Of a stretch of 64,000 nt of DNA, positions 1-64,000 are shown piece by piece. The stretch's first letter is position 1. Each line of letters starts with the position of its first letter. The notes under the pieces were generated by a model. It was not told where the DNA came from and did no database searches. It saw only the letters and a list, made by a program, of their open reading frames with translations. Made by a program: the position numbers and the translations under genes. Origin of the DNA: Phalacrocorax aristotelis (taxonomy: Eukaryota > Chordata > Aves > Suliformes > Phalacrocoracidae); assembly GCF_949628215.1 (NCBI RefSeq), contig NC_134280.1, forward strand, positions 52,292,621 to 52,356,620, in the 5' to 3' direction.

Positions 1-1496
1 ACACAAGAAGATCCTGGTATTCTGTTATTCCCCTCGTGCAGAGGTGGGTGCAACGGAGAAGAAAAGCAAGCTCTGCTACTTCTGACCATCACATGTAGCC
101 TATTGCTAAAGGTATATGCACATTAGCTGCTGAAAGCCTAGTTTGTTGGCTGGCTTGTTTAATTGCTTAAGTGAGACTAGGGTATATTTATTTAATACAG
201 CTAACTGGTCATGCAAACAAGACATCATTTGCCTTCTTTATGTAGAGATGAATTGATATTCATTATAGGTACTGGCATAGAATAAAACAACATTCTATGG
301 GCAGGAAATTCAGTCTTTTCTTTTTTCCTGGTCTGCTGAAGCATGAAGATATAGATCTAGGGTGTGTAAACAGCTTACTACTGATGATGAAGATGTAACT
401 TTATTAAACATCCTGGATATTTTGACAGGGAACGTTTCATTCTATAGCAGGGCAATATGTTGATTTAAGTACCCCAACCTTGCCATAATAACCTATCACT
501 GATCTCAGTACCAAAATCAAATCTAGGTAACACTTCATAAAGGAACTCTTTTTTGTTTCTTTTATAATACTAAATGAATGAGGATCTAATATATTTAGTG
601 CTAAGCATTATACAGGAATGATGCTGAAACAATGTGATCATGGTCACAGGCCACAATTAATTTAACATTTTTTTTCTCCCACAAAGCTGGTGTAAGGCTG
701 TCTGATTGTTTGAAATTACTCCTCATATTTCCCATGAGAAGGCAAAACCAGATTATGCAGAGAATTCAGAAGCAGATTTCAAGGTTTAAGGCCATCTCTA
801 ATAAATGTAGGATACAGTCTAGGTAAAGCTGGCTTAATGTTCCTCAGATAGGTGCCTAATGCTTGTCAGTGCCACACAGAATGGTTTCCATGGTATACAC
901 TCGGTGTGACTATGTGATCCTGCAGGACCCTTCAAGGTTATTAATCTGGGTTTTTTACAAGATTAGCTGCCCCAAGAGGCACGGAGTGGCTTCCTAATGC
1001 TGGGTGCCCACTTAGGAAATACTCCACACCTCCTCAGACTTCAGAAATCAGTGGTATTTTTTGCTAAGGAGCTGCCTGGCATCAGTTACAGTATTGCAAA
1101 TCTTAGAAGTATTACTTGCATGCCTTCTGCGTAATCGTAAAGAAACACCAGACTAAATTTGTTCCAGGACCTGTTGTTTGTGGAGGAGGAGTTGTGTTTT
1201 ATTTCCAGTCATGTTGTGTTTCTTTATTAGACTGAACCTTTACAAAATATATATGCAAAATATATATATGCAAAAAATATATAAATGCAAAAAAATATAT
1301 GCAAATATATACAAAATATATGTATATGTACATGTATATGTATATGTATATACTCCTCCCAAAATGCAAATAATATCGGCCAGTTTCTGAGGAAGGAAGA
1401 GCATCTTCTGTTTACCTGTTCATTTGCTAAAATCCCCCAAACCGCACCTTCTTAGACTCTCTGAATCAATCTGGGACTGAAGCCAAAGTCACCTAC
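1..1496. other. Upstream intergenic sequence
   Basis: AT-rich sequence with no convincing coding exon or recognised transposable element. Only an AT microsatellite (1241-1352) and the core promoter of the downstream mucin stand out. By mammalian synteny the preceding gene should be another gel-forming mucin (MUC5AC or MUC2 class), but no part of it is visible here. Confidence 0.6.
1241..1352. repeat. AT-rich microsatellite (TATA/TGCAAA-type)
   Basis: Degenerate tandem array. A left part repeats an A-rich ATATATGCAAAA-like unit, and a right part runs into (TATATG)n with interspersed TGTACATG. It lies about 145 bp upstream of the mucin TATA box. The short ORF running through it is an artefact of the repeat. 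Confidence 0.8.
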
Positions 1497-1504
1497 TATA
1501 TAAG
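1497..1504 (+). promoter_or_regulatory. TATA box of the mucin gene
   Basis: TATATAAG lies 73-80 bp upstream of the initiator ATG at 1577. The expected transcription start is therefore around 1527-1535, giving a 5'UTR of only about 45-50 nt. Gel-forming mucin genes are commonly TATA-driven with short leaders. No in-frame upstream ATG falls between the predicted start site and 1577. Confidence 0.75.
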
Positions 1505-1576
1505 TCTGATGGAGCACAGGTGAACTACTCCTGACCAACTTTAGACCTGACATCCCTGTGCCAGACTCCACTCAAG

Positions 1577-4500
1577 ATGGGGTTTGGTAGGGGAATATGG
1601 GTACCAGAATGGGCTTTTCTGTTAGCAGTTTGTTGTATCCATCAGATAGGTAAGAAGTTCTTTTTTTTACTGGGAAAAGAAAAAATACTCTGTTTAGATG
1701 TAATAACATATTTTAAACAACTATACTCATTGTTTCAGATTGTTGCATTTTTTCTTTTTCCATTTTCATTAAATATTTCATGTCTGTCTATTAACTGGAC
1801 TGATTTAATTTAATATTGCCTCAAATTACTGCATATAACTATATTTGCAAGGTAGCTTTGAAGATCAACTCGGAAAGAACCATTATTCAAGTCTTAAAAT
1901 GTCAGATTTTCAGTATCTCTTATGCCTGACAAAAACATTTTATTTCTGTTGCATTTTGTATTAGAATTGATTATGAATGTTATGGGTTTTATGAAATTTA
2001 AAAAAACACATTTCAGTTGCTAGATCAGACCACTGGTCATTTTTTTCCACTGTCTAGTCACCTACCAGGAGCTATTACCAGAGTCCTCAAGATTTCTTGC
2101 AACTTCTTTTGTAAAAGAGACTAGAAGGGAATATTCATGTGTTGATGATTTTCAGGAACTAATTGTGCATTGATAATACCCTGTGTAAAATATTTATATA
2201 AATTACTGATATTGAGTGTGAACAGGATTTGGAGATTTATCCAACACATGCAGACCATCTTTTTGTATGGATTTTTTTCTCCTCTCAATATTGTATCTAT
2301 CAGGGCTGGTCTTGGCAGTATTTATTAATATGAGGAGCCCTATTAAGTCAATGGAACCACTCAAATTTAAATTACTTGCCCGAGTACAAGCTTGTTAAAT
2401 CAGTCCCATTCATGTACAGTAACTACTGTCCTGTCAGCTAACATTTTTAAATCTTCAGATTGCTTATGTAAATTTATCTTGCATATAATTGTCAAAACAT
2501 TGACAAGTGCAAATTTAATTTTAGGCTACTTTATAGTTTGTGAAATAAACAGTAAAATACTGGCAGGTTGATTTAAGCACAAAATACAACAGTTGCTTGG
2601 AGTATAAGCTTATGTTTATAGTTATGCAATGTCAGTCAAAAGTATCTTCAACCATTCATTGAACAAGAAAGTTATTTGTACTATGCAATGCTAATCTCAT
2701 AAATTGCTTTGAAAGGAAGTAGTGGTTAGACAGTGTCCAGTAAACTCCTCTTTATTCGAATCATGCTGTTTGGAAAGTATTTTCAGATGTCCTGAGTGAA
2801 TAACGAATATTTACCCAATCCCACAACATCTCCACAAACATTCTATGCCTGACTTTATATTTTGGGTCAAATACTAACTCTTATAAATTAATTGTAATGA
2901 TAATCGCATATGTAGATTGGCAGCTGGCTATAGACTTAGCAAAGTACATTGAGAAATATTCTTAATAATTAGGTCAGTTCCCAAAATATCAAATAGGAAA
3001 TTATCTTGACTATTCTTACAACTGAGAGACTCTTATTTTTATAATGGTCAACAGTGTGGCATTGTGCAATTGCTAAATAAATGAGTGCAGCTAGAATTTC
3101 CTTGGGAATTATGTATTTGCTAACTAAACAAAAGCTCCTGCTGTTTCCTTGAGAAAAATAAAGTTCTAGCCATTTTTCCTTTACAGGAAATGCCTGCCAT
3201 ATTTACTTATAAAAGACAAGAGCTTAGAACACCAACCTAGGAGGTTACGGTTAGCTTTTTTCTAGGCATGAAATGGTTCAGGACAATATTTGTCGTCTCT
3301 CAAAAGACTTTGACAATACCTCCTCTGGTATGGTATTGCTGGGCCATGCATGGAAAGGAATAAAAAACTTATGGAGTCACAACAGAGGGAAGGAGAACTC
3401 ATCTGGAAGACAGTTCATGTAGTTGACCCAGTAACCATTTAACTGGAGGTACAAAAATAATCCTTGAAGCAAGGCACAAAAAAAGGACAGTTTTGATGTA
3501 GCTGAGTGCCCCAGTCATGTGGTCACATGATCATGGCCTATTTTTTCCCTCCTTTGTCACTGTCCCACTGCTTTCGGTACTGTGTCTCAGCTTCAGGTCG
3601 GGTAGCAAGAACCCTTGATCAAATAGAATTACAGTGTGATGCTTAAGGTTTTCTTGCAGAGAAGATGTGAGTTTGAACCCTCTCAGAGTAAGAAGAGGGG
3701 CAGAACAGGAAACCTGGTTCTTTTGCTTACTCCTCCTGGGTTACTGCTCAGGCTATGGGCCCTTGTATTATTACTCAGAGGTACCTTCTTGCATCCAGCT
3801 GTAAAGCAAATCTAGATCCCTGATTGAGGCTTTAGATTTTCTCCCAAAGAAAAGACAGTATGCTTAGGCACTAAAGAAACTGCCATAAAAATATCTGCAG
3901 CCATTACTGGATCAAGCCCTAAGTCTCATGCTTCTTTTATCCAGTTCTGTGCCTTTTCTTATTATTACCTATCTACTACACAGCATTTTTAATAAATGAC
4001 TCTTCCACATTTTGTGAATTCTTCCTGTAATTGTTTCACGTATTAGTGAGATTCAGTGCAGCAGTCAAATAAGAGCTGTGATCCAGTCATTAAAATCCCT
4101 TGTAGTGAGTTTTAAGTGAAACAAAGAAAGCAGATATACAAGAAATGTTATCTGGATTTCAAACTCTGTGTATTTGTAATAGAAAGTCTCTTTCTATAAT
4201 TACATTTTACCTTTACTTGAGGCCTGTTTTATTTTTTCTGATGTAAAAGGACTCTCCCCCTTTGTCTTACAGAGATGTATCTGGGTCCTTTGATCCTATC
4301 TAAATGCCTTGCTTTAAAAGTTCAGGACATTGTAATGACCATGTTTTTTACAATTTCTTCACAGGAGCCCAGGCTGAAATCCAACAGGAAACAGGAAGCA
4401 AACACACTGAGGTTGTTCAGCAGAAACAAAACAGTATGTTCATTTATACCATGTATTTGTATTTATTTGTTACATCTCCACTAAATAATAAAAATGCCTA

Positions 4501-5465
4501 GAAAAGCTACTTAGCATATTGCTGGTAATGTCAAGTAAAGATAAATGTGTATTAACAAGCCCCTCTCTATATAAGAATAGTAATATCTTTATTAGATACC
4601 AATTACTAAACACACATAGTATGGTTATATTTGTATAATAACAGGTAACTAAGAAAACAGATGTGTGTTTGTAAAGGTTGTATGCATATGAGCATGACTA
4701 TGTATATGTAAAATAAAAGTGGAATATACGTGCAGGAAGTTTGGTTCCTTATAAACAAGGAAATGAGATCGCTTTGGCAAGTTGTAAAGTCGGCAGCTGA
4801 TGTTGGGAAATCTATTTGCAACCCAACTTTATTGATTTTTATCATGTAATGATTTCTGATCATCCTGTACGTCAGATTTGTAGTCATTTCTTAGGCATTT
4901 CAGCCCCTTAACAGAAAAATATTAAACAGAGAGCAAAGGGGATAATTAAAGTTTTTATTCCATCCTTAGAAAGAGGAGGTGTAATGAGAAGGAGGCTATG
5001 CTTTTGTACCAATAAAAGGCTAATTTAGTACAGCTTAACCCTTTGTACTGTTCAGTGTGTCTGAAGCACTCCAGTATGCAGAGCTGTGAATTTCTGCCTC
5101 TCCTAACACAATACAGAGTTTCATAAAGCGGTCAAAATTAAAACGTAGAAAATGCAGATCATCACAGTTGAAAGCAAGTTCTTACGATCTAACTATCCTG
5201 ATTTTGAATTGTAGTATGCACTTTAACCTGATCCATGGCCTGTAAAATGGCATTTACATTGCACGTACAACAAAACAGGCCATGAAACATGTTTCATTGG
5301 ATCTGGCATATTAACTTTCTAGTCCTTTCTAGGTCAACTTTAGGTGCAAATTTTGGTATTCTTTTACCAGGTTTTGTTTTCTTTCTTTCTTCTTTCTAGC
5401 TTCCGCTACAGTTTCATCTAAGGTGAACATCATTCAGCCAATGCTGATAAATCCAGTAGTAACAC
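1577..5465 (+). CDS. MUC5B: MUC5B exons 1-3: signal peptide and N-terminal linker
   Basis: Exons 1577-1649, 4365-4433 and 5400-5465 encode residues 1-69. The start has a hydrophobic core ([17 protein letters not shown]), with likely signal-peptidase cleavage after AQA near residue 28. A Gln/Thr/Ser-rich linker follows and leads into VWD1. All three exons end in phase 1. Exons 2 and 3 are tiny and their assignment rests on phase, good splice sites and linker composition rather than strong homology, so they are the least certain N-terminal exons. An apparent ORF continuing to 1813 simply reads through the first donor. Confidence 0.7.
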
Positions 5466-8400
5466 GTAAGTAAAAGAAACAAAATGTATTCAATAAGTTT
5501 TCAGTTTTAGGGGATGTAGACAGCGGAATCTAATACAAATAGGGAAAGGCAGTAATTAATTATTAAGAGGAGAAAGGGTGGTTAAGAAACATAATATTGA
5601 ACTGTAATTTTAGCTGAAACGTGGACAACTAATAAAGCTCTAGCAGAACATAACTGTAACCATACTCCCTATATACCATGGGGGTGTATGAACTACTATA
5701 ACAATATACCCCCATTTATAGGGGTATATAAGACGAGTAACAGATATAAAATGAGTGAAGAATGAATACACAGTTTTATAATGGATAAATGGACAGAAAA
5801 TAACACATTAAGATAGGCAGGTGAAAACTATTGAATGACAAAATGAAGCCTTAGACAAGTTGATTTTCACTATGTTAAAGTTGGAATTTTAAGTCATTTT
5901 TTTACAGCTAGTTTTAATTCACAGCTTCCAATCTGGCTCACAATGGCCGCGTGTGCAGCACATGGGGCAACTTTCACTTCAAGACTTTTGATGGACACAT
6001 ATTCTCCTTCCCTGGGCTCTGTAATTATGTTTTTGCATCCCATTGCAACACTCCCTATGAGGATTTCAACATCCAAATTAGGCGTATTATGGTGGAAAAC
6101 GCTCCAACAATCAACCGTATCACCATGAAACTTGAAGGTGTAGCTGTTGAATTATTAAAGGCTGTCGTCATGATCAACAGCAACAGGTAAGTTTATTCAT
6201 AGCACTTGTTTGGTAACCACAGACCTTTTTATCAAGCTTGCCAAGTACTTTGGTGTATTTGGGAGGAAAAACTACGTGTTCTTCAATAAATCTGACAATT
6301 TTACCAACACAAATAATAAATAACTTGCTGTTAATTCCTTTCACAGTAAATCAATCCTTCCCTTAAAGATTACCCCAAAAATAAAATTTGGATGAAAAAT
6401 CCTGAGAGGTCGGATCCAAATTCAGATCCATATTTGATGACATCGGACCATATTATTTTTTATTCACTTCTCTTTCCGCACACTGCATTATTTTACAATC
6501 CCTACAGATCATGGATACCACAAGCCATATTTTTTCTCTTTATCAAACATCTGGATCAGAAAATACCTAGCATTCTTTCTGCCTTTTCCCAGAGTTCAGC
6601 TGCCATACAGCGAATCTGGAATTATGATAGAGAAAAGCAGCATTTATGTGAAAGTTGCCAGCAAAATGGGTATTGTGTTAATGTGGAATGAAGATGACAG
6701 TATCTTGGTAAGAACTGCTCCTGGACCTGTCTACACCTTCAGAGAGACCAGAGCTAATCTTTGATTAGGCCAGGCCCTGTCTGTTTATGGGGTTACTATT
6801 GCCTTCCCATCTCATGCTGTTGAGCGCTTCTTTATTAACAAAGATAGGCTTGCATCTAGGTAGTCCTAAAGAAAATTGCACAGATTTACCTCTAGTGGAT
6901 AGCAGATATCTGCTTAAAATAGGGTGAAAAATCACTTCCATTATATCATTAACATATCAGCATTGTTATATGTGATATTGTTATTTGATATATATCAAAC
7001 ATAATTTTCTAGCAGAATTTCTCTATCTTAGGACTTCATTTTTGTTGTGGATTTGATTTTCTTTCTGTAGAATCAATAGAGAGAAAGAGGCTGACAGCAA
7101 TATAGATATTACAGTGACAAATTAAGTCTGCATCAATAGTATCAATAGCTTGGACTCTGTATTGTAAATCAAATCCAAGCCAAGTCTTCATTCTATCCCA
7201 CAGGGTTTAATTAGATTTTTCAATAAAATTACACAGATCTGATGAAAAATACTTAGAGGCAGCAGGTGCGGGTGCTTTCAGTGGTCTTGAATATATTTAA
7301 ATATATTTATACTAACTTTTATCAACTTACTGTCCTTCATTTTAGCTGGAATTGAATGAGAAATATGCCAATCAGACCTGTGGACTTTGTGGGGACTTCA
7401 ATGGCTTACCAATTTACAATGAGTTCTATTCAAACAGTAAGTTTTTTAAATTAAAAAAATTGGTTTCTGGAGTCTCCAACATGCTTTTTTGTATTCTTCT
7501 AACTCTAACATCATCAGCACTCCTCTTTCCTATCCTACTAAATTATTTAACTGGAGGATAAAATTCAATCTCTGTTGAAAAATATGTCGTACAGAGATCA
7601 GATAATGTGATTTTATACTTTAAGTATAAATATAGTACTGCTGCTATACTGATTGCATATTTCTTGGATGCCATGGTTTTATTTACCTCATCAGCTAACC
7701 CCATTAAAATGAGCCAGATTTTCACTAATAACGTAAATATAGAAATATATTCAATAAAACAATAGGCAATTGTAGTGTCTAGTCAGTACGTTTATTTTTG
7801 CAGTTCTGTCTTAAAATTGGTATATCCACATTTGCCTGCTGAATTGCATCATCTTTATTAGATCTTATTTTCATCATGCTATCTAGTCCCAGCTTGAGCT
7901 TTTTGCTAAACCTTGTCTCACAGCAGTCTCCATTGTCCAAATCCCTGTTTAGATTCTTTTCTTTCTTCCCTGCATGGGTTCAAAATGATCTGGAAACAGT
8001 TTGTTATCTTTCTGTTAAAAATCTTAGTTTACATCTAGATGTAATAGGTCGAGAAACGTTTTCTAATGTTTACTTTTTCCAGGGTGCTGTGCAAGGTAAA
8101 TTCAGGTAGTGATGTACTGTTTCCTTTGGAAGGGATGATGATCAAATTTAAAGACTTAAGGGAACTAGCTGCCTCGGCCAGTCTTGAGCAGAATTCTTGA
8201 GAGGAGAAAAAGATAGCAGGCAGTTGCACTGAAAAAAAACCCCAACCTTCATTACAAAACTTCTTTTGTACAGATCTTAAAATGACAGCCTTGCAGTTTG
8301 GGAATATGCAGAAAATGGATGGGCCAACAGAACACTGTGAAGACTCCACTTCTACCCTGCCAGATAATTGCACAGATAATTTTGTAAGGATTTTTTTGTC

Positions 8401-11400
8401 TATTCTTTTATTTTTCTTTCAAATTTATCTATATCCTTCTACAGCTGCAGATGGGTCAACAGGAAAAGCCCTCAGGTGACAGCAACTTAAAGAGGGACAT
8501 AAGATTCTATCACAGAATAATTATACAAACTAACAATACCAAAAAGTTGCTCCTTTCTATTTTCTGGATTTGTTTGCTTTTTTTCTCCCAAGGATGACAT
8601 ATGCCAGAAAACATTGACCAGCTCTGCATTTGCAGAGTGTAATGACTTACTTGATGTTGGAGAGTACATTATGCTTTGCCAAGATGATTTGTGCCGCTCT
8701 GAAGAGTCTAAAAATGCCTCATGTATCTGTGACACCTTTGCTGAATACTCCCGGCAGTGTGCTCATGCTGGTGGGCATCCTCTGAACTGGAGAACCTCAA
8801 AACTGTGCCGTAAGTATCACTGGAGACAGTCTTACTTTACGCTCAGTAACTAACAAACAACAAGCTCTCAAATGATGCTCAGGATGCAGAAGAAATTACA
8901 GGTCATTCAAGATTGTATTCTCCAGAGGGTTCTGATGTACAAGTTCCAGCATGAAGACTTAGCAAAATAGCTAAGGGTTTTAATGCAAACTGGATTAAAC
9001 ACTATCAAACACTTGAATGGATACTCTAATTGAGAGTCAGTGTTATTTAATTAACTGGGAGAGTAAATAAAGGAGAAAGAATGAGGTGTACTTGCTTGCT
9101 TCTATTCCTGTTTCTCTCCTATTGTCATGGTGGCTACAGCACTTTTTATTCTCAATTATTAACTGATTGGGTCTTCACAAGGTGATTGGCTGGTTAAGAA
9201 CTTATTTATCTCCTCTTGCTTGGTAGTGAGGAGTTTGCACCACTGTAATCTTCATAGAGATTTGCACTGATACATACTAGATTATGGGGTGTAGCTGTTG
9301 ATACTATCACCAGCATTTGCTCCAAAACAAAACCCCAGGAGGTACTATTTGCACTTCCAATGATTGTAGGGGAATAGACAGGGATCGGCGACCGGAAGAT
9401 CACGGGATGTGACGGAAAGATAGACTCCTCCCCATAGGAGTGGCAGGAACAGGAAGCTCAAGAGCTATATAAGCGTGTGACGCAGCTAAATAAACGAACA
9501 TTTTGCATCCATCATATTGATGTCTGTGCATCACTGTCCCCAGGGTGGGTAGAGCCCTGTGTCCCGGAGATATGTGGCCCAAGATAAGTTCTCCCACAGA
9601 AGCGCACAGCAACAAATGATATCTGAAAAATACAAATATACTAAATCTTTAGGAACATAAGTCTTACATTTCACTAGCAATACAGGTGTTCATGAGAAGG
9701 GTGCCTTCAGTAGAAACACAGGCCTTGCTGACTTTGTGGGGTCATTACCTTGCTTTCCCCAGAAATCTGGTCATTGAGCCAGTTCAGCACCAGAGAGTCA
9801 TGGAAAGCACATCTCAACTCTAAAATATGGATCTAGGTGACTAAATTTGCAAATTTTGAGAGCTGGCAGTGGATCCACAGTTTAGTATGATTTTACATCT
9901 AGCTGAAAAACATAAATAAATACTTTTTTTCTCATACACAGTGAACTAGAAATACTTTTGACTGAAAAAAAAATCTCTCCTTTAAAATTACAGCCAAGAA
10001 GTGTCCTTACAACATGCAGTACCAGGAATGCGGCTCCCCCTGTGCTGACACATGCACCAATCCTGACCGATCTCAGTTTTGTGAAGAACACTGTACAGAT
10101 GGTTGTTTCTGCCCCCCAGGCAAGTTCTTCTGTACTCACATCTCTGATTTCAAATAACAACAACAGCTTACCTGTAGGATTTGGGCACATTCCATGCGGT
10201 TTAAGCTGTCTGTGTTTGCATTTTTCACAGCTGCAAGTGACAAGCATTTGTCATGTCTCAGCTGAGAAAAGATATCTGAATATATTGCCCATACACATGC
10301 AATATTCAGAAAGCAGGAAAGCAGAACAGCAAACAGATCAAGAATAGCCTCTCAACAAGCCACCTGTGCTACAATAAGTCCCTCTTTCAAAGCAGGTGGA
10401 ATTTCAGAATACAAAGGTTGAAACCTTCACTGTTGCAAATTGCCATAATCCTGCTGTTGTCAGCATAACTATGTCCATTCACAACAGTTGCAGATCTGTC
10501 TCTAAGATGACTTGTAACAAACAAAAATGGTGTATAGAAATGCCTCTTTAACTGATCATGGTCTTGTCTTTTTTTTTTTTTTTTAAATCTAGGGTCTGTA
10601 TTTGATGACATCAACAATTCTGGCTGCATTCCCCATCAGCAGTGCTCCTGTGTTTACAATGGCAACACCTATGCTACAGGAACTTCTTTTTCACAGCAGT
10701 GCCATTCCTGGTAACCTTTGTTACTTTTCTAATTTACTATTTCCTCTCATATATTTAATTAATTTAATGATTTATTATATGCAATTGCATCATTGGTAAT
10801 TGATATGTGTATTTAACTGACTGCTACAGTTTGAAATATCCCTAAAGAACATTCTTTGATTTATTTAGTCACAGCCTTAACTAGCTTTGCACTCTAACTC
10901 AAGGTGATCAAAGCAAGGATTTACAATGTTTAGATTTCTCACCAGTCAATTAAAATTATTCCTCTTTGTTTATTTTGCTCAAACACTTGGACTCCTCTAA
11001 GGGCAATGAGACCGCAGTCATTTATGTATTTGCAAATATTTATTTTCTCTGGAGAAAGCAAGGGATGACACAATACAACCTTGATTTCACAGTTATTAAT
11101 CTTGTACCTGTGCACTACCATATCACCTTAGAAAACAGATATGCTTTGCATCAGGAGTAAGACACGGGGTTGCATTTCTGTTAGTTTCTGATACATTTGT
11201 ATAACAAAACAAATTTTAATTTGTCATCGTGCTTTATGTTAGCTGCAAAAAACAAGTAATTGCTTATCCAATACCTGTTGCTGGAGCGTTCACATGTTCA
11301 AAGAAGGAAAACAAATGAGCAAAGTGAATGCATACCAGAGTCGTTCCTTCTACACATGTTCCAATGTTTTGGAAAGCCTTAAACCCAGATTTACTGTGTG

Positions 11401-14400
11401 TCAAACTACAGCTTGAGGGGTAAACATTAGCAAAATAGCTGAACCTAACATCACTTAATTTCTTTTACTCTGGACTACTGTTACTTATTTCAGCTAGCTT
11501 TATTATCTCTGTTCCAGTACCTGTAATGGAGGCCAGTGGAATTGCCAAGACTTGTCATGCCCAGGAACATGTTCAGTAGAGGGAGGTTCACACATTTCCA
11601 CATACGATAAAAAACATTACGATCACCATGGAGACTGCACTTATGTCCTTTCTAAGGTGGGAATCAGATATTTCTGGGTCATAAAGACTTATACATACAT
11701 AGAAAGAAAAGGTGATCTCATTCAACACCTTTGAAACTCACCTCTTTTGACATACAGATGTTAAATTGCTTCTCACTTAACCAGATGTTTACTAGAACAT
11801 ATGCTGCCATTCAAATTACAACGATCTGTTAACTCTTAGGATGCCATGCAACAGTGTATGGTGTTAACTGGGGAATTTCCAGTTCTATGATGTAGTAGTT
11901 GCTGAAGAGCACTGCCTTAAGAACTTGCTTAGTCTACATTCTTAAGTGTGATTAATCCAGTTTTCTTATGGAGTTGCATAATTTTCTGCCATGTTTTTTT
12001 ATTACATGGTATTGGGCCAAATGCTACAAGTCTGAAAAATTACACCAACTGCTCTGAAAAAAAAAATTGAATTTATGAGACTAGTATTTTTATTTCATTT
12101 CTGGGAAGTTCAAATAGAGAAAATCAGTTCAAGTCAACTGATATCTTTCATTTAGGTTCTAAATATTTTAAAACAGATTTAAAAATAAGTCAAAAGAAAT
12201 AGAAAAATTAATTATAATAAAAATATTTAATTACAGCAATGTGCAAATTAAAAGTTTTGATCTTTTAGGGGCTTTTTCTGTTCTTTGCTTTCCTTTTTCC
12301 CCATCTGCACAATTTAGTAAAAAGAAAATGCTGTATGTTGCTGTTCTCCTGAAAAATGTTTTATGTGAAACTTTTGTCTAGCATTGATACCAGCTACAGC
12401 AAGATGACAGATAATGTAGAATTGAATCAAACATTAGAAGTGGGCATGAATAAAAACGCTATATATGGATATCATCAATAAAATGCAAAACTAGATTCTA
12501 ATTCTCTCATTGTTCCTAATATTACACCAGGCAGAACTGAATCTTAGGCTGAAAAAAGCATGGGATTTGGGAGAGTCTGGATCTTCTCCAGAAACAGAAA
12601 TATTTTTTCAGTTGAGAGAAAATTTTACAGGGAAAGCTTCCGTAATTAGTCTTTCATGAAATAACTGTTGGCTTTTTTTTTCAGCACTGTAAAGATGAAA
12701 CATTCACCATCCTGGTAGAACTACGCAAATGTGGCCTAACAGACACTGAGACATGCTTAAAGACAGTGACCCTCAACATGAATAAAGGACAAACTGTAAG
12801 AATGCAAAATAAGCATGGGAGACAACTATTAAAAATATGGGGAGCAAAGAAGCTAGGCCTTAATCAGTCAGAGAACTGCATTTCCCTCTCAAATGGTCAG
12901 CATATGCGATAAGTACATGTTATTTTTAATCAAGTGCAAAGAAATTGGTTTTCTTACAAAAATCAGATCAGCCATAAATTTGGTTTTGTGGAAGCTCATT
13001 AAGAAAAACGTTGTACTCACAAAGCAGAAAAAAAGCTATTTTCTCTGCCAATTAGATGGAAAAAACATGAGTTTTTAGCTTAGAAACTACAACAGTAAGG
13101 GATGTAATTCATCACAAAGATGTGTTCAAGGAAACCAAGATTATGTAATTCTTTTATGGCAGGAAAATGAGTAAAGTGTACAAAGTGGAAAGAGGGAGGA
13201 GGTGAAATCACAAAAAATTACCCTTTTTATCTGTCTTTTTTATTAGTACTACTATTTGGACTATAGTTATCCTTCATGCAGTTGCCTCTCCTCTTCCTTA
13301 TCAGCTCATCGAAGTCAAACCTGATGGTCATGTGTTTGTGAACTCAATCTACACCCAGCTGCCCATCTCAGCAGGTATTTTTTTCTCTAACAGTCCATGA
13401 GCAATAAGCTCAGAACTTCAACTCCACACCTGCTTATTTACTTAAACTATGGAAGATAAAAGGACAGCGAGTTCTTCAGAACCTGTATGTTCACACCTTT
13501 GTTCTCTTTGGGATATTTCCTGAGTCACACAAGGGCTTTTGAAGCAGAAGTGGGAATTTTGGTGTCAAAAATGGGAGATAGTACAAGCATAAGCAAGAGT
13601 TCAAACAGAAGCAAAAAGCATTTACACTCCCCTGATTTCATCACTGTAAAGTTTACTTCCTTCTCGCTGTCCAAAATTGAACCAAAGACATCTGTTTACC
13701 TCTTTTTTTTTTAAACTTACCACCTGTGCTCACACTTCCTCAGACAGAGATTTGATTTTTATTCTATCTCAATAACTAATGATTCTATGTGATAACTCTG
13801 ACCTCCACATCCGCTTAGTTTCCCTCTTCAGAGGAATAAGGGCTCCAATGTATGCTGTACGAGCTTAGAAACAACAATCAAAGTGTTCTTTTCAATGCTC
13901 AATGCCATACAGTTTTTCCTCGTTGTTCTCTTGGAAGGAGTAATCTTCAACTGCTTAATGTCAAGACAGCAAATAAAGTTAACCATTTGGTAGCTACAAG
14001 CAAATTCTGAACTGTAATTTTTTATTTATATTTCTGATTTATTTTCATAAATATTGGCTTTATTTCACCTCAGAATTTGCAACAATTGCAATAGAAATTC
14101 AAGAATAATAGTATAATAATGCGCTGTTTCTAGCATTTCACCTCATTCAGAAAGTGATCATTCTGTTGTTCACCTGTAGCTAATGTCACTGTGTTCAGAC
14201 CTTCATCATTCTTCATCATCATGCAGACGAACTTTGGTGTCCACCTTGAAATCCAAATCACACCTATCATGCAAGTGTTTGTGCGACTGGATCCTATTTT
14301 CAAAGACCAGACCTGTGGTAAGTGAATGAAGTATAAGAATATCTTGCTTAATGTCTTTTGTCTAGTATAAGCAGTATAAAATTTTCACTGCTTTTCAACA

Positions 14401-17400
14401 GGTCTCTGTGGAAATTTCAATAATATCCAAACTGATGACTTCAAGGCCATAAATGGAATAATTGAAGGAACGGCAACAGCATTTGCTCATACATGGAAAA
14501 CTCAGGCTGCGTGCCCTAATATCCAGCACAGTTTTGAGAACCCTTGTGCACTCAGCATTGATAATGGTGCGTGCTTCTTAGAATTTTTTCTAGGTTTTTT
14601 TTTGCTCATCCCTAAGGAAAACACATCCGTTGAAAAGCAAAGATAAGAGAGTAAAGATTTACATCTGAAATCAGAAATAAATATTCAAAATGGAAGCACT
14701 AGGGATAAGTACAAAGTGAAGGAAGAGTCATAGAAACATAACTGAAGGAAACTGTATGGTCTTTGAAAACAAAGAGGATGTCTAAGCTGACAACTTGGTG
14801 TCAGAGGAGTGGATTGCAGGAGTATCTTTGGAAATCTTCTATTCTTCCCCTTCAACAGGTCCTCTTCTTTGGTTTTAGGAAACTTAGCCCACAAGCTGAG
14901 TGAAAAAAAGACAGGAGAAGGAGACATTTTATGTAATTTCAGAACTGGCTTCATAGACCAGAGCAGTGTGCTTTTGTGACTAATGAAATACAAAGAGTAA
15001 CGTGCATTCATATTGTTTGTTGTTTTCACAGAAAAATATGCTCAGCATTGGTGTGGACTACTAACTGACAGCAAAGGACCTTTTGCTGATTGTCACTATG
15101 CAGTGAATCCCTCTGTTTACCACACGGTACTTTGTTAGACTGTTTTTCCCTTTATAAACAATAGAAATAGGATCATTACAACTAGCTACCAGAAAAGGAC
15201 CATTCCAGACATGTCTCGTCTCATGCAATGCCTGTATTTTCATTTCTGTACTGCAGCACTTCCTTCTTTCAGCATGTGTTTCTGTTTGTGCTATAACGTT
15301 ACCTTATTTCAGTTGTCAGTCTTGGCTTCAAGAGCCTGACTTGCTTGCAAATGAAAAGGCAGCTATTTACTTCTGGATGGTTATACATATATAGCAGGAA
15401 GCATATGTAAAGTATCATCAGCGTATGTAAAGTCTCATCAGCCTTGTACCTCATTAATAACTACTTGGCACAGAAAGCCCATTAGCTAATTACCATCATT
15501 CTGCTATCAATGTGTTGCCAATCATTCTCACTATGAATCATCCAGGTATGGCCACTGGCGAAATGACATGTCTAGACTGCATACTGTGAATAGAGCTTTG
15601 TATGCTATTGTGCAGCATATTTGTAAATACAGTTCAAAGGAACATGAAGCTGTTAAATGTATAACAGACTTTAAGACCACCATTTCCCAATAATAACTGC
15701 AGACATTGACTGAATTTCCATTACATTCGCTTTCCCCTGCCAGGAGTCTTAGACAAAGACTGGAAAGTGATAAAGCTGTGTTGGTGTTGTCTATGAGTGA
15801 GCGTATCTGAATAAAGATTAGTGCATAAGACCAGAAAGATAATGTTGACTTTTTTTAAAAATTGACAATATTACCAGTGCTGAGACTTCATTTTTCTCTG
15901 CATTCTTAGAACTGCATGTATGACACATGTAATTGTGAAATGAGTGAGGACTGTCTGTGTGCAGCCTTGTCTTCCTATGTGAGAGCTTGTGCTGCAAAAG
16001 GAATCCAGCTGCATGGATGGAGGACTGATGTCTGCTGTAAGTATTCTTAACTATCCCCATTCCTAAGAACACACATCAATAAAAACTGCTGATCAGAGAT
16101 TATTTTAAACTGATTTCTAGACAAATATACTAAGTGTTGAGGAAGGGATTTTGTTAAGTGCACTCCTGGAAGTAATTTTTTGCTGTTCCCTTAGAATCAA
16201 TCCATTGCTAGCACGAGCAAATACGAATAGATAGGAGAAATAGCTTGCTTAGGAAAGCAAGTTATGGAAGTGCCTCCACCTGTTTCTTTGCAACTTTGAA
16301 TTTCACTACAACTTTATGTATCACAAGTTATTGTAGACAAAATGTGACATATTACAATAACAGTACTAGTAACACTAACCAGAACACTTGCAAATGGAAG
16401 GTCTCTGAAGCTGCATGCTAGGTTCCACTGATCCAGTAGGGCTGTTTTCAGCATACCAGGAGGCATTCAGGGAGTGATCTTGCCTCGTACTTCAAAAGGT
16501 TTAGAAGTCTCGACAATGAACGGCAGCACCAAATGGAGGTTTCTTTCCAAAATGTCATTTGAAAACGTATTTTCTTCTTTGCATACATCACTTATTCCAT
16601 TTGTACAGTAGCTTTTTACGTCTAACTCTGGAAGTATTCAGAAATACATTTACATGAAAGATGCAACATAGGCAGAGGTGTACAGTATCATTCACAAGTT
16701 ATTTCTACTGCCTATGGTTTCTTATTTGCCCACCAGAAATTACCATCTGGGATTAACAAATCTATTATTTTTCTTCTCTCAAGCAAAATACACCATGTCA
16801 TGTCCCAAATCCCTAAGCTACAGCTATACCATCTCTTCCTGTCAACCCACTTGTCGGTCTCTGAGTGAGCCTGATGTCACATGCAACATTAAGTTTGTCC
16901 CAGTTGATGGCTGCACCTGTGTAAATGGAACCTACATGGATGAGAGTGGCAAATGTGTGCCTGCTAATGAATGCCCCTGCTACTACAGAGGATCTCCCAT
17001 ATCGGTTGGAGAAGTTGTCCATGAAAATGGGCTTGTATGGTAAGTGAATCTTTTGCAAAACACTCGGGAATTGTATATGTTTTCCCATTAAAATCTGTTA
17101 CGTTTAAACTGGTCTCACCCTGCCTTCGCTGAATTTCAATACAATGCTCTCACTTTTTTCAGCTTTATTTTCAACTCTTAAGAATGGTACATATTCCCCT
17201 GAGCCGCAGAGATGGGGAGCAGAATGAAGCCCCTGTATTCTAAGGGGAAGTGAGTGACCTGCTACACCACTTAGACACACACAAGTTGATGGGGCTGGAT
17301 GGGATACACATAATGGTAATGAGGGAGCTGGCAGAAGTGCTCACCAAGCCCCTTTCCATCATTTGTCAGCAGTCCTGGCTAACCAGGGAGGTCCCAGTTA

Positions 17401-20400
17401 AATGGAGGGTAGCAAATGTGACACCCATCTAACAAGAAGGGCTGGAAGGAGAATCCAGGGAACTACAGGCCTGTCAGCCTGACCTCGGTCCTGGGAAGGT
17501 TATGGAGCAGATCATCATGAGTGCCATCACACGGCACATACTGAACAACCAGGTGATCAGGCCCAGTCACCAGGGGTTTAGAAAAGGCAGGTCCTGATGG
17601 ACTAACCTGATCTCCTTCTATGACAAGGGGACCCACTTAGCAGACGAGGAAAAGGCTGTGGATGTTGTTTACCTGAACTTTAGTAAAGCCTTTGACTCTG
17701 TTCCCACAACATTCTCCTTGAGAAACTGGCTGCTCATGGCTTGGAGGGGCATACTCTTCACTGGGTTAAAAAACTGGCTGGATGGCCAGGCCCAGAGTTG
17801 TGGTGAATGGAGTTAACTCCTGTTGGTGGCCGGTCACAAGTGGTGTTCCCCAGGGCTCAGTACTGGAGCCAGTTCTGTTTAATATCTTTATCAATGATCT
17901 GGATGAGGGGATCAAGTGCACCCTCAGTAAATTTGCAGACAACACAAAGTTGGGCGGGAGTGTTGATCTGCTGGAGGGTAGGAAGGCTGTACAGAGGAAT
18001 CTGGACAGGTTGAATCAATGGCCTGAGGTCAATTGTATGAGGTTCAACAAGGCCAAGGGCCAGCAGGAGTAGGGAAGTGATTGTCCCCCTGTACTCGGCA
18101 CTGGAGAGGCCACACCTCAAATACTGTGTTCCGTTTTGGGCCCCTCACTACAAGAAAGACATTGAGCTACTGGAGCATGTCCAGAGACGGGCAATGAAGC
18201 TGGTGAAGGTTCTGGAGAACAAGGCTTATGAGGAGCAGCTGAGGGAGGTGGGATTTTTTAGCCTGGAGAAAAGGAGGCTGAGGGGAGACTTTATCACTCC
18301 CTACAGCTACCTGAAAGGAGGTTGTAGTGAGGTGGGTGTTGGTCTCTTCTCCCAAGTAACAAGTGATATGATGAGAAGAAACAGCCTCAAGTTGTACAAG
18401 GAGAGGTTTAGATTGGATATTAGGCAAAATTTCTTCACTGAAAGGGCTTTCAGGGATTGGAACAGGCTTCCCAGGGAAGTGGTTGAGTCATCATCCCTGG
18501 AGATACTTAAAAGATTTGTAGATGTGGCACCCAGGGACACCATTTAGTGGTGGACTTGGCAGTGCTAGGTTAATGGTTGGACTCAATGATCTTAAGGGTC
18601 TTTTCTAATCTAGAAGATTCTATGATTCTATGATATTTCCAGATCAACAGAGCAATTGTATTGAGGTGCATTTTCTATTTAATTCCATGATTTTTCAAGC
18701 ATAAAACTATGTCAACACTATCAAGAAGGGGTCTTATGAGAAAGTAAGTAGAGAGAAGAGACATAAACTCATTTCAATCTATGATTTTTCCTGTTAAGCA
18801 ATAATGTGGAATATGGAAGCTGCACTGGTAGTGGTATTGATGGAAATTCTTTCCTGAGACTGCAAAACAGCATTCTGGAATACCTTTGGAAATTCTGAAA
18901 CTTGGCAAGAGAGAGTAGCTCTCAGTCTCAATACATGGTTTGAGAAGGAAAAAAACAATATTTTTCCATCTCTTACAGCACTTGCATGCAGGGAAGACTG
19001 AATTGCATTGGAGCACCCAATCCAATTCCAGGTAGAAAAATAATCTTCCACTCATCATCTTCTCTGTGTCAGGTTTTGGACAGAAAAAATTGACAGACTT
19101 GATTTTTCTTAATTGATTTTTAAATAACAGAAGTATGTCTCATTTAGTTATAGTGCAACAGTTATCATAAGTCAGGCGTTAACCTAGAGTAACGATAAAA
19201 CCTCTTTTTCATAAAGATTTTTTTCTTAAATAGTGTGAGAGTTTTTCTGGGAATTCAGTGCTATGCAGTGAATCTATTTAGCAGTTTAACATTTAACAAT
19301 ACCTATTAACTGAAATATGCAATTCCCAAAGAATTTCTAGATGGTTTTAATGGCTACAGCTGTGGGATAAACACTGTGCCATTTCTTACTGTTCTCACTT
19401 CTTTCCTTCCTCTAGTCTGTGAACCTCCCATGATCTACTTCGACTGTAGAAACATCACTGCAGGAAAATCTGGAGCAGAATGTCAAAAAAGTTGCCACAC
19501 TCTGGATATGCAGTGTGTAAGTCAGTCAGGTCTGCATGAAATGGTGCTTCCAGGTTTTTCCTGTGCTCTTGGTGCCAAAGTAACTGATCTATCTGATCTG
19601 CTCCAAATTTACAACACAGATACTTTTTTCTTGTAGCAAAAGCCTAAAATCATGTTATGAAGCGTTAACAATGGGACCTTTAGACCAAAATATAATAATG
19701 TACCATCCAGTTTAATTCATGAGATTAATGTTCTACCTTTCTTCACTATTGCAGGTAACAGTAATTAGTAGTGAAAATATCTAGGGGTCTGCTAACTCAT
19801 TTTACTTCTTTAGGAGAAAATTACTGCCCAGAAACTGGCTAAAAGAAATAATTCTTCCTCATACCATGACGCAATTATGAACTTCTTGCACATCTAATTC
19901 TATGCCTCCATCTAGCTGCATGGTAGCCACATGCCATTTTGGGAATAACTACCATATGAGGTACAATGTAACCCAACGAAACTGAAAAAAAAAAATAATT
20001 ACTTGTTTTCTTTTTAAAGCTCCTTTCAATCACAATTCACGCAGTACAAAGAGCAAGGCTTCTTCAGCTAACACAGAGCAAGACTTAAGATTAATGTATT
20101 TCAAATTTCACAGACTCCAGCAGAGCAATCAGGACTGATGTACATAAAACATTTATCTTTAACAAATTTATATTCTATTAAATCAATGGCTAATAACTTC
20201 CTTTTTGTTCCATTGTCCTACAAATACTTCGTAGTCCTCTCTTATTTAAGTTGGGCAGCAATAACACCATATAAAGACATTTTATGAAAATTTAACTTAC
20301 TTTTTCTATTGTGATTATTTCATTCTGAAATTATATCTTCCTCTTGACTTTTCCAGTATAACACACAATGTATATCTGGCTGCGTTTGCCCAGATGGGCT

Positions 20401-23400
20401 TGTGTTAGACGGGAATAGTGGTTGTATTCCTGAAGAGGAATGTTCATGTATTCACAATGAAGCCATGTATCAGCCTGGGGAAAAGATCAACGTTGACTGT
20501 AACACCTGGTAAATATTTCCTGAGAAGTAGCATTCCTGGTTCCATCATTTGCCTTTCCAAAGATCTTAAATAATACAACAGCGAGGAAATATTTGAAATG
20601 CACATTTCATCAATTGATGGATCTATTAGTTTTGGATTAAACAGTATGAGCAGGTTTCCTTCTGATGCACACAGAAGCACAGAATGAGAGGAGGCCTTTG
20701 CGACTACAGTATTAGCCTATTTTGTAGTTAAAGTATTCAGAGTAGCAGAACAGAACTTTACTTTAATTCTTTACATGAACAACGTAAAAGACTATTTTAA
20801 CTCCATGATCAATGTAACATTTACCAGGGATATGTTGCCAAACAAATATAGAGTTGCTGGGATATGTCTATGCCAAACAGTGAGTTGTTTTATTATTAAA
20901 ATACTTTATTCTCAATCCTAGTGTATGCAAGAATAGGAAGTGGGAATGCACCAAAGATCAATGCCTGGGCACTTGTGCTGTTTATGGAGATGGTCATTAT
21001 AATACTTTTGATGACAAAAGGTTCAGCTTCAATGGAAACTGTGAATACACACTAGTGCAGGTACTGATAATTAGCAATAGTAAATGAGATGTAACCTTGA
21101 TCATGTCTACAAAAAGAATATATTTTTAAATGCTATTCTCTCCCAGGACCACTGTGGGAAGAGTGGCACAGCCAATGGGACCTTCAGGGTTATCACTGAA
21201 AATATTCCCTGTGGCAACACTGGAACAACTTGCTCAAAATCTATCAAAGTTTTCTTAGAGGTGAGAAGGTTTTGCATATAGACCAGCTTTGTTCTGTACC
21301 TGTTTAGGGCTTAGTAGAAGCCTAGATATCCATTGCTACAAGAAAGTTTGAAAAATATTTTAAAAACCAAATCAACTTGTAAATTAAGCTTAAATCAGAT
21401 TCAAGTTGAATATTTGGTAGAGCTTCCCAGCTTTCTATCTTTTCCATTTCCCACCCTATCTTACACCGCTCTTGGGAAAAATATAGATCTACAGGAAAAT
21501 TGTCTTCAGCAGAAATTTAGCCTATCGTGTCAGAAGATTATTTTATTCTGTGCAACATAGTTCCCCCATGACTAACAAAACACCCTTTTTTGACCTATGC
21601 CATTCAAAATGCCTTTTTATCACAGTTCCAGGAACCTGAGATTTTAACTATATAGTTTTGATTTATCACATCTGGATTATTTGTTTTCATTATATAAACT
21701 ATCTGTGGTACTCTTAAAAGTAGAAGCACATGTTTACAAGCACAGCTGCAGGTATTCAGTTCATTTCTAGTCACCTTTTCCTCCTGTTCCAGAGCTATGA
21801 ACTGATACTTGGTGAGGAGCATGTCAGCGTCATAAAGAGAGGACAAAATGCTAAGGTGCCATACACAGTCCGTTATATGGGTATGTACTTTGTAATTGAG
21901 ACAACAAGCGGACTGATCCTCATGTGGGACAAGAAAACCAGCATCTTCATCAAACTCAGCCCTGCTTTTAAGGTGCGGAACTAGCAGTTAAACAGCAATC
22001 TATGGTCCAGATTTGGACTGAGTGTGAATTTTATTGAGATGCTGCCAAGATCCCCAACAGGTGATGTCTCTAGCATTCCTGCAGGACATCCCAGTTTGGT
22101 TTTCATTCCTCTGGTGTCTCAGGAAGCCGTGTCATCATTCTGCTACTGTTCTGAGCTCTGAAGGCAGCTTTCAGTGCCTATTTGGGCTGACAGACCTTTA
22201 GTTGTCAAACTGTTTTTTTAGACTTGAATTTGTTAAAATTACCCAGTGAACCTTGGTAAAGGTTATAAGACCTTGTTAAAATTACATAACTACATGTGTA
22301 GAAATCAGTTGGGTAGTCTTGATCTTGAATGTAATCCATTGTTTCTGGTTCTTACTGACACATAAATCAAATTATACTTCAAGAACAAGGAAGTGAAATA
22401 TTATGAATGAAAGCCTCTAGTAAAATGCTGCCATGTATTCTTTAAGCATATGTCTACACAGGTGATAAGGAAAATGTATTCCTATTGTCATACTCCTTCT
22501 CCTAGCTTATTATATATAAGTACTAAAAACTACAGTAAATGAGGAATTTAGTATCCTATTATATGCCACAGTGACATTTCTATTAGTTACAAAAATTAAT
22601 TGTGATTTAGAACTAGATATACAAATTTATTTCAGTATCATAGGTTCTTTTGCTGCCTCACCCACTGGCACTTTATAAAAGTAGTAGTAATTTGGAAAAT
22701 ATGCACCTTAGATCCATAGAGAAAGCATAGCATCTATTGTAGCCTATCACAGTTTTACAGATCCATAAATTAAGAATAAGGGATATTTCTGGGTGTGCAA
22801 GGAAAATGTAATTTCTTTTTATACCCGTGAGCAGTGATAGCAGTAAAGACTCAATAAACAGACTATGTGGCTGGACTGGAAGTATTTATGACAACTTTGT
22901 AAGGCTGTTTTTAATATGTATTGTATAAAACAAGGCTTAAATGAAAAGCTTAGTTGGCTAGCTGTAAGTCCTTATTTCCTTGTTAAAGACATACCTCAGA
23001 GAGAGATGTTTATCGTGACAAAGATGGTTTTATTGTTAGATTTAAAAGAAGAAAAGTCAATAGCATTACCCTTCTAGCCTTAGTGGTCATATTCTGTTGC
23101 TGAGGAAACAAATGATGAAGATGTTCAGGAATCTTAGAATGGTATGGCACCATTCTAAGAGCTGAATTTCAAGTATTGTTTCAGTCTCAGATGTTGTCTC
23201 AAGTTTTCTCACATCCATTATTATTTTATTTACTTCCTTTTGCAGGGCCAGATCTGTGGCCTCTGTGGAAATTATGATGGCAACAGCATCAATGACTTTA
23301 CTACAAGGAGTCAGTCTGTAGTAGAGAATGTCCTAGAGTTTGGAAACAGCTGGAAAGTATCCTCTACATGTCCTGATGCTTACAGCATAAAAGACCCATG

Positions 23401-26400
23401 TTCTACCAACCCCTACCGAAAGTCCTGGTCAGAGAAGCAGTGTAGCATCATCAACAGCAACATCTTTGCTGCCTGTCACTCTCAGGTATTACCAGGAGAG
23501 AAGCTTACTGTATGAAGACTGGGTCTGTGCATTATTGAATTCATTAGCATGTTTCACTTTGAATTGTGTCAGGAAAACTTCAATCTAAATCCTACTCAAT
23601 GGGACAGCTCTATAGTCCCTACCTGTAAGAAACAAAAGTACATGTAGTTCGTAGGAAATATTGACCTATTATGAAAGAATAATTATTTCATAAGTACTAT
23701 GTATTTTCTTGTAGTGTCACTTGAATAAAAATTCTCATATACCATGTATAGAATCAGCATAGCCTTTATCGGACACTGAGGGCATACCAAACAACGCAGG
23801 GTAACTGTGTTCTTCATATTACTTTACTTCTTTCTACTGGCAGAGTCCTTCATTTTCTATCAGTTGCCTAATGTTGCTTGGGAACATGAATCTAATTGTC
23901 CACTAGAACACAAGTCTGCGTGTCAAAAAATCTGTCAATATGTGATTTGGATGTACCATCTGGCATCACCTCTGGTGTTTGTGTATAGAAACAAAAGAAA
24001 AAGAAATTACTGATGTAAACCTTTCTTCCGAGATATAACAATTTGAAGAAAATTGCCCTAACAAAGCTAAGAAAGAATTTAGAAGGCAGGATGTATAGTA
24101 TCACACTTCTTTTTAATAACAGGTTGAACCAGCAAAATATTACCAAGCATGTGTGACAGATGCTTGTGCCTGTGACACTGGAGGAGACTGTGATTGCTTT
24201 TGTACAGCAGTAGCTGCCTACGCTCAAGCATGTAGTGAAGTTGGTGTCTGCATAGCCTGGAGAACCCCATCAATCTGTCGTGAGTTTTATGTCATAAACA
24301 TTTCTTCTGAGAGAGTAGTTCAATGTACAGTGTCCTGCTCATGTCCTTGAACATACACTCTGGGTGTCTTACATATGTGTATTATAATCTCACTGTGTAG
24401 ACTTTTCACACTAAGCTGTTTTGATGGTTGCATGATTTCACCTATTCATTGACTGTTTTCAAGACTGTTCAAGCAGCATTGCAGGGATATGATGAAGAGA
24501 CATGAGTCAAAAATAAAGCTTTTATTCCTCAACATGTCCAAATCTCTGTTTCTCCTTAGCACTGTTCTGTGATTACTACAATCAACAAGGGGAATGTGAA
24601 TGGCACTACAAACCTTGTGGAGCCTCCTGTATGAAGACCTGTAGGAACCCAAGTGGAAAATGCCTCCATAACTTGCCAGGCTTAGAAGGTAAAAAGAGCT
24701 GCAAGTACCTCTAAGTGGGTACATTTTATTATATTTTTAATGGTCTTTAATGGAATGTATTTCCCCCATCAGCTGCATTTGCACCATTCAATTGTCTTCA
24801 ACATCATTGCATCCATGTGAATGGAGACAGAGTATGGAAACTGGAGTTGAAAACAGCTCTAGGACTAAGTCCTTATGGGTGGGCTCTGCTGATGCTAGTA
24901 CTCTGCATTACTTCCTAGACTTATTGGAAAAAATTAAGTAGTAAAAATTATGACTGTTAAAAGCAAGACCTGCAAACACATTCTGCACAAATAAAACATT
25001 TGCTGACCGTATCTCATCCTCACCTTTTCTATCTTCTATATGCCTTTCTACATTTTCCTTCCTCCAGGCTGCTACCCTAACTGCCCACCTGACAAGCCAT
25101 ATTTTCATGAGGATCAGATGAAGTGTGTCAGTCTCTGTGACTGTTATGATAATGAGGATGGAAAGATATATAGACGGGATGAATGTAATTTATGGTAAGA
25201 TTTAACATACCAGCTTAATCATGTACAAGGAAAAATTATCAAAACAGCAGTGGGAAACAGCATGTTCCTGTTACATAACAGGACTAGTTTATGCTGCCTG
25301 TGTAAAAATAACATCTTACCATCTAATGCCATTTTTCTTACTACAATAGTAGTAAGAAGTTCTTATGTGATTTTATGTTCTGTTGAATTTGTTCCTGATT
25401 ATGTTGTAAATCCTCAGCATAAAAATACAAGAACAGTAAGTCCTTTATGACCAAGTTTTCTCTATTTCCTGTTCCTATGGCAGGAAAAATATTGTTCCAG
25501 GAATATAGGTATGTAATAGGAGTCTACTTCCAAGGATTTTATTACATTCTTACACTGCTTGCAGTATTTAGACTCTTCCCCCTTTCAGCCTGCTTTTTAG
25601 TACAAAAACATTGCAAGTGCAAGGAAAGTGCTAAGGAGGAAAGAAGGAAAGTCTTCCTTAAGACTTCTACCTGTAGCTTTGTATAATACTTAGCTTCACT
25701 TCCATTTATAAATTTGGGTTTAATATAAAGAAACATTTTGGGAAACAATGACAAAAAAAGAAGCCAACATGAACTGGATACTCAAGGAATAAACACAAAT
25801 AAAGTGTCCTGTCTTTTGATGCTAGAATTGGCATGAATATGACTAATAAAATTACTTCATAATCAAAAATATGTGGGTTTCTGTGTTTTTCATTTCAGTG
25901 AATGCACAGCAGAAGGTTTACAGTGCCAGTTTGATGACAAAGGTAAGACAACTAAGAAGAATTATTAAGAAAATTAAATATGGGATAGTATCTTTTCATA
26001 GATGCCTGACAAACTTCTGAATTACAGTATGCTACTGCATTTATGATGGAAACAGCTACAAATATGGTCAACTCATCTACAACACCGCAGATGGATTTGG
26101 ATGGTGTTTCAGTGCAACATGTGATGTCAATGGAACAATAAACAGAAATATCTTTAAATGTGGCATCTCTACAACACCGACCTCTTCTATACTTTCTACA
26201 ATTCAGCCCCAAACCACTGCTTCAGGTATGTATGAATGCTTTTTAAAATAACCGAAAAATCTCTGGAGGGGACTGAAAATTGCCTGAAAGGGAGGGCTTT
26301 TTCATCAGTTAATGGCATCTAATTTTACTTGAAACTGTTGATTTCTGCTGGAGCCATGAGTTCATCTGGCAGCTTCAGTTGCTAAGATAACCATAATCAA

Positions 26401-29400
26401 GGATATAGAAATGAGTACAGCATTTTTACAAACTCAGTCTCCACTGTTTCACCATGGCTTTTCCAGGGGAAAAAAAAAATAGAGCTTATTAATCATTGCA
26501 CCCTTGAGAATCCCCTAATTTCCTTGCAAACAAAAACCAGCAGTTCTAGACCAAGTTCTGAAAACACAAAAGACAACTGATGCCATATTTTAAATCACTG
26601 ACCACATTAGTGCAAACTGAAGATAAGAAATCTATTTTGAGGGAATCCTCAAATTATTAAAAACCATTCCTAATGGTATTTAATAACCAAATAAAGTTTC
26701 CTTCTACTCCTGCAGTACACCTCTACATTATTCCTGCAGTTAACTCTTTATAGCAACCATGTAATTCTGAGGAATTGTGAGGAATATTTCCACAGAATTG
26801 TACAATACTACAGCAAGAACTCAATAGTCAACTTCAAGCCTTCTATTAAGTAACATTCATATAAAGAAGGTGGCACACATTCCACATGCTTATCTTCATA
26901 ATGCTAAGAATATGAAAAGAAACCTTATTAAAATAAGTAGAAAATACTTACTAGATTACATATTTCAATATACTGTTTGTGTATTCCATATTAGAATGTA
27001 TTATATATACACAATAAATGTGTTAATATATATTTTATATTTTGTATTTATAAATATATTACATGTTATAATATTAAAATAAGTAGAAGGGTCATTAACT
27101 TGTAAAAGTATTTTAAAGCCTGTGTGGTTACGCAGTTAAGTGTAAATAAGTACAGAGATAATACCAAGGAGAAAAAATCTCCTCTTACTTATACCACAGC
27201 AATCATGAGATCACATTCTCCTATGTATTGACACTCCACACAAAGGATATCATATTAGCTATATTTAACTACAATTTTTAAATAAATGTCACAAAGTACC
27301 ACCAGAAAAATGAGACATGAGTACAAAACCTACCTCAGAAAAGAAACGCAAGACTGTCAAAGTTCATTAAAATTAAAATATTACATTACATATATAATAT
27401 TACATATAACATTAAAACATATAGAGGATGAATAATTTCTTCATGCTACTTTCTTTAATAAGATGACAAGACTTATATTTCCTCCTTTTAATTACAGACA
27501 TGATGACCACAACACCAATGACAACTGTATGTGTGAAGAATGTATGTGTATGGTCAGAATGGTATGATTGCACACAGCCTGAAAAAAAGGATGAGAGCGG
27601 AGATTATGAAACATTTGAAAATCTCAGAGATAAAGGATACAGTGTGTGTACAAACCCAAACGGTGTTCAATGCCGAGCCAAAGAACACCCAGATACAGAA
27701 ATAAACAATCTTAACCAAAAGGTAGAGTGTAGTCAAAGCAGAGGATTAATATGCAATAACAAAGAACAACCATCTAAACAATGCTATAATTATGAAATAA
27801 GAATATTATGCTGCAGCTACATACCATGTTCCGAAATACAAAAGACAACACAAAGAACTACAGAAGAATTCACAACTACTGCTGTGAAATCAACACCATT
27901 TACATTACACACGAGAACAAAAACAACATCACAAACACTAGAAAGCGCTGCGCAAAAAAGCCCACAACCTACAATGACAACACAAAAAGAGAGCATGACT
28001 CCTCTGACAGATACTTCAGTTACAGCAAAGACACGACAAGTCCCAACGCTAGGTTATGAGACCGCATCAACTTCAGTAGAAAACCCCACCATATTAACAC
28101 AGCCTCCAACATCACCCACTACTGCCTCCACCCTCACCCAGACACCAAAAACAACCACCGCCGCCACCACGCTTGTCCACAGTTCCACTGCACCACCAGC
28201 ACAAAGAACAACCATCATCACCACAACCAGCGGCTCCAGCACCACCAAGACCTCTACACCTCTGACAGAAAGAACAACCACCATCACACCAACGCCAACA
28301 CGGCTCACTCCAGCCACTAGCACTGTCAGCACCTCCAGGACTACAATGGCAAGCACCACAACATCCAAAACCACGTCTGCTCCAGAAGAAACCTCCACCA
28401 TCGCAACACAGCCTCCAACATCACCCACTACTGCCTCCACCCTCACCCAGACACCAAAAACTACCACCGCTGTCACCACGCATGTCCACAGTTCCACTGC
28501 ACCACCAGCACAAAGAACAACCATCACCACACCCATTAACGTGGCCAGCACCACCAAGATCTCTCCATCTCCGACAGGAGGCACAACCACCATCACACCT
28601 ACACCAACACTGCCCACCTCAGCACCCACTACTGCCACCACTGTCGTCACCTCCATGACCACAATGAGCTGCCAGCAGCACTGTACCTGGACGCAGTGGT
28701 TTGATGTGCACTCCCCTAGCCCTGGTAGCCAAAATGGAGACATGGAAACGTTTGCAAAAATCCGAGCTGCTGGGCATGCACTGTGTGACAAGCCAGAGGA
28801 CATCAAATGCCGGGCTAAAGATTACCCTGAAAGGAGTCTGGACCAGCTGGGACAGATAATTGAGTGCAGCCTTGACATTGGGCTTGTGTGCAGAAATAAG
28901 GACCAGATCAAAAAGTACCCCATGTGCTTCAACTATGAGGTCCAGGTGAAGTGCTGTGACAATTACCACTGCCCGCTATCATCAGAAACCACACTCAGCA
29001 CTGAAGGCTCATCCAGCACAGCCTCTCCTGCAGAAACCTCCACCATTGCAAAACAGCCTCCAACATCACCCACTACTGCCTCCACCCTCACCCAGACACC
29101 AAAAACAACCACCGCCGCCACCACGCTTGTCCACAGTTCCACTGCACCACCAGCACAAAGAACAACCATCATCACCACAACCAGCAGCTCCAGCACCACC
29201 AAGACCTCTACACCTCTGACAGAAAGAACAATCACCATCACACCAACGCCAGCAGGGCGCACCCCAACCACTAGCACTGTCAGCACCTCCAGGACTACTA
29301 TGTCAAGCACCACAACATCCAAAGCCACGTCTGCTCCAGAAGAAACCTCCACCACCACAACACAGCCTCCAACATCACCCACTACTGCCTCCACCCTCAC

Positions 29401-32400
29401 CCAGACACCAAAAACAACCACCGCCGCCACCACGCTTGTCCACAGTTCCACTGCACCACCAGCACAAAGAACAACCATCATCACCACAACCAGCAGCTCC
29501 AGCACCACCAAGACCTCTACACCTCTGACAGAAAGAACAACCACCATCACACCAACGCCAACACGGCTCACTCCAGCCAGTAGCACTGTCAGCACCTCCA
29601 GGACTACTACGGCAAGCACCACAACATCCAAAGCCACGTCTGCTCCAGAAGAAACCTCCACCACCGCAACACAGCCTCCAACATCACCCACTACTGCCTC
29701 CACCCTCACCCAGACACCAAAAACAACCACCGCCGCCACCACGCTTGTCCACAGTTCCACTGCACCACCAGCACAAAGAACAACCATCATCACCACAACC
29801 AGCGGCTCCAGCACCACCAAGACCTCTACACCTCTGACAGAAAGAACAACCACCATCACACCAACGCCAGCAGGGCGCACCCCAACCACTAGCACTGTCA
29901 GCACCTCCAGGACTACTATGGCAAGCACCACAACATCCAAAGCCACGTCTGCTCCAGAAGAAACCTCCACCATCGCAACAGAGCCTCCAACATCACCCAC
30001 TACTGCCTCCACTCTCACCCAGACACCAAAAACAACCACCGCCGCCACCACGCTTGTCCACAGTTCCACTGCACCACCAGCACAAAGAACAACCATCATC
30101 ACCACAACCAGCAGCTCCAGCACCACCAAGACCTCTACACCTCTGACAGAAAGAACAACCACCATCACACCAACGCCAACACGGCTCACTCCAGCCAGTA
30201 GCACTGTCAGCACCTCCAGGACTACAATGGCAAGCACCACAACATCCAAAGCCACGTCTGCTCCAGAAGAAACCTCCACCACCGCAACACAGCCTCCAAC
30301 ATCACCCACTACTGCCTCCACCCTCACCCAGACACCAAAAACAACCACCGCCGCCACCACGCTTGTCCACAGTTCCACTGCACCACCAGCACAAAGAACA
30401 ACCATCATCACCACAACCAGCGGCTCCAGCACCACCAAGACCTCTACACCTCTGACAGAAAGAACCACCACCATCATACCAACGCCAACACGGCTCACTC
30501 CAGCCACTAGCACTGTCAGCACCTCCAGGACTACTATGGCAAGCACCACAACATCCAAAACCACGTCTGCTCCAGAAGAAACCTCCACCATCGCAACACA
30601 GCCTCCAACATCACCCACTACTGCCTCCACCCTCACCCAGACACCAAAAACTACCACCGCTGTCACCACGCTTGTCCACAGTTCCACTGCACCACCAGCA
30701 CAAAGAACAACCATCACCACACCCATTAACGTGGCCAGCACCACCAAGATCTCTCCATCTCCGACAGGAGGCACAACCACCATCACACCTACACCAACAC
30801 TGCCCACCTCAGCACCCACTACTGCCACCACTGTCGTCACCTCCATGACCACAATGAGCTGCCAGCAGCACTGTACCTGGACGCAGTGGTTTGATGTGCA
30901 TTCCCCTAGCCCTGGTAGCCAAAATGGAGACATGGAAACATTTGCAAAAATCCGAGCTGCTGGGCATGCACTGTGTGACAAGCCAGAGGACATCAAATGC
31001 CGGGCTAAAGATTACCCTGAAAGGAGTCTGGACCAGCTGGGACAGATAATTGAGTGCAGCCTTGACATTGGGCTTGTGTGCAGAAATAAGGACCAGATCA
31101 AAAAGTACCCCATGTGCTTCAACTATGAGGTCCAGGTGAAGTGCTGTGACAATTACCACTGCCTGCTATCATCAGAAACCACACTCAGCACTGAAGGCTC
31201 ATCCAGCACAGCCTCTCCTGCAGAAACCTCCACCATTGCAAAACAGCCTCCAACATCACCCACTACTGCCTCCACCCTCACCCAGACACCAAAAACAACC
31301 ACCGCCGCCACCACGCTTGTCCACAGTTCCACTGCACCACCAGCACAAAGAACAACCATCATCACCACAACCAGCGGCTCCAGCACCACCAAGACCTCTA
31401 CACCTCTGACAGAAAGAACAACCACCATCACACCAACGCCAGCAGGGCGCACCCCAACCACTAGCACTGTCAGCACCTCCAGGACTACTATGGCAAGCAC
31501 CACAACATCCAAAGCCACGTCTGCTCCAGAAGAAACCTCCACCATCGCAACAGAGCCTCCAACATCACCCACTACTGCCTCCACTCTCACCCAGACACCA
31601 AAAACAACCACCGCCGCCACCACGCTTGTCCACAGTTCCACTGCACCACCAGCACAAAGAACAACCATCATCACCACAACCAGCAGCTCCAGCACCACCA
31701 AGACCTCTACACCTCTGACAGAAAGAACAACCACCATCACACCAACGCCAACACGGCTCACTCCAGCCAGTAGCACTGTCAGCACCTCCAGGACTACAAT
31801 GGCAAGCACCACAACATCCAAAGCCACGTCTGCTCCAGAAGAAACCTCCACCACCGCAACACAGCCTCCAACATCACCCACTACTGCCTCCACCCTCACC
31901 CAGACACCAAAAACAACCACCGCCGCCACCACGCTTGTCCACAGTTCCACTGCACCACCAGCACAAAGAACAACCATCATCACCACAACCAGCGGCTCCA
32001 GCACCACCAAGACCTCTACACCTCTGACAGAAAGAACCACCACCATCATACCAACGCCAACACGGCTCACTCCAGCCACTAGCACTGTCAGCACCTCCAG
32101 GACTACTATGGCAAGCACCACAACATCCAAAACCACGTCTGCTCCAGAAGAAACCTCCACCATCGCAACACAGCCTCCAACATCACCCACTACTGCCTCC
32201 ACCCTCACCCAGACACCAAAAACTACCACCGCTGTCACCACGCTTGTCCACAGTTCCACTGCACCACCAGCACAAAGAACAACCATCACCACACCCATTA
32301 ACGTGGCCAGCACCACCAAGATCTCTCCATCTCCGACAGGAGGCACAACCACCATCACACCTACACCAACACTGCCCACCTCAGCACCCACTACTGCCAC

Positions 32401-35400
32401 CACTGTCGTCACCTCCATGACCACAATGAGCTGCCAGCAGCACTGTACCTGGACGCAGTGGTTTGATGTGCATTCCCCTAGCCCTGGTAGCCAAAATGGA
32501 GACATGGAAACATTTGCAAAAATCCGAGCTGCTGGGCATGCACTGTGTGACAAGCCAGAGGACATCAAATGCCGGGCTAAAGATTACCCTGAAAGGAGTC
32601 TGGACCAGCTGGGACAGATAATTGAGTGCAGCCTTGACATTGGGCTTGTGTGCAGAAATAAGGACCAGATCAAAAAGTACCCCATGTGCTTCAACTATGA
32701 GGTCCAGGTGAAGTGCTGTGACAATTACCACTGCCTGCTATCATCAGAAACCACACTCAGCACTGAAGGCTCATCCAGCACAGCCTCTCCTGCAGAAACC
32801 TCCACCATTGCAAAACAGCCTCCAACATCACCCACTACTGCCTCCACCCTCACCCAGACACCAAAAACAACCACCGCCGCCACCACGCTTGTCCACAGTT
32901 CCACTGCACCACCAGCACAAAGAACAACCATCATCACCACAACCAGCGGCTCCAGCACCACCAAGACCTCTACACCTCTGACAGAAAGAACAACCACCAT
33001 CACACCAACGCCAGCAGGGCGCACCCCAACCACTAGCACTGTCAGCACCTCCAGGACTACTATGGCAAGCACCACAACATCCAAAGCCACGTCTGCTCCA
33101 GAAGAAACCTCCACCACCACAACAGAGCCTCCAACATCACCCACTACTGCCTCCACCCTCACCCAGACACCAAAAACAACCACCGCCGCCACCACGCTTG
33201 TCCACAGTTCCACTGCACCACCAGCACAAAGAACAACCATCATCACCACAACCAGCGGCTCCAGCACCACCAAGACCTCTACACCTCTGACAGAAAGAAC
33301 AACCACCATCACACCAACGCCAACACGGCTCACTCCAGCCACTAGCACTGTCAGCACCTCCAGGACTACTATGGCAAGCACCACAACATCCAAAACCACG
33401 TCTGCTCCAGAAGAAACCTCCACCATCGCAACACAGCCTCCAACATCACCCACTACTGCCTCCACCCTCACCCATTCAGGCATTCCAACCAAGATAGGTG
33501 GTTCTATTCTCCCAACATCTGTTTCTTCTACTGGACGAAGTACTGCCACCACTGTGTTTCTCACAAATTTCACAACCACAAGCAGCCCAGGTGTGTCATT
33601 GTCTATCTCTGGAAATGTTTCAAACAGCTATTTCTGTAGAACACAGTTGGGCTCATTGTGTTCTATCACTTCTTCCTCTATACCTATTTCTTCCAACATA
33701 AACCACTTTTTCATCTATCTGTCCCTCTGCTACTAGTATCTGTGTTGGACAAGTATCTGATTGGACTCCATGTCTTGATATTACTTTTCATGAGATCAAG
33801 GGAGACAGTGGTGACTTTAAAACTTTTGAAAACCTTACAGCTACATGTCACAAGATTCGCCAAACCCCAGATGATATTCAGCGTAGAGCTAATAGTTTTA
33901 CACAATATCTATTTAGCAGTAGGTGAAATAGTACAATGTAACAAACATGTTGGCTGTTTTGCCAGAATATTGAACAGTCCTCTCCAATATGATAGTTATG
34001 AGATCAAAAGCTTGTTTTGCAAACTAAAGTATGTCTTGTGCTTAACAGTAGCTACAACTGGTACATCACAATCAAGTCATGTTACAACAAGCACGTCTGC
34101 AATCTTCAGTTCTTTCCCCAGCACACCTGTCACAACAGAAGCAAGTACATATTTCACATCAAGTGGAACAACTCCATGTTTTTGTCATGTGTCTACTAAT
34201 TTTTTTTCTCCTGGTAGGTGTCTTATTTTATGGTTATAAAATTTTCATAAGCAATATAAACCCTTAATACTCTATTCAATTAAAGATAACCCCTTAAAAT
34301 CATCCAAACATAGACCTTTTTATATGTGAATACACTTTATATTTTCTTGGGTTTTTTTTTCTTAAGTATTTTCATTGGTCTTTTAATTTCTCCAATTTTT
34401 CTCCACAGGGGAAGTGGTATACAAGAGAACAGATAAGGCTGGCTGTATTTTTTATGCACTTTGCAGCAAGGAATGTGAAATTGACCCATTTCAGGGGCCA
34501 TGTCCTTCAACAACTCCTTTCACTTCAGTCACCTCAGAAACCACAACACAAGCTGCCTCATCCACAGAACGTGTATTGTCTTCTGTCTCACCAACCACAG
34601 CAACATCCCTCACAACTTCAGTAGAAATAAACTGTACTGATGTCAGTCCTCCACGAAAGGTAGTTCCCCTCATTATTTTCTAATATATCATCATTGCAAA
34701 ACCAGCCCAATTTCTGTCCTTTAACAATCAATTCAAATCAACTTGTACATATTTCAATAAAAAAGTTGGTCACATTACAAATTACATTCTATCACATTCT
34801 ATGACATTTAAATGTCATAGAAATAAGTAGACCAGCTATGAAAGTGTTAAAATCTCATTCCTTCTACACAGAGAAATTTCTGTGATTGTTCTCAGCTTCC
34901 CTGCTCTTAAGGCCTGAAATAATTTGCTAAGAAAACGTTAATCTGAACCCCCTACCAATTTTGAGGGTCTATCTCAAGGTGACCCAGGACAACAAGGGTG
35001 AGAGAACGCTTAAAAATCAATCATTTACGTGTTTTTCAGGCTGGAGAGAACTGGACAAGTAATTGCCAGCAGTGCATCTGTGACCCCTTCACTACTACTG
35101 TAAAATGCGAGCAGCTCCCATGCCAAACAGTTCAGACGCTATTTTGTGACCTAGGATTTGTTGCCATGCCTGTACAACCACAAAAAATACCATGTTGTCC
35201 TGAACTTGAATGCCGTAAGTATTAAAAATACATATATACACACTCTGGTAAATTATATTTGCATCTGTTAATATCTAAGCAAGTTCTTCATGTATCACAA
35301 AAACAGTAGTAGCTTCCTTAAATTGTTCTGTCTCAGCAAACACGCATCAATTTTTGACTAAATATGCATCAGAATTTTATTTAAAAACAAAGCGTTGTTT

Positions 35401-38400
35401 TCAATGAAGTTTGCTGAGAGAATTGGAATGGGTGGGAGAGCAGGATAGTACTTTGAACCTTCAAGTGGTCTATGTAGCTCAACTACCTCTGTATCTGTAC
35501 TCATAAAGGTTATTAATGCATTTTATTTAATATTTTTATTTAACTGTAGCTAAACTAGGATGCATAAACATAAAAATAAACCAGCAGAAATCTTAACTGC
35601 AAAAGCAAGTAACACAAAGCAATACAAAGTAACTGAATTGTCAGTGCATGAAAATTAATATAGTTACACTGTTGTTGAATGCTCATGAAAATTTAAAAAT
35701 CCAAGTTACATATGCTTATTTGTATACATACATTTTTATATACATATATTTTTATACACATATACTTATATGTGTATTTAAAAAGGTAGCTATAAATTAA
35801 GCCCAAAATGGGAAGATCAAAACAAAGGAACAGCCAAGTTTGAAGTAGTTCTGTGAAAGACATGAATAGGCTCTATTGTATTATAAAATTATTTATACGA
35901 CCACAATAAGAATACCTTTTTCCCACTCCGAGTCAATCTTCCATTCAAGCCATGTTCTGAGAAGTCACAAAGAAACAATTAGAAAGGCATCTTTGAAGGT
36001 TACTGGACTTCTAGGGTTCAAAGAGGAAATAACTAATTTAATTTGAAGTGAACCTGACTTCGAAAGGGCAAAAAGGGATTCTTCATGTATAGCTCGAGCC
36101 TGAAGCCATTCCTTCTCAACTCTTCTAGCTAATTACAAAGATGAAACTTTACTTAAACATCCAGCTATACTAAATATGAGGTCTAAGCACGTACTGGGGA
36201 TTCAAGTTTTCCATATCTCTGTGTTACTAAAACAAACCTTGATAACATCTGGACTTCTCAGGAAGTCTCACATCTGAGTTTACACTGAAATTATTTTTTT
36301 CTTTGTTTTTCAGGTCGAATACCTGGAACCTGTAATATTAATGGTACAATATACATGGTGAGAATGTTATAGTGGTATATTGCTGAAAGTGAAATCTACA
36401 CCTTTCCTAAAATCAGCCTTTGAGAAAGTTCTTTTCCCAGTATATGCTGTTCTTATCTCTAGCCCTTAACTGGAACTTATTTTTTTCCTAATGTCAAAAA
36501 AAAAAAAAAATTGTCACCAAAGAGTTCCTCAACATGTAGTGTAAAACAAGAGTATACCATTTTTAGTGACATACTTAGTTTTTAAGCTCTCTCCCACTTC
36601 TGGAATTAATGAATTTTCCAAACAAGCTGATGAATAGCCCAAACTCAATAATTCTTTGAAATAAGCCCAGAGAACCTTCAAACATAAAGCTAGGATTTTT
36701 GCTTAAATCTTCTGCTAAAATTGGTACTTAGGTCATTTAGCCAAAATGTAAACATTAGCTCTGGAGCCTTTTGGGTTCAGTTTTCTCAAAAACTGAGTTT
36801 TCACTTGTTGAAATTAATGTTTTGAATTGATGAACATATCATCATGTGTGTGTTTTTCACATGATGAAACATATCATGTGGTTGACATGATCATGTCACA
36901 TGACATCACAATGTCATGAAATGAACATTTGAATTTTGAAAAAAACAGAAATTCCAGAACGACTAAAATCCCTTTGTTAATTTGTATCTCTGCTCATGTA
37001 TCTGCATAGGTATCCAATTGATTTAATCACCATTTGTTAATTATAATTTTTATAACTACTGAACATGACTTACAGGGAAAAAAAATCTTAAATGGAGCAT
37101 TGAAAAGCTGGTAAAATAATGAGGCAGTACAAACCAGTCTTACCTGCATTTTATTAATTTACTTTTCTTTTTTATAGTGCTTCATTAGTTTCATCCCGAT
37201 GTATGTTTTCTTGCAAGACATAAAGCCAAACAACTTTATCTTGTTCAAAGATAGTTGAACAACTCAGTCACACGTGCATTTCAACAACCTTAATGGTTCT
37301 CACCAAGGCTTTCAACTCTGCCTATACATTATATAGAAATGAGTATCTTTTCTTTCTGTCTTCCAGGTTGGAATGTCAACAGTAATCAAACCATGTAAGA
37401 ATTGTACCTGCACTTCTGAGGAAGATAAAGCAGCTGGGGGGAATATTGTGCATTGTGAACCAATTAATTGTAGCACATCTTGCCCACCGGTGAGTTCAGA
37501 TTCTCTAGGCTGCAGAGTCACCCCTCAATTACAAGACGACTAGAATTCTCCATCACCAACTCAACAAAATTTCTCTTTCATCTCCTTGTGGGTAGGGTTA
37601 TCAATATGTGACTGAGGATGGAGAGTGCTGTGGGAAGTGTATTCAGATAGCTTGCCAAGTCAAACTCAGTAACAACACTATTCATGTGCTCCAGGTAAGT
37701 ATTCCTGTCATTTTCAGATCTCCGTATTAGGCAGTACAGGTTAGAACAGCTAGGAGTCAACTCATGACCCCTACTAGTAAAAATCTAATTAACACTGAAA
37801 ACAAGACACCAGTTTTCCAAATTCAACATTTACTTGGAATAACAAATTATTGATACATGTGGTTAACTGGGCAATGGTTTCTCATTTGTGGTCTGACTGT
37901 TCAGGTACAGGACTTAAACTTTTAAGCTAGCCACAGTTTGCAAAATTTTGCTTTTGTCACTTGAAAGATGTTCAGAAGCATGTGAGAATCTTTCACATGT
38001 GAGAACTTATTTAGCTCAGATGTTTTTGAACTAATCACACTATACCTGATCACAAAAAAAATATTTTCTTTTCTTACAAAAATCTTAGGTTAATGAGACC
38101 ATGTCACTCGATCATTGCAGCCATTACAAATGTGAAAAAATTGAAGATCAGTTTGTTGCAGTCCAAACTAAAAGAATATGCCCCGAGTACAACCCAGGAG
38201 AGTGCGATCCTGTAAGTTTTAATCAATTATTCATCGATTGAATGCAGTTTATAAGAAAAAGGGGAGGGTGGACAAGGAATAATAAAACAAATCGCTTTCA
38301 CTGAAGGTATAGGAATGCCTTAAGAATGAAATCAACCTTGCTGTAACAAGGTAAGTAAGTAATCCAAAGCTTCATTTAGTGTATATCACAGAGGAGCCTT

Positions 38401-40922
38401 CTGCCCAGTATCAGTAATGCCAACTCATATTCTTACTCATGATTGACATCTGTGCATTAATACATTCTTGCCTCTTTACTTCTACAAAGGAGGAAGCAGA
38501 CACTACTCCTGACGGCTGCTGCAAAATATGTAAACGTAAGTAATGCTGTGTTCTGCTTGGAGTGCTATATTCAATTTCTGTCTCTGAGTAGATGGAAGGA
38601 TTCTTCACTCCTCCAGTTTTCACTTATTCTATTTATCAAGACCCCACGTTTCACTGATTATTGAAGAGCAAAAAGCAAATTTGTTTTCTTGATACTGAAT
38701 ACCACAGCTCAAACCACAAATGCTTAAGCCTCTGCATTATCTTCCAAAGACACTGTAAAGCAGAATAACCTGAAAACTCCAGATACATTACACAGTATCC
38801 TCTTGCCAATGTCACATACCTCAGTGTCTCAATAATCAGACATTATGCACTTGGAAATTGTTTTAGCATTCTTTTAGTTCTGAACTAGAGATTTGAAGCA
38901 TATATTTTTCCCCCCCTCTTCTTATGAAGCTGCCACCTGTAAACCTTACAGCAAAAAATCTGTGATCCACCACGGTGACTGTGAATCTTCTGAACCTGTT
39001 GAGCTCGCGTATTGTGAAGGAAGTTGTCCTGGCTCATCAGTGTAAGTTCCAAAAACTTAACTTAGCATCTCTATGGCTTCATTTATACTAACAGTCTCTC
39101 AAGTTAATCAATACACAAGGGGGTTTCCATCAGCTCCCTCAGTACCTTTCCATCATTTGTCAGCAGTCCTGGCTAACCAGGGAGGTCCCAGTTAAATGGA
39201 GGGTAGCAAATGTGACACCCATCTAACAAGAAGGGCTGGAAGGAGAATCCAGGGAACTACAGGCCTGTCAGCCTGACCTCGGTCCTGGGAAGGTTATGGA
39301 GCAGATCATCATGAGTGCCATCACACAGCACATACTGAACAACCAGGTGATCAGGCCCAGTCACCAGGGGTTTAGAAAAGGCAGGTCCTGATGGACTAAC
39401 CTGATCTCCTTCTATGACAAGGGGACCCACTTAGCAGACGAGGAAAAGGCTGTGGATGTTGTTTACCTGAACTTTAGTAAAGCCTTTGACTCTGTTCCCA
39501 CAACATTCTCCTTGAGAAACTGGCTGCTCATGGCTTGGAGGGGCATACTCTTCACTGGGTTAAAAAACTGGCTGGATGGCCAGGCCCAGAGTTGTGGTGA
39601 ATGGAGTTAACTCCTGTTGGTGGCCGGTCACAAGTGGTGTTCCCCAGGGCTCAGTACTGGAGCCAGTTCTGTTTAATATCTTTATCAATGATCTGGATGA
39701 GGGGATCAAGTGCACCCTCAGTAAATTTGCAGACAACACAAAGTTGGGCGGGAGTGTTGATCTGCTGGAGGGTAGGAAGGCTGTACAGAGGAATCTGGAC
39801 AGGTTGAATCAATGGCCTGAGGTCAATTGTATGAGGTTCAACAAGGCCAAGGGCCAGCAGGAGTAGGGAAGTGATTGTCCCCCTGTACTCGGCACTGGAG
39901 AGGCCACACCTCAAATACTGTGTTCCGTTTTGGGCCCCTCACTACAAGAAAGACATTGAGCTACTGGAGCATGTCCAGAGACGGGCAATGAAGCTGGTGA
40001 AGGTTCTGGAGAACAAGGCTTATGAGGAGCAGCTGAGGGAGGTGGGATTTTTTAGCCTGGAGAAAAGGAGGCTGAGGGGAGACTTTATCACTCCCTACAG
40101 CTACCTGAAAGGAGGTTGTAGTGAGGTGGGTGTTGGTCTCTTCTCCCAAGTAACAAGTGATATGATGAGAAGAAACAGCCTCAAGTTGTACAAGGAGAGG
40201 TTTAGATTGGATATTAGGAAAAATTTCTTCACTGAAGGGGTTGTCAGGAATTGGATCAGGCTTCCCAGGGAAGTGGTTGAGTCACCATCCCTGATGGTGT
40301 ATTTAAAAGATATTTAAAAGATGTGTAAATGTGGCACTTAGGTACATGGTTTAGTGGTGGACTTGGTGGTTCAAGATTTACAGTTGGACTTGATCTTAAG
40401 GGTCTTTTCCAATCAAAATGATTCTATGATTACAGAATGGCAACAAAATTAATGTGTTCATATGGTTTCACTGAGTGGCCTGAGACTCAATGGAAACAGG
40501 AACAGTTTCACTATTGAAGAGACACGTAATTAAAATCACATTTGTAAGTGTGTGTGGGAGGGACGAAGAGAGGATGGAAAAAACACACCACACTCCCAAA
40601 GCCCCCAACAAAGCCCAAAACAAAAGTCATGGAGGGTGGTGTGTGGGGTGGGGGTTCTGTGTCGGTTTTTAATGAGAAGATGTATTTTCTTTTCCTGGCG
40701 GAACACAGGTATTCTCTTGAAACAAACCTGATGCAACGTGAGTGTAGTTGCTGCCAGGAGTTCAGCAGCCATACAAGAGATGTGACCCTGACCTGCCAAA
40801 ATGGGACAAGCATAAATTATAAGTATATCTATGTGGAACAATGCCAGTGTATGAATGCATGCACTTCAGAATCCTCTGCAGCACATGGCTTCCAATGGAA
40901 AAATCAGCAAATCAGAAGATAG
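1577..40922 (+). CDS. MUC5B: Gel-forming secreted mucin, MUC5B orthologue lacking D4 (41 exons, complete)
   Basis: Exons: 1577-1649, 4365-4433, 5400-5465, 5925-6186, 6593-6707, 7346-7436, 8274-8383, 8593-8809, 9994-10119, 10593-10710, 11518-11656, 12685-12795, 13305-13374, 14180-14317, 14402-14566, 15032-15126, 15910-16036, 16784-17039, 18979-19031, 19416-19516, 20357-20508, 20922-21060, 21147-21260, 21793-21972, 23246-23485, 24123-24279, 24560-24688, 25068-25194, 25899-25942, 26028-26225, 27498-33590, 34049-34213, 34409-34659, 35040-35214, 36314-36357, 37367-37489, 37596-37694, 38089-38211, 38490-38535, 38930-39041, 40709-40922. Phases agree throughout and I found no internal stop, giving 3,808 residues. 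The product is a disulfide-linked, O-glycosylated mucus polymer secreted by goblet or gland cells. MUC5B rather than MUC5AC is chosen because the gene converges on TOLLIP and because of the D1, CysD1 and C-terminal wording. As I recall, human MUC5B also has 30 exons before its giant exon 31. The human gene has about 18 after it; here there are 10, because D4 is gone. Confidence 0.86.
1650..4364 (+). other. MUC5B intron 1
   Basis: The largest 5' intron (2.7 kb), with donor GTAAGA and acceptor TTCTTCACAG. It is AT-rich and apparently unique sequence. I recognise no repeat element, RNA gene or extra exon in it. Confidence 0.7.
5678..5728. repeat. Small competing inverted repeats in intron 3
   Basis: ATGGGGGTGTAT (5678-5689) is nearly complementary to ATATACCCCCAT (5704-5715). 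The inner TATACCCC of the latter is also perfectly complementary to GGGGTATA (5721-5728). The central C-block can therefore pair with either side. No function is implied. Confidence 0.5.
5925..10710 (+). CDS. MUC5B: MUC5B exons 4-10: D1 assembly (VWD1-C8-TIL-E)
   Basis: Residues 70-415. VWD1 covers exons 4-7 and begins [20 protein letters not shown], the canonical opening; its CGLC motif is at residues 207-210 (exon 6), inside [13 protein letters not shown]8-1 is exon 8 (8593-8809), with paired cysteines and a [10 protein letters not shown] motif typical of MUC5B/5AC. TIL1 is exon 9 (9994-10119). The E-like module is exon 10. D1 and D2 drive pH-dependent N-terminal packing and multimer assembly in the secretory pathway. 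The exon 4 acceptor is the second of two tandem AGs, and the exon 9 donor is GC rather than GT. Exon 7 reads [16 protein letters not shown], very like the MUC5B segment at the same place. Confidence 0.88.
9365..9614 (+). mobile_element. Solo LTR, ERVK/alpharetrovirus-like, in MUC5B intron 8
   Basis: A 250-bp element running TGTAGGGG...GCAACA, flanked by a perfect 6-bp target-site duplication AATGAT (9359-9364 and 9615-9620). It contains a U3-type TATA box TATATAAG (9466-9473) and an R/U5-like AATAAA (9489-9494) in the gene's sense orientation. Six-bp duplications are characteristic of ERVK/alpharetrovirus-like elements of birds. No internal viral genes remain, so this is a recombined solo LTR, and GC content is higher than in the flanks. 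The class assignment rests on TSD length and size, not on a database match. Confidence 0.82.
11518..17039 (+). CDS. MUC5B: MUC5B exons 11-18: D2 assembly (VWD2-C8-TIL)
   Basis: Residues 416-782. VWD2 opens in exon 11 ([20 protein letters not shown]) and runs through exons 12-15, with the CGLC motif split across exons 14 and 15 (residues 568-571, CGLCGNFNN). C8-2 is exons 16-17 (15032-15126 and 15910-16036). TIL2 is exon 18 (16784-17039), with [15 protein letters not shown] and CTCVNGTY. Cysteine spacing matches the D2 of gel-forming mucins. All junctions are GT-AG. Introns 11 (11657-12684) and 17 (16037-16783) show no recognisable repeat. Confidence 0.88.
17215..18633 (+). mobile_element. CR1 LINE, copy 1, in MUC5B intron 18
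   Basis: A 5'-truncated CR1 retrotransposon in the gene's sense orientation. Broken reading frames encode reverse-transcriptase signatures ([20 protein letters not shown], then FADNTKLGG with a D-to-N change in the FADD box). The 3' tail ends in tandem ATTCTATG units near 18610-18633. Compared with CR1 as I remember it, a segment is missing around 18060, where coding jumps from NKAKG to the distal RT/C-terminal region. Several stops and frameshifts make it inactive. The left boundary is approximate. It is almost identical over 17351-18422 to the copy at 39145-40216. Confidence 0.9.
18979..20508 (+). CDS. MUC5B: MUC5B exons 19-21: D' region (E2/TIL')
   Basis: Residues 783-884. Exon 19 (18979-19031) is only 53 nt and completes the cysteine-rich E module ([18 protein letters not shown]). 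Exon 20 (19416-19516) starts the TIL' module, and exon 21 (20357-20508) completes it ([15 protein letters not shown] and [16 protein letters not shown]). D' lacks a VWD fold of its own and works together with D3 in N-terminal covalent multimerisation. Exon 19 sits directly downstream of the intron that carries CR1 copy 1. Confidence 0.85.
20922..25194 (+). CDS. MUC5B: MUC5B exons 22-28: D3 assembly (VWD3-C8-TIL)
   Basis: Residues 885-1246. VWD3 begins in exon 22 ([20 protein letters not shown]) and ends in exon 25, with CGLC at residues 1033-1036 (CGLCGNYDG). C8-3 spans exons 25-26 (23246-23485 and 24123-24279), with [23 protein letters not shown]3 spans exons 27-28 (24560-24688 and 25068-25194). 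D3 cysteines form the inter-chain bonds that polymerise the mucin at its N-terminus. The VWD3 entry is GDGH rather than the cleavable GDPH, as expected for D3. Intron 24 (21973-23245, 1.27 kb) contains nothing I recognise. Confidence 0.9.
25899..26225 (+). CDS. MUC5B: MUC5B exons 29-30: cysteine-rich linker into the mucin domain
   Basis: Residues 1247-1327. Exon 29 (25899-25942) is 44 nt. Exon 30 (26028-26225) carries [20 protein letters not shown] and [12 protein letters not shown], which matches the segment just before the central region of MUC5B/5AC. It then changes to a Thr/Ser/Pro-rich tail. It ends in phase 1 (GCTTCAG|GTATGT), matching the giant exon. Confidence 0.85.
26226..27497 (+). 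other. MUC5B intron 30
   Basis: A 1.27-kb intron preceding the giant exon. It is AT-rich, with a TATA/ATAAATAT-rich stretch around 26990-27080, and no recognisable element or coding sequence was seen. Confidence 0.65.
27498..33590 (+). CDS. MUC5B: MUC5B giant central exon 31: CysD domains and PTS repeats
   Basis: A single 6,093-bp open exon encodes residues 1328-3358 with no stop. It holds CysD1, two PTS units, CysD2, six PTS units, CysD3, four PTS units, CysD4, and two and a half PTS units. Thr, Ser and Pro dominate the repeats, giving the dense O-glycan attachment region of the mucin. The donor is CCCAG|GTGTGT at 33590/33591 in phase 1. If unspliced, the frame would hit TAG at 33734-33736 after a non-mucin-like stretch, so use of this donor seems required. 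It corresponds to the single large central exon of mammalian MUC5B. Long antisense ORFs over it are by-products of the repeat. Confidence 0.9.
27530..27829 (+). other. MUC5B: CysD domain 1 (divergent)
   Basis: About 100 residues from [14 protein letters not shown] to ILCCSYIPC, with the WxxW motif (WSEW) at the start. It is clearly different from the three downstream CysDs and closest to the first CysD of MUC5B ([14 protein letters not shown] and [11 protein letters not shown]). CysD modules make non-covalent contacts between mucin chains and separate the glycosylated segments. Confidence 0.9.
28670..28972 (+). other. MUC5B: CysD domain 2
   Basis: [16 protein letters not shown] to VKCCDNYHC, with an intact WTQW motif and all expected cysteines. 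By eye it differs from CysD3 and CysD4 at three nucleotides only: a silent C/T in the HSP codon region, a silent G/A in ETF, and CCG/CTG just after the terminal cysteine. Confidence 0.92.
30860..31162 (+). other. MUC5B: CysD domain 3
   Basis: Same sequence as CysD2 at the protein level, 2,190 bp further on. It appears identical at the nucleotide level to CysD4. It separates the six-unit and four-unit PTS segments. Confidence 0.92.
32432..32734 (+). other. MUC5B: CysD domain 4
   Basis: Identical by eye to CysD3, 1,572 bp further on. It is the last intact CysD; downstream only a decayed relative remains (33738-34035). Confidence 0.92.
33738..34035 (+). pseudogene. Decayed fifth CysD within predicted intron 31
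   Basis: Translating from 33738 gives [15 protein letters not shown], then [12 protein letters not shown] and [10 protein letters not shown], a recognisable CysD. The second Trp of WxxW has become Cys and the QCRA cysteine is Arg. A frame change around 33905-33920 is needed to continue into [13 protein letters not shown] and [15 protein letters not shown], where the terminal CC is also lost. The upstream exon-31 frame is out of register and stops at 33734-33736. Flanking splice sites (donor 33591, acceptor ending 34048) remove it and keep phase 1. It looks like ancestral exon-31 sequence that has decayed. Confidence 0.82.
34049..34659 (+). CDS. MUC5B: MUC5B exons 32-33: CFC/FFSPG module and Thr/Ser linker
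   Basis: Residues 3359-3497. Exon 32 (34049-34213) is Ser/Thr-rich and ends [16 protein letters not shown]. Exon 33 (34409-34659) continues [18 protein letters not shown] and [16 protein letters not shown], matching human MUC5B just before D4 (CFCRAFGQFFSPGEVIYNKT). It closes with a Thr/Ser linker and [10 protein letters not shown]. In other MUC5B proteins the D4 assembly follows this point; here the next exon is already a VWC module. Exon 32 may be the 3' end of what was originally exon 31. Confidence 0.85.
35040..38535 (+). CDS. MUC5B: MUC5B exons 34-39: VWC modules
   Basis: Exons 35040-35214, 36314-36357, 37367-37489, 37596-37694, 38089-38211 and 38490-38535; residues 3498-3700. The first ([14 protein letters not shown] to PCCPELEC) matches the VWC that follows D4 in human MUC5B (GERWVSNCQSCVCD to NPCCPETVC). 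Exons 35-37 give [19 protein letters not shown] and [10 protein letters not shown]. Exons 38-39 give [15 protein letters not shown] and DGCCKIC. A small cysteine-rich segment that I recall between the first and second VWC of human MUC5B (CNTTTCPQ-like) is not found between 35215 and 36313. Confidence 0.87.
35215..36313 (+). other. MUC5B intron 34
   Basis: A 1.1-kb intron with an AT-rich TATACATA/TATGTGTAT stretch at about 35700-35785. I found no extra VWC-like exon, although human MUC5B would have one at this place. Confidence 0.6.
36841..36918. repeat. Cluster of short perfect palindromes in intron 35
   Basis: ATCATGTG (36841-36848), CACATGAT (36858-36865) and ATCATGTG (36873-36880) can pair in alternation. 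They are followed by a 14-bp perfect palindrome GACATGATCATGTC (36884-36897), then CATGACAT (36899-36906) with ATGTCATG (36911-36918). Nearly every base from 36858 to 36918 lies in an inverted repeat arm or a short loop. Confidence 0.85.
38930..40922 (+). CDS. MUC5B: MUC5B exons 40-41: C-terminal cystine knot
   Basis: Exons 38930-39041 and 40709-40922; residues 3701-3808. The CK domain runs from [16 protein letters not shown] through [21 protein letters not shown] and [10 protein letters not shown] to [10 protein letters not shown], with the full cysteine pattern of CK domains that form C-terminal mucin dimers in the ER. A short basic tail ends QQIRR and stop TAG at 40920-40922. The intervening intron holds the second CR1 copy. 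Retention of CK means dimerisation should still work despite loss of D4. Confidence 0.92.
39145..40435 (+). mobile_element. CR1 LINE, copy 2, in MUC5B intron 40
   Basis: Sense-oriented, 5'-truncated CR1. From 39145 to 40216 it matches copy 1 (offset 21,794) with no indel and a single difference found by eye (A at 39327 versus G at 17533). Downstream of 40217 the two copies differ at many positions, with indels. The end carries GATTCTATGAT. The same broken RT frames and the same internal junction near 39854 occur in both copies. It is inactive. Confidence 0.9.
40583..40654. other. G-rich tract with complementary upstream arm near the last acceptor
   Basis: A tract at 40631-40654 on the + strand contains four G-runs (GGAGGGTGG... 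then GGGGTGGGGG), a possible G-quadruplex. Its TGGTGTGT is complementary to ACACACCA at 40583-40590, with further G:C pairs beyond. It ends 54 bp before the final coding exon of MUC5B, between the CR1 insertion and the acceptor. Confidence 0.5.
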
Positions 40923-41386
40923 ATATGATCATTCCAAAAAGAAAGAGATCCTAGGGAAGCTGGAATCATATTTCCCCCAAATAACTTGTGCTCTGCCTTT
41001 AACAGAACTTACTTCAGTTTCTGTTATCACATTTTCTCTTTTCTTACTTGTAAAAAAAGTCAAATAATTCAATTGTTTGGGGTTTTTTTTTTTTTAAGTG
41101 ATACAATATTGAAGGGTAAAAATAGATGACTGTGTAAAATACCTTTGTGTAAATTATGGAAGTAGGCAAATATATTTCCATTCAATCACAAAATGGAAGT
41201 TTTGCCAAGTAGTTTTAAGGAGTCTCCAAAAAAACAAAAACCAGAAAACATTGTAGCTACATTGAACTTAACTCTTGTGCCTAGAGAAAGCTTTACTGCA
41301 GATCATTTTTATGGATGTAATGGTCCTAACAGACATTACAGCAACATGAAGACCATTTTCCTGTTCATTTTGTCTCTTATTTCATC

Positions 41387-41392
41387 AATAAA
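41387..41392 (+). terminator. Polyadenylation signal of MUC5B
   Basis: Canonical AATAAA 465 bp past the stop codon, followed by a T/GT-rich stretch (TTTTTTCATTTTGGTGACTG) suitable as a downstream element. I saw no earlier AATAAA in the 3'UTR. Cleavage is expected near 41405-41415. Confidence 0.75.
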
Positions 41393-44300
41393 ACTTCCAG
41401 CATTTTTTCATTTTGGTGACTGTTTGATACTCAGCTGCATTATCTAGATGACAGAGAGCCCAATGGCATCAGGGAGTTTTCTCACTCAGCTGTGTATGTT
41501 CTCTAGCAGCTTTTAGGAATGAAAACACTATCAAAACCCTTTTCCTGGGTGAGGTTAAATTCCCTCAGCCAGGTTTAAGTACCTCTGCTCACTGGCATAA
41601 AAGGTACAGAGATTAAAAAAAAACTCTCATTTGCTTACTGTATTGTAGTTGCCAGGGTGGTGGGATAACAGGCAGGCTGTAGCTTGTTTTCCCTGTCATT
41701 AGTGGAAAGGTCCAGAAGTAAAAAAAAAGGGAAAACTTCATGAATCACTACCATTTCATGTTCTAGACAAAAAGAAATCAGACCACTTAGAAATAAGCAC
41801 TTGCTTCTTCAGTTAAAAAAACAAATTATATTAAAAAAGCTCTAGTTAGTTGAAGATTGTTTAAGGTGAAGTCAATGAACTTAGTAAAATCCGAAAACTC
41901 TCCTGCCTGTAACTGTCACAATATTCACAAATAAGTTCAGGATATGTTTTTAAACTGTGCATTTCTTTCCTGTGCCATCTAAAAGATTTTGATTTACACT
42001 AGTGAGAAAATTGGGTGCCTTTTCACACAGTAGCTCATCATGTTTACCTGATCCATTTGGAGCATTTACCTTATAGGTAGCTGTTATAACACAAAGCCTG
42101 AAATCTGCACTGAAGCCTTAGCTGAAAAATAGAGGAACTGTTTGATCAAATAATTGCACCTTTTATACATGCTTATTTAGAAGTGAAATTCAACCCCTGA
42201 ATGAAAATATTGGCCTTCACAGGCACAACCTGATATCATGTTAGGAATAACCAGGGGGGAGAAGTAGGCAGGTTTGTCAGCTTCACATTTTACCGCTGAA
42301 CTCCATCTGCCTCTCGGCTCCCCATGGTTTGCCTGTCCCACAGCAGGTACACAGGCTCCAGGCAAGGCTCCTAGCTGTGACAGCAGAGCAGGCAGCTGTG
42401 CCACTCCCCGCACCTTCTCCAACCTAGTAATAAGCCACTTTTCATAGGTAACCTGGGCTGAAGCCAGACCAGCCAAGTGCCACCTGTTCCACAATTTCAC
42501 CACTGCATCCTCAGGCCCTGAACACCAGGTATGAGGAGACATCCAAACAGTCCTGAACAGAGTGACCAGTGGGTCAAGCAGTTCGACAGCTTCAGTATGG
42601 CTTTCAGAGGGGTTAGCACTTTGGACATAGCACCAGAACAGAGAGAGCCTGATGGGATCTGGAACTGTACTGCAGTGAGTGAAAAACCAGCACTGCTGGC
42701 TGCAGGAGGTCTTATGTGAAAGGCATTCATGTGTGCCAGCCAGCTTAGGCCTAGTGTTATAATGCAGAACAGGCAGTGTTAATCCAGGCAAGACAAAATG
42801 ATGCCTGCAGAGCTGATAGGTCAGGATGCAGAGTGAAAAAACCCAGCAACACTTATGTAACCTAAAACAAACATCCATCTGTAAACACTTCTAATGTTGG
42901 TTTTGAGTTCAGACTGAGGCCAATGAAATTTGCATGCTTTTCGCCCTAACTCCCTAGCCCCTATATTCCAAGTATTTAGTACCACGTTCACCAGTTACAA
43001 AGCTTCCCTAACATTTTCTGGCCTGCAGGTTTCCTAAACTATTTTAAGCACTGTATTAACAGCAGTACATTTCAGTTCAATTCTTAAGCTGCCCTCTAGT
43101 GGTCATTATTTGCTTCTCTACAGGAAACTAAACCAGGAGCTGTTCCATTAATTCTAACAGAAACACTAAGCCTTGCAGAGCATGTGCATCCATCAGATCA
43201 ATTATATTAGCATGTAAAGTTATTTTTTTATTTTAAATTCCCAAAATATGGAACATGTAGACGGTATTTCTCCAAGCTGAACACTACATTTCCAGGTAGC
43301 TGATCGATAACCCATGAGTTTAATTTGAAGATGCCATTGCAATCCTCAGTGTTCATGTACTGCGTTCATGAAAAAATAATCACCATAATTCACCGCTTAG
43401 AAGAGATAACCTTGATTAGTGGGGTTTTTGTGGTTATACCAGATCATTCTTATGGATACCTTTACTCTTCTATCTCCTGTTGTCACACTTCCATTTCCTG
43501 AGCCTCAAGATTATGTTGCCAACAGGAGGATAAGTCACTGATTTGCCTTATAAGGCTCTCCAAATACTGTGCCAGTAGTAAGTGAACTTTATACTTCTGT
43601 TAGCTATAATCCTGAAAGATCCACACAGGAGGTATGTGCAAAAGGGCTTGCCCAATGTCTGAGCACCATACAGAGCCCTAACACTTTCATTATTTTGGGG
43701 ATCCAGAACTTTTAGGAGTTGGCTACAAACCAAGGAATACCTCCTTTCTACACACTGTCAGAAGGGACCATTAAAACATGGCATGCCGACCACCTTTAAA
43801 TGACCAATCATACTCCATTTATTTTTGTTACAAAAATCATAGATACACTAGCTTGGAATCTAAGAATTAAGATAATGCAGACCTTAAATGAATTTTTACT
43901 TACTCCTCTTTCTAAAGCCTCTTCTTTTTCCTCTCTAGAGAAGTAAAAGGTTCTTAACTAGATTTTGCCTCCAAGTAGAAAAGGATTGAGAATTTCTTTT
44001 GCATAAGCTTCCTTCACCCCATCCAATCCAACTCACATAATAGAACAAGCAAGCATTTTTATTTAAAACATAAAAGAGACAACCAAAGAAACAGAAATAC
44101 TGTGTTCTAACATCTAGCATCACAGAAACTCTGTGGTTGCTTATACAAAGACAGTCCTTAGGGTCATGCTGTTTGCTGACAGCTGACTATACCACAACAC
44201 TAAGGTAATGAAGCTCCCCTGATTTTCCCAGCTGCTTTCACTGTCCATTTTGTTCCCCCCCACTGAAGATAGCAGCAATGGATCACCTTCAATATAAAAA

Positions 44301-45011
44301 TATTCAGATTAGCTCAATGGGCTGAGCTATTTCTGAGGTACATTTTAGCACTTCCGCTATATTTCAATAGTGAAGACACAGATCACGTTAAGTTAATTCA
44401 CTCAACATGAAGGCTGAGCCCTGGTTCTCAGGTAATGAGGCTCTATATCACACAAATTTAGAGTCCTGTATTGTCCTGTACATGACAATCAAAAAAACAG
44501 GACAGGCACTGATTAACAGACTCACTACAAAAGGTTTTAAGCTTGGAAATATCTACTAGAACAAGCAGAGTGGTTGGTATTTTCATTCTTCAAAACAACA
44601 GAAAATGAAATTATCAGGCCCAGATAAGAAGTCACTACAGAAGTCAGCATTGCAAATTCATTAGGACAAAGGTATAAATCAACCTCCCTCTATAAAGCTC
44701 AAAACCTAGACACCTTAAAGTTGGGGAGCTGAAGTGATGCTATTCTCAGCTATCTGGATCTCTATTTTCCTGAAGATTTATTCCAAGCACAGCTGTATTA
44801 GTTGAAACTATATGAAGCATCTTCTGGACTTTCAGAGTTACCACCCAGCCATGAAATTAAATGGAAATTGTTGCCAGTTTATTCACATGCCACATTAAAA
44901 TAAAAATTAATAATCTTATGATATCAAGCAAGCTTGTTAATTCATACTGCATCATTTGAGAACAGAATAAATTCCATTTTATAGTGAGCTGGCTCTAAAT
45001 AATATCTGCTA
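41393..45011. other. Intergenic region between MUC5B and the CR1/LTR cluster
   Basis: Mostly AT-rich unique sequence. The exception is a more GC-balanced block at about 42177-42880 with a long antisense ORF (listed separately). No RNA gene or recognised element was seen otherwise. Confidence 0.55.
42177..42878 (-). other. Unexplained 233-codon antisense ORF
   Basis: An uninterrupted minus-strand frame of 233 codons in a block richer in G+C than its surroundings. The translation is Cys/Trp/His-containing and shows no domain, signal peptide or repeat that I recognise. It could be chance, an exon of an unannotated transcript, or a fragment of an old element. Another minus frame overlaps it. I do not claim it is a gene. 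Confidence 0.2.
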
Positions 45012-46325
45012 TCACAGAATACCTCAAGTTGGAAGGGGCCCACAAGAGCCACCAAGTCCAACTCCCTGCTCCTCACAGGAGTACCTAAACCTGAACCATA
45101 TGACTAAGAACAACGTCCAGATGCTCCTTGAACTCTGACAGGCTTGGTGCCATGGCCACTTCCCTGAGAAGCCTGTTCCAGTGACTGACCACCCTCTCAG
45201 TGAAGAGCCTTTCCCTAATATCCAGTCTGAACTTCCCATAATGCAGCTTCATACCATTTCTTGATGTCCTATTGCTGGTCACCAGACAGAGGAGATCAGT
45301 ACCTCCCCCTCTCCTGCTCCTCTTGAGGAAGTTGTAGACTGCAATGAGGTCCCCCCTCAGCCTTCTCTTCTCCAAGCTGAACAAGCCAAGTGACCTTAGC
45401 TGCTCCTCACGAGTCTCACCCTCAAGACCTGTCACCATCTTGGTCACACTCCTCTGGGCACTCTCTAACAGTCTGATGTCCTTCTAACATTGAGATGCCC
45501 AAAACTGCGCACAGTGCTCAAGGTGGGGCTGCACTAGTGCAGCGTGGAGTGGGACAGTCACCTCCCTCAGCTGACTAGCTGTGCCATGCTTGATGCACAC
45601 CAGGACTTAGTTGGCCCTTCTGGCTGCCAGGGCACACTGTTGACTCATATTCATTCAACTTGCCATCAACCCAGATCTCCACATCTCTTTCTGCAGGGCT
45701 GTGCTGCAGCCTCTTGTCTCCCAATTTGCATGTATAACCAGGATTACTCCATCCCAGGTGTGGAATCTGGCATTTGTTTTTGTTAAATTTCATACAGTTG
45801 GTGATTGCCCATCTCTCTAGCCTGTCCAGATCTCTCTGTAAAGCCTCTCTACCCTCAAGGGAGTCCACAGCTCCTACTAATTCAGTATCAGCAGCAAGCT
45901 TAATGTAATTTGACTCTTGCATTCAGGCCATTTATAAAAAAAAATTGAAATCAAGCCCTGAGGAGCCCCACTGGTGACTGGCACCAGCCTGACGTAACCC
46001 TGTTTATTATAACCCTTTGAGATGACCCATCAGCCAGTTCCTCATGCAACCTATTATGGACTTGTCAAGCCATATGCTGGACATTTTGTCCAGAAGGATA
46101 CTCAGAGACAGTTATCAAAAGCTTTGCTAAAATCCCAAAACAACTTTTCTACTGGCTTCCCTTGGTCAACTACTTTTATAACCTTGTCATAAAAGGATTA
46201 GGTTAGTTAAGCAGAACTTTCCCCTCACAAGCCTGTTGGCTGTGACCAATGCCTGCATTGTCTCCCAAGTGTTTTTCAGTAAATCCCAGAATAAACCTCT
46301 CCATAATTTTACATAGTTATGTTTC
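45012..46325 (-). mobile_element. CR1 LINE remnant, antisense (3' half of RT ORF)
   Basis: The 3' end lies at the left (TCACAGAATACCTCAAG..., the reverse complement of a CR1 tail). Minus-strand frames at 45085-45447 and 45575-45922 match the same C-terminal CR1 regions as the two intronic copies ([20 protein letters not shown] and DSLEGREALQRDLDRLERW). RT continues to about 46325 through several frameshifts. It is older and more diverged than the two copies inside MUC5B. It ends at the target-site duplication of the adjacent LTR. Confidence 0.85.
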
Positions 46326-46330
46326 TTCCC

Positions 46331-46915
46331 TGTCATGGTTTCAGCTGGGATAGAGTTAATTTTTTTCACTGTAGCTGGCATAGTGCTGTGCTTTGGACTT
46401 AGTATGAAAATAAAGTTGATAACACACCGATGTTTTAGTTGTTGCTGGGTAGTGCTTATACCAGTCAAGGACTTTTGTAGCTCCCCATGCTCTGCCAGGT
46501 GCACAAGAAGCCAGGAGGGGAGGGAGCACAGCTAAGAGAGCTGATTCAAACTGGCCAAAGGGATATCCTGTATCATGTAATGTCATGCCCCGTGTATTAA
46601 CTGGGAGGAGCTGGCCAGGGGACACAGGTAGCAATCATGACTTGGGGACAGGCAGCATCAGTCAGCAGGTAGTGAGGGACTGTATTGCTTGTGTTTATTT
46701 TTCCCTTTTCCCTCTTTTCCTTTTCATTACATTATCATCATCATTATGATAATGATTATCATCATTACTACTTTAATTATGAAACTGTTCTTACCTCAAC
46801 CCACAAGTTTTCTTACTTTTGCTCCTCCAATTCTCTCCCCCATCCCACAGGGGTGGAGGGAGCGAGCGAGCAGCCGCATGGGTGTTTAGTTACCGACTGG
46901 GGCTGAACCACGACA
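46331..46915 (+). mobile_element. Solo LTR (ERVL-like), 585 bp
   Basis: Begins TGTCATGGTTTCAGCTGGG and ends GGGGCTGAACCACGACA, with terminal TG...CA and a perfect 5-bp duplication TTCCC (46326-46330 and 46916-46920). Five-bp duplications fit ERVL-class elements, and this LTR start is one I associate with common bird ERVL-type LTRs. It holds an AATAAA near 46408 and a pyrimidine/ATCATT-rich stretch at 46700-46780. No internal viral sequence is present. Confidence 0.85.
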
Positions 46916-47435
46916 TTCCCTCATCACTCCCTGCAACTGGAAGGATAGAGAGCAACAGTACTTGTGCTCCTGATCCCTTAACCAGTCGTCCCAAGGCCCT
47001 GAAGTCTCTTTTGATTGCCTTTGGACTTTAGTGCAACTTCATTGCTGTCTACATTTTAAAAAAATAATCAATAGCAGATAATAATCTCAGGCCATTACCA
47101 GGGTAGGAAGTTCTCATCACATCTTTAACCCGGGCTCCAGGGAGGCAGCAGACTTCCCTAAGAAGTTGGTCTGGTCAGCAAATTGGACCTTCTGTTCCCC
47201 TCAAAAGAGTCTTCTGTGACAATGACCCATCTTTTTTTCTTCATGGAAGTCATTCTGACACAGCACATAGGCCAACTTAACCTTGGTGACACCTCCAGCC
47301 TAGATTGAGCTGTTGTCCTTGTCATTGTTTGGTTCCCCTTGCAGAGCCTTGTACCTATTATATAAGAGCACCTCTGAAGATGAGGTAGTCACGGAGGAGG
47401 TTTGCATGCTGTGCGGAGCACCATTCCCCCCACTA
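46916..47435 (-). mobile_element. CR1 ORF1-derived remnant, antisense
   Basis: Read on the minus strand, it gives LLRGTEGPIC, LREVCCLPGARVKDV and IKRDFRALGRLVKGSGAQ, the esterase-like ORF1 of CR1 as I remember it, with stops and frameshifts. It lies in the same orientation as the RT remnant on the other side of the solo LTR, but the endonuclease part between them is missing. The right boundary is approximate. Confidence 0.7.
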
Positions 47436-50400
47436 TGTGCACTTTTATAATTACTTAGTGATACATTTTTAAAATAGCATTAAGCATTTTAGATCAACCC
47501 GAATGCTCCACATTAAGCTGACTGCTATCACAGAAATTATGCATTCAAGGTGAGAAAACATTGTCCTGTGACACAGTGCCAAGCTCCTGAATCTAATCCA
47601 TAAACACAGACAGCACAGACATGGGAGATAAGGTCAGTATACTTCATTCACTGTAGTTATTTTATAACTGGAGATAATTTTAAAATAAATTGAATCAACC
47701 TTCATTCTCTTCCAATAGTAAATGCATTAAAATTATAAAAGTTGTCCATTTGTATCTAGTCTGCTTCATATTTCAGATTAGTACACTTAATGTTTAAAAC
47801 ATGTTCTAACTGAATTCTTTGAATACTCCAAACAGCAGTACTTTCATAGTTCTCCCACACATGGAAACACAGACATAGCTAAGATCAATTTCAATCTAAT
47901 CGCTTTCCACAAATTCACTTCTCTCACCTATATGCAAATTGTATTTCAAGAGTTACTTATACTGTAAGTATAGACTATTTGTTCTTACAAAACTAATTAT
48001 GCTTTTTGGCAAGATAGTAACAAAAATCCTTCTAAAATATGTTGTAGTATAAAAACAGATCAGCTTGTGTTTCTAAGCAAGCTTCCTGAAGATCTAGGAG
48101 AGAAAGTTGAAGCCTTCAGTAGGCTACAACTTAAAACTTCAGAGAAGATTGTTAATATGGGGTGTCATTTTTCCTACTTATACTAAGAAAACACATATTT
48201 GCATTTCTTCCTAGACATCCTGTTCTCATTGATGTAATTAAATGTTTTAATAATTCAAGATACACTACTTCTCTTTACACCCCCACACATCATCACTGGT
48301 TGATTAGCATTGAAATGAAAAGCTAATAAATATTAAAATGCTAAATACATGCTTTATCAGCCACAAGAACACCAACATTTAAGTAAATTAATTCTCACTT
48401 TTCTTATCTTTCCATGCACTGGAGAAATGCGAAGGCAAACTGTAAACTTCAGAACACAAATTGGGATAGAAAGTGACACAGGCTAGCACAAAGAACAATT
48501 TGAACACAGTTAATTTCGTAGTAGGTGCTAAGTACATTAAGGAAATAAAGGAAACTCAGTTGTGAAAGATTCCTTTCAACTATCATTTGTTAAAAAAAAT
48601 AAACTCCTTATAAAAAACACTCTGAACAGGACAGTAAAACCCAAAATGTTAGCTTGATAATACACTAACACTACAGACTAGCATTTGATTAATAATCACT
48701 GAGCATAGATAGCAATCCTTTTAAATAAGAGGACCTCAGATTACTTCTATGATTGACTGTAAAGCTAAGAGATGCTACGTAAACCAAATCTTTAAAACTC
48801 ATTAATTACAGATTAGCAGATAAAGCCAGTTCTTACTGTAGCTAAAATAGCACATAACAAGGTCTATTTCATTACTCTTCATTTGGACACCACTCATCTA
48901 GAGAGTTTCAATCCCTTCATAATGCAGAGGATTTTCTCCATAACCACACACTGTTCTTCCCTCGTCCCTTACCCTCCAACATTTTCCTTCGAACAATGCA
49001 ATCTCACTACTGCCTCATTCTGTCCTCTAGACTGGCATACTGTAACTTTTTTTGAGAAAGTAGCACCTAGAAGAGTTAGAAGAAGGCATCTACCCAGAGA
49101 TGAATGCTTAAAATACTTTTGAGCTTTTACCATGTTAGTCCCACCAGATGATCCCATTAAGAACCAGTGTAACTTGCTAACTAATGTACAAGACTGAATA
49201 AAAAAGACTGAGACCTGAATTGTAAGATCAGTCTATACACAAAGAATCAAATTGTGGTGCTCTCCAACAGAGACATAATACACTTTCATTTAGATGATAC
49301 ATTTATTAAATTAGAATGAAAAACTTAATGTACTTTAGAGTGCAAGAAACACATTTGGACACTGGACCTCAATACAGAGAAACAATGTCTCCAGAATTAT
49401 TACAGCGAAAAACATCCTCTGTACGGTATTACATATCAACCAAACAAGCAGTAACATTTGTAAGGGAAAAAACATTCAGTACCATCAGCAGATGCAAAGA
49501 GCAGTAGAGAAGTAAGTAGCAAGGATCTAACTAGACAAAAAATGTTCCTACCTTTAGCAAGTTTAGGCTCTTGGCAGGACTCAAACTAGTACTAGGAGCA
49601 CTAACTTTTAGCAGATGCCAGTCTTATACAGCTGGCTTTAGCTCCAAGCTGCTTGAAGCTGTTGAGCAGAAGAGCAGCATCAAACACAGGATTATCCCAT
49701 TAGCATTTTGTCAAAAGCTACAATCATGAGTGAAAATTTGTCTTAAATCAAGAAACAGACTTTCAGTTCCAGTATCTTAATTTCACAGACCCTAAACACT
49801 CCCTGCCTTTTTTCCATCTCTCCTATTCAAACCTGACAATGAACAGTCTGACTGAGAGGATATGTATGCTGAAAAGCTGAGCAGACTTATGATCAGGGTT
49901 TTGTTCTTTTTAATAAAGATAAGGTAGCACATCTTGACATAAGAGCTTCACCTATAATGCTTAAATCAAGATAAGAAAACCCAGAACAAAACTTAAGTAT
50001 AGCATAACATGCTGAAATCCATCTACTGGCCGTACTGCTCCTACATTTCCCATCTTCAACTCATATCTACCCTGTTTTGCGTAACATTTGCCTAGAACTA
50101 AAAAAATTTCTAAGAACAGAAGCCTCCCTAAGAGGTCCAGAGACTTGTTTATTAAACCTGGCTAACTTAACATTTGCACTTACCCCTCCTGGTGTTTGGA
50201 TTGAAAGGTGTTTATTCAGTGCTTGAAATAGAGCTGTAATAGGATGCAGTACAATTTACCAGCCATTAAGTTGAACCACGACCACTTGCTTTTATAAAAA
50301 GCTGTATTATGGATCCCAATGTTTTAATATAAAAATTAAAATATATACATTTTCCCTGAATTGTTCAATCCCTAGCAATTCATGCTATCTGCGTAGAAGT

Positions 50401-52433
50401 TAGAGCAAGGGACTCTTCCTGGAGATATCTAAGCATTAGATACTTAACGAGATTTACCCTTTTGGGTGATGATGTCACAAATCACTGTGCTATAAAGACC
50501 AAATGCCTCTACACCTACTCAATCAAAACATTTACCATGATTGTAGGGATGGGGCAAGACTAGTTTCTTGATTAACACTTTATTTTGGAAAATAAAAATA
50601 TTGTGACTGCATAACTAAAGCACACAGAAACCATAGCCTTGAATCCCATTACTGAAAAGCCAATTGGAGGATGTAGAAAGACACTTATGCTTTCAATGGT
50701 AAATTTATGATTGTAAGGGATTCATAACAAAACTTGAAATCATATTATGAAAAGACAGCTTTAAAAGGTCAGAAACTGGAATGATTTTTGGTGCTGTATT
50801 TTGAAAGTTTCACTACCACTTTAATAATAAAAAAATATTCATGCTTTACTGCCAGTGCTACCTAAAGGCTTCTTGAATGAAGGGGGGATAAAAATCAGCT
50901 TTTCAGCAGATAAAGATGGTATTTTAACCATGGGACATGAAACAAAGTATTGGGAAAAAGAGAACATGGGTCCCTTTCCCCTGTTTCAAACATGGCTTTA
51001 ACGTTCTCGTGAATCGCTCAAGAGCCTAGATTTCAAGTGTACATTCATTCCAGCTCTTGAAAATATAAAGGTCTATGGCTATTGTAGAAAGTATTTGAAA
51101 TCAAATATTAGAAAGAAAAACAGAAACATTGCACATCACTGGAAAAAATAAACTGGTGCATACTATTTAAAGTGCATTACTTTACCAGCTACAAAAACAG
51201 ACACAGCAGAAGTTTATCCAACTGGTGTAACTGGTGCATACTGTAAGATTCTGCAGCTCCAAGATGAACTTATCTGAAAAAAATAACACTAACAATAAAT
51301 ACAAGCAACCTCCAACCTCCTCTGAGGATCAGACTATAACTCCGATATGTTTAATTTTCTCTCACAATTTATTTCTATCTGCATCAAATAACTTGACTAT
51401 GGCAATTGTAGTCAAGTCACTGAGCAACTCATAATGCCATTCAAAAATTCTGAAGCTACTTTTCGTGCTTATTTCAGATTACAGGAGAAAATACAATACT
51501 TTTTCCACTGTTATAAAATGATAATTTTGATGAAATGTAGGTGTAAAGAAAGAAGCTTTATAATCAGACAACACCCTAAATAATTGTTTACAGCTTCAGT
51601 AATTTTCCAGGTGTCAAGTGTTTCCTTCTGCACTTATTTTTTGAATAGCCATGGGAATGCAGAAGTAAGAGTGCAATTAACTATGGGAGTACATTAGGGC
51701 TCAGTCCTGTTCTCTGCTACAGCAATACAAACTGTACAAGTTAAGTTACCTGTTAAGATTTTACAGATATAACAATTCTATATGGGAGGATAAAGCCCCA
51801 AATGCACGCCAGATAATATATTGCTTTGGTGCTCAATGACTAGATTGAATAGAATATGCTCATTACAAATACCAATAGCGCAATCTAAGAAATTCACCTT
51901 ATTAAATAAAAAAATCTTTAATCAGAAACAGTTGAACATATCACAGCAATAACTAAACACCACAGGACAAGGAAAGGATCTTTCTTTTAATGTCTGGCAG
52001 AAACAGGCTGCTTGATGAAACCTAAATATGTTAACAAATCAAGTTATGTTTAAAGAGCAAACCCTCCACAGAAAAAATTTCTTTTCAAGCAAACAAACAG
52101 TAGTAAAACCTGTACTGCATAGAGTTCCTTTGTAAGAATAAGGTGGGGGGGGAAAGCAGCTCTCCTCCCCACCCCATCAGAATATAGTCACGCAGGGCAC
52201 AGCTGATAAAGATGCTTCAATGCTGCATTGTAGGACATAAGCTAAACTGAGTATGTACAGACTGAGAAAGAAAGTGAAGAAGATCCAAATGTCCAAGCAG
52301 AAAAGGGGTATAATCTCTCACACAGGATGCGCTAACAGAAAGCTGTTGGGAAATTCTTCCTCTAGCTAAATCCCTGGCTTGGCAAGTAAAAATAAGTGGC
52401 ATTGAGGACGGGGACTATGCAGGAAGTAGGGAT
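47436..52433. other. Intergenic sequence and probable TOLLIP 3'UTR
   Basis: AT-rich, with no recognised element. The right part must include the TOLLIP 3'UTR (minus strand). Candidate minus-strand AATAAA signals appear as TTTATT at 50211-50216, 50148-50153 and 49302-49307, among others; I cannot tell which is used. No other coding exon was found. Confidence 0.5.
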
Positions 52434-63884
<11,451 letters not shown>

Positions 63885-64000
63885 TTATCAAGTTAATTGC
63901 CCTGGAAAAAAAAATCTTAAAATTATTCTTGACTAACACTTCCTTCTTTTATTATTCTATTTCATTTTGCCAATTCTGTTTTTAAGATTCCTTTTGAAAT

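What the first reader, a model, noticed from the sequence alone, without database searches (positions are those of the whole stretch)
34409..35214. MUC5B-class mucin that has lost the entire D4 assembly
Exon 33 ends in the segment that precedes D4 in human MUC5B ([25 protein letters not shown]). Exon 34, only 380 bp later, encodes the VWC that follows D4 ([14 protein letters not shown]). No VWD4, C8-4, TIL4 or GDPH sequence exists between them or elsewhere downstream. The junction is phase 0 to phase 0, so the protein stays in frame with CK intact. The joint may be a chimeric VWC made from pre-D4 and post-D4 halves, possible if both introns shared phase. MUC6 and MUC19 also lack D4, so this would be convergent loss. 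It should remove the GDPH autoproteolysis site and alter C-terminal packing.
Basis: partly seen in the sequence, partly recalled or inferred. Interest (0 to 1): 0.8.

Follow-up and report, generated by a model that had tools for sequence, protein, structure and literature searches.

The report
Bird MUC5B mucin missing D4
Birds have lost a large folded block (the D4 assembly) from the tail of one of their main mucus proteins, leaving two half-domains fused into one; this was reported for chicken in 2006, and here it is seen in every informative bird, so it seems older than living birds.

Summary
Exon 33 (34409-34659) ends with the segment that precedes D4. After a gap-free 380-bp intron, exon 34 (35040-35214) begins inside the VWC that follows D4. 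No D4 remnant was found in the window. By locus (beside TOLLIP) and D3 the gene is the sauropsid MUC5B, from a cormorant or close relative.

An assembly error is very unlikely. All 29 bird MUC5B-type proteins (28 species, a rhea included) that hold both flanking modules lack D4; 28 of 29 show the identical join. All 15 crocodilian, turtle and squamate MUC5B-like proteins compared keep D4. The loss therefore lies on the bird stem lineage.

The joint is a hybrid VWC: ten residues of the pre-D4 VWCN, then the body of the post-D4 VWC1, with ten cysteines in 29 of 29 rows. The half-module VWC' is gone too.

The parts
3273..5464 (+). first exons of the gene according to the cormorant model P0023 (start codon not verified)
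   Evidence: tblastn with P0023, 83-95% identity
5921..10130 (+). D1 region exons (VWD1 from 5921, C8-1 at 8533-8814, TIL1 at 9984-10130)
   Evidence: tblastn with P0023, 81-98% identity, matches under 80% left out; introns included in the span
11471..17037 (+). D2 region exons (VWD2 to TIL2)
   Evidence: tblastn with P0023 and P0018
18980..25192 (+). D' and D3 region exons
   Evidence: tblastn with P0023; D3 exons closest to reptile MUC5B-like
25900..26230 (+). two exons after D3, before the PTS exon
   Evidence: tblastn with P0023
27494..33590 (+). large central PTS exon with four intact CysD domains and a 309-bp tandem repeat
   Evidence: open frame, Tandem Repeats Finder, CysD copies, donor after CCAG at 33590
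34049..34213 (+). short exon after the PTS exon, ends [16 protein letters not shown] (out phase 1)
   Evidence: splice sites and frame; same junction in Spheniscus P0001 and Theristicus P0013
34409..34659 (+). exon 33: pre-D4 module plus first ten residues ([10 protein letters not shown]) of the former VWCN domain, out phase 0
34660..35039 (+). 380-bp intron where D4-bearing relatives carry the D4-coding region; no N, no D4 remnant found
35040..35214 (+). exon 34: body of the post-D4 VWC1 domain, in phase 0, out phase 1
36314..36357 (+). exon 35 ([14 protein letters not shown]): start of VWC3; the VWC' expected before it is absent
37367..37489 (+). exon 36, VWC3
37596..37694 (+). exon 37, end of VWC3 and start of VWC4
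38089..38211 (+). exon 38, VWC4
38490..38535 (+). exon 39, end of VWC4
38930..39041 (+). exon 40, cystine knot, first part
40709..40922 (+). exon 41, cystine knot, second part, and stop codon TAG
52437..52697 (-). TOLLIP exon with the CUE domain and the end of the protein, the neighbour that marks the MUC5B position; other TOLLIP exons were not sought
   Evidence: human Toll-interacting protein 1wgl, E 6.3e-22

Best explanation
This is the bird MUC5B. On the bird stem lineage, after the split from crocodilians and before the split of palaeognaths from neognaths, the exons from the second exon of VWCN through VWD4, C8 and TIL to the first exon of VWC1 were lost, most simply as one block. The block was bounded by phase-0 introns at matching places in two paralogous VWC modules, so the reading frame and a full ten-cysteine VWC survived as a hybrid (VWCN start plus VWC1 body). 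The half-module VWC' was lost as well. The protein should still dimerise through its CK in the ER and multimerise through D3 in the Golgi. Its C-terminal dimer should be a plain stalk (hybrid VWC, VWC3, VWC4, CK) without the globular T-shaped D4 base. The two N-leaf interfaces of VWCN and VWC1 would be reduced to one, contacts between VWC1 and VWD4 lost, and any D4-borne contact between C-terminus and N-terminus in granules lost. Proteolysis at GDPH should not change, because the nearest D4-bearing relatives have no such site. Shown here: anatomy, grouping with reptile MUC5B-like genes, sharing by every informative bird, hybrid sequence. Inferred: the exon phases in D4-bearing relatives, the single-block deletion, and every functional consequence.
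For: Junction and open frame. 29 of 29 bird proteins with both modules have 41-55 residues between the two profile matches and no VWD4; in 28 of 29 the join is direct, and in one (Poecile, P0091) six extra residues stand at the joint. 0 of 44 bird MUC5B-type proteins has VWD4 or VWC', 15 of these 44 being uninformative models. 15 of 15 crocodilian, turtle and squamate MUC5B-like proteins compared have VWD4. Classed by D3 alone, 30 of 30 bird proteins nearest reptile MUC5B-like lack D4, while 11 of 11 nearest turtle MUC5AC and 6 of 6 nearest MUC2 have it. D1-D3 tree: bird MUC5B one clade at 100/100, next to crocodilians at 94/95. Hybrid: the left 11 residues score 30-38 against reptile VWCN and -1.5 to 7.5 against VWC1; the right part 132-191.5 against VWC1 and 21.5-34.5 against VWCN, in 5 of 5 reptiles compared. 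Ten cysteines in 29 of 29 rows, the window and 28 birds. Pfam: 3 VWD and 3 C8 in cormorant and loon against 4 and 4 in Chinese alligator, gharial and penguin MUC5AC. TOLLIP neighbour. [quoted passage not shown] 2006). Interface roles of VWCN and VWC1 in MUC2 (PMC10082768).
Against: Most comparisons rest on predicted proteins, not transcripts. The cormorant model P0023 itself skips exon 34 and joins exon 33 to exon 35 in another frame, so use of exon 34 in cormorants is inferred from splice sites and from 28 other species. 15 of 44 bird proteins lack one flanking module and say nothing about the join. The D1-D3 tree does not tie the sauropsid MUC5B clade to mammal MUC5B: mammal MUC5B groups with mammal MUC5AC at 83/83, so the link to human MUC5B rests on the locus and the literature. 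D3 margins between MUC5B and MUC5AC references are small (15-47 bits). The crocodilian-bird node is just under the tool's star. Several profile seeds come from the proteins then counted. Exon phases of D4-bearing relatives were read only indirectly from turtle gene models (P0012, P0038). The predicted structure is weak: mean pLDDT 47.8, 56-82 over the hybrid VWC, 72-88 in most of the CK but 40-41 in its middle.
Confidence: 0.85

Rival explanations
1. Assembly artefact: the D4 exons exist but were lost by a misjoin or collapsed gap at 34660-35039.
For: Mucin loci are repetitive and hard to assemble; several bird gene models skip exons here.
Against: No N in the window; the same in-frame join in 28 other bird species, one with six extra residues; a 2006 statement of the same absence in chicken.
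Confidence: 0.02
2. The gene is a different mucin that never had D4, such as MUC19 or a MUC6-like gene.
For: MUC6 lacks VWD4; databases name bird copies mucin-2-like, mucin-5AC-like and mucin-5B-like; the D1-D3 tree does not join sauropsid to mammal MUC5B.
Against: TOLLIP neighbour; D3 and the D1-D3 tree place it with reptile MUC5B-like genes that have D4; it keeps CysD, VWC and the pre-D4 module. MUC19 was not compared directly.
Confidence: 0.02
3. The gene is decaying, and loss of D4 is one sign of that.
For: A broken CysD relic lies in the intron just upstream at 33732-34040.
Against: 449-aa open tail with good splice sites; ten cysteines conserved in 29 of 29 rows; CK intact; 2089-codon open PTS frame; Lang et al. 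list EST support for 11 of 37 chicken Muc5b exons.
Confidence: 0.03
4. Two or more steps instead of one block deletion: D4 first degenerated or was skipped in splicing, and exons were removed piecemeal later.
For: The GDPH site is already degenerate in reptile MUC5B-like D4; VWC' was lost too, so more than one change occurred.
Against: No intermediate seen: no bird MUC5B-type protein in the set shows a D4 match. The bird stem has no living side branch, so this cannot be excluded.
Confidence: 0.3

Closest known systems
Chicken Muc5b (Lang, Hansson and Samuelsson 2006, PMC1552070)
   Same: MUC5B position in the mucin cluster; three N-terminal VWDs, CysD/PTS, CK; stated to lack the C-terminal VWD
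   Different: The paper names only chicken. In the parts I read (abstract, Results and discussion, legends and table) it does not describe the joint, the hybrid VWC, the loss of VWC' or the timing.
Crocodilian MUC5B-like (Alligator P0035/P0036, Gavialis P0101)
   Same: Closest relatives with D4; same pre-D4 module, VWC1, VWC3, VWC4, CK
   Different: Keep VWCN, VWD4, C8, TIL, complete VWC1 and VWC'
Human MUC5B C-terminus (Ridley et al. 2019, PMC6851316) and MUC2-C (PMC10082768)
   Same: VWC stalk and CK dimerisation
   Different: Have the globular D4 base; MUC2 also has GDPH and an extra disulfide in VWCN
MUC6
   Same: Gel-forming mucin without D4
   Different: Lacks the VWC domains as well

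Membership tests
MUC5B (by descent) | Lies next to TOLLIP in convergent orientation | tested here: met
   TOLLIP CUE exon on the - strand at 52437-52697; mucin on the + strand. That this is the human arrangement is recalled.
MUC5B (by descent) | Groups with sauropsid MUC5B-like genes, not MUC5AC or MUC2 | tested here: met
   Tree with P. carbo as proxy; the window's own D3 pieces: 429 bits to turtle MUC5B-like, 405 to turtle MUC5AC, 309 to MUC2
MUC5B (by descent) | Groups with mammal MUC5B | tested here: inconclusive
   In the D1-D3 tree mammal MUC5B joins mammal MUC5AC at 83/83, not sauropsid MUC5B
MUC5B domain architecture | CysD and PTS central region | tested here: met
   Pfam PF13330 in P0023
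MUC5B domain architecture | VWD4-C8-TIL assembly | tested here: not met
MUC5B domain architecture | VWC1, VWC', VWC3, VWC4, CK | tested here: not met
   VWC' absent, VWC1 hybrid; VWC3, VWC4 and CK present
MUC6-type mucin | No D4 and no VWC before CK | tested here: not met
   VWC present
MUC19 | Sequence and locus of MUC19 | not tested
   No MUC19 sequence was fetched
GDPH-cleaved mucins (MUC2, MUC5AC) | GDPH in D4 | tested here: not met
   No D4; the 15 reptile and 4 mammal MUC5B D4s read have no GDPH

The most novel reading that the evidence does not exclude
An exon-block deletion on the bird stem fused two paralogous VWC modules through shared phase-0 introns. It gave birds a MUC5B whose tail dimer has one hybrid VWC interface instead of two interfaces around a D4 base: a natural D4 deletion of a gel-forming mucin, older than living birds. 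That makes the role of D4 in MUC5B packing directly testable by comparing bird with crocodilian.
Probability: 0.65. Interest if true: 0.5.

Novelty: new member of a known kind. Interest (0 to 1): 0.35.

Why it matters
D4 is the globular base of the human MUC5B tail, and a recombinant tail that contains it binds the N-terminal domain at acid pH with calcium (Ridley et al. 2019), so the tail is thought to help pack mucin in granules. Birds seem to have done without D4, as a group, since before their living lineages split. That is a clean natural comparison for what D4 adds, and it warns against carrying mammalian MUC5B tail models over to poultry. The absence itself was already on record for chicken, which limits the surprise.

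Tried and rejected
Tried without result: the genome search on the window's own genome did not complete seven times, so I could not look for D4 exons elsewhere in this assembly. The 2016 paper of Lang et al. on mucin origins is not held. Foldseek of the predicted model showed cystine-knot structures in its 50 listed rows and no VWC match among them, as may be expected from a low-confidence model. A first tree dropped 12 of 36 rows through a too narrow pattern and was rebuilt with all 36.

Considered and rejected: assembly gap, MUC19 or MUC6 identity, pseudogene, ancestral absence of D4 (reptile, mammal and amphibian relatives have it). The claim that GDPH was lost was rejected. The risk that I called a bird gene MUC5B because it lacked D4 was tested by classing on D3 alone. 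Pigeon P0018, which has a VWD and a short match to the query, is a gene model fusing D3 to the CK exon and is no D4 case.

Rows dropped: 15 of 44 bird MUC5B-type proteins from the join count, because a flanking module is missing from the model. The 15 reptile rows were chosen by me; of three further reptile MUC5B-like proteins in the set, P0067 and P0077 have VWD4 and P0012 begins only at VWC1 and is uninformative. One search listed 120 of 143 hits, so 23 were not seen. The tree used 36 chosen proteins out of 168. In one search matches under 80% identity were left out.

Full report
What is there. The window carries a gel-forming mucin gene on the + strand. Its D1, D2, D' and D3 exons match the great cormorant protein P0023 (Phalacrocorax carbo) at 81-100%, matches under 80% being left out. 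P0023 matches the tail at 99% over 53% of the query, so the window is from a cormorant or close relative. A large PTS exon with CysD domains follows, then the tail. Downstream on the - strand lies the CUE exon of TOLLIP, the gene I recall as the neighbour of human MUC5B.

The joint. Exon 33 ends at 34659 with ...[11 protein letters not shown] in phase 0. Exon 34 begins at 35040 with [15 protein letters not shown] in phase 0. Between them are 380 bases without N. Spliced from 34049 on, the tail is open for 449 residues to TAG at 40920-40922. Pfam sees VWC and the cystine knot there and no VWD, C8 or TIL. tblastn with four D4 assemblies and two VWC' pieces gave 199 hits up to E 10; none lies in 34660-35039, and the 27 with E below 0.01 fall on the window's own D1-D3 exons and on exon 34.

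Is it real? I used all three protein searches, which gave 168 proteins. Home-made profiles for the pre-D4 module, VWD4, VWC1, VWC' and CK were run on all 168; some seeds of these profiles come from the proteins counted. Of 44 bird MUC5B-type proteins from 42 species, 29 from 28 species hold both the pre-D4 module and VWC1. All 29 have 41-55 residues between the two profile matches and no VWD4. In 28 the join is direct; in Poecile (P0091) six extra residues stand there, as if a nearby acceptor were used. The other 15 lack one of the two modules and do not inform on the joint. None of the 44 has VWD4 or VWC'. The palaeognath Rhea pennata (P0090) has the same joint. All 15 crocodilian, turtle and squamate MUC5B-like proteins compared have VWD4 after the pre-D4 module (one turtle model, P0038, misses the VWC1 exon). 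To avoid circular naming I classed bird proteins by D3 alone: 30 of 30 closest to reptile MUC5B-like lack D4, 11 of 11 closest to turtle MUC5AC have it, 6 of 6 closest to MUC2 have it; one bird MUC5AC without D3 could not be classed, and the MUC5B-MUC5AC margins are small, 15-47 bits. Pfam agrees on examples: 3 VWD and 3 C8 in cormorant and loon, 4 and 4 in Chinese alligator, gharial and penguin MUC5AC.

Tree. In a 36-protein tree of D1-D3 the nine bird MUC5B rows form one clade at 100/100, the three crocodilians are their sister at 94/95, and all sauropsid MUC5B-like rows join at 95/100, apart from sauropsid MUC5AC. Against a simple story, mammal MUC5B does not join them: it groups with mammal MUC5AC at 83/83. 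So the name MUC5B for the sauropsid gene rests on the locus and on Lang et al. The loss of D4 within the sauropsid group does not depend on that, and it falls on the bird stem lineage.

The hybrid domain. Reptile VWCN begins C--DPPRK|INETW and reptile VWC1 begins CVGPDGLPR-|PGSKWKSNCQECVCD. Birds read NCTDVNPPRK|PGEKWxSECQECVCD. In five reptiles the left 11 residues of the window score 30-38 against VWCN and -1.5 to 7.5 against VWC1; the right part scores 132-191.5 against VWC1 and 21.5-34.5 against VWCN. All ten cysteines of a VWC are kept in 29 of 29 rows, the window and 28 birds. VWC', present in the reptiles, is missing too; the intron after exon 34 holds no hit to it. Two turtle gene models hint that VWC1 splits in phase 0 before PG and that VWC' is a phase 1-1 exon (P0012 starts at that place, P0038 skips between those places); this is indirect.

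What it does. In MUC2 the tail dimer is held by the CK and by N-leaf contacts of VWCN and VWC1, with VWC1 also touching VWD4 of the partner (PMC10082768, sections 8 and 9 and passages read). The human MUC5B tail binds the N-terminal domain reversibly with calcium at acid pH (PMC6851316, Discussion and passages read); the part responsible was not mapped in what I read. I infer that bird MUC5B dimerises by CK and multimerises by D3 as usual, but with a slender tail, one hybrid N-leaf interface and no D4 base. GDPH cleavage is not affected: human MUC5B has GGSH, and none of 15 reptile and 4 mammal MUC5B D4s read here has GDPH. Several frog and fish proteins named mucin-5B(-like) have GDPH (P0019, P0034, P0043, P0134), so a deeper ancestor may have had it. 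In reptiles the site is degenerate (GWSNSDY, GWDHYNF and others), so decay of the site came before loss of the domain on the bird line.

Model. AlphaFold on penguin P0001 with 12 relatives gave pLDDT 56-82 in ten-residue blocks over the hybrid VWC and a mean of 47.8; much of the rest is disordered PTS. It does not contradict a folded hybrid VWC and proves nothing more.

Known or new. Lang, Hansson and Samuelsson 2006 (PMC1552070; [quoted passage not shown] I found no paper in the held library describing the bird-wide sharing, the hybrid VWC, the loss of VWC' or the timing; the searches were made, seen as listings except for the three papers named here. The library lacks most subscription journals and the 2016 overview by Lang and others.

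Noticed in passing
33732-34040: Broken CysD relic with stop codons in the intron between the PTS exon and the next exon (33% identical to the first CysD of a trogon protein over 33732-33983; the rest read by eye); the penguin model P0001 also splices across this place.
   Followed up: partly
28682-28957, 30872-31147, 32444-32719: Three CysD copies with identical protein and about 99.4% identical DNA over 481 bp inside the PTS exon, a sign of recent duplication or homogenisation.
   Followed up: partly
17351-18627 and 39145-40431: Two retroelement copies (CR1-like, name recalled), 96.5% identical and in the same orientation, both in introns of the mucin gene; the second lies between the two CK exons.
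   Followed up: partly
P0023 (Phalacrocorax carbo protein): The public cormorant model skips exon 34 and reads exon 35 in another frame (VEYLEPV), and is named mucin-5AC; bird MUC5B copies carry names such as mucin-2, mucin-5AC, mucin-5B and otogelin-like, and one alligator copy is named mucin-6 precursor.
   Followed up: yes
P0015 (Phoxinus phoxinus): A fish mucin model with a VWCN-like module followed by VWC modules and CK and no D4, a different joint from the bird one; it may be an independent loss or a gene-model error.
   Followed up: no
P0095 (Platysternon megacephalum): One turtle protein named antigen KI-67 holds two D4 assemblies in a row, MUC5AC-like with GDPH and then MUC5B-like without it, probably a fused gene model of the tandem cluster.
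   Followed up: no
P0096 and P0099 (frog proteins): Frog MUC5-like proteins with two or three D4 assemblies in one chain, the opposite trend to birds.
   Followed up: no
tree: Mammal MUC5B and mammal MUC5AC group together in D1-D3, apart from sauropsid MUC5B and MUC5AC; gene conversion or separate duplication are possible reasons.
   Followed up: no
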